This document shows, in pieces, positions 1 to 64,000 of a DNA stretch of 64,000 nucleotides; the stretch's first letter is position 1; every line of letters starts with the position of its first letter. The notes beneath the pieces were generated by a model. It did not search any database. It had not been told where the DNA came from and was given only the letters and a program-made list of their open reading frames with translations. The DNA is taken from NCBI RefSeq assembly GCF_023702225.1, contig NZ_JAMQCO010000012.1, positions 26,188 to 90,187 of the forward strand, written 5' to 3'. The translations under genes were made by a program, and so were the position numbers. This DNA comes from Aureimonas altamirensis. Lineage in GTDB: Bacteria > Pseudomonadota > Alphaproteobacteria > Rhizobiales > Rhizobiaceae.

Positions 1-493
1 CGCCGAGACCATGGCGGACGCGAAGGCCCGCCCATGTGTCCGGCATCACCTGCATCAACCCCATCGCGCCCGCCGACGATATGGCGCGCACGTCGCCCGC
101 GCTTTCGGCGCGCAGCACGGCGGCAATCCAGTGCTCGGGAAGACCGAAGCGCTGTGACGCTTCGGCAATATGATCGGCGTGAAGATCGACGGCGGCGGGA
201 CGAACAACGGGCGTCGATTGTGCGACCGCTTGTCCCGATCCGCCGCCAAGCCAGAGCGCGCCGATCACTGCGAGAACGACCCAACGCCATGCCGCCTTGT
301 CTCCGTCACGCCGCCAGCCTGCCGGCGTGCTCGCTGCGGTCAAGGGCAAGGCGCGAGCGCCGGCCGATGGCCGCCCCTGACCTTCGCTGCGCGCGCCGGC
401 CGTCCTGCGCCCGAGCGGGACGACGGGATGAGCCGGCTTGTTCGCGAACAACGGGATGAGGTTTCTGAGCGTGGGCATGGCGCTGGATCGCAT
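1..493 (-). CDS. Lytic transglycosylase, ICE transfer type (partial, C-terminus off window)
   Basis: Reading the minus strand gives an N-terminal region, a hydrophobic signal segment (WVVLAVIGALWL, then an AVAQ cleavage-like site) and the start of an SLT domain: RAESAGDVRAISSAGAMG followed by LMQVMPDTWAGL, with the catalytic Glu in RAES. Such enzymes cut peptidoglycan locally so that a conjugation channel can cross the wall. The gene sits 5 bases after the DUF736 gene in the same direction, as in other rhizobial ICE transfer operons. Two in-frame ATGs (493 and 478) are possible and neither has a strong ribosome site. The 3' end lies beyond base 1. Confidence 0.85.
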   Translation of the reverse strand, partial: MRSSAMPTLRNLIPLFANKPAHPVVPLGRRTAGARSEGQGRPSAGARALPLTAASTPAGWRRDGDKAAWRWVVLAVIGALWLGGGSGQAVAQSTPVVRPAAVDLHADHIAEASQRFGLPEHWIAAVLRAESAGDVRAISSAGAMGLMQVMPDTWAGLRVRHGLG

Positions 494-498
494 TGCAC

Positions 499-846
499 TC
501 ACGCCCGCTCGTCGCGCGGTTTCGGACGGTTCCAGTGCAGCGACCATGACGTGCCCGCGTCGTCGTCGCGGAACAGGTTGGCGCGGATCGGCTGCGGCCA
601 GCAAGGGTCGTCGATCAGCACGGAGAGATACTCGCCGGCCTTTTCGCCGGTGCGTTTCCACGCCGCGCCGATCTCCGGGCCGGTTTCGTTGCTCATGCCG
701 TCGAAGAGGTGAACGCGATAGTCTGGTGCGTTCTCCGCATCGGACGGTTCCGTCGCGACGATGATGATGTCCTGATGCAGGAGGAGCGTCCCGAAGTGTC
801 CGATGAAGCCGGTCTCGTCGCGCGCGAATTCGCCGATCTGGGGCAT
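499..846 (-). CDS. DUF736 family protein (first copy)
   Basis: This 115-residue protein begins MPQIGEFARDETGFIGHFGT and has the DUF736 pattern of a short beta-rich fold with a conserved GAAWKRTGEKAGEYLSV stretch. DUF736 proteins are found almost only on alphaproteobacterial plasmids and ICEs beside traF and repA-like genes; their biochemical role is not known. It lies between the traF gene and the lytic transglycosylase gene in what looks like one transfer operon. A second, diverged copy lies at 8814-9131. Confidence 0.85.
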   Translation of the reverse strand: MPQIGEFARDETGFIGHFGTLLLHQDIIIVATEPSDAENAPDYRVHLFDGMSNETGPEIGAAWKRTGEKAGEYLSVLIDDPCWPQPIRANLFRDDDAGTSWSLHWNRPKPRDERA

Positions 847-917
847 GTCAGTCTCCTTGGCGGTGGCGTTTGAAAAGGCCATCGGCGAGCACCGCTCCCG
901 CTGATGGAAAAGCGAAA

Positions 918-1463
918 TCAGTGCGTCGGCGCGCGCCACTCGTAGCGGCCGTCGCCCTCGGAATCGGTCCAGAGCGGCAGCGCCCGACCGATCATGGAAT
1001 CTGCGGGGATGGGTCCGAAGTAACGGCCGTCCAGGCTGTCTCGAACGTCCCAATTCATGAGGAAGAGTTCGCGGTCGCCGATGACGCGGCAGCCCTGCCA
1101 GACAGGCAGATCGCGGCCGAGACTGTCGTGCTCCAGCGCCTCGCCCATCTCCACGCCATCGACCGCGATCGTGCGGCCGGTGCGGCAAACCCGCTGTCCG
1201 GGCAGGCCGAGGACGCGCTTCAGGAGCGGCACGTCGCGCCCGACATAGCCGCGCTCGGCCATGAAGGCCGCGAGCGGTTCGGGCGGCATGATCGCGACCA
1301 GTTCGGGTACCTTGATCCGGTCGGCAGGCGCGACGGTGTAGAAGCCCACCGGCGCGCTCGCCGTGGCGTTCCAGATGAGTTTCGTGGGCGTCGGGATGAA
1401 CGCGGCGATGGCGACGCCCATCGCCGCGAAATACGTCACCATGACGTAGCCGAACCGCGTCAT
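918..1463 (-). CDS. traF: TraF-type S26 signal peptidase
   Basis: The 181-residue protein has one N-terminal membrane segment (about residues 5-25), then ASAPVGFY containing the catalytic Ser and LLKRVLGLPGQ containing the catalytic Lys of the S26 serine/lysine family, and a C-terminal MNWDVRDSLDGRYFGP box. TraF peptidases process conjugative pilin, in RP4 making the cyclic pilus subunit, and act at the inner membrane. The start overlaps the stop of the DUF2840 gene by 4 bases, which indicates translational coupling. Confidence 0.9.
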   Translation of the reverse strand: MTRFGYVMVTYFAAMGVAIAAFIPTPTKLIWNATASAPVGFYTVAPADRIKVPELVAIMPPEPLAAFMAERGYVGRDVPLLKRVLGLPGQRVCRTGRTIAVDGVEMGEALEHDSLGRDLPVWQGCRVIGDRELFLMNWDVRDSLDGRYFGPIPADSMIGRALPLWTDSEGDGRYEWRAPTH

Positions 1464-1978
1464 GGCTCGATCCTCCGGCGATGCAGCCAGGCCGCATGAC
1501 GCTCGGGCGTGTAGGCGTGCGGCTCCAATCCGGCGGTCAGCCGGTTATGGACATGCCGCCAATAGTCCGGCGCGGCGTCGGCCGGGTCGAGGCCGAGCGC
1601 TTCCACGGCGTCGATGACGGCGAGCGCCCGCTGCACCTTCGGCCAGCCGTCGAGGCGCAACAGGATTTCGCCGCCGGGGCGCACGAAGGGCAGCGTCTGG
1701 AACGGCTCGTCGCGACGAACCGCGCGCACGATGTCGATGCGCGAGATGATCGTGCCGTGCTCGCCTTTCGCCCAGCGGACGAAGGCGAAGACGCTCTCCG
1801 GCGCGAAGCCGACGATGGAGCGGCGGCGGTCGAGGATCTGTTCATAGCTCTTGCGGCCGAACCTGATCCAGTGCTCGATCTTCTGCTTCTGGAACGTCAG
1901 TTCGACCAGCGTGGTGAAGGCGGGCGGCTCGTTGGTCAGCGGACGGCCGTGCATCCAGCGCTGAGGGTGCCCGGTCAT
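1460..1978 (-). CDS. DUF2840 domain protein
   Basis: This 172-residue protein matches DUF2840 (TTLVELTFQKQKIEHWIRFG, then SVFAFVRWAKGEHGTIISRI). The family occurs in the same slot, between repA-like and traF genes, in many alphaproteobacterial ICEs and plasmids, and has no known activity. It overlaps both neighbours by 4 bases (1975-1978 and 1460-1463), so it is co-translated with them. No catalytic motif or membrane segment is evident. Confidence 0.85.
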   Translation of the reverse strand: MTGHPQRWMHGRPLTNEPPAFTTLVELTFQKQKIEHWIRFGRKSYEQILDRRRSIVGFAPESVFAFVRWAKGEHGTIISRIDIVRAVRRDEPFQTLPFVRPGGEILLRLDGWPKVQRALAVIDAVEALGLDPADAAPDYWRHVHNRLTAGLEPHAYTPERHAAWLHRRRIEP

Positions 1979-3003
1979 GGCGCACCTCGCCGGGTGGCAC
2001 CGGCACCACGGATCGCGTGCGCGCGCGTCAAAGAAGAAGAGTTAGATTCTTTGTTAGGTTCTTCTATAGAGTCCGGCGCGCGATTTGCGCCTAATGTCCC
2101 GATACTGTGCGCGCCTAATGTCCCGATGGGATTCACATGGTTATCCACAGGCACTGTGGATAGATTTTCGGGGAGGAAGCGCAGTAGTTCGCGCCCATCT
2201 TCCCATTCGGTTTGGAGCAGGTATCCGGGCAGCGACTGGCGGGCCACGATCCGCCGCAGGTCGAGCGCGAAGTCGGAAGGCCGGGCGAGGCTGCCGGATT
2301 TCTGATGGAGATGAGAAATCTCGAACGCCCAGCCGCCCGGCTGGTGGCCGGCGTGCTTGCGGGCGACGCGATAGAGCCAGCGCTCTATGCCGCCGGTCAG
2401 CCGGAAATAGGCCGGGTCGATGGTCAGCACCAGCGAGCGGTCTATGACGCTGTGATAGACCCATTCGGGCAGGACGAATTCCATGCCCTCGACACGCCCG
2501 GCGCGCGTGGTCATCTCTTCCCATTCGTTGATCCATGAGAACTGCCGCCGTCGCCAATGCTTGCCGTTGCGGATCGTGGTGGCGATGACGGTCGATTGCA
2601 GGCGCGCAAGCGCAGCCTTGAGCAACAGGTAATCCCGGTTGCCGGTGGATCGGCCGACAGCGCGCAGGAGTTGATAGGGCATAAAGCGGAAGAAGCGCGA
2701 CGTGGCGAAGCCGCTGTTCTCGGCCGCGACGATCTGGCTCGCGGCCCAAATCAGCACGTCCGCGTCCCATATGGTCGCCATGCCGTGCTCGGGCATGGCC
2801 AAGACGTGCACCTCTACGTCGGCGGTCCTGTAGAGGATGGGTTTCAGGCGCGGCCGCTTGCCCAGCGAGAAGAACGGCCGCTCCATCAGATCGCGCTGGT
2901 CGCGCGGCGGCGCATCGCCCGTCGCGACCACGAAGGGGTCGAGGTGGCTGCGTTCGCTGACCGCTTCGGACTGCGCGCGGATATGATCGTCGTCGCGCAG
3001 CAT
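1975..3003 (-). CDS. Replication initiator protein A-like (RepA)
   Basis: A 342-residue protein of the replication initiator A family: LDPFVVATGDAPPRDQRDLM, then MERPFFSLGKRPR, and winged-helix type segments such as RFFRFMPYQLLRAVGR. On ICEs of this type the gene stays next to traF whether or not the element replicates autonomously. The ATG at 3003 follows the stop of the upstream excisionase gene directly; an in-frame ATG at 3024 would overlap that gene by 20 bases. The C-terminal tail carries a duplicated IGTLGA peptide. The start is uncertain, the family assignment is firm. Confidence 0.85.
   Translation of the reverse strand: MLRDDDHIRAQSEAVSERSHLDPFVVATGDAPPRDQRDLMERPFFSLGKRPRLKPILYRTADVEVHVLAMPEHGMATIWDADVLIWAASQIVAAENSGFATSRFFRFMPYQLLRAVGRSTGNRDYLLLKAALARLQSTVIATTIRNGKHWRRRQFSWINEWEEMTTRAGRVEGMEFVLPEWVYHSVIDRSLVLTIDPAYFRLTGGIERWLYRVARKHAGHQPGGWAFEISHLHQKSGSLARPSDFALDLRRIVARQSLPGYLLQTEWEDGRELLRFLPENLSTVPVDNHVNPIGTLGAHSIGTLGANRAPDSIEEPNKESNSSSLTRAHAIRGAGATRRGAP
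2087..2127. repeat. Short tandem repeat inside the RepA-like gene
   Basis: GCGCCTAATGTCCCGAT occurs at 2087-2103 and again at 2111-2127, a 24-base period. It encodes two copies of an IGTLGA peptide near the C-terminus of the RepA-like protein. Confidence 0.8.
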
Positions 3004-3004
3004 C

Positions 3005-3274
3005 TTACAGCTCGTCCCGCTCATCGAGCGTCAGCGGACGCGCGGGAAAGACCGTGCCGGCGTTCTTGTCGCTCGTGGATTTACGGGCTCCGACAGCGGA
3101 CCACGATTCCAGATCGCGGACGGCGTAGAGGACGCGGCCGCCGATCTTGCGATAGATGGGGCCGGTCCCGTAGGTCCGATGTTTCTCAAGGGTGCGCAGG
3201 GAAATGCCGAGAAAGCGCGCGGCCTCCTTGGTGCGCAATAGGCGTGGTGGCAGGTCCGCGTTGCGTCTCGCCAT
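3005..3274 (-). CDS. AlpA/RdfS-like helix-turn-helix protein, probable excisionase
   Basis: An 89-residue protein with a MerR/AlpA-type helix-turn-helix: LLRTKEAARFLGISLRTLEKH, then a wing containing YRKIGGRVLYAVRDLESW. AlpA-like proteins act as recombination directionality factors (in ICEMlSymR7A, RdfS) and as activators. Its place at the head of the repA-traF-transglycosylase operon fits RdfS, which heads the transfer operon of the Mesorhizobium island and is switched on by FseA. An FseA-like gene lies 760 bases away. The excisionase role is inferred from fold and context. Confidence 0.75.
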   Translation of the reverse strand: MARRNADLPPRLLRTKEAARFLGISLRTLEKHRTYGTGPIYRKIGGRVLYAVRDLESWSAVGARKSTSDKNAGTVFPARPLTLDERDEL

Positions 3275-3518
3275 GGGGATTACCTCCGGTTCGTCAGACA
3301 GGCTGCTGTCGGGAGCGACAGCGGGCTGTGGCGAACGATGGCGAGCGACCGGCGGCCTGTAGCGTGCCGTATTTGCGCCTATGCGCTGGCGGCACCCCCC
3401 GGAAGGGCAAAAAACGAAGGGATTTCAGCGACTCATTGCTTGCCGCGCCGAATAGGCAACGACATTGCCGCGTGCTTCGGCTAAGAATGCAGGCAGAGCA
3501 GACGCGCTGCTTCGGGGC

Positions 3519-3653
3519 TTAGTAACCCCTGACTAGCGGTTGGTGTCACCGAGACGGCACCACACACCTCGAACCTTATGGTCGGGGGGCCCATGGCGCA
3601 TGTCCAGGGCTTCTCGCCTAAAGGTCATGGGGCCGTCTAGTCACGGTTACTAA
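3519..3653. repeat. Inverted repeat pair between rdfS-like and qseM-like genes (candidate operators)
   Basis: TTAGTAACCCCTGACTAG (3519-3536) and CTAGTCACGGTTACTAA (3637-3653) are inverted copies differing by one base and a one-base gap, 100 bases apart. They lie in the 459-base divergent intergenic region (3275-3733), which holds no convincing gene. The pair would suit a regulator controlling both promoters, as QseC does at qseM in ICEMlSymR7A, but no qseC-like gene is visible in the window. Confidence 0.5.
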
Positions 3654-3733
3654 CCCCCCGATCACCAGGTCAGAGGGGCCATTTGCGGGGGCGCACCGCA
3701 AGCCAGGCCCTTCCGGGAAGAAGGGGAATGACG

Positions 3734-4021
3734 ATGCGAAAGCCCATCGATCTCGATCCCGACGTGGACGATCTCGCGCCCACGGGAAACGCCATCACGC
3801 CCTATGATGAACAGCACCATGTGACCTATCTGCGCCTTCTGGACGCCAAGGCGGATGGCGCGGACTGGAAGGAAGTCGCGCACATCGTTCTGCACCGTGA
3901 TCCGGTTGGCGATGAAGCCCGGACGCGGCGGTGTTGGGAAAGTCACCTCGCGCGTGCTGAATGGTTTTCCCGCGCGGGCTACAAGCTGATTCTGGAAGAG
4001 GCGGCAGCGAACGAACGATGA
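3734..4021 (+). CDS. QseM-like DUF2285 protein, probable antiactivator
   Basis: A 95-residue protein that is essentially one DUF2285 domain: PYDEQHHVTYLRLLDAKADG, then DWKEVAHIVL and RCWESHLARAEWFSRAGYKL. The layout matches the C-terminal domain of the FseA-like protein that is convergent 12 bases away. DUF2285 is a helix-turn-helix variant used both in the excision activator FseA and in the small antiactivator QseM, which binds TraR and FseA. Size and single-domain form point to QseM, but activity is inferred. The ATG at 3734 has AAGGGG at a workable distance; the ATG at 3728 is too close to it. Confidence 0.7.
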   Translation: MRKPIDLDPDVDDLAPTGNAITPYDEQHHVTYLRLLDAKADGADWKEVAHIVLHRDPVGDEARTRRCWESHLARAEWFSRAGYKLILEEAAANER

Positions 4022-4033
4022 GCGAGAAGCCGG

Positions 4034-4817
4034 TCAAGACTTGCCGCGTTTGATCGGATAATGCAGCAGCAGGCGATAGCCGCCGTGCATCATCTGAAGG
4101 CCGTGGGCGACGAGGCGGCGAGCCTTGTTCTTGCGCGGATCGCTCTCGAAGTCCTCTTTGGTGCCGCGAAAGCCTAGCAGCACTTCGGCTATTGTCCGGT
4201 AGCTTTCGCCGCGCAGTTTGGCGTCGAGCGCGCGCAGGGACAGGATGTGCCATTGCCGGAGCTGGCCGGGCAGCTTCCCGAAGGGCGGTCCCGGCGAGCG
4301 CCCTTCGACCGACCGCAAGAAGCGGCGGGCGGCGTGCGAGCGCAAGTCTATGAACGCATCGAGGGGCACTCTGGCGACATAGAGGGTTGTCGTGTCCGGT
4401 GTGGCGTTCGGCAGCCAGAATTGATGCGCGACGCCATTGGCCTGCCAGATGCCGTGCCAGCCATCGGCGGCATGGCGCAGGTCGAGACCGTCAAGGCGGG
4501 CGAGCGAGATGACGGGTTCGGTCTCGTCGGTCTCGTTCTCTACGGGTGACAGGATGACGGCCTGCGGCTGGAGCCGTGGCGACCAGAACAGAGGCTGGCT
4601 GTCAGAAGGCGCATCGGGATCGTGCGGGAAATCGCAAACCCCAGCGCTGTACGAATGAGTCCAGCTGCTCGGCATCCGGTCGTGCGATCCGGGTGATCGA
4701 CTGGAAGTCATCACGGTATCCGCCGTGGCGACGGAGGTATTCCCAGGCAAGGCCGGCCGCCACGATCTTGTTGGCGTGTCTGTATGCTGCCGGCGCGCGC
4801 CAGTCGATGCTGAGCAT
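4034..4817 (-). CDS. FseA-like excision activator, two frames joined by predicted +1 frameshift
   Basis: Frame 0 (ATG 4817, stop 4602) encodes 71 residues with the N-terminal domain typical of these regulators (AGLAWEYLRRHGGYRDDF, then FVQRWGLRF). From the same point the +1 frame stays open to 4034 and encodes a DUF2285 domain (LRQWHILSLRALDAKLRGES, then LVAHGLQMMHGGYRLLLHYP). Joined at TTT (4631-4629) by a slip to TTC the product is about 260 residues and reads RWGLRF-PHDPDAP, matching single-frame relatives. ICEMlSymR7A msi172/msi171 make FseA in exactly this way, by +1 slippage of tRNA-Phe from UUU to UUC. The ATG has a GAGAGGTGA ribosome site. It is likely the activator of the rdfS-like operon. 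Confidence 0.8.
4626..4634 (-). promoter_or_regulatory. Predicted +1 programmed frameshift site CGA-TTT-CCC
   Basis: On the minus strand frame 0 reads CGA TTT CCC GCA and meets TGA eight codons later at 4604-4602. A one-base forward slip at TTT re-pairs tRNA-Phe on TTC, after which CCG CAC GAT continues the open DUF2285 frame. The site falls inside the conserved WGLRFP motif, as described for msi172. Confidence 0.75.
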
Positions 4818-5025
4818 GGCGTCACCTCTCTTTGCCGGGCAGCAAGAGGAACGCCCGGATAGAGAGTGTCAGCAACTGTCGCGACTGGAAACAGGCAGGA
4901 TGATGCGACTCGTTGTTCGCAATGCCAGCACAATTATAGTTACTCAAATCTTAATGATGTTTCCGTGATTCTGCGAGCTGGGCATAGCCCGGCGAGCGTC
5001 GGCCGTGTTGCGGGCATGACCGCAC

Positions 5026-5051
5026 CGCCGATCCGCACCGCCGGATCGGCG
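5026..5051. terminator. GC-rich stem-loop followed by A/T tract
   Basis: CGCCGATCCG (5026-5035) pairs with CGGATCGGCG (5042-5051) around a 6-base loop and is followed by AAAATTTTT. It lies in the 302-base gap between the FseA-like start (4817) and the DUF932 stop (5120). Apart from this hairpin and the next, nothing else was seen in that gap; the FseA-like promoter must lie there. Confidence 0.4.
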
Positions 5052-5078
5052 AAAATTTTTGGCAACCTGAGAACCTGA

Positions 5079-5114
5079 AATGCCATAGAGCCGGGGAACC
5101 GGCTCTATGGCATT
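5079..5114 (-). terminator. Perfect 16-bp stem-loop, probable terminator of the DUF932 gene
   Basis: AATGCCATAGAGCCGG (5079-5094), loop GGAA, then its exact complement (5099-5114). It begins 5 bases past the DUF932 stop codon. There is no long T tract, so it may act as a terminator or as an mRNA 3' stabiliser. Confidence 0.6.
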
Positions 5115-5119
5115 GGCGG

Positions 5120-5965
5120 TCATTTCGCCTTGAGGCGCTGCATTCCCTCGGCCAACGTCCAGAGGGCGCGATTGAGGGTCACGTTCTGGTCGATGCCGTT
5201 GATAGGGCGGGTCTGGCTGCGCCGGATGCGGCCTTCGGCGTTGCGCCGCTGTCCGTGCAGACCGCCGCGTATCATGTTCTCCTGAATGGTGTTGTAGGTC
5301 ATCCAGAGGCTTTGCCCGGCATCCTCGCGGCGGCGCGGCTGAATGATCTGGTCTGGACGGACGGGGCTTTCTTCCTCGCCATAGCGGGCGATAAGGCTTG
5401 CCTCTGCCAGCAAGCGGCGCTCATCTTCACCAAGCTGGATTTCCTTCATGGTCTCGCTGGCGTCGATCAGCCGGGGGAAGTCCTCGGCGACGGTATAGAC
5501 GCCTTCGATAATGTCATGCTGGATATTGCCCTTGTGGGGAACGCGAACGTCCTCGAACCGCTCTCCCGCCACAAGGCTGTTGGTGCAGACGAAACGCAGC
5601 ATCCCGGCGAACATCTGGTAGCTGCTGGTTCCGTCATGCGAATTGACGATGATAACTTCCGCCGCCTCCTGCTTGCCGATGCCGTCATCCCGGCGCAGGC
5701 GCAGCATGTGCTTGGCGTGGCCGTGGCGGCTGCCGTCACGCGGAACCGACTGGACGGCGAAGAACGGGAACCATCCTTCCCGGCGCAGCCCTTCCACGAT
5801 GTCGATGGTGGGAACGTAGACGTAACGCTCGGACCGGCTGTCGTGGGCCTCTCCGGCAAAGATCGACGGGACGTGCCGGTAAAGCGCCTCGTTGTCGAGG
5901 GCCTCGCGCCCGCTGATCTGGTGAGCATTGCGGCCGAACCGGGTGGCAAGGTGATGATAGGTCAT
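5120..5965 (-). CDS. DUF932 family protein, ICE/plasmid accessory
   Basis: A 281-residue protein with the DUF932 pattern: LDNEALYRHVPSIFAGEAHD, then YVYVPTIDIVEGLRREGWFP, HMLRLRR and VIIVNSHDGTSSYQMFAGML. DUF932 proteins occur on phages, plasmids and ICEs; several are phage-like or single-strand annealing related, but no function is firmly established. The ATG at 5965 gives the usual N-terminus MTYHHLATRFG. No signal peptide or membrane segment. It stands alone, ending in a strong hairpin, with 411 bases upstream before bioB. Confidence 0.8.
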   Translation of the reverse strand: MTYHHLATRFGRNAHQISGREALDNEALYRHVPSIFAGEAHDSRSERYVYVPTIDIVEGLRREGWFPFFAVQSVPRDGSRHGHAKHMLRLRRDDGIGKQEAAEVIIVNSHDGTSSYQMFAGMLRFVCTNSLVAGERFEDVRVPHKGNIQHDIIEGVYTVAEDFPRLIDASETMKEIQLGEDERRLLAEASLIARYGEEESPVRPDQIIQPRRREDAGQSLWMTYNTIQENMIRGGLHGQRRNAEGRIRRSQTRPINGIDQNVTLNRALWTLAEGMQRLKAK

Positions 5966-6376
5966 AGTCCTGTCTCCTATTGGCTTGGGTTGGAGCGCAG
6001 CGCTGCGCTGCAACCCTGGCCGTCGCCGAGGCCGGGTGTGCAAACGGAGGGAGGCTTCGCGGGGAACCGGCTGCACGGAGCGCGGAACGCGCGGAGGAAG
6101 CTGGGCGGAAGCCTCTCGAAGTGCGCCGAGGGCTGGCCCTAAGCACTCCGCCCGGCCACAGCGGAGCGAAGGCCGGGGAGATAGATGGGATCAGGATAAA
6201 GGAGACGGGAAAGCTGGAAGTTCAGGCATCCTGATCGCCGTACGACTTCGTTGCAAATTCTGGGCGAGTACATGCGCAAGCGCCCCAACTGCGGGCGAGT
6301 CACCCTGATGCTAGCGTCAGGGTGACGATGCTGCCGGCGTCTTAGGGGCGCGTCGATCCGCTGGAGCGGATACGGG
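5966..6376. other. Intergenic stretch without a recognisable gene
   Basis: The 411 bases between the DUF932 start and the bioB stop contain only GC-rich frames without recognisable domains. The stretch must hold the promoter of the DUF932 gene and may hold the bioB terminator; the repeat TGATGCTAGCGTCA-like sequence near 6306-6325 could form a small hairpin. Confidence 0.4.
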
Positions 6377-7363
6377 TCAAGCGGCAGACGCGGACATGCT
6401 GGCGCGCTCCGGCTCCCCGATCGCAGCAAACAGTTCGGCATCCTGGCCGATCCCGGCATTCGGCGTGGTGAGCAGCGTGTCACCGTAGAAGACCGAGTTC
6501 GCGCCCGCCACGAGACAAAGGATCTGCGCCTCGCGGTTGAGGGAGGAGCGTCCGGCGGAAAGCCGCACGGTCGAGGCCGGCATGACGAGGCGGGTGGTCG
6601 CCACCATCCGCACCAGTTCCAGCGTATCGACGCGCGGCCGGTTGGCCAGTGGCGTGCCTTCGACAGGGACGAGTGCGTTGATCGGCACGCTTTCGGGATG
6701 GGGGTCCATTCCCGCCAGAACGTGCAGCATGGAGGCTCTGTCGCGTATCGATTCACCCATGCCGATGATGCCGCCGCAGCACAGGTCTATGCCGAAGGAG
6801 CGCACTGTGGCGAGCGTGTCCAGCCGGTCCTCATAGGTGCGGGTGGTGATGATCCGGCCGTAGAACTCGGGGCTGGTATCGAGGTTGTGGTTGTAGGCCG
6901 TGAGGCCGGCGGCTGCGAGCCGTTCGGCCTGATGCGGTTTCAGCATACCGAGCGTGACGCAGGCTTCCATGTCGAGGGCGCGGACGCCCTCGACCATCGC
7001 GATCACGGCATCGAACTCCCGGCCGTCGCGAACCTGCCGCCACGCCGCGCCCATGCAGAAACGTTCGGCTCCCGCCGCCTTGGCGGTCGCCGCCATTGCG
7101 ATCACCTTTGCCGAGTCCATCAGCCGGTCACGGGTCAGATCGACCTCACGGTGATGGGCAGACTGCGGGCAGTAGGCGCAGTTCTCAGGGCATCCGCCTG
7201 TCTTGATCGACAGAAGGCTTGCCTTCTGGACCTTGTTCGGGTCGTGGCGCTGGCGATGGACGGCGTTGGCACGACCGACCAGCTCAAGCAACGGAAGCTC
7301 ATGGAGGGCGACGATCTGGTCGATTGTCCAGTCGTGCCGGATTTCCCCATCGGCCGCACTCAT
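6377..7363 (-). CDS. bioB: Biotin synthase
   Basis: Radical-SAM enzyme that inserts sulfur into dethiobiotin, the last step of biotin synthesis. The 328-residue protein shows the [11 protein letters not shown] motif, whose three cysteines bind the SAM [4Fe-4S] cluster, and later family motifs [12 protein letters not shown] and [11 protein letters not shown]. Its ATG overlaps the bioY stop (7360-7363), so the order is bioY-bioB, controlled by the BioR box upstream of bioY. No other biotin synthesis gene (bioF, D, A) is nearby. Carriage inside accessory DNA suggests transferred scavenging and finishing functions. Confidence 0.96.
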
Positions 7364-7935
7364 TCGGCTTTGCCCCGAAAGCGGGCAAAGGACGCCGGCA
7401 GCGCCATGCTGCCAGCGGCCACGACACCGATCTTGACCAGATCGCCCAGGAGGAAGGGCAGGACGCCGACAGCGAGAAGCTGACCCACTGGAACATAGAC
7501 GGCAAGCCACGCCATGCCGATGGCATAGATCGGCACCATTCCGGCAAGCATTGCGCCGACACGTCCGAGCGTGCCCTTGCCGACCGCCAGCGCTCCGACC
7601 AGCCATGACGCGACAAGGTAGCCCAAGAGATAGCCGCCGGTCGGGCCGACCATGTAGGCAAGGCCGACGCCGCGTTCAGGGGAACCGGAGAACACCGGAA
7701 GGCCGACAGCGCCGGCCGCCAGATAGGCAATGAAGATCGAGACGGCGATGCGCGGCCCGAACGCCACGGCGAAGGCCATGACGGCCATCGTGTGCAGGGT
7801 CATCGGCACCGGCCAGAAGGGAATCTGCACCTTGGCCGCCAAGGTCATCAGCGCCGTGCCTGCAATGATGGTCAACGCTGTTCGCGCCGGCAGCGCAAAT
7901 CGGGTTTCGATAGGTCTCGTGGCGGCATTGCTCAT
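7360..7935 (-). CDS. bioY: Biotin transporter BioY
   Basis: A 191-residue integral membrane protein of the BioY (ECF S-component) family, with about six hydrophobic segments and the family motif region [15 protein letters not shown] following YMVGPT. BioY takes up biotin, alone or with an ECF energising module; no bioM or bioN is visible here. First gene of a bioY-bioB operon, with a BioR box 24-33 bases upstream of its ATG. Confidence 0.93.
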
Positions 7936-7958
7936 ACTGTCTCTCCTTCAGCGTCGAA

Positions 7959-7968
7959 TTATAGATAA
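7959..7968. promoter_or_regulatory. BioR box upstream of bioY-bioB
   Basis: TTATAGATAA matches the alphaproteobacterial BioR operator consensus TTATMKATAA exactly and lies just upstream of bioY. The same ten bases occur before bioR, which supports a shared repressor. Confidence 0.88.
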
Positions 7969-8070
7969 TCTAAAGAATCTATCGCTAAAGGAATCCACAG
8001 AAGTATGATCATGGCAATAGCCATGCGCTCGACACCATTTCTGGTCGGGAGCAGAACGAACCGCGTTCGC

Positions 8071-8697
8071 CTATTTTGGCTTTCTCTGCCCGATCGTTTG
8101 GACGTGCCGCGCGAGCACGGAAGCCGCCATTTCGGCCTGTCCGGCCCTCAAAGCGTCGAGGATCGCACGGTGGTCCCGGTCGGTCGGGGCCTCCCATTCG
8201 GCACGCCAGCCGGAGAACAGGAAACGGGCGCTGGCCGTATGCAGATCGTCGATGGCCTTGAGAAGCCGGGGCATTCCGCAAGGAGTCAGGATGATGCGGT
8301 GGAAGGTGCGATTGGCCTCTTCCCACGCCTGAACGTCACGCGCACAATCTCCCGCTCTGTTCGCTTCCTCTGCCTGATCAAGAATGGCTCGCGTCAGATG
8401 TGGAACGGCATTGCGCAGCGCCAGGGCTTCGAGTGCGGCGCGCATCTCCGCCACTTCGCGCACCTCGTCGAGACTGAATCCTGCAACACGCACGCCTCGG
8501 CGCGGTTCACTGACGACTAGCCCTTGCGATTCCAGCCGGCGAAACGCTTCGCGCACCGGAACGTGGCTCGCTCCGAACTCTTCGGCGATGTGGTCCTGCC
8601 GCAGTTTCGCGCCGGACTCGATCTCGCCGGCAATAATGCGACTGGCGAGCGTTTTGCTGATCTGCGCCGCGATAGTGTCTGATTTGGCCGTGCTCAT
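8071..8697 (-). CDS. bioR: GntR-family biotin repressor BioR
   Basis: A 208-residue FadR-type GntR regulator. The N-terminal winged helix includes IAGEIESGAKLRQDHIAEEF and VPVREAFRRLESQGLV; the C-terminal part is the alpha-helical FCD-type domain with MRAALEALALRNAVPHLT. BioR represses biotin genes in alphaproteobacteria in response to biotin status. It is placed just upstream of bioY-bioB in the same direction, and identical TTATAGATAA boxes precede both it and bioY, so it probably represses both transcripts. Confidence 0.9.
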   Translation of the reverse strand: MSTAKSDTIAAQISKTLASRIIAGEIESGAKLRQDHIAEEFGASHVPVREAFRRLESQGLVVSEPRRGVRVAGFSLDEVREVAEMRAALEALALRNAVPHLTRAILDQAEEANRAGDCARDVQAWEEANRTFHRIILTPCGMPRLLKAIDDLHTASARFLFSGWRAEWEAPTDRDHRAILDALRAGQAEMAASVLARHVQTIGQRKPK

Positions 8698-8700
8698 GTT

Positions 8701-8710
8701 TTATAGATAA
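8701..8710. promoter_or_regulatory. BioR box upstream of bioR (autoregulation)
   Basis: TTATAGATAA begins four bases upstream of the bioR start codon and is identical to the box before bioY. Its position would block transcription or early elongation of bioR. Confidence 0.85.
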
Positions 8711-8772
8711 TTCGGAAAGCAACGGCACGTCGAGACCGATTTTGCGAAGGCCCGTGTGATTGCTGAGCTGAC

Positions 8773-8798
8773 AAGCCCCGCTCGGGTGAGCGGGGCTT
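8773..8798 (-). terminator. Stem-loop after the second DUF736 gene
   Basis: AAGCCCCGCTC (8773-8783) pairs with GAGCGGGGCTT (8788-8798) around GGGT. It lies 16 bases past the stop of the second DUF736 gene and before bioR, so it should separate the two transcripts. Confidence 0.6.
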
Positions 8799-8813
8799 CG
8801 GGGGTTCCGGCCG

Positions 8814-9131
8814 TCAATCGCCGTTGCGGCGGGACCAGATGAGATTGTGGCTTTCGCCGTCTTCGGCCGCGACCAGGCTGGCGTAGATGGGAGCCGGGAA
8901 GCTCGGATCGTCCAGCTTGACGGAGAGGTATTCGCGCTGCGTCTCGCGGGCGGTCTTCCTCCAGGCCGCGCCGAACTCGGTGGCTCCGGCGAAGATGCGG
9001 AAGTCGGGGCCGCGCTCGCTGTCGCCCTCGGTGGCGATGAACTTGGCCTTGACGTTGAGGGTCAGAGTCTTGACCGCGCCGGTGAAGCCCGCGCCGTTCT
9101 CGTTCTTGGTGAAGGTGCCGATGGTCGCCAT
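8814..9131 (-). CDS. DUF736 family protein (second copy)
   Basis: A 105-residue DUF736 protein starting [20 protein letters not shown], with [20 protein letters not shown] as the conserved core. It is diverged from the copy at 499-846 but shares the xxxAAWxxT-EYLSV pattern and the C-terminal NLIW/SLHW segment. Elements of this family often carry two DUF736 genes, one in the transfer operon and one separate. Function unknown. Confidence 0.88.
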
Positions 9132-9887
9132 TGTCGTGTTCCTTTTTCTTATCGGGCCGCGCCCATCGCGTCCTCGATGGCGGTCGTTCGACCGGGGACG
9201 ATCGGCCCCGCACCCCTTGGGGCTGGAACACAAGTGGAAGGCGGCCGGCGACGGCTTTTTTGTTTCGCGCTGCAAAGCCGAAGGCGGCGGAAAAAAGCTG
9301 GCGACGGACGTTGCGGGAAGACGAGCGAGGCGATGTTTCGACATTGCCGGTCTTCGGTCAGACTCATCCATCCGAGGACGCAGATGGGGCGGCCAGCATG
9401 GAAATCGTCAGGAACACGGTGGCGCACCCGGCTTCCGCACCAGTGCTGGCGATGGCGGACCGTGCCGGTTGAACAAAGACCCCTGAGCTGGCAGGACATG
9501 AGTGGTTGCCCGGCGGACAAAAGCGCCGCGGCTCCGCGTCGCTCTTCTTCGCGGGGCCAATCGCGACCGGCGTGGCCGAGGCCGCCTGCGTGATGATAGA
9601 GTGCGTGGGACCTCTCACGCGGACGCCCCGGCTTCTCCCAGCGCCCCATTGCCAGGATGTGTCGCGCCGGGGATGGCGATGCCACCACATGATCCCGCTA
9701 TGGCGACTGTGGCCGACGCCCCGTGTGCCCCGCGCACCGATGGGGCTTGTCTCGCGAAATGGTCGCTGCCGCCCTTGCGTTATGGGATTGAAGCCGAACG
9801 GCGGAAACGCGCCGTAGGGGTGGTTCCGGCGCAGCCGAAAGCCCGGCCCGAAGGGCAATGCCCAAACCTCCCTTAACGATCTCCGTA
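9132..9887. other. 756-base stretch without a supportable gene
   Basis: Several frames stay open through this GC-rich stretch (for example 9506-9817 plus and 9149-9688 minus), but none shows a domain, a ribosome site or a convincing composition. Local inverted segments such as CGCGGCTCCGCG near 9528-9540 suggest structured RNA or a decayed gene. It must contain the promoter of the second DUF736 gene. I could not assign it further. Confidence 0.3.
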
Positions 9888-9916
9888 TTGACACTGTGTA
9901 TACAACGGCCCATATT
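9888..9916 (+). promoter_or_regulatory. Promoter and operator of the toxin-antitoxin pair
   Basis: TTGACA (9888-9893) and CATATT (9911-9916) are 17 bases apart, 7 bases before the antitoxin ATG. The spacer contains the palindrome TGTATACA within TGTGTATACAACG, the expected place for autorepression by the antitoxin. Confidence 0.6.
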
Positions 9917-9922
9917 CCGGCC

Positions 9923-10258
9923 ATGGCAAAAACTCGTGTAGCTCCTTCCGAACCCGCCCGTTCCGCTGTTGTCGCGGCGCGTGTCTCTGCGTCCGACGCC
10001 AAGGGCAGCATCAACCTGCGGATCGAGACCGGCACCCGCCAACTCATCGACGACGCAGCGGCGGTCCTTGGCAAGACACGCACCGAGTTCATGGTGGAAA
10101 GCGCCCGGCGACAGGCGGTTGACGTGCTGCTCGACCAGCGCCTGTTCACGCTCGATCCCGAGCGCTATGACGCCTTCATGCACGCGCTCGACAATCCGCC
10201 CGCGCCGGGACCGAAGCTTAAGGCCCTGCTGCGCCGGACCCCGGCATGGCAGAAATAG
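9923..10258 (+). CDS. DUF1778 antitoxin (TacA-like)
   Basis: A 111-residue protein with a basic N-terminal tail and a ribbon-helix-helix DUF1778 domain (SINLRIETGTRQLIDDAAAV, then LGKTRTEFMVESARRQA), followed by a C-terminal toxin-binding tail. Such antitoxins neutralise GNAT toxins that acetylate aminoacyl-tRNA and repress their own promoter. The next gene encodes a matching GNAT and overlaps it by 13 bases. The ATG at 9923 is preferred over an in-frame one at 9896, because the latter lies inside the promoter spacer. Confidence 0.88.
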   Translation: MAKTRVAPSEPARSAVVAARVSASDAKGSINLRIETGTRQLIDDAAAVLGKTRTEFMVESARRQAVDVLLDQRLFTLDPERYDAFMHALDNPPAPGPKLKALLRRTPAWQK

Positions 10259-10776
10259 ACGATACGCCGGACCAGCCCGAATTGCGACTGTCGGCCCCCG
10301 TTCCCCTGACCGCCGATCATGATCTTTCCGCGTTCGACTGCGGCGAGCCGGTGCTGAACGACTGGCTGCGCCATCGAGCCTTGAAGAACGAAAGCCGGTT
10401 CTCGCGCACCTATGTCGTCTGCACGGGAAATCGGGTTGTCGGCTATTTCTGCATTGCGGCCGGGTCGGTCGAACGCGGTGCGGCTCCCGGCAAGGTGCGG
10501 CGCAATGCGCCCGACACGATCCCGGTTTCGGTCATAGGGCGGCTGGCGGTCAGCCGTGACCATGCCGGCAAAGGCCTCGGCGCGGACCTGCTGTCGGACG
10601 CGCTGCGCCGGATCGCGCTGGCGTCGCAAAGTATCGGTATCGGGGCGGTTCTGGTGCAGGCCAAGGACGATGCGGCGAAGCGCTTCTATCTGCGCTGTGC
10701 TGAGTTCATCGAATATCCCGAGGACAGCCGGACGCTGTTTCTGCCCATCGAAACCGTGATTGCGGGTTTTGGCTGA
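10246..10776 (+). CDS. GNAT-family toxin (TacT-like)
   Basis: A 176-residue acetyltransferase: LTADHDLSAFDCGEPVLNDW at the N-terminus is typical of TacT/AtaT toxins, followed by VIGRLAVSRDHAGKGLGADL with the acetyl-CoA-binding R-x-x-G-x-G/A type loop and AKRFYLRCAEF. Known members acetylate the amino group of charged tRNA and stop translation. It overlaps the DUF1778 antitoxin gene by 13 bases, which indicates coupled translation. In an ICE this pair would act as a stabilisation or defence module. Confidence 0.87.
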   Translation: MAEIDDTPDQPELRLSAPVPLTADHDLSAFDCGEPVLNDWLRHRALKNESRFSRTYVVCTGNRVVGYFCIAAGSVERGAAPGKVRRNAPDTIPVSVIGRLAVSRDHAGKGLGADLLSDALRRIALASQSIGIGAVLVQAKDDAAKRFYLRCAEFIEYPEDSRTLFLPIETVIAGFG

Positions 10777-10852
10777 AAATTACCGCCGCATGTCACGTTC
10801 CGTCCCGCTGCCTTGTCATGTCCTTCGTCACCGCAATTCAAAGGAGATGACG

Positions 10853-11197
10853 ATGGCCCAAACCGAAATCGCAACAATCGACGCGAGCGTGCCCGGCGTC
10901 ACGCTTGTCAATGTCTATGAGGTCGAGCCGGGCAAGCAGGCTGATCTGGTGCGCCTGCTGTCCGAGGTCACGCAAGCCACGATCCGCAAGCAGCCGGGTT
11001 TCATATCCGTCAGCGTCCATAGCAGCTTCGACGGCAAGCGCGTGGTCAACTATGCCCAATGGGCGTCGAAGGCGGATTTTGAGTCCTTCATGAAGGCCCC
11101 GGAAACGCAAGAACAACTTAAGCGTTTCGCCGCCCTCGCGCTGTCCGTGTCGCCCGCACTTTACAGGGTCGATGCGGTTCATTCCGCGACGTGGTGA
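10853..11197 (+). CDS. Antibiotic biosynthesis monooxygenase (ABM) family protein
   Basis: A 114-residue ferredoxin-like ABM domain protein: VTLVNVYEVEPGKQADLVRL, then QPGFISVSVHSSFDGKRVVN and YAQWASKADFESFM. ABM proteins are small cofactor-free oxygenases or stress-related proteins. AAGGAG at 10841-10846 fits the ATG at 10853 and is too near the ATG at 10847. It ends 4 bases before the sigma-factor gene, and ABM genes are common partners of ECF sigma factors with SnoaL-like tails, so the two probably form one regulatory unit. Confidence 0.82.
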   Translation: MAQTEIATIDASVPGVTLVNVYEVEPGKQADLVRLLSEVTQATIRKQPGFISVSVHSSFDGKRVVNYAQWASKADFESFMKAPETQEQLKRFAALALSVSPALYRVDAVHSATW

Positions 11198-11201
11198 TGT
11201 G

Positions 11202-12074
11202 GTGAGCGACATTGTATCCGAACCTGTCTTCTCCGATCTGCGGCCGCGCCTCGTGCGGCTCGCCTACCGGATGCTGGGATCGGTCGCGGACGCCGAGGAC
11301 GTGGTTCAGGATGCCTGGACACGCTGGCTCGCCATCGACCGGGCGTCGGTGCGCGAGCCGGCCGCGTATCTGCGGACCATCGTGACACGGCTGTGCCTCA
11401 ACGAGTTGAAATCCGCCCGCCGCAACCGTGAGACCTATATCGGTCCGTGGCTTCCAGAGCCGATCTTCGATCCGGGGGATGACGATGCGGCCGATGACGT
11501 CACCTTGCCGCTGATGCTGGCGCTGGAACGGCTATCGCCGCTGGAGCGCGCCGCGTTCCTCCTGCATGACGTGTTCGGCATGGATTTCGAGGCCGTGGCC
11601 GAGGCGATCGGACGCGAGACCGTCACCTGCCGCAAGCTCGCCAGTCGCGCCCGCGCCCATATCCATGACGCCCGCCCGCGTTTCGTTCTCGGGAAGGAGG
11701 AGGGAATGCGGTTCGCCAGCGCCTTCTTCACCGCTTCGCGGACAGGGGACATGGCGGCGTTGCGGGCGATGCTGGCGGAGGATGTGGTCGCCTATGCCGA
11801 TGGGGGCGGCAAGGTTCCGGCAACGCTCGAACCCTTGCGGGGAGTGGATGCGGTCATGGCCCGCCATCGCCAGATGGCCGCGATGTTCGCCGACTGCCCG
11901 TCGCGCCTGATCCGTTACGCATTGATCGACGGATTGCCCGGTTTCGTCACGATAGAGGATAGCAACATCGTGCAGACGACTGCGCTCCATGTCGAGGATG
12001 GCAGGATCGTCGGCATCTATGTGACGCGCAATCCCGACAAGCTGCGATGTGTGATCGACGGCGCAATGCACTGA
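11202..12074 (+). CDS. ECF sigma factor with SnoaL-like C-terminal domain (SigJ/ECF41 type)
   Basis: A 290-residue protein. Residues 10-75 form the sigma-70 region 2 (RLVRLAYRMLGSVADAEDVV), 110-160 region 4 (RLSPLERAAFLLHDVFGMDF) and the rest an NTF2/SnoaL-like domain (FASAFFTASRTGDMAALRAM). Sigma factors of this class carry the regulator as a fused C-terminal domain instead of a separate anti-sigma factor, and control neighbouring oxidoreductase genes. GTG at 11202 or 11199 is the likely start, directly behind the ABM stop, which implies coupling. No anti-sigma gene is seen. Confidence 0.85.
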   Translation: MSDIVSEPVFSDLRPRLVRLAYRMLGSVADAEDVVQDAWTRWLAIDRASVREPAAYLRTIVTRLCLNELKSARRNRETYIGPWLPEPIFDPGDDDAADDVTLPLMLALERLSPLERAAFLLHDVFGMDFEAVAEAIGRETVTCRKLASRARAHIHDARPRFVLGKEEGMRFASAFFTASRTGDMAALRAMLAEDVVAYADGGGKVPATLEPLRGVDAVMARHRQMAAMFADCPSRLIRYALIDGLPGFVTIEDSNIVQTTALHVEDGRIVGIYVTRNPDKLRCVIDGAMH

Positions 12075-12093
12075 CGGTCGGTGTATCAGCCGC

Positions 12094-12424
12094 TCAGGCC
12101 CGCCCTGCGGGCTGGCCGACACCAGCGGCGAGCCGCATCATGGCGGCGATGCCGACGAACCCGCCGCCGACGATGCAGAAGATTTGCCGCCAGATTTCGG
12201 AAGGCACGGCCTCGCGCGTGACGCCGTAGACCAGCGCATAGCCCGCCACGGCGGCGGGCGCGGCGAAGATCAGCGCCACGATCAGGCGGATGACCGGCGA
12301 GCGGATCGTCTCGAACAGCCCGGCCAGAACGCCGAAGGCAATGCCTGCCGAGAACAGGCCGACCAGACCCGCGCCAATCAGGCCCGAGCCGGTCTGATAA
12401 GCGAACTGTGCTGCGGTCAGCCGA
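12094..12424 (-). pseudogene. Membrane protein fragment cut by the IS remnant
   Basis: The minus strand is open for about 110 codons from the IS junction to the stop at 12094, with three hydrophobic stretches (GLIGAGLVGLFSAGIAFGVL, LIVALIFAAPAAVAGYALVY, IFCIVGGGFVGIAAMM). No start codon with a ribosome site is available at the junction, and the transposase frame ends in the same place, so the N-terminus is gone. Family not recognised. Compare similar elements without the IS for the intact gene. Confidence 0.65.
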
Positions 12425-13003
12425 GCATGGCATCGGCGTCGTATCCCTTGTCGGCCAGCAGTGCGGCAGGCTCGATCTCGGGGAGCGCGATCAGCGTGTC
12501 GTACGCCTTGCAGTCGGCGGCCTGCCCACCGGTCACGTGGAAGGCGAGCGGTCGCCCGCCGGCATCGGCGATACAGTGAACCTTACAGCCGAACCCGCCC
12601 CGCGAGCGGCCAAGAGCTTGTCGATGAGTCCCCCTTTTACCCCCGCTGCCGATACGTGGGCGCGGATGGTGGTGCTGTCGATGCTGTAGTGGCCGGTGTC
12701 CGCCATCATCTCGGCCAGGGTGACCGACACGATCTCCCACGTGCCGGCCTCACTCCACCGCCGGAACCGCCGGTAGATCGTGTTCCACTTGCCGTACTTC
12801 TCCGGCACGTCGCGCCAAGGAGCACCGCAACGCAGCCGCCACAGGATGCCGTTCAGAACCGCTCGATTCTCGGTTGGACGCCGCCCTCGACCACGCATCG
12901 ATGGCTCGATCGGCAGCAGATCCTTCAAGACCCGCCACTCCACCTCGCTCAGATCGCCCCGGCTCAATCACGCCTCCAAAAGGAAGCGTTGAATCAACCG
13001 CTC
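12417..13003 (-). mobile_element. Truncated IS5-family insertion sequence
   Basis: OrfA (TTG 12967 to 12533) begins MSRGDLSEVEWRVLKDLLPI and contains WNTIYRRFRRWSEAG and the first catalytic Asp in SIDSTTIRAH. OrfB (to 12417) continues with GGKRGTHRQALGRSRGGFGC and the second Asp in LLADKGYDAD. GTAAAAGGGGG at 12640-12630 is the likely -1 frameshift site joining them. The product stops at DAMLG, so the last third with the catalytic Glu is missing and the copy is inactive. The 5' end, including a probable terminal repeat near 12985-13003 (GGAAGCGTTGAATCAACCG on the plus strand), remains. The right boundary is estimated. Confidence 0.8.
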
Positions 13004-13130
13004 GGTCCAGCGTCAACCAATTCGTCCACCCCGCCTGGCTCGCATGGACATATTCAGCGCTCATCGAAACGATTGATTGGGTGGAAAGGGGGGCGGGCAG
13101 CTTTCAGACGCATCAAAGGAACAGCCGACA

Positions 13131-13937
13131 TCACTCGAATGATCGCAGCGCGGACACGATGCTGTCGCGCATTTCGTCGATCGCCTGCGACACCTCCGTT
13201 CGCCGACAATGCAACTCGTCGCCGGCGCGTCCAAGATACGCATCTCGCGCGAGGGTGAGGATTTCCGCGGCCCGATCGGACAACTTCGCCGCTGCCCACT
13301 CCGCAGCGCTATCCTTGGACACAAACTGACCTGTCGTGGCCGTACTCCACATGCGCGCCAGCGTCAGCAGGACGTTACGCTCGTCCCCGTCGACGGCCCG
13401 GATCAGTTCTGGCAGGAGATCGCCGATCGCACTGCGTATGACGGCGGAAGGTATGCCCGAAACCAAATCGCTAATGTCCGGACCGACCAGGGGCACCGCT
13501 TCTTCTCTCGCCTGAGCGAGAAGCAGAGTGAACTCCGGGCTCGCCTCCGCTTCCGGAATTGCGCCACTTTCGAGAGCGGTCCGCAACCATTCGCCGTAGA
13601 CGAACTCCGCTCGCGCCGGATACGGCAGGCATTCGAGATCGGCTCGTCGAAAGATGATGACCTCGAGCGGCCGACGACCCAGACTGTCGAAGGGATAGTG
13701 CCCTGAAACGGTGAGGAGATCGGACGAGAGGTCCGCACGTATGGATGCGGGCAGTGCGTCGTCCACGACAGCGATAAGATCGACGTCGCTCCTCTTGCGC
13801 AGCCCCGCGGCCACGGCAGAGCCGTGCAGATAGACCGCCGAAAGAGATTTTCCAAGTCGATGCTTCAGAAGCGGCAATGCGCTTGAAGCTTCGGCAGGGA
13901 CATTCGGTCCGTGGGTCGGCAGTTCCGAGACTTTCAT
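13131..13937 (-). CDS. AadA-like aminoglycoside nucleotidyltransferase
   Basis: A 268-residue protein with the nucleotidyltransferase core HGSAVAAGLRKRSDVDLIAV (G-S plus D-x-D for Mg-ATP), then LEVIIFRRADL and the C-terminal all-helical domain (NVLLTLARMWSTATTGQFVS, then KDSAAEWA) characteristic of ANT(3'')(9)/AadA enzymes, which adenylylate streptomycin and spectinomycin. Length matches the family (about 260). It is not in an integron cassette: no attC site is seen. It lies next to an IS remnant, so it may have been acquired. Resistance cannot be read from sequence alone. Confidence 0.8.
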   Translation of the reverse strand: MKVSELPTHGPNVPAEASSALPLLKHRLGKSLSAVYLHGSAVAAGLRKRSDVDLIAVVDDALPASIRADLSSDLLTVSGHYPFDSLGRRPLEVIIFRRADLECLPYPARAEFVYGEWLRTALESGAIPEAEASPEFTLLLAQAREEAVPLVGPDISDLVSGIPSAVIRSAIGDLLPELIRAVDGDERNVLLTLARMWSTATTGQFVSKDSAAEWAAAKLSDRAAEILTLARDAYLGRAGDELHCRRTEVSQAIDEMRDSIVSALRSFE

Positions 13938-14380
13938 GGCCGCGTCGCTGAGTTCATTTGCTGCGGCGGAACGTATGGCAGAACGGCAGCTTCCGGCAAC
14001 TCATCGACCACCCTTGGCGTCTCACAAGGGTCGCTTCTGAACGTTCGGATTTTGTCCACGCAGCCTAGAGTGGGCAGTGTGATGAAGATCGGCTACACGT
14101 TCAAGACCTGGCCGCGACACGTGACGGCGAGCTGAATGTACACCTTCGCCTTTGACTGTGAAACGCGAGGTGTCGCTTTCGGGGGCAACTAATGGCTTCA
14201 TCCGACCATTCTCGGCCGCTCAGCGAACGGTTTTTGATTCCCGGCCCCGATGGTCGGCTATTGGTACTGCAATGGTCGAAACTGACAGATTGCGGATGAT
14301 GGGGCCGGGACTCGGCCGGCCATTCACAGGTACATAGCTAAGTATGGACCAAATCAGACGGAGAGACGACAGGGCGGGGC
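13938..14380. other. Intergenic stretch before the defence island
   Basis: The 443 bases between the divergent aadA-like and PLD-nuclease genes contain short open frames without domains. The stretch must contain both promoters. GGCCGGGACTCGGCCGGCC near 14303-14321 can form a small hairpin. Nothing else was recognised. Confidence 0.35.
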
Positions 14381-15625
14381 ATGGAGATTGCACTACTTGA
14401 AGCTAAGGCGATCTCACGTCGTCTGAAGACGCTCATCGAAAACCACGACAGCATCTCCATCGCCGTTGCCTGGGGTGAACTGACCGGCGTTGCCAAGACC
14501 CTGATCGCCAATAAAGCCAAATTCGACACTGTTCTATTCGGCCTCGATTTCTCGGCGACCGATCCCGACCTCATCGACGAACTCGTCGGCGTGCCCAATG
14601 CCTTCGTCGCGAAGAACCGGCCCGGCTGCTTCCACCCCAAGATCTTCTATTTTCAGTCGGGCGCCGAGGCCGAGGCGATCGTCGGCAGCGCCAACTTCAC
14701 CAACGGCGGACTAGGCGAGAATCTTGAGGCCAGCGTCTTTGTGAAAGGCGCGGCGGACGAGCCATTTTTCAAGCAGGTCAGGAAGCATCTTGCGAGCTAC
14801 GAGTGGCTTCAACGTCCCATCACGAAGAAACTGGCCGCGAGCTACCGCCGGCAAGCCAAGGCTGCGGATAAGGCGCAGAGACCGAGTAATCCGGTGCTGC
14901 CCGATGACGAGGATCAATGGCCCCGCCTCAACTCGCGCCTTGCGACCATGTCCTGGGAGGAGTTCGTCAGGCGCGCCCGGCGCGATAAACATCATGGCTT
15001 CGACAAGCGCATCGATCTGGTCCGTGAAATCCAGAAGATGTTCGCGAGGAAAGGCTCCTTCGCCGATCTCTCGCTCGCGGAATGGAAGGGCGTTGCCGGG
15101 CTCCTTGGCGCTGTCGAAGCCACAGCCGCGAACCTGGGCGGACTCGAATGGGGCTGGTTCGGTTCGATGAACCGGGCCACCGCCTTCGCTAAGGCTATCG
15201 GGCTTCAGGATTCAGCGATCGCACAAGCCCTGGATCTGATCCCCAAGCGCGGCGATGTCACCCGCGCCCAGTTCGATCAATATGCCGCGACCTTCAAACG
15301 GGCTCTCCCCAAGTCGAAGGCCGGCAACCCCATCGCAACCGCGACCCGCCTGCTTGCGATGAAACGCCCGGACTTCTTCGTCTGCGTCGACGGCGGCAAC
15401 AAGCCCGGCCTTTCGAAAGCGCTCGACTTTCGCCTGAACATGCTAACCCTCGACACTTATTGGGATTGGGTCATCAAGCCTACCCGACAGGCGCCCTGGT
15501 ACAATGCGCCGCGCCCGGTGGGACCCGATACGGAGCTGTGGGACGCGCGCGTCGCCATGCTCGATGCGATCTATTACGCGCCACTCAAGAAAAAGCCGGC
15601 CCCGGATGCCAAACCCAAATCGTAG
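14381..15625 (+). CDS. Phospholipase D-like (HKD) nuclease, defence candidate
   Basis: A 414-residue protein. The N-terminal part has one HKD-type motif: FHPKIFYF (His85, Lys87) followed by GSANFTNGG (102-110), as in PLD-family nucleases that act as dimers. A basic linker and an unassigned C-terminal domain of about 220 residues follow (FARKGSFADLSLAEWKG, then MKRPDFFVCVDGGNKPGLSK). It is followed 15 bases later by a GNAT-like gene and then by Gabija. Metal-independent nuclease activity on DNA is the likely role; the C-terminal domain may be the sensor. Not matched to a named defence system. Confidence 0.7.
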   Translation: MEIALLEAKAISRRLKTLIENHDSISIAVAWGELTGVAKTLIANKAKFDTVLFGLDFSATDPDLIDELVGVPNAFVAKNRPGCFHPKIFYFQSGAEAEAIVGSANFTNGGLGENLEASVFVKGAADEPFFKQVRKHLASYEWLQRPITKKLAASYRRQAKAADKAQRPSNPVLPDDEDQWPRLNSRLATMSWEEFVRRARRDKHHGFDKRIDLVREIQKMFARKGSFADLSLAEWKGVAGLLGAVEATAANLGGLEWGWFGSMNRATAFAKAIGLQDSAIAQALDLIPKRGDVTRAQFDQYAATFKRALPKSKAGNPIATATRLLAMKRPDFFVCVDGGNKPGLSKALDFRLNMLTLDTYWDWVIKPTRQAPWYNAPRPVGPDTELWDARVAMLDAIYYAPLKKKPAPDAKPKS

Positions 15626-15640
15626 AATCGAGCGACATGC

Positions 15641-16135
15641 ATGGCTGACGACATCTATCCTTGGTCCGGTAGCTTCAACGATCTCGCCACGGACGAACAG
15701 CGTGCCGTCGCGCAGCTTGTCGTCAGCGGGAAGGCCGTCGTCGGCACCGTCGACGATCTCCTCGCGCGGCTCAAGCGGACCCGCTGCGTTGCGCTGTTGC
15801 GCGAGGCGGGCTCCGATCGGATCGTCGCCGCGGCGGCATGGAAGCAGCCTGCCGCAACCTATCGCCGCGACAGTTTCACCAAGGCTGGCGTATCGATTGC
15901 CGGCTTCGAGGCTGCCCCCGAACTCGGCTATGTCGTGATCGCCACCGACATGCAGGGCAAGCAACTCTCCGGCGTTCTCGTCACCGCGATTACCGAGAAG
16001 ATCACCGAGCCCACCTTCGCTACCACCGACAGCAATACCATGCGCAACAATCTCGAGCGCTCGGGCTTCACCCGGGTCGGCGGTGAATGGCAGGGCAAGA
16101 AAGGGATGCTCTCGCTCTGGACCATAACGCTCTGA
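15641..16135 (+). CDS. GNAT-fold-like small protein, partner of the PLD nuclease
   Basis: A 164-residue protein with a GNAT-like layout: LGYVVIATDMQGKQLSGVLV resembles the beta4-alpha3 region with the pyrophosphate-binding loop (MQGKQLSG), and NTMRNNLERSGFTRVGGEW resembles the beta5-alpha4 end of acetyltransferases. It starts 15 bases after the PLD-nuclease gene, so the two form an operon. It could acetylate the nuclease, a tRNA or a metabolite, or be a non-catalytic sensor. Fold assignment is moderate; function unknown. Confidence 0.6.
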   Translation: MADDIYPWSGSFNDLATDEQRAVAQLVVSGKAVVGTVDDLLARLKRTRCVALLREAGSDRIVAAAAWKQPAATYRRDSFTKAGVSIAGFEAAPELGYVVIATDMQGKQLSGVLVTAITEKITEPTFATTDSNTMRNNLERSGFTRVGGEWQGKKGMLSLWTITL

Positions 16136-16255
16136 CCGGCCGCTAGGGGATTGCAACGAAACGCTGTGCTGCCTGGTAGGGCGTGCGAGAACCTCGACCC
16201 GAAGCGCAACTGCTCAGAAAGGAGCTATCTATCTGATAATAAAAGATATAGTTGG

Positions 16256-16300
16256 AATATTTGTGCGGTAATCGGCGGTGTTTGGCGGGCCATGCGGGAT
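16256..16300. repeat. att-like site A (left flank of the Gabija/R-M block)
   Basis: TGTGCGGTAATCGGCGGT followed by TGTTTGGCGG is 22/27 identical to 24981-25007, and TGGCGGGCCATGCGGGAT (16283-16300) is 15/18 identical to the start of the tRNA-derived core at 25033-25050, in the same orientation and order. It lies in the 323-base gap 16136-16458, which otherwise holds no gene. Confidence 0.55.
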
Positions 16301-16458
16301 AGCGATGAGAACTATATCTACTCCATAGCCCTCTATACCCCTCCAAAATAGGTGCAATGGAACGGCATAGCTAGCTGACGCTGCCCATGAGACTTTCGCT
16401 TGTTCGCAGTTCGCTCCTCATCGCGTCCCTTACCGCATTAAGACGAGCCTCAATCTGG

Positions 16459-18342
16459 TCATATCTCGATTTCCGGCACGCCTGCATCAGTCAGAAGCTG
16501 ATAGAGCTCAGCCACATTGTTTCGCTCTCCGCGTTGTTGGCAGAAGGCGAAGATGGCGCGTTGTTTCGCCCGCGAGAGGGCGACGAAAAACGCTGCGACG
16601 CCTTCGGGGTCGCCGGGGGTGTGGGCCCACCAAGCCCGGTCGTCGAGGCCAACGAAGATGATGGTGTCGTATTCGAGCCCCTTGCTCTTATGGACGGTCA
16701 TCATCGGAATCTGATTGACCCCCTCGAACGCATCTAGGCAGGCCGTCCAGTTCGGGGCGCCATCGGCCGAAGCGAAGAAGTGGATGCAAAAAGCTTCAAG
16801 AATGATCTGAAGCAGGTCGCCAACGCCATATTCGGCATAGGTTCGGGCGATCGCCCCGAGATCCAGATATTCGAAAACCCGTCTGACGAAATCGACAGCG
16901 CTTTGCCGCGACGGGGCAGTGGCCGCCATGTCGGTGCGCAAAGCAGTGAGAAATGCGCTGAGTTCCGCCTCGACCTTGGCCGCGCGCGCATCATCGTCTT
17001 GCCCGGTAGCGCGCAGCGTCAGGACAGAAGACGAGACCAGCTGCCATGCGGCCGGCGCGCGGCGTGTCGCGCCCAGGCGGAAGATCGCGATCGCGAGCCG
17101 GCTTAAGTCATCGGAAAGCAAATCCTGAAGCGAGGTTTTGCCAAGGGCATGGCTCTCGTTACGGATCCGCAGACCGTGAGCGGCGAAGGCTCCAGCGAGT
17201 TCGTGCTCATAATCGTCGGACTTCTGTTTCACGAGGAGCGCGTAGTCGCGCGGCGCTCGGGCGCGGGTGGCCATGTCGTTGGCGATCCATTGCGCCAGGT
17301 GGGTGGCTTCCGCCGCCTTGGTCTGGCTGGACCAGACCTGAGCCACGTCGCCATCGACTTGGCGCGCTGTCTGAGCGACCGTTGGGACGGTGTTCGGATC
17401 CAGAGCGCGCGCGACGACGTGCTGGATAGCGACCAAGTCGGGCGAGGAACGGAAGTTAAAGAGGAGGGGGAAGCGGGCTCCCCCGAAATCGGCCTGCAGT
17501 CGCTGAAAGGCGTCCTGGCGCGCGCCAGCGAAGACCATGATCCGCTGCTTGTCGTCACCGACGCCGGTGATGACGGTCTGTCCGCCAAAGAAGGCCGACA
17601 GCAGGAAGTCGTATTGCGCGTAGGTTGTGTCCTGGAATTCATCGACGAAAACGAAGGGATAGGTGGCGACAAGCGCCCGACGGATGTGGGGATTGGCCCG
17701 GAGCAGCAGCTCCGCGAGCCGGTTGATGCCGACGAAGGTAAGTGAAGAGGGCTGGCCTGGCCGTAGTTGCGTTGCCCACCAGCGGGCGATGGCGAACTCG
17801 GCGGCGTTCTGGGGCGCGATAGGTCCCATGGGCAGGCGATAGCTGCCGACGATCTTGGGTTCAAAGTCGCTCGCGCTGTAGCCGGCGATTTCCGCCTGCC
17901 ATTCTGGCGGCGCACTGAGCCGGGCGAGCGTGAGGAAGCCTTCTATCGCCTTGCGCTTTGGGAAGGAGATTTCGTAGGGCCGGGTCGGGCGCCAGTCGGC
18001 GGGGATGGCGTTGAGAAAGCGATCGACCAGGCTCTTGGTGAAGGCGTCGAAGGTGACCGACACGAACCGGTTGGCGAACTCTGGCGGGCACCGCTGGCGG
18101 ACGCGCGACGCGAGATTGTTGGCTGCATCTGTTTTGAACGAAATCGCCAGCACGCGGTGCGGCGCTCGGCAGAGGCCCGTCTCAAGCAAATAGTCGGCGC
18201 GTTGGGCGAGAAACTCGGTCTTGCCGGCGCCGGGGCCTGCGACCACACACGCCGAGCCGGCGTGGCGCAGGGCATTCCACGCCGCCGGTTCGAGATCGTT
18301 AATGCCGCTCGGGCGCCAGTCCTCTGGCCGAATAAGGCGCAT
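16459..18342 (-). CDS. gajB: Gabija protein GajB, UvrD/Rep-like helicase
   Basis: A 627-residue superfamily 1A helicase: Walker A AGPGAGKT (residues 35-42), DEXX box FVFVDEFQDTTYAQYDF, motif IV-type FNFRSSPDLV, and motif V/VI MMTVHKSKGLEYDTIIFVGL and FFVALSRAKQRAIF. It begins 2 bases after the gajA stop. In Gabija, GajB senses DNA ends or nucleotide depletion and works with the GajA nuclease to cut phage DNA. It is somewhat longer than the Bacillus protein (about 500), as are many proteobacterial versions. The ATG at 18342 is preferred because longer frames would run into gajA. Confidence 0.88.
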   Translation of the reverse strand: MRLIRPEDWRPSGINDLEPAAWNALRHAGSACVVAGPGAGKTEFLAQRADYLLETGLCRAPHRVLAISFKTDAANNLASRVRQRCPPEFANRFVSVTFDAFTKSLVDRFLNAIPADWRPTRPYEISFPKRKAIEGFLTLARLSAPPEWQAEIAGYSASDFEPKIVGSYRLPMGPIAPQNAAEFAIARWWATQLRPGQPSSLTFVGINRLAELLLRANPHIRRALVATYPFVFVDEFQDTTYAQYDFLLSAFFGGQTVITGVGDDKQRIMVFAGARQDAFQRLQADFGGARFPLLFNFRSSPDLVAIQHVVARALDPNTVPTVAQTARQVDGDVAQVWSSQTKAAEATHLAQWIANDMATRARAPRDYALLVKQKSDDYEHELAGAFAAHGLRIRNESHALGKTSLQDLLSDDLSRLAIAIFRLGATRRAPAAWQLVSSSVLTLRATGQDDDARAAKVEAELSAFLTALRTDMAATAPSRQSAVDFVRRVFEYLDLGAIARTYAEYGVGDLLQIILEAFCIHFFASADGAPNWTACLDAFEGVNQIPMMTVHKSKGLEYDTIIFVGLDDRAWWAHTPGDPEGVAAFFVALSRAKQRAIFAFCQQRGERNNVAELYQLLTDAGVPEIEI

Positions 18343-18344
18343 GG

Positions 18345-20312
18345 TCAGGCACCCGCGGGAGGCGGCGGGGTGAGACGAGCGACAATTGAGGTCAGGAGTG
18401 CGCGCAGTTCTTCGGGAGCGGCGGCTGCGAGGGCAGCCGGGTCTTGTGCACTCAACACCCGAACGTGGGTGCTGGGCTTGCCGCGCCCCAGGAATAGATA
18501 CCGATACCAGCGCATCAAACCGTCCTGGTCGGCAGCGTACAGGTGAGGCAGACCATCGTCGCCGAGAACCGCCGTGCGCGGCTCCCCTGCAGGCGAGGGC
18601 CCCTGACGGCCGGGTTCGACGATCTGATAGGCGAGCGGGAGAGCCTTCAGCATCGAGTAGTCGAGGTCGAGGGGCGTGCAGAAGAAGACATTGAACTGGC
18701 GCAGCCAATTCATCCAGTTTGTGATATTCGCAGTGTCCTCGATCGGCAGAGCATCGAAAGCCGCCAGATTGGCGGCTGGTCCTTGGGGGTTAAGATGCTG
18801 TCCGAAGATGGCCTGTGGCGTGACGTTGTTTGCAAGCAGTTGCGTGCAGGCCGTTTTGATACGTCCCCACCCACCCCCAGAACGGCCCCAGTCGAGATCC
18901 AGCAAGGTGGCGTAGGGGATGTCGAGATCGGTCAGCAGTCGCCAGAGGTGGTTCACATGCCGACCGCCCAGCGGAACGACCGCGACAAAGGATCGATCGA
19001 TGTCGAGCCCCATCGCCTCGGCGAGACGGGGAAGAACGACCTCCTCGGACGCACCTTCTCCCAGCACGACGAAGCGCGCGAAATAGAGTTCCGGATAGGT
19101 CCGCACGGCCTCGCGAATGAATTTCGATGCCTCTTCCTCGCCGACTTGGAGGTTGATCGGGCGGATGCGGGCCGTTCGATCGTGCGGATCGAGCCGGAAG
19201 TGCCGGACCTGCGTCGGATCCACCCGGGCGAGGATGCTTGGGGAATGGCTGGAGACAACGGCCTGCGCCTGCGGCGACTTCGTCAGGTCCTGTATCTGCC
19301 GGACGATGCGGGAGAGATAGAAGGGAGCGAGATTGTTCTCGGGCTCTTCGATCGCGATGAGCGTGAGCGCCGGTAACGGTACGCCGCCAGCCTGGAAACC
19401 GGCCCCAGCAGGATCGGCGACGATCCCGGCTTCAACGTCCAGTGTCGCCGCGGTCATCGCCAAATGGAAGAGCGACCTCTGGCCGTCGCTCAGGTCATCG
19501 AGGGCTCGCTCCCGGCCGACCTCGTCGGGGCGGAAGACCACCTCTACCTTCCGGATGAAATGCTCAAAACGCAGATCGAGCGGGCGGAAGACCGGCGTCG
19601 TGTCGGTCCCGGCTGTGTAAACTTCCTGCCACCGCCGCGTCACCGCTGCGGCAATAACATCGACGGCCGGCTCCCCGGCGAAAGCGCCGTTCAAGGCGGC
19701 GCCGGCGTTTGTGAACGTGTCGCGGACTCCCTGCGACCAGTTGATGGCGCGCCACAGCCTGCCGCGCAGAAAGGCCGTCACCTGGGAGGCACCGTCCCGC
19801 GTCGCCGGCACGTAGATCAATTGGATCCGCGCCCGGTCGGCGGCCTTCAACTCGGTGCAATCAGCGTCGGTGAACGCCCCGAAAGTCCGGACCGCCCAGT
19901 ATTTCTGTTCAATCGCACCATCGAGCGAACCGTCATCGGTCCAGGTCGCTTCGAGACGCAGGCGGCATTTCAGCTTGCCCGCCTCTTCAGCGGCCATCTG
20001 ATGGAAGAATTCCGGAATTGCCGCGCCAGCGGCGCCGTCGGCGTCTAGTTCTGGAAAGGCAATGATTGCCTCTAGGACGAAGTTTCGCTGGAGTGGCGCA
20101 ACAAGCTCGGTGGAAGGGACGTGAAAATCCTGACGCCGCAGTCGTCGCTGATCGCCCGTCACGCCGAAGAGGCGCTGCAGGGCCTGCATCAGGGCGGTCT
20201 TGCCCGCGCCGTTGACGCCGACAAAGGTGGTGAGGCCGGAGGTTAGATCGACGCTTGCCGCAACTGGTCCGAAGCAACGAAAATTCGTCAGACTGAGCCG
20301 CTCAATAAACAT
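18345..20312 (-). CDS. gajA: Gabija protein GajA, OLD-family ATPase with TOPRIM nuclease
   Basis: A 655-residue protein: ABC-type ATPase with Walker A GVNGAGKT (32-39), signature LSDGQRSLFHLA, Walker B LTLIAIEEPENNLAP and H-loop VVSSHSPSILARV, then a C-terminal TOPRIM domain (FVVLGEGASEEVVLPRLAEA with catalytic Glu, and ATLLDLDWGRSGGGW with the D-x-D). OLD-family proteins with a downstream UvrD-like helicase form the Gabija anti-phage system, where GajA nicks phage DNA once NTPs fall. The stop lies 2 bases before gajB. A separate 167-base gap upstream suggests its own promoter. Confidence 0.9.
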   Translation of the reverse strand: MFIERLSLTNFRCFGPVAASVDLTSGLTTFVGVNGAGKTALMQALQRLFGVTGDQRRLRRQDFHVPSTELVAPLQRNFVLEAIIAFPELDADGAAGAAIPEFFHQMAAEEAGKLKCRLRLEATWTDDGSLDGAIEQKYWAVRTFGAFTDADCTELKAADRARIQLIYVPATRDGASQVTAFLRGRLWRAINWSQGVRDTFTNAGAALNGAFAGEPAVDVIAAAVTRRWQEVYTAGTDTTPVFRPLDLRFEHFIRKVEVVFRPDEVGRERALDDLSDGQRSLFHLAMTAATLDVEAGIVADPAGAGFQAGGVPLPALTLIAIEEPENNLAPFYLSRIVRQIQDLTKSPQAQAVVSSHSPSILARVDPTQVRHFRLDPHDRTARIRPINLQVGEEEASKFIREAVRTYPELYFARFVVLGEGASEEVVLPRLAEAMGLDIDRSFVAVVPLGGRHVNHLWRLLTDLDIPYATLLDLDWGRSGGGWGRIKTACTQLLANNVTPQAIFGQHLNPQGPAANLAAFDALPIEDTANITNWMNWLRQFNVFFCTPLDLDYSMLKALPLAYQIVEPGRQGPSPAGEPRTAVLGDDGLPHLYAADQDGLMRWYRYLFLGRGKPSTHVRVLSAQDPAALAAAAPEELRALLTSIVARLTPPPPAGA

Positions 20313-20479
20313 GTTTCCACCTCCCCTTATCGGCGGCTCATCGCGTCAAGTTTCCCTTGATCAGCCGCCGCCCCCCTTCCATGATCTCGTCACCTATACT
20401 TCATGGATCAGTATAAATCACGCTCGGGACAAAACTTCTGACAGAATCGCGATCGATTGGCGACAGCCAAGACTACGAC

Positions 20480-21151
20480 TTAGGATTCGGCGGTCAGCCC
20501 GAGCAATGCGTGGTGGATCGCGATGGCTGGTCGCTCAACCGTTCTGGCATGTTCGGATCGCCAGAATGCCGGATGTTCGACGACTGGAGAAAGCACGATC
20601 TGTTCGTCGGCCCGCTTCACGCGCCCCAAATACGCGTTTACGCCCGCCGCTGCCGACTGCGCATCGCCGCCGAGCAGATACCCCGCCATGAAGCCGGAGG
20701 CATGGTTTTCGGCGTATTTGCCCGAACGGAACCGATCGACGCCTTCGACCACATACTCGCGGCAGAGGTAGGTGTCGCTTCCATCCAAGCGCTTGCACTC
20801 GATGATCGCGTGAGGATCGTGCTCAGCGTGGCGCAGGAAAACTTCTACGACATACAAGGGAATGTCTGTTCGACCGTCGGGTGTCACAACATCGGGGGTA
20901 GAGCGCGACTCCATGCCGAGCGCCACGATGAAGGACTTGCCCCACGCCAGCGTTCCGGACGTCAGAGCCTGGCGCATGCCGTCTCGCAGCCGCTCGGTCA
21001 TGACGACCTCGCCCTCTAAGGCCGTCTCCCCATCTATGGCCGCCAAGGCCCAGCCCTCCCGCACCGTCACCAGGATCGCGGCGACCACCTCATCGGCTAG
21101 GGCGATATATTCGCGCCCGACCGCGCCTTGGGACTCGTGGGGGATCCTCAA
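20480..21151 (-). CDS. PD-(D/E)XK-like nuclease, third gene of the R-M-like operon
   Basis: A 223-residue protein with a candidate PD-(D/E)XK core: Asp96 in GRTDIPLYVVEVF and Glu118/Lys120 in HAIIECKRLDG, spaced as in restriction endonucleases, followed by helical RFRSGKYAENHASGFMAGYL. Its ATG overlaps the methylase stop by 4 bases, so it is translated together with the methylase. I read it as the restriction subunit or an added nuclease; no precise family name is recognised. The link between methylase and nuclease is strong, the catalytic assignment moderate. Confidence 0.65.
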   Translation of the reverse strand: MRIPHESQGAVGREYIALADEVVAAILVTVREGWALAAIDGETALEGEVVMTERLRDGMRQALTSGTLAWGKSFIVALGMESRSTPDVVTPDGRTDIPLYVVEVFLRHAEHDPHAIIECKRLDGSDTYLCREYVVEGVDRFRSGKYAENHASGFMAGYLLGGDAQSAAAGVNAYLGRVKRADEQIVLSPVVEHPAFWRSEHARTVERPAIAIHHALLGLTAES

Positions 21152-24111
21152 TGTCGGCGGCCCGCAAAACTCTCGGCGATCACCGCGTCTGCGTCCTCAA
21201 GCGCCACGCTCTCCAGCCAGTGGCGACGAGCCGCAGGCTTGATGATCACTACCTCGTTGCGGCCATGGACCCGCAGTTCGCGCTGACCGGTGAGTGCGCT
21301 GGCGAGAGGCACCTTCATTCGGTCCTCGAGCCGTCCGAAGACCGCCGCGAGACTTCCGTCGGGCGAGACGATTTCGACCTCCGGGGCCTTGGCGCCGTCC
21401 TCTAGGACGAACCGGACAATCCGCATCGCATCCGTGCCACGCAGGTCGAACACTTCCGCTCGCACGCTTCGTTGGCGACGCGCCGAAAGCCATCGATCCA
21501 GCACGGCCGAGAAGGTCTGTGCATAGGCCGCGACACCCTCGCGCGGATCAGCCGGAGTCATGGAGTCGGAAAGCCCCGCGTTCCATTGCCATCCGGCTTT
21601 GAGGAGCCCGTCTCGCACCACTATCCGATCGTCGGCGTCGAGGTCGTAGAGGTCGAAGACAGCCTCGTCGAGCGCGATCCAATCTTCTGCGTTCGGAGCC
21701 CGAGTTCGGAATTGCTGCTCAAGCGCATAGATCTTTCGACCGGCATCTGAGCCAGCGATCAGGTTGAGATCCGGCGTGGGCAGCAGCGCCACGTCCTGTC
21801 GGAAGAGACGCCGTTTGTAGAGGCCGAACTCTCCGGCGGTCATGAGGAAGAACCAAGCCGCCAAGGCTGAGCCCAAGACTCCGGCGAGGATATGGGCTGC
21901 TTCGCGATGGGACGCGGGGAACGGTGCGCCAAAGAAGGCTTCGGCGAAGACGAGGTCGCGATCGGAGACTGCGGTCAACGGCCTCGGTTCCCCGGGCAGA
22001 AATTCCTTCACCAGCAGCAGGGGCGCTTTGTAGAGCGCCCGGTCACGCGGCCACTGCGCGGCCGTTAGTCCGAACGAGGGCAGGTCGTCGGGCACGGCAA
22101 AGGGTTGCAGGTCATCCTTCTGCAGATAGTCGAGCGCGGTCAGGTAAGCCGCGTCGCGGTTCCGGTTCTCGGCTTTGCCAAGAATGAGGCCATCGCCCAG
22201 CACAGTTTCTAGATCACGAAGCCGCTCGCCAAGCGGCTGATGCCTGTCGGTGAGATCGTCAACGAGGCGCAGGTCCCGGCGCCGGCCGAAAGCCGCCGTC
22301 TTGAGGCGGGTCGGCCGTGCCTCCCAGTCGCTCAGCGAAAGACGGACGATATCGCTGGGTGCGATTTCGAAGGTGTGGGAGCGCGGCCCAGCAGGCGACC
22401 ACGGGACCTGGACGATGGTCAAGGTCTCGGTTGGCTGGGGCCGATGCCGAGCGAACAGGACCATGGCCGGCATCGCTGCGCCCTCGAACAGCCAGGATCG
22501 CAGGTTCGAGAGATTGACGAGCGTCACCGGGCCCAAAGCTCGGACCACGTGGCGTGCCGCTGATGCGCCTGTTTTACTGGCGCTGAAGAATGGGGTGGCG
22601 CTCAAGACCATGCCAAACCGCGTTTGCAGGTTCGCGAATTCGACAGCCCGCATCAGGAAGTCTAGGCCCACGCCCCGTGGCTGGGCGGGAAGGGTCTGTC
22701 CGCCCTTGCGGCGATCGGCCGTGCCGGCTTTACCCTTGAAGCTCCAGGGCGGGTTGCCGACGATGATGTCGAACGATTTTAGGGCGTTATCTTCGATGAG
22801 ATGTTCGGTCCCGGCGTCTGTCTGCTCGATGGTTCGAGCGTCGCCAACGAATAGCGTTCGGCCGATCAGAGGCTCGAACGTCAGGCCTTCCGGAGGCTGG
22901 GGATCGGGGTCGAGTTCAAGGGCCGCCAGATAGAGGCTGAACGCCGCGACCCGGATCGCGGCTTCGCTGATGTCGACGCCGTAGACCTGGGTATAAAGCG
23001 CCTTGCGGATGCCCTTCCTCGTCAGCGGCGTTTTCAAGCCCTGCAGGTGGACCAATCGCCGAAACGCCTCGACAAGGAAGACGCCCGATCCGCACGTCAG
23101 GTCGAGCACGGTCTGTTCGCCGTCGAGGCCGTCCATGACCTCGTCAAGGATCAAGGCGACCACAGGCAGGCGGGTATAGTAAACGCCTGCGCGGGTGGCC
23201 TCCGTGGACCGGGCACGTCCCGCGATGGGCGCGGCGCCGGAGTGTGCGAACTGCTCGTAGATCGAGCTGATCAGCTCTACCGGAATCACGTCGAATTGAT
23301 ACGGAAAGAAGGTGGTCTGCCCGCTGAGCGGATCAACGGCGTCCAGAAAGTTCGCGACCCTAGAAAGATGCTCTGGCGCGGGCGGGGCCGCCGAGGACGG
23401 CGGGAACATGTCACCGTTGAAGGTCTTGGAAAGCCACTGGAACAGCTGGCTGGTTGCCTGCCGGTCGCGCAGCGCAGCTGACAGACGTGCCGTTCCGCAA
23501 AGACTGTTCATCCGTTCTGCGGTGATGATGTCGCGATCAAGCAGATACTGAGTGAAGATCGCTCGGCCGATCAGCGCCTGGGCCTCGTCCCGGACGAGGT
23601 TCGCCGAGACTAGGTCCCTTTCGAGCACGGCAAGGTCCGACAACAGTTGTTGATCGACTGCGGTCTTGCGATCCACCTGCTTGGTTCTGGCCCAGAACTG
23701 GCCGGTCTCCATGGCGAAGCGGCCAGCAAGCGCGTCGAGTTCCTCCAGTCCGGATGCGATCGTAAGGAAAGTTGCGAGACGGTTCTGTGCCGGATCAGCT
23801 TCCGGCCGGGGGCGACCGAAGCCGTTATAGAGATCGATGCGATCCGGCGACACGATCCAGAGTAGGGGCGCGAAACCCTCATTCCAGATCTCCTGACGCC
23901 AAGCGGCCAAATCCGCGTCGGCCGGCGGGCTCGAAGTGAACTTGAAATAGACCGTCAGAGAGGACTGGCCGCGCCACAGCGCGTCGGGCGTGAAGGATCG
24001 GCCTCGCCGGCCCAAGCGAGCTTCCTCGCCCAGCAGCACGCCCGGCGCAGCTTCGCCGTCCGCCATGTAGCCGGTCGCTGACAGGATTTCACGAAGCGCC
24101 GCGTTAGTCAT
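21148..24111 (-). CDS. Large Eco57I-type N6-adenine DNA methylase
   Basis: A 987-residue protein. SAM motif I is VLDLTCGSGVFLVEAF (about 335-350), motif IV is VGNPPW (451-456), both typical of N6-adenine MTases of the Eco57I/type IIG group. The N-terminal 330 residues are mostly helical with SLTVYFKFTS and LLWIVSPDRIDLYNG, a pattern seen in the N-terminal domain of type I/IIG-like enzymes; no clear PD-(D/E)XK is seen there. The C-terminal 450 residues probably include target recognition. It overlaps the HTH gene (24108-24111) and the nuclease gene (21148-21151). Confidence 0.85.
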   Translation of the reverse strand: MTNAALREILSATGYMADGEAAPGVLLGEEARLGRRGRSFTPDALWRGQSSLTVYFKFTSSPPADADLAAWRQEIWNEGFAPLLWIVSPDRIDLYNGFGRPRPEADPAQNRLATFLTIASGLEELDALAGRFAMETGQFWARTKQVDRKTAVDQQLLSDLAVLERDLVSANLVRDEAQALIGRAIFTQYLLDRDIITAERMNSLCGTARLSAALRDRQATSQLFQWLSKTFNGDMFPPSSAAPPAPEHLSRVANFLDAVDPLSGQTTFFPYQFDVIPVELISSIYEQFAHSGAAPIAGRARSTEATRAGVYYTRLPVVALILDEVMDGLDGEQTVLDLTCGSGVFLVEAFRRLVHLQGLKTPLTRKGIRKALYTQVYGVDISEAAIRVAAFSLYLAALELDPDPQPPEGLTFEPLIGRTLFVGDARTIEQTDAGTEHLIEDNALKSFDIIVGNPPWSFKGKAGTADRRKGGQTLPAQPRGVGLDFLMRAVEFANLQTRFGMVLSATPFFSASKTGASAARHVVRALGPVTLVNLSNLRSWLFEGAAMPAMVLFARHRPQPTETLTIVQVPWSPAGPRSHTFEIAPSDIVRLSLSDWEARPTRLKTAAFGRRRDLRLVDDLTDRHQPLGERLRDLETVLGDGLILGKAENRNRDAAYLTALDYLQKDDLQPFAVPDDLPSFGLTAAQWPRDRALYKAPLLLVKEFLPGEPRPLTAVSDRDLVFAEAFFGAPFPASHREAAHILAGVLGSALAAWFFLMTAGEFGLYKRRLFRQDVALLPTPDLNLIAGSDAGRKIYALEQQFRTRAPNAEDWIALDEAVFDLYDLDADDRIVVRDGLLKAGWQWNAGLSDSMTPADPREGVAAYAQTFSAVLDRWLSARRQRSVRAEVFDLRGTDAMRIVRFVLEDGAKAPEVEIVSPDGSLAAVFGRLEDRMKVPLASALTGQRELRVHGRNEVVIIKPAARRHWLESVALEDADAVIAESFAGRRH

Positions 24112-24578
24112 CGGCCCGCCTTCACCATCTCGGGCGCGAAGGGCAGAGCAGCTTGCACCGAGGCGGGCGCAAGCGGCATCACTCTCTGGCTCAAATCGTG
24201 GATGAGCTGGTCGCAGGGGACGACGAAAGTCGGATCTTTAAGCGGCTTGGCGCCAAGGTCCGAGCCGGCCACCAATCGCGCCGTCTGGGCGTCAATCAAA
24301 GCGATCGAGCCCTCAAGATCAGAGGGACGAGTCTCTGACAGGGCGCGAAAAAGCGCGTCCATACTGTCACCGATATCACTGATGCGAACGTGGAAGTCGC
24401 CCGTGATCCGCCGCGTGATCGCCAGTCCGAGAATGTCTGCGAAGGTAAAACGAGCCGCTTTGCCCGGCTTGGCTGCGAGGTAGCTCACTGCCTTGCGCCA
24501 TGCACGCACCTCACCCGGCGACACGCCAGCGAGATCGCGCGCTTGCTCCTGGGTGAATTGAATCGTTTGTAGCGACAT
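24108..24578 (-). CDS. Helix-turn-helix regulator heading the R-M-like operon
   Basis: A 156-residue protein with a MerR-like N-terminal helix-turn-helix: FTQEQARDLAGVSPGEVRAW, then ARFTFADILGLAITRRIT, and a helical C-terminal part of about 90 residues. It is the first gene of the operon and its ATG (24578) lies 9 bases downstream of an inverted repeat, which suggests autoregulation, a usual way to delay restriction in a new host. The stop overlaps the methylase start by 4 bases. Exact family not recognised. Confidence 0.7.
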   Translation of the reverse strand: MSLQTIQFTQEQARDLAGVSPGEVRAWRKAVSYLAAKPGKAARFTFADILGLAITRRITGDFHVRISDIGDSMDALFRALSETRPSDLEGSIALIDAQTARLVAGSDLGAKPLKDPTFVVPCDQLIHDLSQRVMPLAPASVQAALPFAPEMVKAGR

Positions 24579-24586
24579 GGTTCCTT

Positions 24587-24613
24587 GTTGCAGACAACAA
24601 GAAAATCTGCAAC
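24587..24613. promoter_or_regulatory. Inverted repeat operator before the R-M-like operon
   Basis: GTTGCAGA (24587-24594) and TCTGCAAC (24606-24613) are perfect inverted copies 11 bases apart. A second, overlapping palindrome CTTGTTG-CAGA-CAACAAG spans 24584-24601. Both sit directly upstream of the HTH gene and are good candidates for its own operator. The stretch 24614-24975 beyond it contains no recognisable gene. Confidence 0.55.
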
Positions 24614-24975
24614 ACCGCACATGGTTACGGGCGTGGTGTCTCGACGATGTTGCCCGGACCTTACCCTGATCATCGGCGGGGGTGGGGAGCCCGTTAAGAC
24701 TTGCGCTTTCGGCCTTGGCAGCCGACTTCGCCAAATGCACTACAAGGCCACCTGCGCCAACTGTCCATTCCCCCCTTCGTCAATCTCTTAATGTCCGCCG
24801 CTAGCGCCAAACTGTCATCGCTCGTGGTGGAGACGTCAGGCGCTAGGCGCAATTTCCGGCGTACAATCGGCGGCTATTTTCGGGGTAACCTATGCTATCT
24901 GGTCGGGTAGGTGAGAACCTTCATTTTATAGTGCTGTGGAGGGCTATAGGCGGAACGGGTGGCGCAATAACCGAA

Positions 24976-25032
24976 AATATTGTGCGGTGATTGGCGGTTA
25001 TAGGCGGCAATATCGCACAATCGGCGGTGAAG
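24976..25032. repeat. Arm-type repeats beside the tRNA-derived core (site B)
   Basis: AATATTGTGCGGTGATTGGCGG (24976-24997) followed by TTATAGGCGG, and ACAATCGGCGGTG (25017-25029), are related GCGGT-rich repeats. ACAATCGGCGG also occurs at 24863-24873, and a relative of the whole block is at 16256-16300. Clusters like this next to an att core usually bind the arm domain of a tyrosine integrase; that role is inferred. Confidence 0.5.
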
Positions 25033-25055
25033 TGGCGGGGCAGGAGGGATTCGAA
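25033..25055 (-). other. 3' fragment of a tRNA gene (probably tRNA-Ser), att core
   Basis: The minus strand reads TTCGAATCCCTCCTGCCCC then GCCA: a T-loop, the 3' half of the T-stem, the 3' acceptor strand, a G discriminator and encoded CCA. The bases 5' of TTCGAAT do not pair with CCCTC and no D or anticodon arm follows, so only the 3' end is present. This is the usual footprint of integration into a tRNA 3' end. The G discriminator points to tRNA-Ser. The 281 bases from 25056 to the DUF3883 remnant are AT-rich in part and contain no gene. Confidence 0.65.
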
Positions 25056-25336
25056 CTGCGCTTGACAGAGGCGTAGGGAGCAGGCGCAGTGACAACCTTC
25101 CCTTATCAATCGTTAGCAACGCATCGTCTTTTGAGACTCGCTGAGCTACGATATAGATGTTGCTGACACTTTTGCCGGTAAGAGCCGTTCACCATCTCAG
25201 GAACCGCGTCTGGCGATAGATGGCGAAAAGTTCGAGTTAGCCCGAAAGGCAAAAAACCCAACGATTTCAAAATCCAGTTTTTTTGGCGATTTCTGTGACG
25301 GTATTTTATGTTCCACAAAATTTTGTTTGCTTTATA

Positions 25337-26086
25337 TTACAATAGCTTAGATGCTCGGTTAATAATCGAGTGGGAATAGGGGGTACAGGCAGGCGGCTCA
25401 CCACTGGCTACTAACGGCGTGCGCTCCCAGCCATTGGTCGTCTTCACCTCGATCAGCCGATCGCTGCCATCGATGTCGAAGCTCAGGATGTCATAGCCGG
25501 CGCCGTCGCCATCGATATCCGACACCCAGCGGATGCGTTCGGCAAGATCGGTCCGACCGGCGGCAATAAGGCTGGCACGCTCATGAGCGAGGACGCGCTC
25601 TTCGCCGGCGCGACCCAACGCGCGATTGCGCGCATCGCGCTCGGCCACATCGTACTTCCGAGCGATGGTGGTCATCTGCTCGAGCTCGTCGGGCGGCGGT
25701 GCATTCCGGAGCGTCGGTGGCAGGCCGATCCATAGCATCGCCTCTTCACGAAGCGCCGAAAGCGATGGCCCCACCGGCACTGGCACGGCCGATGCGAGCC
25801 AATCCGGATGACGCTGGAGCCAACGCACTACCGCATCGACGAGCGAGGCCTGGAAATTGAACGCCGGCTTGTAGCCTCGGATCCAGTCCTCACCGAGACC
25901 CTGGAGAACGGCGCTGATGTTCTGATGCTTATATTCGATCGAGCCGCGGGGCCGATCGATCACACCTTGCAGCAAACGGTTATGCTCGGCTTTGCTGTAG
26001 GGTCGCCCGGCGATGTCGTCGCCAAGCATCGCGAAATAATCCGCGACGATCGCATCATTCTGCTGATCCGACCAGTCACCTGCCAT
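25337..26086 (-). pseudogene. DUF3883 protein, 3'-truncated
   Basis: From the ATG at 26086 the protein begins MAGDWSDQQNDAIVADYFAM, has the family's N-terminal ENRPYSKAEHN-like segment (GRPYSKAEHNRLLQGV) and enters the DUF3883 domain (LGRAGEERVLAHERASLI, then DRLIEVKTTNGWERTP). In relatives FF-x-S-x-N-E and about 60 more residues follow. Here homology ends near 25415 and 25 unrelated residues run to a stop. DUF3883 is a nuclease-like domain often found in defence loci. The loss lies beside the att core, so it was probably caused by integration or excision of the island. Confidence 0.75.
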
Positions 26087-26286
26087 GTCGGCTCGCGAGC
26101 CGGGGGTCGAGCTGGACGCGGCCCGTATCATGTCAGCAATCGTACTGGCGCACCGAGCGCCGGTCCGGCTTCGGCGAGCAAGCTTCTGCAGCGCGTCGCG
26201 GCCTCCGGGCATCTCGATCAGTCGGGCGCCCGGACGGCAACTGACGCCCGGGGCGATACCGCATCGTCCTGCAGGCCGGCTGCTTA

Positions 26287-27225
26287 TCATCGCTCCGGCA
26301 GCAGGATATGTTCGAGGCGGTCATCCGGCGGAAGGTCGAAGCGCCCGATGCCCCAGTTCTCCGCACGCCAATCGGCCTTTGCCTCTTCGATACGCTCCCG
26401 CGAAGACGCCACGAAATTCCACCAGATATAACGCGGTCCCGGCAACGTCGCCCCACCGAGGATCATCAGCCTGGCACCGCGATCGCCCGCCGCAACCGTG
26501 ATCCTGTCGCCGGGACGGAAGATCATCATCTGCGGCGCCCGATATTCCTGCCCGGCAATCGAGATCGATCCTTCGACGATGTATATGCCCCGATCTTCGT
26601 GGTCGTCGGGCAGTGGAAGCCGATGCCCCGCGTCCAGTTGCACATCTGCGTAGAAGGCTTCCGAGAGCATGCTCGCGGGCGCATGCTCGCCATAGGCCGA
26701 GCCCAGGATCAAGCGAACGGAAACCCCCTCGTCACCAATGACGGGCAGGGCATCGCGGCCATGATGCTCGAAGGCCGGCTGCATTTCCTCGTGGCTTTCC
26801 GGCAGGGCCAGCCAGGTCTGGATGCCGAACAGGCTGCTCGGACCGCTTCGCGCGGCCGTCGTCGTGCGTTCCGAATGGGTGACGCCGCGTCCGGCGATCA
26901 TCCAGTTCAGTTCTCCGGGGCGGATGATCTGGTTTGCGCCGGTGCTGTCACGGTGATGAAACTCACCCCGGAACAGATATGTAACGGTTCCCAGCCCGCT
27001 GTGCGGGTGCGGGCGGACGTCGACACCTTGCCCGGTCAAAAGCTCGGCCGGTCCGGCCTGATCGAAGAAGATGAACGGTCCGACCATCTGTCGTTTCGGC
27101 GCAGGCAATGCGCGCCTCACTTCGAAGCCACCGAGGTCCCGCGAGCGCGGTACGATCAGGGTCTCGATCGCGTCGGCGTCGATCGCGTCGGGGCAGCCCG
27201 GTTCGAATGAAGGGTTCCAACTCAT
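26287..27225 (-). CDS. Pirin family protein
   Basis: A 312-residue bicupin. The N-terminal cupin carries the metal ligands in DVRPHPHSGLGTVTYLF and EFHHRD, followed by GELNWMIAGRGVTHSE, all standard for pirins; the second cupin (IYIVEGSISIAGQEYRAPQM) lacks them. The C-terminus RYIWWNFVASSRERIEEAK is typical as well. Bacterial pirins bind Fe or Ni, and some are quercetinases or regulators. Transcribed toward the DUF3883 remnant, with its own promoter in the 407-base gap upstream. Confidence 0.92.
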   Translation of the reverse strand: MSWNPSFEPGCPDAIDADAIETLIVPRSRDLGGFEVRRALPAPKRQMVGPFIFFDQAGPAELLTGQGVDVRPHPHSGLGTVTYLFRGEFHHRDSTGANQIIRPGELNWMIAGRGVTHSERTTTAARSGPSSLFGIQTWLALPESHEEMQPAFEHHGRDALPVIGDEGVSVRLILGSAYGEHAPASMLSEAFYADVQLDAGHRLPLPDDHEDRGIYIVEGSISIAGQEYRAPQMMIFRPGDRITVAAGDRGARLMILGGATLPGPRYIWWNFVASSRERIEEAKADWRAENWGIGRFDLPPDDRLEHILLPER

Positions 27226-27632
27226 GGCGCGGCTTCCCCGTCTTGATCGCCGCGACGTTACGGAACGCACCGGACAATCACCAGATTCGAGCACCGGAAA
27301 TCTGTGTCGCCGATAAGGGAACGGGCGCGCATCCCATGATCGCTGCGTAGAACACGACGACACGCAGAGGAAGAAACGGCCCCCGAAAATTGGTCTCATA
27401 AAACTATTAATGCATATGATAACGTGTAAAATAGCATCGGTTTAAACCTATGCGTGATTCGCGCGCGCATGGTGGAACGAGATCGACGCTCAACGACAAG
27501 CTGCATCTTGAAATGTCATATAAAGGAAAATACAGTTCGGACATCGCCGAGAATTCGGTTCAGGGAGAACCTGAACTACAATTTTTAGTAGATGTTTCGA
27601 TCAGTGATTGAATCTATAATTGCGGAGTTGCC
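27226..27632. other. Divergent promoter region pirin/sapC
   Basis: 407 bases with AT-rich patches (around 27395-27445 and 27520-27625) and no gene. The pirin and SapC-like promoters must both lie here. GGAG at 27624-27627 serves as ribosome site for the ATG at 27633. Confidence 0.4.
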
Positions 27633-28415
27633 ATGAATACGTCTGTAGAATCCAGCGAAGCGCCATCCGTCGACGCGATGCTGCCGCTCTTCTATCGCAA
27701 GCCGACGCTTCTGCGTTCGGATGCGCATGCCGGCTTCGGCCTGCGGCGCGATGCCACCGCCTCCTTTGCCGCCAGCGCGACTGCGATCCCCATCGTCGCC
27801 AGCGAATTCGCCGCGGCCGGCCGCCAATATCCGATCGTGTTCACCAATGACGATGCGGCGATGCCCGTCATCGTCACCGGCATCGAAGCCGGCAAGAACC
27901 TCTTCGTCCAGGCGGATGGCCGCTGGAAGCAAGGCTTCTACGTGCCCGCCTACATCCGCCGCTATCCCTTCATCGGCATCACCATGTCGAGCGAGGAGCG
28001 GATCATGCTCGGCTTCGACGAAGAGAGCGACAGCATCACCGCGGCGGGCTCCGATGTCGATGCGCTTCCCCTGTTCGACGATGCCGGCAACCCGACGGAC
28101 GTCAGCCAGCGCGCCATCGACCTGTGCGAGAACTACGCGGCGGAGCACAGGCAGATCAAAAGCTTCGGCGCCGCGCTGCTGGAACACAAGCTGCTGGTCG
28201 AGCGCAATGCCCAGATCCGACGCGACGACGACGATATCGTCGCCCAGATCAGCAGTTTCCGCGTGATCGACGAGGCCGCGTTGCGGGCGCTTCCGCAGGA
28301 CGTCGTCCTCGAATTCCACGCGAAGGGCTGGTTGCATCTGGTCATCCTTCACCTGGCCTCCCAGCTCAGCTGGCAGTCGGTGATCTCGGCCGCTTCCCCG
28401 CAGGCCCTTTCCTGA
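27633..28415 (+). CDS. SapC family protein
   Basis: A 260-residue protein of the SapC family (PF07277): RSDAHAGFGLRRDATASFAA, then IPIVASEFAAAGRQYPIVFT and FYVPAYIRRYPFI. The family is named after a Campylobacter S-layer-region gene, but in proteobacteria its role is unknown; no signal peptide or membrane segment is seen here, so the protein is probably cytoplasmic. It is monocistronic, between divergent pirin and convergent L,D-transpeptidase genes. Confidence 0.88.
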   Translation: MNTSVESSEAPSVDAMLPLFYRKPTLLRSDAHAGFGLRRDATASFAASATAIPIVASEFAAAGRQYPIVFTNDDAAMPVIVTGIEAGKNLFVQADGRWKQGFYVPAYIRRYPFIGITMSSEERIMLGFDEESDSITAAGSDVDALPLFDDAGNPTDVSQRAIDLCENYAAEHRQIKSFGAALLEHKLLVERNAQIRRDDDDIVAQISSFRVIDEAALRALPQDVVLEFHAKGWLHLVILHLASQLSWQSVISAASPQALS

Positions 28416-28518
28416 GCCTCAACCTTTCCGGACGGCCGGCCGCGATGGTACATCGGGGCCGGCCTCGCGGTTTCTTACGCGCACTCCGGCGCTGCCGGCC
28501 GCCGACGTCGCCTTACCA

Positions 28519-29280
28519 TCAGGCGCTTCCGGACGCCGGCTCCCATCCTTGAGCCATGGGCGCGCCGGGCAGGCCTCCCTGATAGACGACGATAGGGCTT
28601 CCGTCCCGGACCGTGTCGTACAGATGGATGACATCCTGGTTCAGAAGACGGATACAGCCGGATGAGACCGCCTTGCCGATGGACCACGGCTGGAACGTTC
28701 CGTGCAGGCGATACAGCGTGTCCGCGCCGTTCTGGTGGATGTACAGGGCCCGTGCGCCCAGCGGGTTTCGCGGGCCGGGGTCCATTCCGCCATTGGCGAT
28801 GCTGTAGGGCTCCAGTTCGGGTTGGCGCGCCACCATGGAATCCGGCGGCGTCCAGCGCGGCCATTCCCGCTTATAGGCGATGACGGCCCGGCCGTCCCAG
28901 GCAAAGCCGTCGCGGCCGACGCCGATTCCGTATCGCGTCGCCATGCCGTTCTGTCCGACATGGTAGAGATACTTGGCCTGCGTATCCACTACGACGGTGC
29001 CCGGCCTTTCCGCATGGGGAAAGGCGACTTCCTGCCGCCACAGATGTTGCGGCACGCGAGCCACGTCGACGGCTTCGATGGGGAAACGCTCGTTCGGCAT
29101 GGCCTGGTACATCAGGGGCACTGCCGGTGGTGGGGGCGGGGCCGGTGGCGCCGGCGGTACGGGTGGTACGGGGGTGGCCGTGACGCAGCCGCCAAGCAGG
29201 AAGGCACTGCCGCCGGCCAGGAGGCCGCGTCGCGTCAGCCTGCCGGGTCCGGTCCGGGCTTCGGTTGTTCTATCAGTCAT
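28519..29280 (-). CDS. L,D-transpeptidase (YkuD), lipoprotein
   Basis: A 253-residue protein. The N-terminus has a twin-arginine-like RRGLLAGGSAFLLGGC, where LLGGC is a lipobox, then a proline-rich linker (about 37-53). The YkuD domain ends with LYRLHGTFQPWSIGKAVSSG plus CIRL, containing the catalytic His and Cys. L,D-transpeptidases make 3-3 peptidoglycan cross-links or attach proteins to it in the periplasm. Length is usual for rhizobial members of this large paralogous family. Confidence 0.93.
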   Translation of the reverse strand: MTDRTTEARTGPGRLTRRGLLAGGSAFLLGGCVTATPVPPVPPAPPAPPPPPAVPLMYQAMPNERFPIEAVDVARVPQHLWRQEVAFPHAERPGTVVVDTQAKYLYHVGQNGMATRYGIGVGRDGFAWDGRAVIAYKREWPRWTPPDSMVARQPELEPYSIANGGMDPGPRNPLGARALYIHQNGADTLYRLHGTFQPWSIGKAVSSGCIRLLNQDVIHLYDTVRDGSPIVVYQGGLPGAPMAQGWEPASGSA

Positions 29281-29358
29281 GATTGTCTCGCTTCGTCTCG
29301 TAAAGTCGCGGCGCTCAAGGCGCCACGGGCTTCGACGGTCCGTTCCGGAAAGGGTGGC

Positions 29359-29679
29359 CTATGGAAGCGAGCGTCGCGGTGGCTTGTCGCCCGGCGGCAC
29401 GTGCCGGGAAACGGCAATTTCGGTGAAGCGCAGGAACGCCTGTTCGCTGCCGCTGTCGCGCTGCGGCAGGATGTGGACGGGCAGGATGCTGGAAGCGACC
29501 TGGCAATAGAACAGCCGCGCCTCGTCCGACCATGTGTCGCCGAGCTCGGATGCCGCGTCGACGACGACACGCTGCTGATGGCAACCGGCGCGTTCGGCCG
29601 CCCGCTCGGCCGCGGCGACCGGGCCGAGAAGGGACATCGCCGTAACGATGGCGATCAACAGAACACGCAAGGCAACCAA
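29359..29679 (-). CDS. Small secreted hypothetical protein
   Basis: A 106-residue frame with an N-terminal signal peptide (VALRVLLIAIVTAMSLLGPV, then AAAE) and a short mature part with two cysteines (AGCHQQ and LFYCQV) that could form a disulfide. No family is recognised. It is read in the same direction as the L,D-transpeptidase gene 78 bases downstream. Alternative frames in this stretch exist, so the gene is only moderately supported. Confidence 0.45.
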   Translation of the reverse strand: MVALRVLLIAIVTAMSLLGPVAAAERAAERAGCHQQRVVVDAASELGDTWSDEARLFYCQVASSILPVHILPQRDSGSEQAFLRFTEIAVSRHVPPGDKPPRRSLP

Positions 29680-29749
29680 CGGTCGCTGAACCTCGATGTA
29701 TGAAGACAGAGCGACCGATAGCGTTGCAAGGTGTCGAGACTTGGGCGCT

Positions 29750-30676
29750 CTATAGTGCCGCGCGCGAGTCGGTACGGGCGAGGCGGGCGAGCAGGTAATC
29801 CACCTCTTGTCTGGCGGTGTCGGACAGGCTTCCGCCCGGCTTGCGCTGCCGGTCGCAGGCGATGGCGCCCCGCTTTTTCAAGATGTATTTGCGGACCGCA
29901 AGCCCGACGCCCTGCTGCTGCTCGTAGCGGATAAGCGGCAGGTGCGCGTCGAACAGGTCGTGCGCATCGTCGCGTCGGCCTGCCTTTTGCAGGGCTGCCA
30001 GCTCGGCCAGCATGTCAGGAAAGGCGTAGCCCGTCATCGCGCCATCGGCGCCGCGCTCTCCTTCGAAATCCAGGAACAGACCGCCATTTCCGCACAGGAT
30101 GGACAGCGGGCGCAGGCTGCCCTCGGCCTGCCAGCGCCGCAAGGTGGAGATCTTCTCCAGCCCGGGCCAGTCCTCGTGCTTCAGCATCACGCAGGAGGGC
30201 AAGGCATCCACGATGCGGCGGATGACGCCGGGCGTCATGACGACGGACAGCGTCAGCGGATAATCCTGCAGCACGAAGGGGATGTCGCCGCCGATGGCGT
30301 CTACCGCATCGGTGAAATAGGAGACGATCTGGTCGTCGGTGCGCAGGTTGGGTGTCGGCGCGATCATCACGCCGGCGGCGCCGAGGTCCATCGAATCCCT
30401 TGCCAGTGCCTTCATCGCGGCAAAGCCGGGGGCGGAAACGCCGACGACGACGGGCACCGGCGCGCGCGCGACCATGCGGCGGACGACGAGCCGCGCTTCC
30501 TCCGCGTCGAGCTTCTGGGCCTCGCCCATGATCCCGAGGATGGTGAGCCCGGTCGCCCCGGATTCGACGTAGAAATCGGTGAGCCGGTCCAGCGAGGCTT
30601 CATCGAGCCGGCCTGCTTCGTCGAAGGGTGTCGCGGCGATCGGAAAGACGCCGGCGGCTTCTGCTGAAAGATTCAT
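29750..30676 (-). CDS. Dihydrodipicolinate synthase (DapA) family lyase
   Basis: A 308-residue TIM-barrel protein: FPIAATPFDEAGRLDEASLD, LTILGIMGEAQKL, and VMLKHED with the likely Schiff-base Lys; the Tyr of the proton relay is in LQDYPLT. This superfamily includes DapA, NanA, KDPG/KDG-type aldolases and 5-keto-4-deoxyglucarate dehydratases. It is the last gene of an operon with a CitE-like lyase and CoA-transferase, so a catabolic aldolase or dehydratase acting on a 2-keto acid is more likely than lysine synthesis. Start overlaps the CitE stop by 4 bases. Confidence 0.85.
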   Translation of the reverse strand: MNLSAEAAGVFPIAATPFDEAGRLDEASLDRLTDFYVESGATGLTILGIMGEAQKLDAEEARLVVRRMVARAPVPVVVGVSAPGFAAMKALARDSMDLGAAGVMIAPTPNLRTDDQIVSYFTDAVDAIGGDIPFVLQDYPLTLSVVMTPGVIRRIVDALPSCVMLKHEDWPGLEKISTLRRWQAEGSLRPLSILCGNGGLFLDFEGERGADGAMTGYAFPDMLAELAALQKAGRRDDAHDLFDAHLPLIRYEQQQGVGLAVRKYILKKRGAIACDRQRKPGGSLSDTARQEVDYLLARLARTDSRAAL

Positions 30677-31578
30677 GATTGCTCTCGCTGAATGCTGAGG
30701 GACGGGCCCGAAGGGTGTGTCCCGGCCGATATATCCTGCCGCCCGGCGCGTGCCAGCACGGAGCGGGCGCGGCCGACGACAGGCGCGTCTATGAAGCGGC
30801 CATCCAGCGTGAAGGCGCCGACGCCTTCGTCCGCCGCCGCATCGCTGGCCGCCACCACGCGGCTGGCCCAGTCGATATCGGCCTGCGATGGTGCGAAGGC
30901 CGCGTTGAGGATGGGGACGATGGCAGGGTGGATGCAGCTCGCGCCATCGAAGCCGAAGCGCCGCGCTTCTTCTGCCGCCGCGCGCATGGCCGCTGCGTCC
31001 GCATAATCGGCGACGCTGCGCAGGAGGCCGAAGGACAAAACCCGCTCGGCCTTCGCCGCCATATGGATGAGCAGTTTCGGAAGGCGCAGCACGTCGGGCG
31101 CCGCCTCCGCGTCCATTGCGGTGGCAAGGTCCTCGCCGCCGCCTGCAAGGGCGAGCACGCGGGGCCCGCGTGCGATCGGCCGCGCGTCGAAGATCGCTCC
31201 CGGATCCTCCAGCAGGGGAATGAAGGGCATCGGCTGCCGCGCCAGCTCCTCCTCGATGGGAGCCAGAAGTCCTTCCAAGGCGGCAAGGGTTTCCGGGCTT
31301 TTCGTCTTGGGGACGACGAGGCCGTCGGCCCCGGCCCGACAGGCGGCGGCGGCATCGAGCGAGATGAGTTCGGGCTCGGAGTTGATGCGCACGAAGACCT
31401 TGGCGCCGCCACGGGCCACTTCCGGTACGGACCGGACCAGCGCGTCCCTGGCGTCGGCCTTGGCATTTGGCGCGACCGCATCCTCCAGATCCAGGATGAT
31501 CGCGTCGGCGCCGCGCTTGTGCGCACCCCCGATGAAGCGCTCGCTGGAAGCCGGCACGTAGAGAAGCGAGCGGATCAT
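30673..31578 (-). CDS. CitE-like CoA-ester lyase (HpcH/HpaI aldolase family)
   Basis: A 301-residue protein: MIRSLLYVPASSERFIGGA at the start, ADAIILDLEDAVAPNAKADA with the Mg-binding ED, FVRINS, and FDGASCIHPAIVPILNAAF at the end are hallmarks of the CitE/malyl-CoA lyase group. These enzymes cleave beta-hydroxyacyl-CoA esters such as malyl-CoA or citramalyl-CoA into acetyl-CoA plus a 2-keto acid. The neighbouring CaiB/BaiF transferase would supply the CoA ester. It overlaps both neighbours by 4 bases. The substrate is not determined. Confidence 0.87.
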   Translation of the reverse strand: MIRSLLYVPASSERFIGGAHKRGADAIILDLEDAVAPNAKADARDALVRSVPEVARGGAKVFVRINSEPELISLDAAAACRAGADGLVVPKTKSPETLAALEGLLAPIEEELARQPMPFIPLLEDPGAIFDARPIARGPRVLALAGGGEDLATAMDAEAAPDVLRLPKLLIHMAAKAERVLSFGLLRSVADYADAAAMRAAAEEARRFGFDGASCIHPAIVPILNAAFAPSQADIDWASRVVAASDAAADEGVGAFTLDGRFIDAPVVGRARSVLARAGRQDISAGTHPSGPSLSIQREQS

Positions 31579-32804
31579 GCCTGATCCTCCTTATCGCCGG
31601 GCGCTTCGGTGAGATCGGCGGGCGCCTCGAACCCGAGTTCGGCGAGGATCTCGGCCGTGTGCTGGCCGAGGCCGGGGGCCGGGCGTCTCCAGACGCCGGG
31701 CGTACCCGACATGCGCGGCACGATGTTGTGCATGGGAAGGCTGCCATTGTCGGCGTCTTCCACATCGACGATGATGCCCCGCTCGCGGAAATGGGGATCC
31801 TGCGCGATGTCGGCGATGTCGTAGACGGGCCCGACGGTTGCGCCGGCCTCGCGCATGATGCGCAATGCGGTCGCGCGGTCGCGGGTGGCGAACCATTCTC
31901 CCAGCGCCGCGTCGATCAGCGGGCGATGCTTCACACGGGCCTCGTTGGTGGCAAAGCGCGGATCGGTCTTCATGTCGTCCCGCCCGATGATGCCGAATAT
32001 GCGCATCGCGACCACCTGCGTGGAGCCGGACAGGGCGACATACTTGCCGTCGCCGCACAGATAGACGTTCCGCGGGGCGCTCGTATTGGACGCGCTGCCG
32101 ACACGCTGCTTGACCTTGCCCGTCAGGGCATGGATCGACGCCTCCGGACCCAGCACCGAAAAGATCGGCTCCAGCAGCGACAGGTCGATGACCTGGCCGC
32201 GCGACAGGCCGCGCTGGCGCGCCAAAAGCGCCATGGACACGGCCTGGGCGCCCTGTATGCCGGCGATCATGTCGGCGAGCGCCAGCGGAGGAAGGACAGG
32301 CTCCCGGTCCGGAAAGCCGGTGCGGGCGGCAAAGCCGCTCATGGCTTCGACCAGCGTGCCGAAGCCGGGGAGGCCGGCGTAGGGGCCCGTCTGCCCGAAG
32401 CCCGAAATCCGTACGATGACAAGGTCGGGGTTCGCTTCCAGAAGAAGCTCCGGCGCAAGGCCCATCCTTTCCAGCGTGCCCGGCCGGAAGTTCTCGATGA
32501 AGACATCCGCCGTCCGCAGCAACGCCAGCAGCGCGTCCTTCTGTGCGGGCTCGCGCAGGTTCAGCATCACCGAGCGCTTGTTGCGCCCGTAGGTCTTCCA
32601 GTGCAGCGACTGGCCGTCATCGCGCCAGTCGCGCAGGGGATCGCCTGCGGGCGCCTCCACCTTGATGACGTCGGCGCCGAAATCGGCCAATTGCAGCGAC
32701 AGCATGTTTCCGGCCACGAGGCGGGAAAGATCTACGACGCGGATTCCCTGCAACGGGCCCGTCCGGCCCGCATCGAAGCGGATCGTCGACTGTGCGGTGT
32801 CCAT
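31575..32804 (-). CDS. CaiB/BaiF family CoA-transferase (family III)
   Basis: A 409-residue protein with family III motifs: GIRVVDLSRLVAGNMLSLQL, ADFGADVIKVEAPAGDPLRD, and IVRISGFGQTGPYAGLPGFG; the catalytic Asp is expected in PLALADMIAGIQGA. These enzymes move CoA between organic acids. In itaconate, mesaconate and citramalate pathways such a transferase works with a CitE-like lyase, as encoded immediately downstream. It begins one base after the ABC ATPase stop, so uptake and activation genes share a transcript. Confidence 0.9.
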   Translation of the reverse strand: MDTAQSTIRFDAGRTGPLQGIRVVDLSRLVAGNMLSLQLADFGADVIKVEAPAGDPLRDWRDDGQSLHWKTYGRNKRSVMLNLREPAQKDALLALLRTADVFIENFRPGTLERMGLAPELLLEANPDLVIVRISGFGQTGPYAGLPGFGTLVEAMSGFAARTGFPDREPVLPPLALADMIAGIQGAQAVSMALLARQRGLSRGQVIDLSLLEPIFSVLGPEASIHALTGKVKQRVGSASNTSAPRNVYLCGDGKYVALSGSTQVVAMRIFGIIGRDDMKTDPRFATNEARVKHRPLIDAALGEWFATRDRATALRIMREAGATVGPVYDIADIAQDPHFRERGIIVDVEDADNGSLPMHNIVPRMSGTPGVWRRPAPGLGQHTAEILAELGFEAPADLTEAPGDKEDQA

Positions 32805-32805
32805 G

Positions 32806-33882
32806 TCAGGCGGCCTCCGGCCCTGCGGCGAAGATCGCGGTCGCCTGTTGCGGTATGCGTACGAAGACGCGGTCCTGGTGCACCGGCTGCGTGGTCTGGA
32901 TGCGGAAGGTTTCGCCCGCGCCGGCAAGCTCGTACTGGTAGACGGAGCCGAGATAGGTGCCGGACCGCACTTCCGCGGCAAAGCCGTTTTCGGCCGGGCC
33001 CTGGACGATCTCGATCTTCTCCGGCCGAATGGCGACGACGAGCGTTCCGTCGCCGCCGGCCTCGCCCGCGCAAGCGCGGATCTGCGTCCCGTCGGCCAGG
33101 GCGACCGTCGCCCCCGCGCCATCCTGGCCCAGCATTCGGCCAGACAGAAAGTTGGAAGATCCGATGAAGTCGGCCACAAAGGCGTCGGCGGGCGTCTCGT
33201 AGATTTCAGTCGGCGTGCCCAGTTGCCGCATGCGGCCCATGCTCATGACCGCGATCCTGTCGGACACGGCCAGCGCCTCGGCCTGATCGTGCGTGACGTA
33301 GATCGTGGTGACGCCCAGCCGCTCCTGCAGTTCCCGCAGCCAGACGCGGGCCCGCTCGCGCAGCTTTGCGTCGAGGTTCGAAAGAGGCTCGTCCAGAAGC
33401 AGCAGGCCGGGGCGGTAGACGAGGGCGCGCGCCAGGGCCACGCGCTGCTGCTGGCCTCCCGACAATTCGAATGGATAGCGTTCGGCGTAGGGCATCATCT
33501 CCACGAGGCCCAGCGCCTCCGCGATCTTCTCGTCGCGCTCGGCCCGGCCGATGCGCCGCAACTGCAACGGAAAGGCGAGATTTTCGGCAACGGTCTTGTG
33601 GGGCCAGAGCGCGTAGCTCTGGAAGACGAGGCCGATATTGCGCCGTTCCGGCGGAACGTCTACGCCGCCTTCTCCGTCGAAGAGGACTCGGTCGCCGATG
33701 CGGATGGTGCCGGACGTGGCCTTGTTGAGCCCGGCGATGGAAAACAGGGTGGTGGACTTGCCGCAGCCGGACGGTCCGAGAAGAGTGAGGAACTCGCCCT
33801 TCGGAACGACGATCGACACATCGCGGACCGCGGTGACGGCGCCGTAGCGGATGGTGAGTTTATCGAGGACGAGGTCAGCCAT
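32806..33882 (-). CDS. ABC transporter ATP-binding protein, Fe3+/spermidine/putrescine type
   Basis: A 358-residue ATPase: Walker A LGPSGCGKSTTLFSIAG, signature LSGGQQQRVALARAL, Walker B GLLLLDEPLSNLDAKLRERA, H-loop TIYVTHDQAEAL, and a C-terminal TOBE domain (GDGTLVVAIRPEKIEIVQGP). It energises the importer formed with the two-domain permease upstream, which it overlaps by 8 bases, and with the binding protein at 35686-36786. Substrate probably an organic acid or organophosphonate-like compound, judged from the operon. Confidence 0.92.
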   Translation of the reverse strand: MADLVLDKLTIRYGAVTAVRDVSIVVPKGEFLTLLGPSGCGKSTTLFSIAGLNKATSGTIRIGDRVLFDGEGGVDVPPERRNIGLVFQSYALWPHKTVAENLAFPLQLRRIGRAERDEKIAEALGLVEMMPYAERYPFELSGGQQQRVALARALVYRPGLLLLDEPLSNLDAKLRERARVWLRELQERLGVTTIYVTHDQAEALAVSDRIAVMSMGRMRQLGTPTEIYETPADAFVADFIGSSNFLSGRMLGQDGAGATVALADGTQIRACAGEAGGDGTLVVAIRPEKIEIVQGPAENGFAAEVRSGTYLGSVYQYELAGAGETFRIQTTQPVHQDRVFVRIPQQATAIFAAGPEAA

Positions 33883-35593
33883 AGATCCGGGCTCCCAGAA
33901 GGCGGCGCGCGAGGATCACGAATACCGCTGTGATGATGACTTGGATGGTGGCAAGGGCCGAGACTGGGCCGTTGTCGCCCTGTGCCACGAGTTGAAGCAT
34001 CGTCGTGCCGATGATTTCGGAGCCGGGCTGGTACAGGAAGACCGCCGTGACGTATTCCTTGAAGAAGTGGATGAAGAGCAGCGCGAAGCACGAGAAAAGC
34101 GCAGGCTTGAGGATCGGCAGGATGATCCGGGTGACGGTGGTCCACCAGTCCGCGCCGGAGATGCGCGCGCCCCTGTCCAGCTCGTCGCCGATCTGCGAAA
34201 GGGCCGGTGCGATGGCTCCGAAGCCCACCGGGATGTAGCGCAGGATGAAGACGATCATCAGGACGTAGATCGTGCCCCGGATGACGTCCAGGCCGGGGAT
34301 CCAGACGAGCGCGTAGAAGAAGCCGAGGCCCGCGATGATGCCCGGCAGCGCGCGCGGAAACAGCGCCAGATATTCGAGGGGGCGGGCGTATCGGAATTCC
34401 GAGCGCCGGGCGATCAGCGTTACGACGGCGATGAAGAAGGTGCCGATGATGGCCCCGAAGAACGAGACGAGCACCGTATTGACGATCGAGCGGACATAGC
34501 TGCTCGATGACAGGATCATCTCGAAATTTGCCGTCGTCAGAAGCTTCCAGAAGGGGATCAGCGGCGTCAGGAAACTGACGCTGGCGCGCATGAAGATGCC
34601 GCCGAAGACCGCGATGATGGTGAGGAAGACATAGGCGAAGACGAGGGCGAAGGCGAACCAGCGCCAGGGCCCGAGATCCAGGATCTGCGGCCGGCTGGCC
34701 TTGCCCCGCACCGTGACGAAGCGGCCGGAATCCTTCATCAGGCGGCCCTGCAGCCAGACCAGGAAGGCGACGACCGCCAGGAGGATCAGCGCGGCGGCGC
34801 CGACGATGCCGTAATCGGGTTGCACGGCGGCGTTTATGCCCTTGTCGTACAGGAAGGTCGTGATGGTCATGATGCCGCTGGGGCCGCCGAAGAGCAGCGG
34901 AATGGCCAGCATCTCGATGCCGATGACGAAGTTGAGCACGGCGGAGTAGATGATGGCCGGCCGCATCATCGGCACGGTCACGGACCAGAGGGCACGGAAC
35001 GGACCGGCGCCGGCCGAGCGCGCCGCCGATTCCAGCTGCGGATCGGCCTTGGTGACGGCGCCGATGCACATGAGATAGGTCAACGGCGCCTGGCTGAGGC
35101 CGGCGACGATGCCCATGCCGGTCAGAGAGTAGAGGTTCCAGGGCACGCCGCCGAACCAGCTGCGCATGGCCAGCGAGAAGTAGCCGGAAGGCCCGTACAT
35201 CGTGAACCAGCCGAAGGCGATGACGAGGTTGCTGACGAAGAGCGGCCAGACCATCAGCTCGCCCATCCAGATGCGGCCGGGAAGGTTGGTGCGCCCCACC
35301 ACGACGGCGGCGATGGCCCCGAACAGCTGTGCGACGCCCATGGTGAGCAGCGCGAAATAGAGGGTATTGGCGAAGATGCGTCCAATGCCGGCCTCCGCCA
35401 TGAGGCGGACGAAGTTCGTCAGCGTGAACGTGTTGGTGTCGGCATACAGAGGCTCGGCGAAGAACGCCTGCACGGCGATCGGCGCGATCGGCCCTATGAC
35501 GAGGAGCGCCGTCAGCAGCGACACACCCCAGAAGATGAGACGCGATCGATCTATCGCGGGGCCGGGCGCCCGCGCTGGCACGGTATCGGACAT
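33875..35593 (-). CDS. ABC transporter permease, two-domain FbpB type
   Basis: A 572-residue membrane protein with about 12 hydrophobic segments in two halves, each with a permease loop: SAARSAGAGPFRALWSVTVP near residue 210 and DRGARISGADWWTTVTRIIL near 480 are the EAA-type contacts for the ATPase. Fused permeases of this type occur in Fe3+-type importers (FbpB, and 2-aminoethylphosphonate relatives). The ATG at 35593 gives a normal cytoplasmic N-terminus before the first membrane helix. Confidence 0.9.
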   Translation of the reverse strand: MSDTVPARAPGPAIDRSRLIFWGVSLLTALLVIGPIAPIAVQAFFAEPLYADTNTFTLTNFVRLMAEAGIGRIFANTLYFALLTMGVAQLFGAIAAVVVGRTNLPGRIWMGELMVWPLFVSNLVIAFGWFTMYGPSGYFSLAMRSWFGGVPWNLYSLTGMGIVAGLSQAPLTYLMCIGAVTKADPQLESAARSAGAGPFRALWSVTVPMMRPAIIYSAVLNFVIGIEMLAIPLLFGGPSGIMTITTFLYDKGINAAVQPDYGIVGAAALILLAVVAFLVWLQGRLMKDSGRFVTVRGKASRPQILDLGPWRWFAFALVFAYVFLTIIAVFGGIFMRASVSFLTPLIPFWKLLTTANFEMILSSSSYVRSIVNTVLVSFFGAIIGTFFIAVVTLIARRSEFRYARPLEYLALFPRALPGIIAGLGFFYALVWIPGLDVIRGTIYVLMIVFILRYIPVGFGAIAPALSQIGDELDRGARISGADWWTTVTRIILPILKPALFSCFALLFIHFFKEYVTAVFLYQPGSEIIGTTMLQLVAQGDNGPVSALATIQVIITAVFVILARRLLGARIYG

Positions 35594-35651
35594 TGTTTCC
35601 ACCGGGTTGTGGTGCTTCCCGCGTCGCTGCGGAGAAGACCTTGGCTGCCGT

Positions 35652-35675
35652 GGACGCCGCCGGCCGGCGGCGTCC
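35652..35675 (-). terminator. 24-bp perfect palindrome between binding-protein and permease genes
   Basis: GGACGCCGCCGG followed directly by its complement CCGGCGGCGTCC. On the transcript it lies 10 bases past the stop of the binding-protein gene. Such hairpins stabilise the upstream mRNA or attenuate transcription, giving more binding protein than permease. Confidence 0.6.
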
Positions 35676-35685
35676 GTCGGTTGCG

Positions 35686-36786
35686 TCAGCGGCCCTGCAG
35701 GGCGGCGTTCCATTTCTCGATGAAGGCAGGCCCCTCGGTGATCAGCCGCTGGTCGAAGCCGGCCTCGATCATGTTGTCGGCCCCGATTTCCTCGGCGATG
35801 CCCTGGTAGGTGTAGCGCACCTCAGCCTCGTCGACGTCGTCGCGATAGGGCACGAGGCCGCCTTTGCCAAGCAGCGTCTGCCCTTCCTGGCTCAACGCGT
35901 AATCGAAGAACAGCTTGGCCGAATTCGGATTGGCCGCCTCCTTGGGAATGCCGAGACCGCGCAGCATCATGATGGTGCCGTCGTCCGGGAAGGCGAAGCC
36001 CAAAATCTCGCCGCCCGGCTGGTCGAGACGGGGAAAGATCGTGATGCCGGACACCCCGACGCCGACGACGTACTCGCCCGTGGCGATCTTTTCGTTCATC
36101 GCTCCGCCGGACAGCTCGACGCGCGTCATCGGGCCTATCGAACGCAGTTGCCGCCAACCCTCTTCACCCTTGACCCCGAGATAGGTGGACCAAGCTGCGA
36201 GCGGAAAGGGGTTGCGGGCGGCGTCGTACATCGTGATACGGCCGTCGAACGCGCCCGGATCGGCCGCCGCCATCTGCGTCAGCGAGGTGAAGCCGGTCGG
36301 CCTCTGGTCTTCCGCCAACAGTGCCGTATTGTAGGTCAGGACGAGGGGATCCGCCGAAAGCACGGCGATACCGGGATAGGGGTTTGCAAAGTCCGGCAGC
36401 TTCGAGAATTCGGGACTGTCATAGGGCATCATGCGTTCGGATTGCCCGTAGCTTGCCCAGCGGTCGTTTGCGCCCGAAACGAGAAGATCGGCCGTGCGCG
36501 ATCCGCTGCCGGCCTCCGCTTCCCAGCGCGAATGGACCGTTCCGGAACCGAGGTCCAGTGTCTCGACGTTTATCCAGGGATAGGACTGCCGGAACCCTTC
36601 GATGAGGGGTGCCCAGTTGTTGTCCGCCATGTTGGAGTAGATGACGAGGCCGGATTCCTGCCGGGACGCCTCGACCAGCTGGTCATACGCATCGGGGTAG
36701 TAATCCGGACGCTCCTGAGCCATGCCGCCCGTCGCCCAGAAGCAGGCCGCAACTGCAATGCTGCTGCATATGATCGCAAAACGCAT
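35686..36786 (-). CDS. ABC transporter substrate-binding protein, Fe3+ type
   Basis: A 366-residue periplasmic protein with a signal peptide (FAIICSSIAVAACFWATGGM, then AQE) and the class II fold seen in FbpA-type proteins: QESGLVIYSNMADNNWAPLI, VETLDLGSGTVHSRWEAEAG and PLVLTYNTALLAEDQRPTGF. No paired iron-binding tyrosines typical of FbpA are evident, so an organic substrate is likelier. It lies between the IclR regulator and the permease on one strand. Confidence 0.9.
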   Translation of the reverse strand: MRFAIICSSIAVAACFWATGGMAQERPDYYPDAYDQLVEASRQESGLVIYSNMADNNWAPLIEGFRQSYPWINVETLDLGSGTVHSRWEAEAGSGSRTADLLVSGANDRWASYGQSERMMPYDSPEFSKLPDFANPYPGIAVLSADPLVLTYNTALLAEDQRPTGFTSLTQMAAADPGAFDGRITMYDAARNPFPLAAWSTYLGVKGEEGWRQLRSIGPMTRVELSGGAMNEKIATGEYVVGVGVSGITIFPRLDQPGGEILGFAFPDDGTIMMLRGLGIPKEAANPNSAKLFFDYALSQEGQTLLGKGGLVPYRDDVDEAEVRYTYQGIAEEIGADNMIEAGFDQRLITEGPAFIEKWNAALQGR

Positions 36787-36807
36787 TTCTTCTTCCTCCC
36801 GTTATCC

Positions 36808-37536
36808 TCAAGTCCGGTTGCGTCGCAGCAATTCCTCCCTGATGCGTGCAACCGTCTGAACTGCCGTAGTCTTCAACGCGTCCAGCTGGGCGACGACCCT
36901 GTCGCGCGGCCCCGCAAGGTTGACGGCCGCTACCGGTTGGCCGTCGGCATTCAGGATCGGAGCGGCGACACCCGCTGCGCCATCGACGAGCCCTTGCCGG
37001 TTCGAATAGACGCCGTCGCGCCTGGCGCGCTCCATGGCGGCCTCCAATGCGGTCCGATCGCCGGTAGAGCCGGCGAGAAGGGCGGCGAGCTGCTCCTGCG
37101 TACTATGCGCAAGGATGACGATGCCGCTGGCGACGTCCGAAATGTCGCGGGTCTGGCCGATGTCGCGGTCGTAGCGGATTTCGCGATCCGGCAGCACCTT
37201 GTTCAGGTAACGGATGCGCCCGTTGTCGACCACGGCGACGAAACCCGTTTCGCGGACGGAGGCGACGGCAGCCTTCAGATGCGGCTCCGCCACGCGCAGC
37301 AGGGTGCCCCAGGCGCGGCCCGTCGAATCCATCTCGCCCGGCAGGCGGGCCAGTGCGTATCGGCCATCGGGCAGCCGCTCGGCATAGCCGCGGTCCACCA
37401 GCGTCCGCAACAGCAGCAGCATCGAGCTCTTCGGGGTCGCCATCGCCTGCGCGGCATCGGCAAGCCCGAAGGGCGCCGCCTGCCCGGCCATCCACTCGAC
37501 CAGATCGAGTATCCGTTCGGCTCCCCGCCCGCTCAC
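36808..37536 (-). CDS. IclR-family transcriptional regulator
   Basis: A 242-residue IclR protein: N-terminal winged helix (GAERILDLVEWMAGQAAPFG, then ATPKSSMLLLLRTLVDRGYA) and a GAF-like effector domain (ETGFVAVVDNGRIRYLNKVL). The start is GTG at 37536 with GGGAGG 11 bases upstream. It heads the importer and CoA-transferase operon and very probably controls it in response to the substrate or a breakdown product. Confidence 0.9.
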   Translation of the reverse strand: MSGRGAERILDLVEWMAGQAAPFGLADAAQAMATPKSSMLLLLRTLVDRGYAERLPDGRYALARLPGEMDSTGRAWGTLLRVAEPHLKAAVASVRETGFVAVVDNGRIRYLNKVLPDREIRYDRDIGQTRDISDVASGIVILAHSTQEQLAALLAGSTGDRTALEAAMERARRDGVYSNRQGLVDGAAGVAAPILNADGQPVAAVNLAGPRDRVVAQLDALKTTAVQTVARIREELLRRNRT

Positions 37537-37612
37537 GCTTGGTATCCTCCCTTGCGTTCATTATTTTGAACGCGTTTATTATTGTGGATGTTATCCGCCT
37601 CCAGTCCGGGCG

Positions 37613-38536
37613 TCAAGCCTTGAGGCGATCTGGCTCCAGTTCGGCCAGCGCCTGCACGCATTCGCGAATGGCCTGCATGGCAAGTTCGGCCAGGCTGCCG
37701 GGTGGATCGCCGCGCAACGAGACGATGCCGAGGGACCGTTCCGGCGCTCCCCGTAGATCGTGGATGGCAAGGTCTTTCTCGCGGATCATCATCGCAGCAA
37801 GACAGGGCAGCAGCGCCACTCCGAAGCCTGCGGCCACGAACTTGCCGATCGTCGCCAGGTGCTCGAATTCCATGACCGGGCGAAACTGCATGTCGAGTTG
37901 CAGGTAGGCGCTGTCGGCATAGAGGCGCGCTGCCGTGCCGCGCGGCATGGAGATGAGGCCGAGGTCGATGGCGGAGGCAAGGTCCGGCGGTGTCCGGCCG
38001 GCAAGGCGCGGATCGTCGCGGCGACCCAGAAGCACATACCGGTCGCGCAGGAATTCCTCGTAGCGGATATCGCTTTCCGAAGGGTCCGCCGACGTCAGCG
38101 CGAAGTCCACGGCACGCGCGCGCAAGAGGTCCAGCGTGGCGTCGGACAATGCGTCACGAACCTCTATCTGGGCATCCGGAACGGCGTCGCGCACCGCCAG
38201 CGCCACTTGCGGCATCAGCATGGCCGCGAGGGAAGGCAGCGCCGCCACCGAAAGCCTCCGGCCGCGCCGCTCGATGACGCCGCCCATCGCATTCAGCCCG
38301 TTGTCGTAATCGTCCAGCATCCGCTGGGCGATGCGCACGAGGGCGCTTGCGTCGGGGGTGATGCGTACGCTGCGCGTCGTGCGGTAGAACAGGCGCGTGC
38401 CCAGCGCTTCCTCCATGCTGCGCACGATGCGGCTGAGGGCCGGCTGCGTCATGTGGAACCGGTCGGCCGTGCGGCTGAAGCTGAGCGTCTCCGACAGGGA
38501 TACGAGGATTCGAAGCTGGCGGGGGGAAAGATTCAT
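37613..38536 (-). CDS. LysR-family transcriptional regulator (catabolic locus)
   Basis: A 307-residue LysR protein: N-terminal helix-turn-helix LSETLSFSRTADRFHMTQPA followed by LSRIVRSMEEALGTRLF, and a C-terminal periplasmic-binding-like effector domain. It is divergent from the dehydratase operon across an 88-base AT-rich gap that contains a T-N11-A-type inverted repeat, so it is the expected activator of 38625-43129. Confidence 0.92.
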   Translation of the reverse strand: MNLSPRQLRILVSLSETLSFSRTADRFHMTQPALSRIVRSMEEALGTRLFYRTTRSVRITPDASALVRIAQRMLDDYDNGLNAMGGVIERRGRRLSVAALPSLAAMLMPQVALAVRDAVPDAQIEVRDALSDATLDLLRARAVDFALTSADPSESDIRYEEFLRDRYVLLGRRDDPRLAGRTPPDLASAIDLGLISMPRGTAARLYADSAYLQLDMQFRPVMEFEHLATIGKFVAAGFGVALLPCLAAMMIREKDLAIHDLRGAPERSLGIVSLRGDPPGSLAELAMQAIRECVQALAELEPDRLKA

Positions 38537-38552
38537 GCCAAATCCGTTTCAA

Positions 38553-38569
38553 TTTATGCAAATCATGAA
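38553..38569. promoter_or_regulatory. LysR-type operator candidate
   Basis: TTTATG-CAAAT-CATGAA is an inverted repeat (5 of 6 pairs) of the T-N11-A kind, 17 bases upstream of the lysR start and 56 upstream of the dehydratase start. The dehydratase has a GGGAGG ribosome site. Confidence 0.45.
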
Positions 38570-38624
38570 TTTAACATATGAAACCGCCTCGTCGTAACCT
38601 TGTCCTTCTAGAGGGAGGACCGGT

Positions 38625-40349
38625 ATGAGCGACGGCGAGGAGACCGCGCGCGGCATGGCGCGCGGGTTGACGAACTACGGCGACAGGGATTTTGCGCGCT
38701 ATCTCCGGCGTTCCTTCGCGCTGTCGATGGGCTATTCGCGCGAAGCGCTGGACAGGCCCGTGGTCGGGATCAACTCGACGCCGAGTGGCTTCAACAACTG
38801 CCACCGCACCATGCCGGAACTGGTGGAGGCGGTCCGCCGAGGCGCGATGATGGCCGGCGCGCTGCCGGTGGAGTTTCCCACCATCTCGCTGGGCGAGCCC
38901 TATCTGACGCCCACCAGCCTGAAATTTCGCAACCTGATGTCGATGGATGTGGAGGAGATGGTCCGCGCCCAGCCGATGGACAGCGTCGTGCTGATCGGCG
39001 GGTGCGACAAGACCGTGCCGGCCCAGATCATGGGCGCCCTGTCCACCGACCGGCCCGCCGTGATGCTGGTGACGGGGCCCATGATGACGGGCCGCTACAA
39101 GGGCGAGCGGCTCGGCGCCTGCACCGATTGCCGCCGCTACTGGGCGCGCTTCCGGGCGGGCGAGGTGGATGGCGACGAGATCGGCAGGGTGGAGTCCAAC
39201 CTTGCCACCACGGCCGGCACCTGCGCGGTCATGGGTACGGCCAGCACCATGGCCTGCCTTGCGGAAGTGCTCGGCTTCGGGCTTGCCGGCTCCGCCACGG
39301 CCCCCGCCGTCCACGCCGACCGGCTGCGCATCGCCGAGGACACCGGCCGCATCGCGGCCTGGCTCGCGACGGATCCGAAGGCGGTCCGGCCGACCGAACT
39401 CGTCACCGAGCGCTCGCTCGACAACGCGATGCGGATCCTGCTGGCGCTTTCGGGCTCGACGAACGCGCTCGTGCATCTGGCGGCCATCGCCGGTCGCGCG
39501 GGCATTCGCCTGTCCTTGCGGCGGCTCAACGAACTGGCCGAGACGACACCCGTCCTGGTCAACCTCAAGCCGGTCGGTTCCAACTATATGGAGGATCTGC
39601 ACGCGGCGGGCGGCATGCCCGCCCTGATGTGGGAGCTGCGCCACCTTCTGGACCTCGACTGCCGTACCGTGACGGGCGATAGGTTGGGCGACAGGCTCGA
39701 CGGCTTCGACCCCGGCACGATCGACCATTCGGTCATCCGCCGCTTCGACGAGCCGATCGAACCGAAGGGCGGGTTGATTGCCCTTTTCGGCAATCTCGCG
39801 CCGGACGGTGCAATCCTAAAGCGCGCGGCCGCGACACCGGAGCTTCTGGAGAAGGAGGCCCGGGCGGTGGTCTTCTCCTCGCTGGAGGATTTGGCGGCAC
39901 GGGTGGACGATCCGTCGCTGGACGTGCGCGCCGATGACGCCCTCGTGCTGCGGAATGCCGGACCGACCAGCCCCGCGGCGATGCCGGAAGCGGGCTACCT
40001 GCCCATTCCGCGCAAGCTGGCGGCGGCAGGCGTGAAGGACATGATCCGCATATCCGATGCCCGCATGAGCGGAACCGCCTTCGGGGCGATCGTGCTGCAC
40101 GTTTCGCCCGATGCCGCGTCGGGCGGGCCGCTGGCGCTGGTGCGGGACGGCGACCGGATCCGCCTGTCTGCCTCCGGCAACCGCATAGAGCTTTTGGTGG
40201 ACGAGGCGGAGCTGGTGCGCCGCAGGGCGGACTTGCCGCCACCGCTGCCGCCGGCCCAGCGCGGCTACGCCGCCCTTTACGACAGGCACGTCACGCAGGC
40301 CCCATCGGGCTGCGACTTCGACTTCCTGCAGCATCCCAAGGCCCGCTGA
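38625..40349 (+). CDS. IlvD/Edd-family dehydratase (sugar-acid type)
   Basis: A 574-residue Fe-S dehydratase. Cluster-ligand cysteines are Cys59 in GFNNCHR, the Cys in LIGGCDKTVPAQ and the Cys in TTAGTCAVMGTASTMAC. The family covers dihydroxy-acid, phosphogluconate and pentonate/hexonate dehydratases; the GACTDCRRYWARFRAGEV segment and the catabolic setting favour the sugar-acid subgroup (arabinonate/xylonate-like) over branched-chain synthesis. First gene of the LysR-controlled operon. The product would be a 2-keto-3-deoxy acid. Confidence 0.87.
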   Translation: MSDGEETARGMARGLTNYGDRDFARYLRRSFALSMGYSREALDRPVVGINSTPSGFNNCHRTMPELVEAVRRGAMMAGALPVEFPTISLGEPYLTPTSLKFRNLMSMDVEEMVRAQPMDSVVLIGGCDKTVPAQIMGALSTDRPAVMLVTGPMMTGRYKGERLGACTDCRRYWARFRAGEVDGDEIGRVESNLATTAGTCAVMGTASTMACLAEVLGFGLAGSATAPAVHADRLRIAEDTGRIAAWLATDPKAVRPTELVTERSLDNAMRILLALSGSTNALVHLAAIAGRAGIRLSLRRLNELAETTPVLVNLKPVGSNYMEDLHAAGGMPALMWELRHLLDLDCRTVTGDRLGDRLDGFDPGTIDHSVIRRFDEPIEPKGGLIALFGNLAPDGAILKRAAATPELLEKEARAVVFSSLEDLAARVDDPSLDVRADDALVLRNAGPTSPAAMPEAGYLPIPRKLAAAGVKDMIRISDARMSGTAFGAIVLHVSPDAASGGPLALVRDGDRIRLSASGNRIELLVDEAELVRRRADLPPPLPPAQRGYAALYDRHVTQAPSGCDFDFLQHPKAR

Positions 40350-40398
40350 AGAAGGCCGTTTGCCGCAGGGCATGCAACGACAATCGGGAGGATACCGC

Positions 40399-41361
40399 AT
40401 GAAGAACCTGATCGGGGCCGCGGCGCTTGCTTTCGCCATGGTGGCCGGGCCGGCCGTCGCACAGGACTATCCGTCGCGGCCGATCACCATGATCGTGCCC
40501 TATACGCCGGGCGGGGCGACGGACATCATCGGCCGGGTCATCGCCGAGGGGCTGCGCGGCCAGCTCGGCCAGTCCGTCATCGTGGAAAACGTCGCGGGGG
40601 CGGGCGGCAGCGTCGGCGCCCTGCAGGCGTCCCGGGCGCAGCCGGACGGTTACACCATCCTGATGGGAGCGCTGACCAGCCATTCCATCAACATGAACCT
40701 GACCCCGCCGCCAGGCTTCGACCTGACGACGGATTTCGAGACGGCAGGCCTTGCCGGCTTCGTGCCGCTGGCGCTGGTGACGCGGCCCGGCTTCGAGGCA
40801 GAGAACGTCGCCGAACTCATCGAGATGGCGAAGGCTGCCCCCGGCGAACTCACCTATGCATCGTCCGGTGCGGGCTCGCCGCAACATCTGGGCATGGAGA
40901 TGCTGAAGGACATGGCCGGCCTCGACATCGTCCACGTGCCTTATCAAGGCTCGTCGCCGGCCGTCACCGACCTGATGGGCGGCCATGTCGACGTGATGAT
41001 CGACACCGTTCCGTCCATCCTGCCATCGGTGACGGGCGGCGGTCTTCGGGTGCTCGGCGTCGCGACGCTGGAGCCGTCCCCCTTCCTGGAAGGGGTGCCC
41101 ACCATCGCCTCGGGCGGCGTCGAGGGATTCGAGGTCTTGTCCTGGTTCGGCGTACTGCTGCCGAAGGATACGCCCGACGCCGTTGCAGAGCGCCTCAATA
41201 CGGCGATCAACGCGGTCCTGGCGGATGAAGAGGTACTGGCTGCGCTGAACCGTCAGGGCGTCGTGCCGGCGCCGGGCTCGCGTGCGGACCAGACCGGGCG
41301 CATGCAGGCGGAAATCGAAAAATGGCGCGGCGTCATCGCGGCCGCCGGCCCCATGGAGTGA
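40399..41361 (+). CDS. Tripartite tricarboxylate transporter binding protein (TctC/Bug)
   Basis: A 320-residue periplasmic protein: signal peptide (LIGAAALAFAMVAGPAVAQ), then DYPSRPITMIVPYTPGGATD and VENVAGAGGSVGALQASRAQ, which are the Bug family's ligand-binding loops. Bug proteins bind carboxylates and usually work with TctA/TctB membrane proteins, but none is encoded here. GGGAGGA upstream fits the ATG at 40399. It may serve a distant TctAB or act as a sensor. Confidence 0.92.
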   Translation: MKNLIGAAALAFAMVAGPAVAQDYPSRPITMIVPYTPGGATDIIGRVIAEGLRGQLGQSVIVENVAGAGGSVGALQASRAQPDGYTILMGALTSHSINMNLTPPPGFDLTTDFETAGLAGFVPLALVTRPGFEAENVAELIEMAKAAPGELTYASSGAGSPQHLGMEMLKDMAGLDIVHVPYQGSSPAVTDLMGGHVDVMIDTVPSILPSVTGGGLRVLGVATLEPSPFLEGVPTIASGGVEGFEVLSWFGVLLPKDTPDAVAERLNTAINAVLADEEVLAALNRQGVVPAPGSRADQTGRMQAEIEKWRGVIAAAGPME

Positions 41362-41366
41362 ACGAA

Positions 41367-42317
41367 ATGACGCAAGCGCACAGAGCGGTGGTCGTCGGCG
41401 GGGGCACGATGGGGGCGGATGTCGCCATCGTCTTCGCACGCGGTGGCTGGCCGGTGACCGTGGTCGAGCCGGGCGCGGCACGACGCCAGAGCCTGCCGAC
41501 CTATTGGCAGGCCGAACTGGCGGAAACCGGTCATGCCGCCGACGCCGCCGCCATCGGCGCCGTGGCGGACCTCGACGATGTCGACTGGCCCGCCGTCGCC
41601 ATCGTGGTGGATTGCGCCCCCGAGCGGCTGGATGTGAAACGCGCGCTTTTCGCCGGCCTGGTGGAGCGCGCGCCGGAGGCGGCCATCCTGGCGTCCAATT
41701 CGTCCGGCTTCCCCATCTCGTCCATCGGGGCGGGGCTGGCGACGCGCCATCGCATGGCCAACCTGCACTTCTTCATGCCGGCGCATCGCGTGCCGCTGGT
41801 GGAGGTGGTGTCGTCCGCAGAAACCGCGCCGGAAACCGCGGACACGCTGATGGCGACGATGCGCGATCTCGGCCGCGTGCCCGTTCATGTCCGGCGCGAC
41901 CTGCCGGGCTTTCTCGCCAACCGCATGCAGCACGCCCTGGCGCGGGAAGCCTTCGCCCTGATCGACGCGGGCGTCGCCACGCCCGAAGATGTCGATGCCG
42001 CCGTACGTTTCGGCTTCGGCTTCCGCTATGTCGCGGCCGGCCCGGCCCTGCAGCGCGACCATGCCGGGCTCGACGTCCATCACGCCGCCGCCGCCACCAT
42101 GTATCCGTCGCTGTCGGCATCGCACGAGCCCGCCCGCGCCCTCGGCGATCGCGTCGCGGAGGGCCGTCTCGGGATGAAGGCCGGGGCAGGCTTCTACGAT
42201 TGGCCGGAGGCCGAGGCCGCAGCCGAAAAGGCTCGCTATCGGATGGCGCTGTCTGAGGCGCTCGGCATCGTAGAAGCGGACCTGCCTCCCATCCGCCGGC
42301 GCGAGGGGGCGGCATGA
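41367..42317 (+). CDS. 3-hydroxyacyl-CoA dehydrogenase family (lambda-crystallin/carnitine dehydrogenase type)
   Basis: A 316-residue NAD-dependent dehydrogenase: GGGTMGADVAIVFARGG is the Rossmann loop (about residues 11-27), ILASNSSGFPISSI and HRMANLHFFMPAHRVPLVEV carry the catalytic Ser/His region, and the C-terminal helical domain starts at PGFLANRMQHALAREAF. Relatives oxidise 3-hydroxyacyl-CoA, L-gulonate or L-carnitine. It is 5 bases after the Bug gene and overlaps the BKACE gene by 4 bases. A dehydrogenase plus BKACE resembles carnitine breakdown, where a 3-keto acid is made and then cleaved. Confidence 0.85.
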   Translation: MTQAHRAVVVGGGTMGADVAIVFARGGWPVTVVEPGAARRQSLPTYWQAELAETGHAADAAAIGAVADLDDVDWPAVAIVVDCAPERLDVKRALFAGLVERAPEAAILASNSSGFPISSIGAGLATRHRMANLHFFMPAHRVPLVEVVSSAETAPETADTLMATMRDLGRVPVHVRRDLPGFLANRMQHALAREAFALIDAGVATPEDVDAAVRFGFGFRYVAAGPALQRDHAGLDVHHAAAATMYPSLSASHEPARALGDRVAEGRLGMKAGAGFYDWPEAEAAAEKARYRMALSEALGIVEADLPPIRRREGAA

Positions 42318-43129
42318 AGGCGGTGCGCCCCGTCGCCGTCACCGTCGCGCCGAACGGCTCCTACAAGACGAAGGCCGACCACCCCGCCGTGCCGCTGACG
42401 CTGCCGGAACTGGTCGATTGCGCAATTGCCTGCCATGAGGCGGGCGCCGGCATGTTCCACCTGCATGTACGGGACGCTGCCGGCGGCCATCTCCTCGACG
42501 CCGAAGCGTACCGGGCGGCCAGTGTGGCCATCCGCGCGGCGGTCGGGCCCGACCTCGTCATCCAACCGACCTCGGAGGCGGCGGGGCGGTACGGACCGCA
42601 GGCGCAGATGCATGTCGTGGAGGCCACCCAGCCCGAGGCGGTTTCGCTTGCCCTGCGTGAGATCGTGCCGGACGAGGACGGCGTATCGGCGGCATCGGCC
42701 TTCATCGAACGGCTCGATGCGCGGGAGACGATGGTGCAGGTGATCCTCTATTGCGCCGACGACCTTGCCCGCTATCGGGCGCTGCGGCGGCGCGGAGCGT
42801 TCGGTGCGCGCCGGCAGACGCTGCTGTTCGTACTCGGACGCTACACGCCCGGCCAGCGTTCGAGCCCGCCGGATATCCTGCCCTTTCTTGCGGAGCCCGT
42901 CGACGAGACATTCGCCGTGTGCGCCTTCGGCCCGGCCGAGCAGGATTGCGTGCTGGCCGCGGCCCTTCTGGGGGGCGATGCCCGCGTCGGCTTCGAGAAC
43001 AATCTCTTCAAGCCGGACGGTGGCCTCGCGCCCGACAATACGGCTCTCGTCTCCGGCCTCGTGCGGGCGCTTGCCGCCCTCGGAAGAAGGCCGGCCACGG
43101 CGGACGAAATCCGCAGCCAATACGCCTGA
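42314..43129 (+). CDS. Beta-keto acid cleavage enzyme (BKACE, DUF849 family)
   Basis: A 271-residue TIM barrel with the Zn-binding MFHLHVRD motif, VAVTVAPNGSYKTKAD at the N-terminus and ARVGFENNLFKPDGGLAPDN near the end. BKACE enzymes condense a beta-keto acid with acetyl-CoA and give acetoacetate plus a new CoA ester. The upstream dehydrogenase would provide the beta-keto acid. Last gene of the operon; stop at 43129. Confidence 0.9.
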   Translation: MKAVRPVAVTVAPNGSYKTKADHPAVPLTLPELVDCAIACHEAGAGMFHLHVRDAAGGHLLDAEAYRAASVAIRAAVGPDLVIQPTSEAAGRYGPQAQMHVVEATQPEAVSLALREIVPDEDGVSAASAFIERLDARETMVQVILYCADDLARYRALRRRGAFGARRQTLLFVLGRYTPGQRSSPPDILPFLAEPVDETFAVCAFGPAEQDCVLAAALLGGDARVGFENNLFKPDGGLAPDNTALVSGLVRALAALGRRPATADEIRSQYA

Positions 43130-43162
43130 GAGCAGTATATAGGGTGAGACATCTGAGGGCCG

Positions 43163-43624
43163 GTGCTTGCCGGATGGAGTAGGCTCGTGGCCGCATTGTC
43201 GGGATTGTTTCTGGCGGCCTTCGTGGCGGCGACGCTGCTGCCGGCGCAGTCGGAGGCAGTACTGGCCGCGTTGGTTGCGGCGGGCGCGCATCCCGTCTGG
43301 CTTCTCGTCGGCGTCGCGACGGTGGGCAACGTCACGGGCTCGCTCGTCAACTGGGCGCTCGGCCTGCATGTGGACCGTTTCGCGGGACGGCGCTGGTTTC
43401 CCGCATCGCCGCAGCGCATGGAGCAGGCGAAGGGGTGGTATGCGCGCTACGGCCGATGGTCGCTTCTGGCAAGCTGGGCGCCGGTGATCGGCGATCCGCT
43501 GACGCTCGTCGCCGGCATCATGCGCGAACCGCTCTGGAGCTTTCTTCTGCTGGTTACCGTCGCCAAAGCCACCCGATACGTTGCCGTTGTCGCAGCAACC
43601 GGCTTGTACCTCGGTCAGGTATGA
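43163..43624 (+). CDS. YqaA family membrane protein (VTT/DedA-like)
   Basis: A 153-residue protein with about four hydrophobic segments and the VTT-type core: VGVATVGNVTGSLVNWALGL, then PQRMEQAKGWYARYGRWSLL and APVIGDPLTLVAGIMRE. YqaA-like proteins are DedA relatives at the inner membrane with a role in membrane homeostasis. Start GTG at 43163 (alternative GTG at 43187). Separate from the operon upstream by 33 bases and possibly co-transcribed with ku downstream. Confidence 0.87.
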   Translation: MLAGWSRLVAALSGLFLAAFVAATLLPAQSEAVLAALVAAGAHPVWLLVGVATVGNVTGSLVNWALGLHVDRFAGRRWFPASPQRMEQAKGWYARYGRWSLLASWAPVIGDPLTLVAGIMREPLWSFLLLVTVAKATRYVAVVAATGLYLGQV

Positions 43625-43683
43625 AAGCCACCCGGAACCCGGGCCCGGCGTCGGCCGTTCCGGCTTTTCTGGAAAGGTCGATC

Positions 43684-44496
43684 ATGGCGCCACGCACGTT
43701 CTGGAAGGGCTATCTGAAGCTGTCGCTGGTGACGTGTCCCGTTACCATGATGCCGGCGCTCACCGATCAGGAAAAAGTGCGCTTCCACACCCTCAACGCA
43801 AAGAGCGGAAACCGCGTCGTCAGCCGCTATGTCGACGCGGAGACCGGAAAGGCGGTCAGGGAAGAGGATGAGGCCCGCGCCTGGCAGCGTGGCGAGGATG
43901 ATTACGTCGTGCTGGAAGACGAGGAGATCGACGCCGTCGGGCTGGAAAGCACCCGGACGATCGACATCGAGCGCTTCGTGAAACGCGATACGGTCGGGTG
44001 GGTCTGGTTCGACAGGCCGCATTACGTCATGCCCAGCGATCCCGTGGGCGAGGAAGCCTTCGTCGTGATTCGCGAGGCCATGGCGTCCACCGGGACGGCG
44101 GGCCTGTCGCGCGTGGTCATGTATCGGCGCGAGCGTCCTGTCCTTCTGGAGCCACGCGACAGGGGTATCGTGCTTTGGACCTTGCGATACGGCGACGAGG
44201 TCCGCCAGCAGAAAGACTACTTCGACGGGATCGGGAAGCCGAAGGCGGACGCCGCCCTGTCGAAGATGATGCTGAAGCTCGTGGACGCCCGCACGACGGA
44301 CTGGGACCCGGCCATGGTGGAGGATCCGGTACAGGACAAGCTTCTCGAGCTGATCGAATCCCGGCGCAAGAAGCGCAAATCGAAGCCATCCGGGCGAAAA
44401 ACCAAGGCAAGCCCCACGCCGGAGGCCGCCGGCAATGTCGTCAGCATCATGGACGCCCTGCGCAAGAGCCTCGATGACAAGGGCAAAAAACGCTAG
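43684..44496 (+). CDS. Ku protein, copy 1
   Basis: A 270-residue bacterial Ku: MAPRTFWKGYLKLSLVTCPV, KVRFHTLNAKSGNRVVSRYV, YVVLEDEEI and DRPHYVMPSDPVGEEAFVVI form the beta-barrel core; a basic Lys-rich tail (SRRKKRKSKPSGRKTK) may bind LigD or DNA. Ku binds double-strand ends and recruits the LigD ligase for non-homologous end joining. It is convergent with a second Ku gene 3 bases away. No ligD in the window. Confidence 0.94.
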   Translation: MAPRTFWKGYLKLSLVTCPVTMMPALTDQEKVRFHTLNAKSGNRVVSRYVDAETGKAVREEDEARAWQRGEDDYVVLEDEEIDAVGLESTRTIDIERFVKRDTVGWVWFDRPHYVMPSDPVGEEAFVVIREAMASTGTAGLSRVVMYRRERPVLLEPRDRGIVLWTLRYGDEVRQQKDYFDGIGKPKADAALSKMMLKLVDARTTDWDPAMVEDPVQDKLLELIESRRKKRKSKPSGRKTKASPTPEAAGNVVSIMDALRKSLDDKGKKR

Positions 44497-44499
44497 AGT

Positions 44500-45324
44500 T
44501 CAACTCGCCTTGCGGACATTAGCCGGCTTTGCTTTCTTCGCCTTGGCATCCTTTACGCCGGCGCTCTGACGCAAGGCGTCCATGAGGTCGACGACCTTCG
44601 CGCTTTTCCTGGGCTTTACAGCCTTGGGCTTGCGTCCTTCCGCCTTGGCCTTGACCAGTTCCGTGAGCGCCGCCTCATATCGGTCCTCAAACGTATCGGG
44701 CTCGAAGCGGCCGGCCTTGGTTTCGATGATGTGCCGGGCCAGGTCCAGCATCTCGCCCTTGATCTTCATGGCCGGTATCTTCTCGAAGGCGTCGTCGGCG
44801 GAGCGCACTTCGTAATCGAAATTCAGCGTCGAGGCGATCAGGCCGTCGCCATGCGGACGGATGAGAAGGGTACGGACACGGCGGAACAGGACGGCTTGCG
44901 CCAGCGCGGCCACCTTGCGCTTCGTCAGAGCGTCGCGGATCAGAACGAAGCTCTCGGCGGCATGCGGCTCGGAAGGCGCGATGTAATACGGCTTGTCCAG
45001 GTAGACGTCGTCTATGCTGCCGCAGGGCACGAAGGCCGAGACGGCAAGCGTCTTGTCGCTTTCGGGCACGGCGGTGGCCACTTCCTCGGGCGTCAGGACG
45101 ATGTAATCGTCGGGCCCCGTCTCGTACCCCTTGACCTGATCGTCGCGGTCGACCGGCTTCTCGGTCTCGCTGTCCACGAAGATGCGGCGGACGCGATTGC
45201 CCGTGGAGCGGTTGATCGTATGGAAGGCGATGCGGTCCGACGTGGACGCCGCCGTGTACAGGGCGACGGGGCAGGTCACCTCGTCGATCTTGAGATATCC
45301 CTTCCAATTGGCGCGCGGCGACAC
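44500..45324 (-). CDS. Ku protein, copy 2
   Basis: A 274-residue Ku: SPRANWKGYLKIDEVTCPVA, DRIAFHTINRSTGNRVRRIF, YIVLTPEEV and LDKPYYIAPSEPHAAESFVL, with a Lys-rich tail ending KAKKAKPANVRKAS. GTG at 45324 with GGGGA upstream is preferred; an ATG at 45414 would add 30 residues with no Ku homology. It differs clearly from copy 1, so the pair is an old duplication or separate acquisitions; the two may form heterodimers. Convergent with copy 1. Confidence 0.93.
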   Translation of the reverse strand: MSPRANWKGYLKIDEVTCPVALYTAASTSDRIAFHTINRSTGNRVRRIFVDSETEKPVDRDDQVKGYETGPDDYIVLTPEEVATAVPESDKTLAVSAFVPCGSIDDVYLDKPYYIAPSEPHAAESFVLIRDALTKRKVAALAQAVLFRRVRTLLIRPHGDGLIASTLNFDYEVRSADDAFEKIPAMKIKGEMLDLARHIIETKAGRFEPDTFEDRYEAALTELVKAKAEGRKPKAVKPRKSAKVVDLMDALRQSAGVKDAKAKKAKPANVRKAS

Positions 45325-45470
45325 GGCGTTTCCCCGAATGTTGCGACTTGCCGGGAAACGGGTATCGCGGCCGACGCGTTCCAAGGCGGTTGGAATCGCC
45401 GTCATGCCGCCCAACTATGGGGCAGGAGCCGGGGCATCCCGCCCGGCCGGGACATGAAACGGAACTTCGC

Positions 45471-46301
45471 ATGACATCCCAGACCTATCTCGAACTCAAT
45501 GACGGCCGACGCATTCCGCAGGTCGGCCTCGGCGTGTTCAAGGCCGAGGACGACGCGGCGGCCACGGCCGTGCGCACCGCCATCGAGGCCGGCTACCGAC
45601 ATGTCGATACCGCGGCGATCTATGGAAACGAGGCCGGGGTCGGCAATGGCGTGCGCGACAGCGGCATCGCCCGCGACGAGATCTTCATCACGACCAAGGT
45701 CTGGAACGACGCCCAGGGTTTCGACTCCACGTTGAAGGCGGCCGAGGAAAGCCTGTCCCGCCTCGGGCTGGAGTATGTGGACCTGTACCTCATCCATTGG
45801 CCGGCGCCGAAGCGCGACCTCTATGTCGATACGTGGCGCGCCCTGATCCGCCTGCGAGAGGAAGGCAGGGTGAAGTCCATCGGTGTCTCCAACTTCACGG
45901 CGGAGCATCTGGACAGGATCATCGCCGAAACCGGCATAGCGCCGGTGCTGAACCAGATCGAGCTCCATCCGCGCTTCCAGCAGAAGCCCCTGGCCAGGGC
46001 CGACGCGGAGCGCGGTGTCCTGACTGAAAGCTGGAGCCCGCTCGGACGTGGCGCCATGCTGGACGACGAGACCATCGGGGAAATCGCCAGCCGCCTCGGT
46101 CGAACGCCGGCGCAGGTGATCCTGCGTTGGCATGTCCAGAACGGCTTCGTCGTCATACCGAAATCCGTGACGGCAAGCCGTATCCGGGAGAATTTCGATC
46201 TCTTCTCCTTCGAGCTGACGGAAGCGGACATGGCGCTTATCGCGAGCCTCGATGATAGCGGCGGGCGGATCGGGCCGGACCCGATGACGGCCGAATTCTA
46301 A
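45471..46301 (+). CDS. Aldo/keto reductase (2,5-diketo-gluconate reductase type)
   Basis: A 276-residue NADPH-dependent reductase: RRIPQVGLGVFKAEDDAAAT, GYRHVDTAAIYGNEAGVGNG with the catalytic Asp and Tyr, IFITTKVWNDAQGFD with the Lys, and YLIHWPAPKRD with the His; the C-terminal VVIPKSVTASRIRENFDLF binds NADPH. It acts on small aldehydes and ketones. Start codon ATG 45471. The 3' end overlaps the end of the convergent LysR gene by 4 bases. Confidence 0.93.
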   Translation: MTSQTYLELNDGRRIPQVGLGVFKAEDDAAATAVRTAIEAGYRHVDTAAIYGNEAGVGNGVRDSGIARDEIFITTKVWNDAQGFDSTLKAAEESLSRLGLEYVDLYLIHWPAPKRDLYVDTWRALIRLREEGRVKSIGVSNFTAEHLDRIIAETGIAPVLNQIELHPRFQQKPLARADAERGVLTESWSPLGRGAMLDDETIGEIASRLGRTPAQVILRWHVQNGFVVIPKSVTASRIRENFDLFSFELTEADMALIASLDDSGGRIGPDPMTAEF

Positions 46302-47218
46302 GGCCTGGCGGGCACCGGTGCGCCATGGCGCGCCAGTGCCCGGAATGCCTCGACCGACGGGTTGGGCTGGCTGGTGCGGCGGCAGGCGATAAGCTGGAAG
46401 CGCCCGGCCCATGCGTCCGACAGCGGTGCGGAAGCGACATCGGTTCCGGCGAGGAGATGCAAGGCCGTCGCCCGTACGAAACCGATTCCGAAACCCGCCT
46501 CGACCAGCCGTACCAGCGCCGAAAAGCTTTCGGCGCGAATGCGCGTACCGAGCTGTCGTCCGAGTTTGCGCGCGGCCTCCGTCAGGAGCCTGTCGAGGGC
46601 GCCGTTTTCATGGAAGCCCACCATCTCCTCCAGCGGCATGTCGGAGAAGGCCACCGGCCGGCTGGCTTTGAGGCTCGAAGCGAGGGCATGGTCCGATGGC
46701 GCGATGACATAGACGCGGTCGTCGTCGAACGGCTCCGTATCGAAAGCGGACATGTCGTGGTTGTCGGGCAGTATGGCGATATCGACGCGGGCGTCTTCCA
46801 GCGCGGCCAGGTTGGTGACGGCCGGCATCTCTTCCAGTTCCAGCCGGATGTCCGGATGCAGCCGGGCAAACTCCGCCAGCACTTCGGGCGCCCGGCCCGA
46901 CAGTGCCGAGGTGGTCGCGGCGATACGCAAAAGGCCGGAGCGCCCCTGCGATATGGCCTGCATCTCGGCGTCGAGATCCAGGATCCGACGCATGATGCGG
47001 CGGCAGCCGGCGGCATAGATGCGGCCCGCTGCGGTCGGCACCATGCCTTGCGGCAGCCGGTCGAACAGGGCGATGCCCAGACGCGCCTCCAGCTCCGAGA
47101 TGCGTCGGCTGACGGCGGAGGGCGCGATGTTCTCGCGCGCTGCCGTGCGCCCGATGGAGCCATCGCGCGCCAGCGCAAGCACCAGGCGTGCCGTCACCGC
47201 ATCGAAGCCCTGGTTCAT
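46298..47218 (-). CDS. LysR-family transcriptional regulator
   Basis: A 306-residue LysR protein: helix-turn-helix LALARDGSIGRTAARENIAP followed by SAVSRRISELEARLGIALF, and the effector domain ATTSALSGRAPEVLAEFARL. It is divergent from the AbrB-like transporter gene (168-base gap) and probably regulates it. No obvious T-N11-A box stands out in the gap. Confidence 0.9.
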   Translation of the reverse strand: MNQGFDAVTARLVLALARDGSIGRTAARENIAPSAVSRRISELEARLGIALFDRLPQGMVPTAAGRIYAAGCRRIMRRILDLDAEMQAISQGRSGLLRIAATTSALSGRAPEVLAEFARLHPDIRLELEEMPAVTNLAALEDARVDIAILPDNHDMSAFDTEPFDDDRVYVIAPSDHALASSLKASRPVAFSDMPLEEMVGFHENGALDRLLTEAARKLGRQLGTRIRAESFSALVRLVEAGFGIGFVRATALHLLAGTDVASAPLSDAWAGRFQLIACRRTSQPNPSVEAFRALARHGAPVPARP

Positions 47219-47386
47219 GCGTGGCCTGTTTCCTTGCGATGGGGTCTTCTCCAGACGAGAAGTCCCGTGGTTCTGGAACCGTTATATAGCCTGTTCCACA
47301 GGCAACAATCCCGCCGGTTGCGGCGGCGGCACAGCGGAAGCGAGACAGGATTGTCCATCAAGGAGAGCCTATCGGAAAAGGCGACG

Positions 47387-48433
47387 ATGCCACGCGAGGG
47401 CTGGCAGGCAACCATCCTGATCGCCTTGGCGTCGGTGTCCGGGGCGGGCGTCGCGCATCTGGCCGGCATTCCGGCGGCCTCCCTGTCCGGAGCGATGGCG
47501 GGTGCCGGGCTGGTTGTCCTTTTCGGTGGCCTCGGCGCCCGCATTCCGACGCCGGCCGTTACCTTGCTGTTCACCTTCCTCGGCGTGTCCATGGGAGCCG
47601 GCGTGACGCCCGATGCGCTGTCCAAGGCCTATACATGGCCTCTGAGCCTGGCTCTGATGGCGCTGGGCACCGTCGCCGTGACGCTGGCTGTCTACGCCTA
47701 TCTCGTCCATGCCATGAAGTGGGAGCGGAAATCGGCGTATTTCTCGGCCATACCGGGCGCTCTCTCCTATGTCCTCGCGATCATGCATGACGTGCGCGGG
47801 GATGTCGCCCGTGTTGCCCAATCGCAGAGCCTGCGCGTCTTTCTCCTGATCGCCATCCTGCCCAGCATCGTCGTGCTGGTCGGGCACGGCCACCCGGCAG
47901 TGCCGCAGGTGCAAGAGCCGCCGATGGGCGAGCTGTCGCTCATGTTCCTGGCCGGCATGGTCGGCGCCTTCGCCGGGGTCCGGCTGAAATTGCCGGCCGG
48001 CGCACTGGTAGGGGCCTTTCTCGCTAGTGCCGCGCTGCACGGCGCGGATATCGTGCACGGACGTCCGCCACGCTGGATGATGGAAGCCGGCTTCATCATC
48101 CTCGGCACCTACATCGCCCTGCGTTTCCAGGGCATTCATCCGCGCGAGGTTGCGCGCAACCTCAAGGCGTCGCTTGGTGCGTTCGTCGTGGCGCTGGCCG
48201 TGGCCGGCGCAACGGCGGTGCTGGCCTCGAAGCTCCTGTCCATTCCGCTCGGGCAGACGATCATCGCCTTCGCACCGGGTGGCATCGAGGCCATGGTGAT
48301 GCTGGCCTTCATGATGGATCTGGACCCCGCCTATGTAGCGGTGCACCAGCTTGGCCGCTTCCTGCTGATGCTCGTGCTGGTGCCCGTCATGGCGCGCTTC
48401 GTGCTGGGGCGCGGCTGGCGCGACACGCGATAG
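47387..48433 (+). CDS. AbrB-type duplicated membrane protein (AbrB_dom)
   Basis: A 348-residue protein with about nine hydrophobic segments in two repeats: GIPAASLSGAMAGAGLVVLF with LLFTFLGVSMGAGVTPDALS in the first, LPAGALVGAFLASAALHGAD with GFIILGTYIALRFQ in the second, and the FSAIPGALSYVLAIMHDVRGD / FAPGGIEAMVMLAFMMDLDP boxes shared by the family. Often named AbrB regulator in databases, it is a membrane protein and a likely transporter. An in-frame TTG at 47352 is a possible earlier start. Confidence 0.85.
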   Translation: MPREGWQATILIALASVSGAGVAHLAGIPAASLSGAMAGAGLVVLFGGLGARIPTPAVTLLFTFLGVSMGAGVTPDALSKAYTWPLSLALMALGTVAVTLAVYAYLVHAMKWERKSAYFSAIPGALSYVLAIMHDVRGDVARVAQSQSLRVFLLIAILPSIVVLVGHGHPAVPQVQEPPMGELSLMFLAGMVGAFAGVRLKLPAGALVGAFLASAALHGADIVHGRPPRWMMEAGFIILGTYIALRFQGIHPREVARNLKASLGAFVVALAVAGATAVLASKLLSIPLGQTIIAFAPGGIEAMVMLAFMMDLDPAYVAVHQLGRFLLMLVLVPVMARFVLGRGWRDTR

Positions 48434-48603
48434 CCGGCTCGAACGCCCGGGCGATTGCCGATCGGGACGTGAAAATTAGCCGGCTTTCGCGCTGGAAGTT
48501 CAGGACATTTCTGCCTCATTTTGGTACTTCAGAACAACCGGGAAAAATCGGTAGGTCTGCTAGAGCAGTAAATATTTTTTGAAATCAATGACTTCCAGGA
48601 AGA

Positions 48604-48754
48604 CTGTTCCCCGCATACGCGGGGATGAACCGGAGGACCGAGTGGTGACCGCCTCCATCAACCACTGTTCCCCGCATACGCGGGGATGAACCGAGCGCAC
48701 CGAGGGATGGTGCGGCACAACCAATCTGTTCCCCGCACGAGCGGGGATGCACTG
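48604..48754 (+). CRISPR. Short type I-E-like CRISPR array, decaying 3' end, no cas genes
   Basis: Two identical 29-base repeats (48604-48632 and 48665-48693) start CTGTTCCCCGCATACGCG and end GGGGATGAACCG, the type I-E pattern. A third copy at 48726-48754 has 5 changes. Both spacers (48633-48664, 48694-48725) are exactly 32 bases, as in type I-E. A further relic, TTCCCCGCGTGTCCGGGGAT, is at 48871-48889, out of phase. Degeneration at the right end implies a leader on the left, where 48540-48603 is AT-rich. The rest of 48434-49070 holds no gene. Confidence 0.85.
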
Positions 48755-49070
48755 GTCTCACAACTGGTCACAATCATCGTGCAGGGCGGGGAAGCTTTGA
48801 ATAAGGCGCGGCGTAGCGGAAGCCGGTCGGATCAGGGCCGACCCATTCCATATTACAATGGGGACCACGTTCCCCGCGTGTCCGGGGATGCAGACTAAAC
48901 TGCCAGTGGTCTTCCACACTCGAGGTCTCGCTCATGTTGAGCGAAAGAAGAAACTCATAGATTTCAATAAGAGGGAATCGATACCGGAGCCCGGCTCGCT
49001 CGTCAGTCTGCGACGACCTCGAACGTAACGATCGTATGACCTGTCTATTCGGAATATAAAAAGTAGAAAC

Positions 49071-49145
49071 TGGAGCGGGCGAAGGGATTCGAACCCTCGA
49101 CCCCAACCTTGGCAAGGTTGTGCTCTACCCCTGAGCTACACCCGC
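49071..49145 (-). tRNA. tRNA-Gly (GCC)
   Basis: The minus strand gives GCGGGTGTAGCTCAGGGG at the 5' end, an anticodon arm CAACCTTGCCAAGGTTG with GCC in the loop, the T-arm GAGGGTTCGAATCCCTT and a CGCCCGCTCCA 3' end, with encoded CCA. The acceptor stem GCGGGTG/CGCCCGC pairs with one G-U. Confidence 0.97.
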
Positions 49146-49346
49146 CCGCTCCTCCGTGCGGCGCCGCCGGCGCCTCGGATGGGCGCTATATGGCCGAAGC
49201 TTCATGCGATTGCAACAGGGAAATTACAGGCGGAGCACGAAAGGCTGGAAGGCTTTCGGCATCCCCGGCCGCCACAGCCCTTTCGGAGTGGCTGCAAAGG
49301 TTCTAAGTCATGGCGACCATTGGCCGTGTCGCGAAAGGAAGCCCAG

Positions 49347-49922
49347 GTGGACGCCGCGCAAACCTCGAATCCGTCGGACGAATCGGCCGAGCGGAACCGC
49401 GCCGATCCCTTGTTCCGTTTCCTCGATTCGCTGGGCATCGAAACGCGGACGACCTGGCATCCGGCGGTCTTCACCGTCGAGGCCAGCAGCGGCGTCACCG
49501 GGTCCATCCCCGGCGCGCACACCAAGAACCTCTTCCTGAAAGACAAGAAGGGACGCATCTTCCTGGTCGTCGCTTTGCAGGAAACCGAGGTCGCGCTGAA
49601 GAGCCTGCATCAGCGAATCGGCGGGCAGGGCCGCCTGTCCTTCGCCGACGCGGAGCGGATGGAACGGCTGCTGGGCGTCTATCCCGGCGCCGTCACCGCC
49701 TTCGGCGTCATGAACGACGTCGAAGGCGACGTGCGGCTGGTGGTCGACGCAGCCCTGCAGGATCATGAAATCATCAACGCACATCCCTTGACGAATACCG
49801 GAACGACCAGCATTTCCCGGGGCGATTTGATGCGCTTCTTTGCCGCGACGGGACATGATCCCCTGATCGTGGATCTCAGCGCGGGCGATGCAGGCGACAG
49901 CGAGGAAGGGTCCAACCCATGA
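49347..49922 (+). CDS. YbaK/ProX-like aminoacyl-tRNA deacylase
   Basis: A 191-residue YbaK-domain protein: LGIETRTTWHPAVFTVEASS, GAHTKNLFLKDKKGRIFLVV with the editing Lys, and GVYPGAVTAFGVMNDVEGDV. It is of the ProXp/PrdX kind, which hydrolyses mischarged tRNA-Pro in trans. GTG at 49347 has AAAGGAAG 5 bases upstream; GTG at 49326 is an alternative. Its stop overlaps the thioredoxin gene start by 4 bases. First of four tightly linked genes. Confidence 0.9.
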   Translation: MDAAQTSNPSDESAERNRADPLFRFLDSLGIETRTTWHPAVFTVEASSGVTGSIPGAHTKNLFLKDKKGRIFLVVALQETEVALKSLHQRIGGQGRLSFADAERMERLLGVYPGAVTAFGVMNDVEGDVRLVVDAALQDHEIINAHPLTNTGTTSISRGDLMRFFAATGHDPLIVDLSAGDAGDSEEGSNP

Positions 49923-50893
49923 GCAACAATCCGTACGAGACGTCCTTCGGCTATGGCGCGCAGACGACGTCGCCGGCGGCAACGCCCGCACAGCCGGCCG
50001 CCGGCTCCGTGGCGGGTGCCGCGGGCGGCGACCTGATCAAGGATACAACCACCGCGTCCTTCGCCGCCGACGTCGTGCGCGAATCGCGCAACCAGCCCGT
50101 CCTGGTGGATTTCTGGGCCCCCTGGTGCGGGCCCTGCAAGCAGCTGACGCCGGTTCTGGAGCGTGCCGTCACCGCCGCCGGCGGCCGGGTCAAGCTGGTC
50201 AAGATGAATATCGACGAGCATCCGTCCATTGCCGGCCAGCTCGGCATCCAGTCCATTCCGGCGGTTTTCGCCTTCGTCAACGGGCAACCCGTCGACGGTT
50301 TCATGGGCGCTCTGCCGGAAGGCGAGATCAAGGCCTTCATCGACAGGCTCGGCGGCGAGCCGCAGGATCCCGTGGCCGATGCGCTCGCCAAGGCCGGCGA
50401 GCTTCTCGCCTCCGGCGACGCTTCGGCCGCAGCCCAGCTGTTCGGCGCGGTACTGCAGCACGACCCCGACAACCTGAAGGCCGCCGCCGGATTGGCCGAA
50501 TGCTATCTGGCTGCCGACGATTTCGAGCACGCCCGCGCCATCCTCGACCAGCTACCCCCGGAGGCGCTGGACGATCCGGCCTTCGCCACGGTGCGGACGC
50601 GGCTGAAACTGGCCGACGAGATCGCCGAACTCGGCGATGCGGCGGCGCTGCAGGCGCGGCTGGACGCCGATCCCGACGATCACCAGGCGCGCTTCGACCT
50701 GGCGCTGATCGCCAATGCCAAAGGCGACCGCCAGACGGCGGCGTCGCTGCTGCTGGACATCATCAAGCGCGACCGCACCTTCGACGACGATGGCGCGCGC
50801 CGCAAGCTGCTCGAATTCTTCGACGTATGGGGCGGCAAGGATCCGGCGACGCGCGATGCGCGCCGTCGCCTGTCGTCGCTCCTGTTCTCTTGA
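49919..50893 (+). CDS. Thioredoxin with TPR domain (CnoX/YbbN-like)
   Basis: A 324-residue protein: thioredoxin domain with LVDFWAPWCGPCKQL (active CGPC, about residue 65-75) and SIPAVFAFVNGQPVDGFMG, followed by a C-terminal tetratricopeptide region (AKAGELLASGDASAAAQLFG and LIANAKGDRQTAASLLLDII). CnoX proteins hold and redox-protect clients and pass them to chaperones. Unlike E. coli YbbN this copy keeps both cysteines. Overlaps the YbaK-like gene. Confidence 0.93.
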   Translation: MSNNPYETSFGYGAQTTSPAATPAQPAAGSVAGAAGGDLIKDTTTASFAADVVRESRNQPVLVDFWAPWCGPCKQLTPVLERAVTAAGGRVKLVKMNIDEHPSIAGQLGIQSIPAVFAFVNGQPVDGFMGALPEGEIKAFIDRLGGEPQDPVADALAKAGELLASGDASAAAQLFGAVLQHDPDNLKAAAGLAECYLAADDFEHARAILDQLPPEALDDPAFATVRTRLKLADEIAELGDAAALQARLDADPDDHQARFDLALIANAKGDRQTAASLLLDIIKRDRTFDDDGARRKLLEFFDVWGGKDPATRDARRRLSSLLFS

Positions 50894-50979
50894 GCAGCGG
50901 GCCGCCCGCGCCATATCCGTGCTCCGGCGGCCTCACTGCAGGGAAAGCGAAAGGCAAGGGCTTGGGACAGGCAGGTAAC

Positions 50980-51639
50980 GTGAACTACACGAATGGCGAC
51001 ATGGTGCCGGAGACGGTTCCCGTGTTTCCGCTGGAGGGCGCCCTGCTGCTTCCCGGCGGTCAGATGCCGCTGAACATCTTCGAGCCGCGTTACCTGGCCA
51101 TGATCGACGATGTGATGGCCACGGACCGCGTGATCGGCATGATCCAGCCCCGGCTTGACGGCAGCCGCAGTTCCAGCGGCGATTCGGAACTGTCGGCCAT
51201 CGGATGCCTCGGCCGTCTCACCTCCCTTACGGAGACGGGCGACGGGCGCTATCTCATCACCCTCCAGGGGATCTGCCGTTTCCGTATCGTGCACGAGAAG
51301 CGGACGACCAAGCCGTATCGCATCTGCGATGTTTCCATTTTCGTCGCCGATCTCGACCTCAGTGCGGGGGCCGACGAGGTCAACCGTGACGGCCTGTTGA
51401 AATCGTTCCGCGATTATCTGGAAGCCAACCAGCTCGAGGCGGATTGGGAAAGCGTCACCCGGGCATCCAACGAAACCCTCGTCAACGCCCTGTCCATGAT
51501 GTCGCCCTACGGGGCGGCCGAGAAGCAGGCTCTTCTGGAAGCGCCCGATCTTCGCACACGCGCGGAGACGCTGATCGCCATCACCGAAATCGCGCTGGCG
51601 CGTGGCGGCGGGGAAGATGGCGGAGGCATCCTCCAATGA
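50980..51639 (+). CDS. Lon N-terminal (LON substrate-binding) domain protein
   Basis: A 219-residue stand-alone PUA-like LON domain: [40 protein letters not shown] and [18 protein letters not shown]. It has no ATPase or protease. In alphaproteobacteria it regularly sits between the CnoX and Trm112-like genes; the role is unknown but probably protein quality control. GTG at 50980 is taken as start; an ATG at 51001 is possible. Its stop overlaps the next start. Confidence 0.9.
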
Positions 51640-51827
51640 ACGACGAGGCGTCGATGCGCCCCGATCCCAAGCTTCTGGAGCTTCTCGTCTGTCCACTGAC
51701 GAAGGGCCAGCTGACATATGACGGCGAGCGCAACGAGCTCGTTTCGCGCAAGGCCGGGCTGGCCTATCCCATCCGCGACGGCATCCCCATCATGCTGCCG
51801 TCGGAGGCTCGTATCCTCGATCGCTGA
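51636..51827 (+). CDS. Trm112 family protein (YcaR-like)
   Basis: A 63-residue protein: [20 protein letters not shown], then [20 protein letters not shown]. Trm112 proteins are small zinc-ribbon-like activators of methyltransferases; this bacterial form keeps only one Cys (LLVCP). It overlaps the Lon-domain gene by 4 bases and ends the cluster, convergent with cysN. Confidence 0.92.
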
Positions 51828-51849
51828 AAGGTCGCTGAGCCGGAATCGC

Positions 51850-53430
51850 TTAGATTCCAGCGCCATCGCCGACATCGGACGGGTCCACCGGCTTCTCCAG
51901 CGGGCCTTCCGGCGCCATGAGCTGGCGCAGCAGCGGCCGGATGGCGAAGTCGACCGCACCGAGGATGATCGCCGCCCAGAGCGGCAGGCCGAGCACGAGC
52001 GCCAGAATGCCGATCAGCGCCGCCGCGACCGCGCGGTAGATCGTGACCCTGTCGCTCCACCAGCTCGTCGGTGCCGCCTGCGGCGCAGGCGCTGGGGCGT
52101 GCTCGTCCGGCAGGGCGGTGACGATGCCGAGCGCCACCGTCTCGTTGGTCAAAGGGTCGATCAGGATGAAAGAGCCGAGATCGCGGCTTTCGCTGTACAA
52201 CGTCGCCACCAGCGCCTTGTCGAGCCCGATGACGACCTTTCCGATCTCGTTCATCGACAGGGCATTTGCCGGCCGCGCCTGGAAGGTATGGATATCGACC
52301 GCCGCTTCCAGGCGGCGGATCGCCGCCGGCGACTGAGCGGTACCCAGCCGCGCCACCAGCCGGGTGCCGCCCACCAGGGGCCGGTCGGTCAAGGACAGGA
52401 TCTGCGCCGAGAACGCATTGCGGGCGGCGATCGTATCGCCCGGGCGCACCAGGACGTCGCCGCGCGATATGTCGATCTCGCGATCCAGGGTCAGCGTCAC
52501 GGCCTCGCCGGCGGATGCATGCTCGATCGGTCCGTTTGCGCCGTAGACGGTATCCACCGTCGCCTCGCGGCCGCTGGGCAGGGCCACGAGACGCTCGCCG
52601 GGCCGCACGCCGCCGCTCGTGACCTGGCCACAGAAGCCACGGAAGTCCAGGTTGGGGCGATTGACGTATTGCACCGGCAGGCGAAATGCCTCGCCTTCCG
52701 CCAGCCGCTCGGCCTCGACCGTTTCCAGCCGTTCGAGAAGGGTTGGCCCCTTGTACCAGGGTGTGTTGGCCGATGGTGCGATGAGGTTGTCGCCGTTTTT
52801 CGCCGACAGCGGGATGAAGCTGATATCGACGAAGTCGAAGGCCGGCAGCAGGGCGCGATAGTCGGCCTCGATCCTGCGGAAGGTCGCCTCGTCGAAATCG
52901 ACCAGATCCATCTTGTTGACGGCAACGATGACGGAGCGGATGCCGACCATCGAGGTGATGAAGGAATGCCGGCGCGTCTGAGGCAATATCCCCTTGCGCG
53001 CATCCACCAGGATGATTGCGAGGTCCGCCTGGCTGGCGCCCGTCGCCATGTTGCGTGTGTACTGCTCATGACCCGGCGTATCGGCGATGATGAAGGCGCG
53101 CCGGGCCGTGGAGAAGTAGCGGTAGGCCACGTCGATGGTGATGCCCTGCTCGCGCTCGGCGGTGAGGCCGTCCACCAGAAGGGCGAAGTCCAGCGTCTCG
53201 CCGGTCGTGCCGAATTTGCGCGAATCGCGCTCCAGCGCCTCAAGCTGGTCGTCGAAGACCGAATTGGTATCGTAGAGCAGGCGGCCGATCAGCGTCGACT
53301 TGCCGTCGTCCACCGACCCGCAGGTGATGAACCGCAGCAGCGAGGCGGCCGGCGCGACCGCGGGCGCCGGGGCAGACGGGGATTCTTCGAAATCGACTTC
53401 GGCCACGGGAAGGCTACGCACGGCACTCAT
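51850..53430 (-). CDS. cysN: Sulfate adenylyltransferase subunit 1, with C-terminal membrane tail
   Basis: A 526-residue GTPase: GSVDDGKSTLIGRLLYDTN (G1), AEREQGITIDVAYRYFST (G2), IIADTPGHEQYTRNMATGAS (G3) and VAVNKMDLVDFD (G4), followed by EF-Tu-like domains II and III. With CysD it makes APS from sulfate and ATP. After the core ends (about residue 440) there is no APS-kinase domain. Instead a Pro/Ala-rich linker leads to about 45 largely hydrophobic residues (YRAVAAALIGILALVLGLPL, then WAAIILGAVDFAIRPLLRQL) and a short acidic end. ATG at 53430 shares its A with the cysD stop. Confidence 0.94.
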   Translation of the reverse strand: MSAVRSLPVAEVDFEESPSAPAPAVAPAASLLRFITCGSVDDGKSTLIGRLLYDTNSVFDDQLEALERDSRKFGTTGETLDFALLVDGLTAEREQGITIDVAYRYFSTARRAFIIADTPGHEQYTRNMATGASQADLAIILVDARKGILPQTRRHSFITSMVGIRSVIVAVNKMDLVDFDEATFRRIEADYRALLPAFDFVDISFIPLSAKNGDNLIAPSANTPWYKGPTLLERLETVEAERLAEGEAFRLPVQYVNRPNLDFRGFCGQVTSGGVRPGERLVALPSGREATVDTVYGANGPIEHASAGEAVTLTLDREIDISRGDVLVRPGDTIAARNAFSAQILSLTDRPLVGGTRLVARLGTAQSPAAIRRLEAAVDIHTFQARPANALSMNEIGKVVIGLDKALVATLYSESRDLGSFILIDPLTNETVALGIVTALPDEHAPAPAPQAAPTSWWSDRVTIYRAVAAALIGILALVLGLPLWAAIILGAVDFAIRPLLRQLMAPEGPLEKPVDPSDVGDGAGI

Positions 53431-54335
53431 CAAAAATAACCTTCCTGTTTCTTTTCCTCCATCGAGGCTCCGCCGTCGCGGTCGATGATGCGGCCCTGCC
53501 GCTCCGATGCGCGGGATCCGCGCATTTCGGCGATGATGGCGTCAAGCGAGCCGGCTTCCGACTCCACCGCCCCGGTCAGCGGGTAGCAGCCGAGCGTGCG
53601 GAAGCGGACGGAGAGCTCCTCGACGGTTTCGCCGGGCTGCAGCGCCATGCGGTCGTCGTCGCGCATGATGAGCGCCCCGTCGCGCCGTACGATGGGCCGC
53701 TTCGCCGCGAAGTACAGCGGCACCACGGGAATGTTCTCGAGCGCGATGTAGTCCCACACGTCGCTTTCGGTCCAGTTGGACAAGGGGAAGACGCGGAAGC
53801 TCTCGCCCTGCCGCTTGCGCGTGTTGTAGAGCCGCCAGGGCTCCGGGCGCTGGTTCTTGGCGTCCCAGCGGTGCTCGGCCGACCGGAGCGAGAAGACGCG
53901 CTCCTTGGCGCGGCTCTTTTCCTCGTCGCGGCGCGCGCCGCCGAAGGCCGCGTCGAACCGGTATTTCGCAAGGGCCTGCTTGAGCCCCTCCGTCTTCATC
54001 ACGTCCGTATGCACGCGCGAGCCGCTGTCGAACGGATTGACGCCGGCCGCGACGCCATCCTGGTTGATGTGCACGATCAGGTCGACGCCCAGTTCCGCCG
54101 CACGCCGGTCGCGAAACTCGATCATCTCCCGGAACTTCCAGGTCGTGTCGACATGCAGCAGCGGGAAGGGCAGCTTGCCGGGCGCGAAGGCTTTCAGGGC
54201 CAGATGCAGCATCACCGCCGAATCCTTGCCGATGGAATACAGCATCACCGGATTCTCGGTCGTGGCGACCGTCTCGCGGATGATGAAGATCGATTCCGCT
54301 TCCAGCTTCTGCAAATGGGTCAGGGGTGCCGTCAT
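53430..54335 (-). CDS. cysD: Sulfate adenylyltransferase subunit 2
   Basis: A 301-residue PP-loop enzyme: [20 protein letters not shown] is the PP-loop, [18 protein letters not shown] and [14 protein letters not shown] are further family boxes, and the C-terminus ends EEKKQEGYF. It makes APS from sulfate and ATP, driven by the CysN GTPase encoded directly downstream. ATG at 54335 gives the normal N-terminus ([15 protein letters not shown]). Confidence 0.96.
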
Positions 54336-54352
54336 CTGTCTCTCTTGCCTTT

Positions 54353-55126
54353 TCAGGCGCGTTCGAAGGCCGCGTCGCCGACGGCGCCCGGCCGCCGCTG
54401 CGGGGTGCCTGCATCGTCGACATGCAGGCCGCATTCCTTGCGGGTCTCGTCTTCCCACCACCAGCGGCCGGCGCGTTCCGGCTCGCCGGGCCGCAAGGCC
54501 CGGGTGCAGGGCGCGCAGCCGATGGACAGGAAGCCCTGCGCATGCAGCGCGTTGACGGGAACATCGTGCCGTTCGGTAAAGAGACGGATATCCTCGCGCG
54601 TCCAGTCGAACAGCGGGTTTGCCTTCACGAGGCCGCGCGCTGCGTCGAAGGATACGAAGTCCAGCCGCTCCCGATTGGGGGACTGGTCCCGCCTCAGGCC
54701 GGTGACCCAGGCATTCGCGCCGTTCAGGGCGCGGCCCAGCGGCTCCACCTTGCGCACGCCGCAGCAGGCCTTGCGCATGTCGGTACCGAAATAGAACCCG
54801 TCGATCCCCTGGTCGTCCACCAGGGCCTCCAGTGCGTCGGCCTGCGGATACTTTGCCTTGATGCGGCGGCCGTAACGCTCTTCGGTCTTCTGCCAGAGTG
54901 CGTAGGTTTCCGGAAACAGGCGCCCCGTATCCAGCGTCACCACCTCGAAGGGAAGGGCGTTCTCGAAGATCAGATGCGTCAGCATCTGGTCTTCGATGCC
55001 GAGGCTGGTGGTGAAGACGCGTCGACCGTCGACCGACCCGGCCAGAAGCGCAAGGCGCTCAAGCGGCGTCTTTCCGGCAAAGCCGGCATCGAGATCCGCC
55101 GCGAGCTGGTTGGCCGTCATGGTCAT
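54353..55126 (-). CDS. cysH: Phosphoadenylyl/adenylyl-sulfate reductase (APS type)
   Basis: A 257-residue reductase: [17 protein letters not shown] is the PP-loop-like segment, [14 protein letters not shown], and the cysteine pairs [12 protein letters not shown] and IGCAPCTR, which bind the [4Fe-4S] cluster in APS-type reductases. The catalytic Cys near the end is in KECGLH. Presence of both pairs and absence of a cysC domain indicate direct APS use. It yields sulfite with thioredoxin as donor. It lies 3 bases after the DUF934 gene. Confidence 0.95.
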
Positions 55127-55129
55127 CGC

Positions 55130-55642
55130 TCAACCTCGCGTCCTTGCGGCAAGCCGCTTTTGCAGGATGCTGGTATCGTGGCCATAGCTCTGCTGGTAAT
55201 GCAGCGTCACGACTTCGCGCGCCTCCTGCCACTGGTCCAGCGGCTGGCGTGCGGCCAACTCGTCCGGCAGTTCCACCTCGTCGAAGCCGCAAGCCAGAAC
55301 GTCCCGGAACTGGTCGGCGATCACCGGCCCGCGGGCCCGCAACGTACCGGTGAAGCCGGCCCGGCGCAGGCGCATGGCGATGGACAGGCCGCGCCCGTCC
55401 GAAAAGCTCGGAAAGGCGATGGCGACCAACGCGACCCGATCCAGATAGGGCCGGATCGCCTGGATGCCGATGTGATTTTCCACCAGGAGGCCGATGTCGG
55501 CGTTGCGGCCATCGGCCAGCGCTGCATCGATCACCGTCAGGGGCACGAGCACCGGTCCGTCCGCCAGCGAAAGCCCCTCCACCGTGTCGACGGAGGTGAA
55601 ACGGTCGTCGCGCCGGCCATTCGTATCGATCAGCACGCTCAT
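55130..55642 (-). CDS. DUF934 protein, sulfite-reductase associated
   Basis: A 170-residue DUF934 protein: GLLVENHIGIQAIRPYLDRV, ALVAIAFPSFSDGRGLSIAM and VIADQFRDVLACGFDEVELP. The gene nearly always follows cysI in alpha- and betaproteobacteria and is thought to assist sulfite reductase; the biochemical role is not known. It overlaps the cysI stop by 4 bases. Confidence 0.92.
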   Translation of the reverse strand: MSVLIDTNGRRDDRFTSVDTVEGLSLADGPVLVPLTVIDAALADGRNADIGLLVENHIGIQAIRPYLDRVALVAIAFPSFSDGRGLSIAMRLRRAGFTGTLRARGPVIADQFRDVLACGFDEVELPDELAARQPLDQWQEAREVVTLHYQQSYGHDTSILQKRLAARTRG

Positions 55643-57327
55643 GCCGCCTCTCCGACGCCGGCGCCGCCGGCGACATAGGCCTGGAAACGACGCTTGAACG
55701 GGTCCAGCCCCGTGCGCTTCACGGTGGCGATGAACTCCTCGCCCTCGCGACGCTCGTCAAAATAGGCATCCACGATGGCCTCGATGGCGCCGGGCACCTG
55801 GTCCGCGTCGATGCCGGGGCCCAGCCGCTCGCCGAGCGCGGCGTTCTCGGTGGCGTCCCCGCCCAGGGTGATCTGGTAGTTTTCCTTGCCCGACTTCTCC
55901 AGTCCGAGAATGCCGATATGCCCGACATGGTGGTGGCCGCAGGCGTTGATGCAGCCGGAAATCTTGATCTGCAGCGGGCCGATGGCCTGCTGGCGCTCGG
56001 GTGCGGCGAAGCTTTTCGAGATTTCCTGGGCGATGGGAATGGAGCGCGCCGTCGCAAGGGCGCAATAATCGAGGCCGGGGCAGGCGATGATGTCGGTGAC
56101 CAGCCCGGCGTTGGCCGTGGCGAGGCCCGCCTTTTTCAGCGCGGCGTACACTTCGGGCACCTCGTCCTGCCGCACATGCGGCAGCACGAGGTTCTGCGCG
56201 TGGCTGACGCGCAGTTCGTCGAAGGAATAGCGCTCGGCGATGTCGGCGAAGGCACGCATCTGCGCATCGCTCATGTCGCCCGGCACGCCGGCGATCGGCT
56301 TCAGCGATACGGTCAGCACAATGTAGCCTGGCTGGCGATGGGGAAAGCCGTTCTGCCGGACGAACAGGTCCAGCCCCGCGTCTGCGCGGCGCGCCGCCTC
56401 AAGCCGCTCGGAGCGTTCGGGCAGGGCCTCGTAGGCGGGGGGGGCGAAATAGGCGCCGATCCGCTCCAGCTCCTCGCGCGGGGCGTTGACGGTCGGTCCG
56501 TCGAGCTCGGCGTACTCGGCCTCGACGCGGGCGCGGAACTCGTCCGTGCCGATCTCGTGCACCAGGATCTTCACCCGCGCCTTGTACTTGTTGTCGCGCC
56601 GGCCCTCCGCGTTGTAGACGCGCATGACCGCTTCCAGATAGGCGAGCAATTCGTCCCTGGGCAGGAATTCGCGGATCACCTTGCCGATCATCGGCGTACG
56701 GCCGAGCCCGCCGCCCACGACGATCTCGTAGCCCGTCTCGCCGCTTTGCGGATGGCGCAGGATGCGGATGCCGAGATCGTGCACCTTGATGGCGGCGCGG
56801 TCATGCTCCGCCCCGGTGACGGCCACCTTGAACTTGCGCGGCAGCCAGGAAAATTCCGGGTGCAGGCTCGACCACTGGCGGATGAGCTCGGCCGTGACGC
56901 GAGGATCCTCGACCTCGTCGGCGGCGACGCCGGCGAACTGGTCGGAGGTGACGTTGCGGATGCAGTTGCCGCTGGTCTGGATGCAGTGCATTTCCACATC
57001 CGCCAGCAGGCCGAGGATTTCGGGCACATCCTTCAGCTTGGGCCAGTTGAACTGCAGGTTCTGCCGCGTGGTGAAATGCGCATAGCCCTTGTCGAACCGC
57101 TCGGCGATGAGGGCAAGCTGCCGCAACTGTGCGCCGTTGAGCGTGCCGTAGGGCACCGCGACGCGAAGCATGTAGGCATGCAACTGCAGATAAAGTCCGT
57201 TCTTCAGGCGCAGCGGCTTGAACTCGTCTTCCGTCAGCGACCCGTCCAGGCGGCGGCCGACCTGCTCGGAAAACTCCGCGACGCGCTGGCGTACAAACTC
57301 GGCGTCGAATTCGTCGTAGCGGTACAT
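55639..57327 (-). CDS. cysI: Ferredoxin-type sulfite (nitrite/sulfite) reductase
   Basis: A 562-residue siroheme protein: FTTRQNLQFNWPKLKDVPEI in the first half, and the cluster cysteines in IACPGLDYCALATARS (C-x5-C) and ISGCINACGHHHVGHIG (C-x3-C). It reduces sulfite to sulfide with six electrons, probably from ferredoxin, as no cysJ flavoprotein is present. It overlaps DUF934 and starts 5 bases after the DUF2849 stop. Confidence 0.95.
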   Translation of the reverse strand: MYRYDEFDAEFVRQRVAEFSEQVGRRLDGSLTEDEFKPLRLKNGLYLQLHAYMLRVAVPYGTLNGAQLRQLALIAERFDKGYAHFTTRQNLQFNWPKLKDVPEILGLLADVEMHCIQTSGNCIRNVTSDQFAGVAADEVEDPRVTAELIRQWSSLHPEFSWLPRKFKVAVTGAEHDRAAIKVHDLGIRILRHPQSGETGYEIVVGGGLGRTPMIGKVIREFLPRDELLAYLEAVMRVYNAEGRRDNKYKARVKILVHEIGTDEFRARVEAEYAELDGPTVNAPREELERIGAYFAPPAYEALPERSERLEAARRADAGLDLFVRQNGFPHRQPGYIVLTVSLKPIAGVPGDMSDAQMRAFADIAERYSFDELRVSHAQNLVLPHVRQDEVPEVYAALKKAGLATANAGLVTDIIACPGLDYCALATARSIPIAQEISKSFAAPERQQAIGPLQIKISGCINACGHHHVGHIGILGLEKSGKENYQITLGGDATENAALGERLGPGIDADQVPGAIEAIVDAYFDERREGEEFIATVKRTGLDPFKRRFQAYVAGGAGVGEAA

Positions 57328-57332
57328 GGGCC

Positions 57333-57686
57333 CTACCTCTGCTGCGCTGAAGGAAACTCGGCCTGCTTGCCGATTTCGGGATGGATGGACGGTCCCTTCT
57401 GACGGATCGCCTCGCGGAAATGGCTGGCGGCCGGAAACCCGTCCGCGTCACGCTCGACGGCCACGAGATAGGGATCGACAACCAGATTGGCCCTGGCCGC
57501 CTCGGCTCCCCGTCGCAGCAGGGACTCGGCGGCGTCCGCGTCGTCGGCCACCAGCGCCTTTGCCGGATCGAAGGTCCATCCCGTATCGGTCAGGAAGACG
57601 ACTTCGCCGTCGAGCAGGTCGTTGGCAGACAGGACGACCGGCAGCTTCACGCCGTTGAACTTTCCGTCTGTCTTCTTGTCGGCCAT
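57333..57686 (-). CDS. DUF2849 protein, first gene of the cys operon
   Basis: A 117-residue DUF2849 protein (NGVKLPVVLSANDLLDGEVV, then FLTDTGWTFDPAKALVADDA). It regularly precedes cysI in alphaproteobacteria and has no known activity. In many relatives a cysG gene lies upstream; it is absent here. The 145-base leader contains the hairpin AAGCCATG-CGGTG-CATGGCTT (57722-57742), about 36 bases before the ATG, of unknown meaning. Confidence 0.9.
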   Translation of the reverse strand: MADKKTDGKFNGVKLPVVLSANDLLDGEVVFLTDTGWTFDPAKALVADDADAAESLLRRGAEAARANLVVDPYLVAVERDADGFPAASHFREAIRQKGPSIHPEIGKQAEFPSAQQR

Positions 57687-57831
57687 CGTGCGGAACCTCG
57701 TCTTCTGGTTCCGTTCTAATTAAGCCATGCGGTGCATGGCTTCGCCGATGGGTGTTCCAATCACCGCCGCCGTGGAGAATGAATTTGTCGCCGATCGGCG
57801 CTGCGCCGCAATCTGGTTCGGGTTGGACCAG

Positions 57832-59061
57832 TCAGAGCGCCTCGCCGCGCAACAGCCTGGGGCTTCCCGGCTCGCCGATGCCGGCCGCCTGCGCGATGAA
57901 GTAGCGTTTCAGGGCGGGGGCCCGGTCGACCAGCGATAGCCCGAAGTCGCGGATCGGGCGCAGCAGCGCACTGTCGTTCGAGAACAGGCGGTTGAGGATA
58001 TCTGTAGTGACGCCCATCCGCAGCGTGTCGAAGCGCCGCCAGACCTGATAGCGCTCGAGCACGTCGATACTGCCGATGTCGAGGCCGAGGCGCGAGGCGT
58101 CCACCACCGTCTCCGCAAGCGCTGCGGCATCCTTGTAGCCGTAATTGAGGCCCTGTCCGGCGATGGGATGCAAGCCATGGGCCGAGTCGCCGACCAGGGC
58201 GAATCGCGGCCTGACGTAGTCGCGGGCAAGGCGCAGCCCCAGCGGAAAGGCCCGGGGCTTGCCCTCGACGGTGAGGGCGCCCAGCTTCAGGCCGAAGCGG
58301 CGCTCCAGCTCCGCTTCGAAGACGAGCGGGTTGGCGGCAAGAAGGCGCTCCGCCTCGCGGGTGGGCTCGGTCCAGACCAGGGACGACCGGTTGTCCGGCA
58401 GAGGCAGGATGGCAAATGGCCCGGACGGCAGAAAGTGTTCTTCCGCGCGTCCGTTGTGGGGCCTCTCGTGCCGGATGGTCGCCACGATGCCGGATTGGCG
58501 ATAATCGTGGAATACCGTGCGGATGCCGGCCATGCCGCGCAAGCGCGAATTGACGCCGTCGGCGGCGATGACGAGCCTTGCCGTGACGAGCGAACCGTCC
58601 GACAGCTCGACCTGGCGCACGCCTCCGGCCTCGACCATGCCGGTAACGCCGACGCCGTAGCGAAGGTCCACGCCCAGCGCCGCCGCCCTGGCGCGCAGCG
58701 GCCCCGTCATGGCGGGATTGGGCACCATATGGGCAAAGGGCTCGCCATCGCCGATGGCGCCGTCGAATGTCAGGAACACCGGTCTCACCGGGTCGGACAG
58801 ACGGGAATCGGTGACGATCATGTCGTTGATCGGCTGGGCCTGCGGCGCCATCTCCTGCCAGACACCGAGACGATCGAGCATGCGGGAGGCGGCGGCCGCC
58901 ACGGCCGAGGCGCGCCCGTTGCCCAGTCCGGCGGCCTCCGGTGCGGCATCGACGAGAAGGATGGACAGGCCCGGCGCATAAGTGCGGATGGCGAGCGCTG
59001 TCGTCAGGCCGACATAATTGCCGCCGGCGACGACGATGTCGAAAGCTTGCGTATCCTGCAT
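57832..59061 (-). CDS. UbiH/COQ6-family FAD hydroxylase
   Basis: A 409-residue flavoprotein monooxygenase: N-terminal FAD loop VVAGGNYVGLTTALAIRT, mid-sequence ARLVIAADGVNSRLRGMAGI, and RFALVGDSAHGLHPIAGQGL followed by NYGYKDA. Family members hydroxylate the ubiquinone ring. The nucleotide loop reads GGNYVG rather than the usual GxGxxG. In rhizobia this gene is usually called ubiH or ubiquinone hydroxylase. Divergent from tesB. Confidence 0.9.
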   Translation of the reverse strand: MQDTQAFDIVVAGGNYVGLTTALAIRTYAPGLSILLVDAAPEAAGLGNGRASAVAAAASRMLDRLGVWQEMAPQAQPINDMIVTDSRLSDPVRPVFLTFDGAIGDGEPFAHMVPNPAMTGPLRARAAALGVDLRYGVGVTGMVEAGGVRQVELSDGSLVTARLVIAADGVNSRLRGMAGIRTVFHDYRQSGIVATIRHERPHNGRAEEHFLPSGPFAILPLPDNRSSLVWTEPTREAERLLAANPLVFEAELERRFGLKLGALTVEGKPRAFPLGLRLARDYVRPRFALVGDSAHGLHPIAGQGLNYGYKDAAALAETVVDASRLGLDIGSIDVLERYQVWRRFDTLRMGVTTDILNRLFSNDSALLRPIRDFGLSLVDRAPALKRYFIAQAAGIGEPGSPRLLRGEAL

Positions 59062-59118
59062 GGGCGATTCACCTTACCTTCCGGACAGTCCATGTAGAGC
59101 ATCGCGGTACGGGATGGA

Positions 59119-59994
59119 ATGATGCACGATTCGGTTGCGACCCTGCTTTCGACGCTCGACCTCGAGCCGCTCGAGGAAAATCTGTTCAGGGGCCGCAGTC
59201 CCGACATCGGTTGGCAGAGGGTATTCGGCGGGCAGGTCGTGGCGCAGGCGCTGGTGGCGGCGCAGCGCAGCGTCGATGCCGGGCGTCCGGTCCACTCGCT
59301 GCACGGATACTTCATCCGCCCCGGCGATCCGAAGCGCCCGATCATCTACGAGGTGTCGCGCCTGCGCGATGGCGGCTCCTTCTCGACCCGCGTGGTGACC
59401 GCCGTCCAGCATGGCGAAGCGATCTTTACCCTTTCCGCGTCCTTTCAGCGGGAAGAGGAGGGGCTGTCGCACCAGGTATCGATGCCGACCGTGCCGGGGC
59501 CGGAAGACGTTCCTTACCGGGAGTTGAACCGGCTCATCCTTTCCGATGCGCCCGAATCGGTAAAGCGTTACTGGCAGCGTCCGCGCCCGGTGGAATTCCG
59601 GCCCGTCTCGCTCGACCACTATCTGACCGAAAACAAGCTCCCGCCGCATCAGAACATCTGGGTGCGGCTGGTGGACGAGATCGGCGACGACCCGGCCCTC
59701 AACGCGGCCGTCCTCGCCTACCTGTCGGACATGACGCTTCTCGACACCTCGCTGTTCGCCCACGGGCTGTCCGTCTTCGACCGGCGCATACAGGCTGCCA
59801 GCCTCGATCACGCGATGTGGTTCCACCGGCCTGTCCGCGTGTCGGAATGGATGCTCTATACGCAGGATTCCCCATCATCCTCCGGTGGTCGCGGCCTGAC
59901 GCGCGGCTCGCTGTTCACGCCGGACGGCGTGCTGGTGGCGTCGGTAGCCCAGGAAGGCCTCATCCGGCCAAGAAAGCAGCAACCTGCACAATAG
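59119..59994 (+). CDS. tesB: Acyl-CoA thioesterase II
   Basis: A 291-residue double hot-dog thioesterase: DLEPLEENLFRGRSPDIGWQ, RVFGGQVVAQALVAAQRSVD and HSLHGYFIRPGDPKRPIIYE in the first half; YLSDMTLLDTSLFAHGL with the catalytic Asp and RGSLFTPDGVLVASVAQEGL with the Gln in the second. It hydrolyses medium- and long-chain acyl-CoA. Divergent from the UbiH-like gene, 57 bases apart. Confidence 0.95.
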   Translation: MMHDSVATLLSTLDLEPLEENLFRGRSPDIGWQRVFGGQVVAQALVAAQRSVDAGRPVHSLHGYFIRPGDPKRPIIYEVSRLRDGGSFSTRVVTAVQHGEAIFTLSASFQREEEGLSHQVSMPTVPGPEDVPYRELNRLILSDAPESVKRYWQRPRPVEFRPVSLDHYLTENKLPPHQNIWVRLVDEIGDDPALNAAVLAYLSDMTLLDTSLFAHGLSVFDRRIQAASLDHAMWFHRPVRVSEWMLYTQDSPSSSGGRGLTRGSLFTPDGVLVASVAQEGLIRPRKQQPAQ

Positions 59995-60117
59995 ATGCAC
60001 AGACTGTCCAGCATGGCGGCAGGCGCGGTTGACCGGATTGCCGCCAAATCAGGCGACCAGTGGCCTGAATATGGCGAAATCGCGGTAAAATCGCCGTTTC
60101 GCACAAGGCTGAGGCAG

Positions 60118-60134
60118 TTGGCACGAGTCTTGTT
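60118..60134 (+). promoter_or_regulatory. Sigma-54 promoter candidate for glnK1-amtB1
   Basis: TTGGCACG-AGTC-TTGTT matches the -24/-12 consensus TGGCACG-N4-TTGC except for T in place of C. It is about 100 bases upstream of glnK1, in the 238-base gap after tesB. NtrC-controlled sigma-54 promoters are usual for glnK-amtB. Confidence 0.7.
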
Positions 60135-60232
60135 TCACCTTCTGCGTCATGAACCGGCGAGTGTCGGGGGACTGAACGCAAGCGCGGGCGTCGCCTTGTT
60201 GCGGGGCTTTCGCCAGATACGTCGAGGTGAAC

Positions 60233-60571
60233 ATGAAAATCGTGATGGCGATCATCAAGCCATTCAAGCTGGACGAAGTCCGGGAGGCTTTGACCGCGGT
60301 GGGCATCCAGGGCCTGACCGTTACCGAGGTCAAGGGCTACGGGCGCCAGAAGGGCCACACGGAAATCTATCGCGGCACCGAGTATGCCGTGAGCTTCCTG
60401 CCGAAACTGAAGGTCGAGATCGCGGTGGCAACCGACATGGTGCCCGCAGCGGTCGACGCCATCGCCGCCGCCGCCAAGACCGGCCAGATCGGCGACGGGA
60501 AAATCTTCGTCTTCGGCATCGAGCAGGCCGTGCGCATCCGCACGGGCGAGACGGATGCCAACGCCCTCTAG
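60233..60571 (+). CDS. glnK: Nitrogen regulatory protein P-II, copy 1
   Basis: A 112-residue PII protein: MKIVMAIIKPFKLDEVREAL, T-loop KGYGRQKGHTEIYRGTEYAV with the uridylylated Tyr51, and C-terminal GDGKIFVFGIEQAVRIRTGE. PII proteins sense 2-oxoglutarate and ATP/ADP and block the ammonium channel. The ATG at 60233 gives the exact family length; an in-frame GTG at 60227 is too close to the GAGG ribosome site. It precedes amtB by 58 bases. Confidence 0.96.
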   Translation: MKIVMAIIKPFKLDEVREALTAVGIQGLTVTEVKGYGRQKGHTEIYRGTEYAVSFLPKLKVEIAVATDMVPAAVDAIAAAAKTGQIGDGKIFVFGIEQAVRIRTGETDANAL

Positions 60572-60629
60572 AGCCCGCCGGGCGCCGACGGCGCCTGATC
60601 TTCGGAACGCTTCAAGGAACGTCCAAACG

Positions 60630-61949
60630 ATGCAGATACCAAGGATAGTACTGTCCGCCGCCATTCTCGGCGCCCTGTCCTCCGGCGCCGCCCATGCGCA
60701 GGACGCCGTCCCCGACGCCGCGGTCGCGGCGGCGGACCCCTATTTCTACGTCTTCAACACGCTTCTGTTCTTCCTTGGCGGCATCCTCGTCATGTGGATG
60801 GCGGCCGGCTTCTGCATGCTCGAGGCCGGTCTCGTCCGGTCGAAGAACGTGTCGATGCAGTGCCTGAAGAACATCTCGCTCTACTCCACCGGGGTGCTCG
60901 TCTACTGGCTGGTCGGTTACAACCTCATGTATTCGGGGGTCGATGGCGGCTGGTTCGGCCAGATCTCACCGATGACCTTCCCCGCGCCGTCCGCCGATAC
61001 GGGCGACTATTCGCTGGCCACGGACTTCTTCTACCAGTCGATGTTCTGCGCCACCGCCGCCTCGATCGTCTCGGGCACGGTAGCGGAGCGCATCCGCCTT
61101 TGGCCCTTCCTTCTGTTCGTCGTCATCCTGTGCGGCGCGATCTACCCGGTGACGGGCGCGTGGCAGTGGGGCGGCGGCTGGCTGTCGGAAATCGGCTTCT
61201 CGGACTTCGCGGGCTCGACCCTCGTCCACTCGGTGGGCGGCTGGGCCGCATTGACCGGCGCCCTCATCATCGGCGCGCGCAAGGGGCGTTACGGCGCCGA
61301 CGGCCGCGTCGTGGCGATGCCGGGATCGTCGATCCCGCTGGCGACGCTGGGCGCCTTCATCCTGTGGTTCGGCTGGTTCGGCTTCAACGGTGCGTCGCAG
61401 CTCGCGCTGGGCACGCTCGAGGATGCCGCCTCCGTTGGCCGCGTGGTCGTCAACACCAATACGGCGGCCGCGGCCGGCGTGATCGTGTCGATGGTCATCA
61501 TGCAGCTCGTCTACAAGAAGGTCGACGTCACCATGGCGCTCAACGGCGCTCTTGGCGGGCTGGTGGCCATCACGGCCGAGCCGCTGACCCCGACCTTCCT
61601 GTCGGCGGCCGTGATCGGCGGCATCGGCGCGGCGCTGGTGGTCGTCACCGTTCCGCTGCTCGACAAGCTGAAGATCGACGACGTCGTCGGCGCCGTCCCG
61701 GTGCATCTCGTGGCCGGTATCTGGGGCACGCTCGCCGTTCCCTTCACCAATCCGGACACGAGCTTCTCGGCGCAGATCATCGGCATCCTGGCCGTCGGCA
61801 TCTTCGCCGCCGTCGCCTCCGCCATCGTCTGGTTCGCCATCAAGGCCACCATCGGCGTGCGCCCCAGCGAAGAGGAAGAAGCCCTTGGCCTGGATCGCGC
61901 CGAAGTCGGCGTGGAGGCCTATCCGGAATTCTCGGCCGCGCGCGTCTGA
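60630..61949 (+). CDS. amtB: Ammonium transporter AmtB, copy 1
   Basis: A 439-residue Amt protein with a signal-like first helix (VLSAAILGALSSGAAHAQ) and eleven further membrane segments. Family marks: AAGFCMLEAGLVRSKNVSMQ, DFAGSTLVHSVGGWAALTGA with the first pore His, GWFGFNGASQLA, and VPVHLVAGIWGTLAVP with the second pore His. It carries ammonium across the inner membrane and is gated by the GlnK encoded upstream. AAGGAAC precedes the ATG. Confidence 0.95.
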   Translation: MQIPRIVLSAAILGALSSGAAHAQDAVPDAAVAAADPYFYVFNTLLFFLGGILVMWMAAGFCMLEAGLVRSKNVSMQCLKNISLYSTGVLVYWLVGYNLMYSGVDGGWFGQISPMTFPAPSADTGDYSLATDFFYQSMFCATAASIVSGTVAERIRLWPFLLFVVILCGAIYPVTGAWQWGGGWLSEIGFSDFAGSTLVHSVGGWAALTGALIIGARKGRYGADGRVVAMPGSSIPLATLGAFILWFGWFGFNGASQLALGTLEDAASVGRVVVNTNTAAAAGVIVSMVIMQLVYKKVDVTMALNGALGGLVAITAEPLTPTFLSAAVIGGIGAALVVVTVPLLDKLKIDDVVGAVPVHLVAGIWGTLAVPFTNPDTSFSAQIIGILAVGIFAAVASAIVWFAIKATIGVRPSEEEEALGLDRAEVGVEAYPEFSAARV

Positions 61950-61997
61950 CGCGCGGCCGGAGCCGTCGGAGCGCGCCAGCGATCCGACCCTGAAACC

Positions 61998-62032
61998 GGG
62001 TAGGCCGTGCCGTTCGACGGCGCGGCCTACCC
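61998..62032. terminator. Long stem-loop between the two glnK-amtB pairs
   Basis: GGGTAGGCCG (61998-62007) pairs with CGGCCTACCC (62023-62032), and inside GCCG-TTCGA-CGGC extends the stem. There is no T tract. It may terminate or attenuate the first pair, or protect mRNA ends; no sigma-54 match was found between 61950 and 62110. Confidence 0.5.
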
Positions 62033-62110
62033 ACGAAACGAACCCAAAGGTCCGCTGCAGCGGCGTCGGCGTTTCGGGGAGCCGCGTTTCCCCGCTCAAG
62101 GTCAAGACAG

Positions 62111-62449
62111 ATGAAGATCGTCGTGGCGATCATCAAACCATTCAAGCTCGACGAGGTGCGGGAGTCGCTCATCGCCCTCGGCATCGAAGGGCTCACCGTC
62201 ACCGAGGTGAAGGGCTATGGCCGGCAGAAAGGCCATACCGAAATCTATCGCGGCAACGAATATGCCGTGAGCTTCCTGCCGAAACTGAAGATCGAGGTGG
62301 TCCTGCCGTCCGACGCGGTGGCATCGGCCGTCGATGCCATCGCGGCATCGGCCAAGACCGGCCAGATCGGTGACGGGAAGATTTTTGTCTATGGCATCGA
62401 CAGCGCCCTGCGGATCCGCACGGGCGAGACTGACGCCAACGCGCTGTAA
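62111..62449 (+). CDS. glnK: Nitrogen regulatory protein P-II, copy 2
   Basis: A 112-residue PII protein close to copy 1: MKIVVAIIKPFKLDEVRESL, T-loop KGYGRQKGHTEIYRGNEYAV with Tyr51, and GDGKIFVYGIDSALRIRTGE. Changes cluster in the 60-75 region and at the C-terminal end. It lies 13 bases before the second amtB and presumably gates that channel. Confidence 0.96.
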   Translation: MKIVVAIIKPFKLDEVRESLIALGIEGLTVTEVKGYGRQKGHTEIYRGNEYAVSFLPKLKIEVVLPSDAVASAVDAIAASAKTGQIGDGKIFVYGIDSALRIRTGETDANAL

Positions 62450-62462
62450 GGGGACAGTTCAG

Positions 62463-63833
62463 ATGAAACACTTGAAATCAGTTGTCGCCGGCGGGCTCGG
62501 GGGCGTCCTCGCCACCGCCGGCATGGCGCTCGCACAGGATACCGGCATCGGTCCGGCTCCCGTGGAGACGGCCGCGGCCATCATCGACAAGGGCGATGTC
62601 GCCTGGATGCTCATATCGACCGTGCTGGTGCTGTTCATGGTGCTGCCCGGCCTCGGCCTGTTCTATGGCGGCCTGGTGCGCGCCAAGAACATGCTGTCGG
62701 TCCTCATGCAGTGCGTGACGATCTGCGCCGTCGTGATGATCATCTACGTCGTCTACGGATACTCGCTCGCCTTCGGCGGGTCGACCAGCCCCTATTGGGG
62801 CGGCCTCGCCAAGCTGTTCCTGGCCGGCGTGACCGTCGACAGCACCGTCGCCACCTTCACCGATGGCGTGGAACTTCCGGAATACGTCTTCATCGCCTTC
62901 CAGATGACCTTCGCCTGCATCACGCCGGCGCTGATCGTGGGCGCCTTCGCCGAACGCATCAAGTTCGGCGCGGTGGTGCTGTTCACCATCCTGTGGGTGA
63001 CGCTCGTCTACTTCCCGATCGCCCATATGGTGTGGGACGCGAACGGCCTGATCTTCAACGGCCTGCATGCCGGGGGCGTCGCGGCGCTGGACTTCGCGGG
63101 CGGCACCGTGGTGCACATCAACGCCGGTATCGCCGGCCTCGTCGGCGCATTGCTGGTGGGCAAGCGCACCGGCCTCGGCAAGGACATGATGGCTCCGCAC
63201 TCGATGACGCTCACCATGGTGGGCGCCTCCATCCTGTGGGTCGGCTGGTTCGGCTTCAACGCCGGCTCCAACCTGGAGGCCACAAGCGGCGCGGCCCTTG
63301 CCATGATCAACACCTTCACGGCCACGGCCGGCGCCACGGTGGCGTGGATCCTGATCGAGGCGGTCGCGCGCGGCAAGGCGTCCATGCTGGGCGCTGTCTC
63401 GGGCATCATCGCCGGCCTCGTCGCCGTCACGCCGGCCGCCGGCCTGATCGGCCCGATCGGCGCCATCGTGCTGGGCGCCATCGCTTCCGCCGCCTGCTAC
63501 TTCTTCGTGGCGGTCGTGAAGCCGGCCGCGGGCTATGACGACAGCCTCGACGTGTTCGGCATCCACGGCATCGGCGGCATCGTCGGCGCCATCGGCACCG
63601 GCATCTTCGTCTCTTCGTCGCTGGGCGGCATCGGCTATGCCGACGGCGTCAGCATGGGCGGCCAGGTCTATTCGCAGATCGTCGCCGTGGTGATCACCAT
63701 CGTCTATTGCGGTATTGTTTCGGCGATCCTGTACAAGATCGTGGACCTGGTGATCGGCCTTCGCCCGACGCTGGAAGCCGAGCGCGAAGGGCTGGACCTG
63801 ACGTCGCACGGCGAATCCGCCTATCATAGCTGA
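62463..63833 (+). CDS. amtB: Ammonium transporter AmtB, copy 2
   Basis: A 456-residue Amt protein with a cleavable-type signal (VVAGGLGGVLATAGMALAQ) and eleven membrane segments: LPGLGLFYGGLVRAKNMLSV, DFAGGTVVHINAGIAGLVGA with the first pore His, GWFGFNAGSNLEA, and LDVFGIHGIGGIVGAIGTGI with the second. It is of the E. coli AmtB subtype, whereas copy 1 is of another subtype, so this is not a simple recent duplication of the pair. Confidence 0.96.
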   Translation: MKHLKSVVAGGLGGVLATAGMALAQDTGIGPAPVETAAAIIDKGDVAWMLISTVLVLFMVLPGLGLFYGGLVRAKNMLSVLMQCVTICAVVMIIYVVYGYSLAFGGSTSPYWGGLAKLFLAGVTVDSTVATFTDGVELPEYVFIAFQMTFACITPALIVGAFAERIKFGAVVLFTILWVTLVYFPIAHMVWDANGLIFNGLHAGGVAALDFAGGTVVHINAGIAGLVGALLVGKRTGLGKDMMAPHSMTLTMVGASILWVGWFGFNAGSNLEATSGAALAMINTFTATAGATVAWILIEAVARGKASMLGAVSGIIAGLVAVTPAAGLIGPIGAIVLGAIASAACYFFVAVVKPAAGYDDSLDVFGIHGIGGIVGAIGTGIFVSSSLGGIGYADGVSMGGQVYSQIVAVVITIVYCGIVSAILYKIVDLVIGLRPTLEAEREGLDLTSHGESAYHS

Positions 63834-63861
63834 TCGCGCCGCGGTCAGACTTAAGGAAAAC

Positions 63862-63888
63862 AGGGGCGGGCGCCCGGCGCCCGCCCCT
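63862..63888. terminator. GC-rich terminator between amtB2 and the convergent GNAT gene
   Basis: AGGGGCGGGCG can pair with CGCCCGCCCCT and is followed by TATTCTCGTT. It lies 28 bases after the amtB2 stop and 9 bases from the stop of the convergent gene, so it can serve both. Confidence 0.75.
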
Positions 63889-63897
63889 TATTCTCGT

Positions 63898-64000
63898 TCA
63901 GACGCGGCCGAAGGGCTTCTTCTCTTCGGTGGCCAGGTCCGCGTAACGCTCGGGATGCCGCTCGAACTCGGCGCGCACGTAGGAGCAGGCGGGAACCACC
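63898..64000 (-). CDS. Small GNAT-type protein (YjdJ-like), C-terminal part
   Basis: The minus strand is open from the window end to TGA at 63900-63898. The last 34 residues read VVPACSYVRAEFERHP then ERYADL and end KPFGRV. This is the typical end of small COG2388-type N-acetyltransferase-like proteins (VVPxCxYVxxxFxRHPE). The start lies beyond base 64000. Confidence 0.7.
   Translation of the reverse strand, partial: VVPACSYVRAEFERHPERYADLATEEKKPFGRV

What the first reader, a model, noticed from the sequence alone, without database searches (positions are those of the whole stretch)
4034..4817. FseA-type excision activator expressed through a +1 programmed frameshift
Two minus-strand frames encode the two domains of a DUF2285 regulator and meet at CGA-TTT-CCC (4634-4626). 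A +1 slip from TTT to TTC gives one product of about 260 residues whose junction restores the WGLRFP-DPD motif. This is the site type shown for msi172/msi171 (FseA) of ICEMlSymR7A. It predicts that excision of this element depends on frameshift efficiency. The element carries different cargo, so the switch is not tied to symbiosis islands.
Basis: partly seen in the sequence, partly recalled or inferred. Interest (0 to 1): 0.8.

Follow-up and report, generated by a model that had tools for sequence, protein, structure and literature searches.

The report
FseA-type excision activator with frameshift
This is a bacterial regulator gene, split over two overlapping reading frames, that the ribosome most likely joins by skipping one base so that a mobile DNA element is switched on only rarely; it is a clear but ordinary member of a family already described from many bacteria.

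Summary
On the minus strand, 4817-4602 encodes PF20109 (DUF6499) and the frame ending at 4034 encodes PF10074 (DUF2285). They meet at CGA-TTT-CCC (4634-4626); a +1 shift gives 260 residues. Third-codon-position substitutions change phase near that site. In 140 distinct +1 contexts from relatives the slip codon is TTT followed by a pyrimidine in 140 of 140, and synonymous codons around it (GGG, TTG, CGA) are far off background, so the bases themselves are selected. A QseM-like antiactivator (match to QseM, PDB 7uqt, E 2.6e-15), an rdfS-like gene, RepA, DUF2840, a TraF-type peptidase and a DUF3363 relaxase lie beside it, as expected of the FseA system. The genome holds three such genes, all split. 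The idea is not new: PMC10359603 reports the site in alpha-, beta- and gammaproteobacteria (4709 homologues, about 61% with the shift). That excision of this element depends on it is unproven; no tyrosine integrase was found on its 107.6-kb contig. One lead: shift-type genes often lie near a QseM-like gene, single-frame ones rarely, but shared ancestry cannot be excluded.

The parts
4602..4817 (-). 0-frame ORF, 71 aa, DUF6499/PF20109 domain (msi172-like half); also the unshifted product
   Evidence: PF20109 E 2.7e-22, residues 5-64; AWEYLRR motif in the translation
4034..4636 (-). +1-frame half with DUF2285/PF10074 (msi171-like half)
   Evidence: PF10074 E 2e-27; substitution phase
4626..4634 (-). 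slip site CGA-TTT-CCC; TTT (4631-4629) can re-pair as TTC in +1
   Evidence: TTT + pyrimidine in 140 of 140 distinct +1 contexts, 86 of 86 after reduction
4638..4643 (-). TGGGGT, a ribosome-binding-site-like G run coding Trp-Gly ahead of the slip codon
   Evidence: Gly codon is GGG in 98 of 140 relatives against 11% background; the window itself has GGT
3683..4021 (+). QseM-like antiactivator gene (solo DUF2285), convergent with fseA; the true start may lie inside this frame
   Evidence: PF10074 E 6.2e-6, just over the cut-off; the segment 3731-4021 matches PDB 7uqt_A 'Quorum sensing master protein' E 2.6e-15; net charge of its DUF2285 part -1, fseA's +6
3005..3274 (-). rdfS-like HTH_17 gene, presumed target
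   Evidence: PF12728 E 7.6e-9; an rdfS-like gene lies downstream on the same strand within 3.5 kb in 72 of 86 +1 loci with at least 1.2 kb upstream and 2.2 kb downstream
3364..3395 (-). inverted repeat GTGCCG-N20-CGGCAC, ending 89 nt before the rdfS-like ATG; candidate FseA box
   Evidence: identity with the published FseA box not shown
1975..3024 (-). replication initiator RepA-like gene
   Evidence: PF10134 E 1.9e-80
1460..1978 (-). DUF2840 gene
   Evidence: PF11000 E 8.7e-72
918..1463 (-). TraF-type S26 signal peptidase
   Evidence: PF10502 E 9.2e-28
5120..5965 (-). DUF932 gene just upstream of fseA
   Evidence: PF06067 E 1.2e-45

Best explanation
An fseA-type gene. Ribosomes start at 4817, make the DUF6499 domain and usually end at 4602. 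A minority slip +1 when tRNA-Phe on UUU (4631-4629) re-pairs with UUC, probably helped by the G run just upstream and by the preceding CGA, and make the 260-residue activator with its DUF2285 DNA-binding domain. The activator then switches on the rdfS-like operon (rdfS, repA, DUF2840, traF and onwards) and so excision and transfer, while the convergent QseM-like protein binds the DUF6499 part and blocks it. Shown here: domains, frame relation, conserved site, selection on the site, neighbours, QseM match. Inferred from the published R7A work: that the shift happens, promoter activation, antiactivation, excision.
For: Both domains; substitution phase flips near the site; TTT-Y in 140 of 140 distinct contexts, with GGG in 98 of 140 Gly codons, CGA in 107 of 116 Arg codons and TTG in 89 of 133 Leu codons against within-gene backgrounds of 11%, 9% and 11%, and the same in a set reduced to 86; single-frame relatives lack it: TTT in 2 of 26, GGG in 6 of 26; QseM match to 7uqt; rdfS-like gene and relaxase in place; published experiments on R7A FseA and QseM.
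Against: No direct evidence of a shifted product here. No PF00589 integrase or TrbE-type gene on the 107.6-kb contig. The window has GGT, not GGG, so its G run is shorter than usual. The inverted repeat near rdfS has a 20-nt spacer and lies further from the start than the published box. No LuxI-type gene was found in the genome, though no control genome rang either. 1 of 154 +1 relatives (L072) lacks the motif.
Confidence: 0.9

Rival explanations
1. The gene is broken: an indel or sequencing error has split an ordinary single-frame regulator.
For: Two overlapping frames are what a one-base indel would give; a few relatives do look decayed (L066 and L164 with the C domain in the third frame, L072 without the motif).
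Against: 154 of 175 loci have the same +1 relation and 140 of 140 distinct contexts keep TTT-Y; substitution phase shows both frames under coding selection.
Confidence: 0.03
2. Two separate proteins are made: the DUF6499 protein and a DUF2285 protein started inside the mRNA, without any frameshift.
For: The C frame is open from 4933; solo DUF2285 proteins exist as antiactivators (PMC10359603).
Against: Synonymous selection on GGG-TTG-CGA-TTT-Y is not needed for two proteins; relatives with one frame fuse the same two domains; DUF2285 domains of +1-type genes are basic (145 distinct, +2 to +13), most solo ones are not (122 distinct, -8 to +6, median -1; 8 at +2 or more).
Confidence: 0.05
3. The site works but the element is a relic without its own integrase, so the shift no longer controls excision here.
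For: No PF00589 place on the contig; between window 12430 and 27489 nothing matches the fetched stretches of the same-genus genome G005, and the inserted DNA carries other genes there.
Against: Relaxase, rdfS-like, RepA and TraF frames are open; change against L027 is biased to third positions; integrase-like places lie near the low ends of contigs C6, C7, C13 and C38, and the assembly is in 41 pieces.
Confidence: 0.35

Closest known systems
FseA (msi172/msi171) of ICEMlSymR7A, Mesorhizobium japonicum
   Same: DUF6499 + DUF2285, +1 frameshift between them, WGL motif with a G run beside the site, rdfS and traF nearby, QseM antiactivator
   Different: Different host (nearest named kin tried an Aurantimonadaceae bacterium, 81% in one chromosomal protein); qseM-like gene convergent beside fseA; no LuxI-type gene found; bioB/bioY and defence genes nearby. 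The R7A sequence itself was not compared.
Single-frame FseA relatives, including RovC-like regulators
   Same: Same two domains
   Different: One frame, TTT at the site in only 2 of 26; lower N-domain scores in the two searches
prfB-type +1 frameshifting (recalled, from no call)
   Same: +1 shift with an upstream Shine-Dalgarno-like G run
   Different: No stop codon in the A site here; slip codon is Phe UUU, not Leu CUU

Membership tests
FseA family | N-terminal DUF6499 (PF20109) with an AWEFLRRN-like motif | tested here: met
   PF20109 E 2.7e-22; the motif reads AWEYLRRH; several plasmid genes matched by this half are annotated DUF6499
FseA family | C-terminal DUF2285 (PF10074), basic | tested here: met
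   E 2e-27; net charge +6
FseA family | halves joined by a conserved +1 site next to WGL | tested here: met
   frame relation and site conserved; the R7A site itself not compared
FseA family | a single fused polypeptide is made | not testable with these tools
   needs protein or reporter data
FseA family | activates rdfS through an inverted-repeat FseA box | tested here: inconclusive
   rdfS-like gene and an inverted repeat upstream, with spacing unlike the published box; activation not testable
QseM (for 3683-4021) | solo DUF2285 like QseM, without DUF6499 | tested here: met
   7uqt E 2.6e-15
ICE of the ICEMlSymR7A type | integrase and Trb conjugation genes on the element | tested here: not met
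   none on the contig; the element's ends are not known, so it is not filed as an ICE
ICE of the ICEMlSymR7A type | TraR/TraI quorum control | tested here: inconclusive
   no PF00765 in the genome, but no control rang; LuxR-type genes not searched

The most novel reading that the evidence does not exclude
The frameshift and the antiactivator are one device: the unshifted DUF6499 product, made in excess, carries the part that QseM binds (R7A two-hybrid data reported in PMC10359603) and soaks up QseM, so the slip rate sets a decoy-to-activator ratio and a threshold. This would explain why QseM-like genes were found near 47 of 68 shift-type genes but only 2 of 28 single-frame ones (loci with at least 2.5 kb on both sides).
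Probability: 0.12. Interest if true: 0.6.

Novelty: new member of a known kind. Interest (0 to 1): 0.2.

Why it matters
It adds a well-supported case of a programmed frameshift in a mobile element outside symbiosis islands, and it shows how the gene should be annotated. The comparative counts sharpen two points: the slip codon is the tRNA-Phe codon UUU with UUY in the +1 frame, and the surrounding synonymous codons are strongly selected. The co-occurrence with QseM-like genes is a testable lead on why the shift is kept.

Tried and rejected
Stimulatory RNA structure: the 70 nt after the site fold no better than shuffles (z 0.60); 4660-4596, over the site, gives z -1.69 with 11 of 200 shuffles as good; not pursued. 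Two other folds in the same call (L027, L212) were not aimed at the site and were not used.

QseM and frameshift on the tree: 108 representatives of 181 distinct proteins, 7 changes of frame type; only 1 independent pair on supported branches (5 in all), sign test not informative, so ancestry cannot be excluded. Fisher p 1.3e-8 ignores ancestry. The survey covers the 80 named loci and 40 stretches chosen around mostly single-frame genes, not every locus held; with shorter flanks the counts were 13 of 14 shift-type and 0 of 7 single-frame. The profile was built largely from shift-type genes, and the single-frame stretches were mostly longer than the shift-type ones. In the counts (118 of 137 against 3 of 25) a QseM-positive was accepted at any flank, which favours the shift type; I rely.

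FseA box: in 136 regions upstream of rdfS-like genes the best 7-base inverted repeat matches 7 of 7 in 70 (50 of 680 shuffles) and at least 6 of 7 in 129 (468 of 680 shuffles); 114 of those 129 end 80-99 nt before the assumed start. Distance and spacer differ from the published box, so no identity is claimed.

Host name: a 16S query was aimed at wrong coordinates and not used. One chromosomal protein gave 81% to an Aurantimonadaceae bacterium, 74% to a Bosea-titled bin and 58-66% to the other named genomes tried, an Ochrobactrum 61%.

PDB match for the DUF2285 half of fseA: none at E 0.01.

The 2015 PNAS paper and a 2015 review by the same group were not held and are known only through papers that cite them. 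I did not search for a decoy proposal as such; 'titrat' has 0 occurrences in PMC10359603, and the 3 paper searches were on other terms. It may have been proposed elsewhere.

Count corrected on recheck: Leu codons at the site are 133, not 134.

Full report
What is there. On the minus strand the 0-frame from ATG 4817 to the stop at 4602 encodes 71 residues with a full PF20109 match (Pfam name Trans_reg_dom; several plasmid genes matched by this half are annotated DUF6499). The frame that ends at 4034 holds PF10074 (DUF2285; Pfam name RovC_DNA-bd). They meet at CGA TTT CCC, 4634-4626.

Is it real. Pairwise DNA alignment with the closest relative, L027 of a same-genus genome (87.3% over 769 nt), gives mismatches at 0-frame codon positions 1/2/3 of 5/8/21 up to the TTT and 46/12/6 after it, the pattern of two coding frames joined by a +1 step. 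Pooled over 27 relatives, the best point for the phase change is 9-12 nt after the start of TTT, slightly better than at TTT itself (logL -5378.0 against -5382.4), and a model without change is far worse (-6727.9). The pairs are not independent, so these figures are descriptive.

Relatives. The PF20109 family was sought in 297 genomes of the order (61 with a match) and 398 of the phylum (43 with a match), with 0 of 14 control genomes ringing; a scan of named genomes kept the best 80 of 377 loci. In the sequence held at that point, 209 N-domain hits, 34 of them dropped as duplicates, left 175 rows: 154 with the C domain in the +1 frame, 14 in the same frame, 2 in the third, 5 without a C domain found. 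Two of the five (L155, L181) have the same motif on loci that end soon after it. Of the 154, 153 have the TGG-GG codons; the exception, L072, has a degenerate site. The 153 are 140 distinct 60-nt contexts. At the slip position the codon is TTT in 140 of 140 and the next base is C (122) or T (18), so that the +1 codon is always UUY, a codon of the same tRNA-Phe. The search for the site asked only for TGG GG, so TTT was not imposed.

Selection on the bases. Around the site synonymous codons are far from the usage of the same genes: Gly GGG 98 of 140 (background 11%), Leu TTG 89 of 133 (11%), Arg CGA 107 of 116 (9%), Phe TTT 140 of 140 (28%) (two rare codons before the slip codon fell off the printed list and were read as not Arg). 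After reduction to 86 sequences under 80% identity the figures are GGG 65 of 86, TTG 45 of 79, CGA 56 of 63, TTT 86 of 86. Single-frame relatives do not show it: of 26 distinct ones with the W-G codons (35 rows), TTT in 2 and GGG in 6. The G run beside WGL is described in print as ribosome-binding-site-like. The window has GGT, so its run is one G shorter.

Which codon slips. Conservation of UUU-Y, also where the codon before it is not CGA (33 of 140), favours re-pairing of tRNA-Phe; CGA and the G run look like helpers (inference).

Surroundings. Downstream on the same strand lie an rdfS-like HTH_17 gene (3005-3274), RepA (1975-3024), DUF2840 (1460-1978) and a TraF-type peptidase (918-1463), then a lytic transglycosylase and a DUF3363 relaxase (L210); published work places rdfS, traF and msi107 in one FseA-driven operon. 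Between fseA and rdfS, on the other strand, lies a solo DUF2285 gene whose segment 3731-4021 matches the solved QseM (7uqt_A, E 2.6e-15). Its charge (-1) fits the antiactivator side: 145 distinct fseA domains range from +2 to +13, 122 solo domains from -8 to +6 with median -1. An inverted repeat lies at 3395-3364 ahead of the rdfS-like gene. None of the 16 PF00589 places and none of the 4 TrbE-type places found in the genome is on this 107.6-kb contig. The same-genus genome G005, whose fseA region is syntenic with C4 21.1-35.4 kb apart from gaps, has a PF00589 place about 37 kb from its fseA. Chromosomal synteny with the fetched stretches of G005 resumes at window 27490, so the right end of the inserted DNA probably lies near there; the left end was not found. 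The genome holds two more split fseA genes, on C12 and C40, each with a solo DUF2285 gene within about 3 kb.

What it most likely does. By analogy with R7A: low-frequency shift, activator, rdfS operon, excision and transfer, with QseM as brake. The frames, site, selection and neighbours are shown; the working steps are inferred.

Known or new. PMC10359603 (passages and section 18 seen) states that FseA-like genes with the conserved +1 site occur throughout gamma-, beta- and alphaproteobacteria and counts 4709 homologues, about 61% with the shift. PMC5009743, PMC5882170 and PMC8627217 (passages) describe the system or its elements. In my own search 31 of 72,556 plasmid records carry a match to the N half. 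So this is a new member of a known kind.

A lead. A QseM-like gene was found near 47 of 68 shift-type and 2 of 28 single-frame genes with at least 2.5 kb on both sides (loci surveyed: the 80 named ones and 40 further stretches). On a tree of 108 representatives the frame type changes 7 times, but only one independent pair rests on supported branches, so shared ancestry can explain it. Together with the published binding of QseM to the DUF6499 half, it suggests that the unshifted product may act as a decoy. That is a guess worth one experiment.

Noticed in passing
window 16459-20312 (-): A GajA/GajB pair (Gabija anti-phage system): PADLOC E 7.5e-240 and 1.3e-220.
   Followed up: partly
window 21148-24111 (-): Large N6-methylase like type IIG restriction-modification enzymes (PADLOC E 4.6e-38), with a PDC-S36-like protein at 25337-26290.
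   Followed up: no
window 13131-13937 (-): Aminoglycoside-adenylyltransferase-like gene (PF13427 E 9.2e-25) near an IS4/5-type transposase frame at 12533-12967.
   Followed up: no
window 9896-10776 (+): TacA-type antitoxin gene followed by a GNAT acetyltransferase gene, probably a toxin-antitoxin pair.
   Followed up: no
window 6377-7935 (-): bioB-like and bioY genes next to each other beside the fseA region: biotin synthesis and uptake as possible cargo.
   Followed up: no
L066, L164, L072: fseA copies that depart from the rule: C domain in the third frame (L066, L164) or a degenerate slip motif (L072), perhaps decaying copies.
   Followed up: no
L077, L078, L127: The 0-frame stays open for 687-906 nt from the N-domain start, right across the DUF2285 region, so that two long frames overlap; may be chance in G+C-rich DNA.
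   Followed up: no
loci and tree: QseM-like genes lie near 47 of 68 shift-type fseA genes but 2 of 28 single-frame ones (flanks of at least 2.5 kb); ancestry not excluded.
   Followed up: partly
regions upstream of rdfS-like genes in L001-L208: Inverted repeat whose arms differ between loci but stay complementary (GTGCCGC/GCGGCAC, GTGCGAA/TTCGCAC, GGGCCGT/ACGGCCC), mostly ending 80-99 nt before the assumed start.
   Followed up: partly
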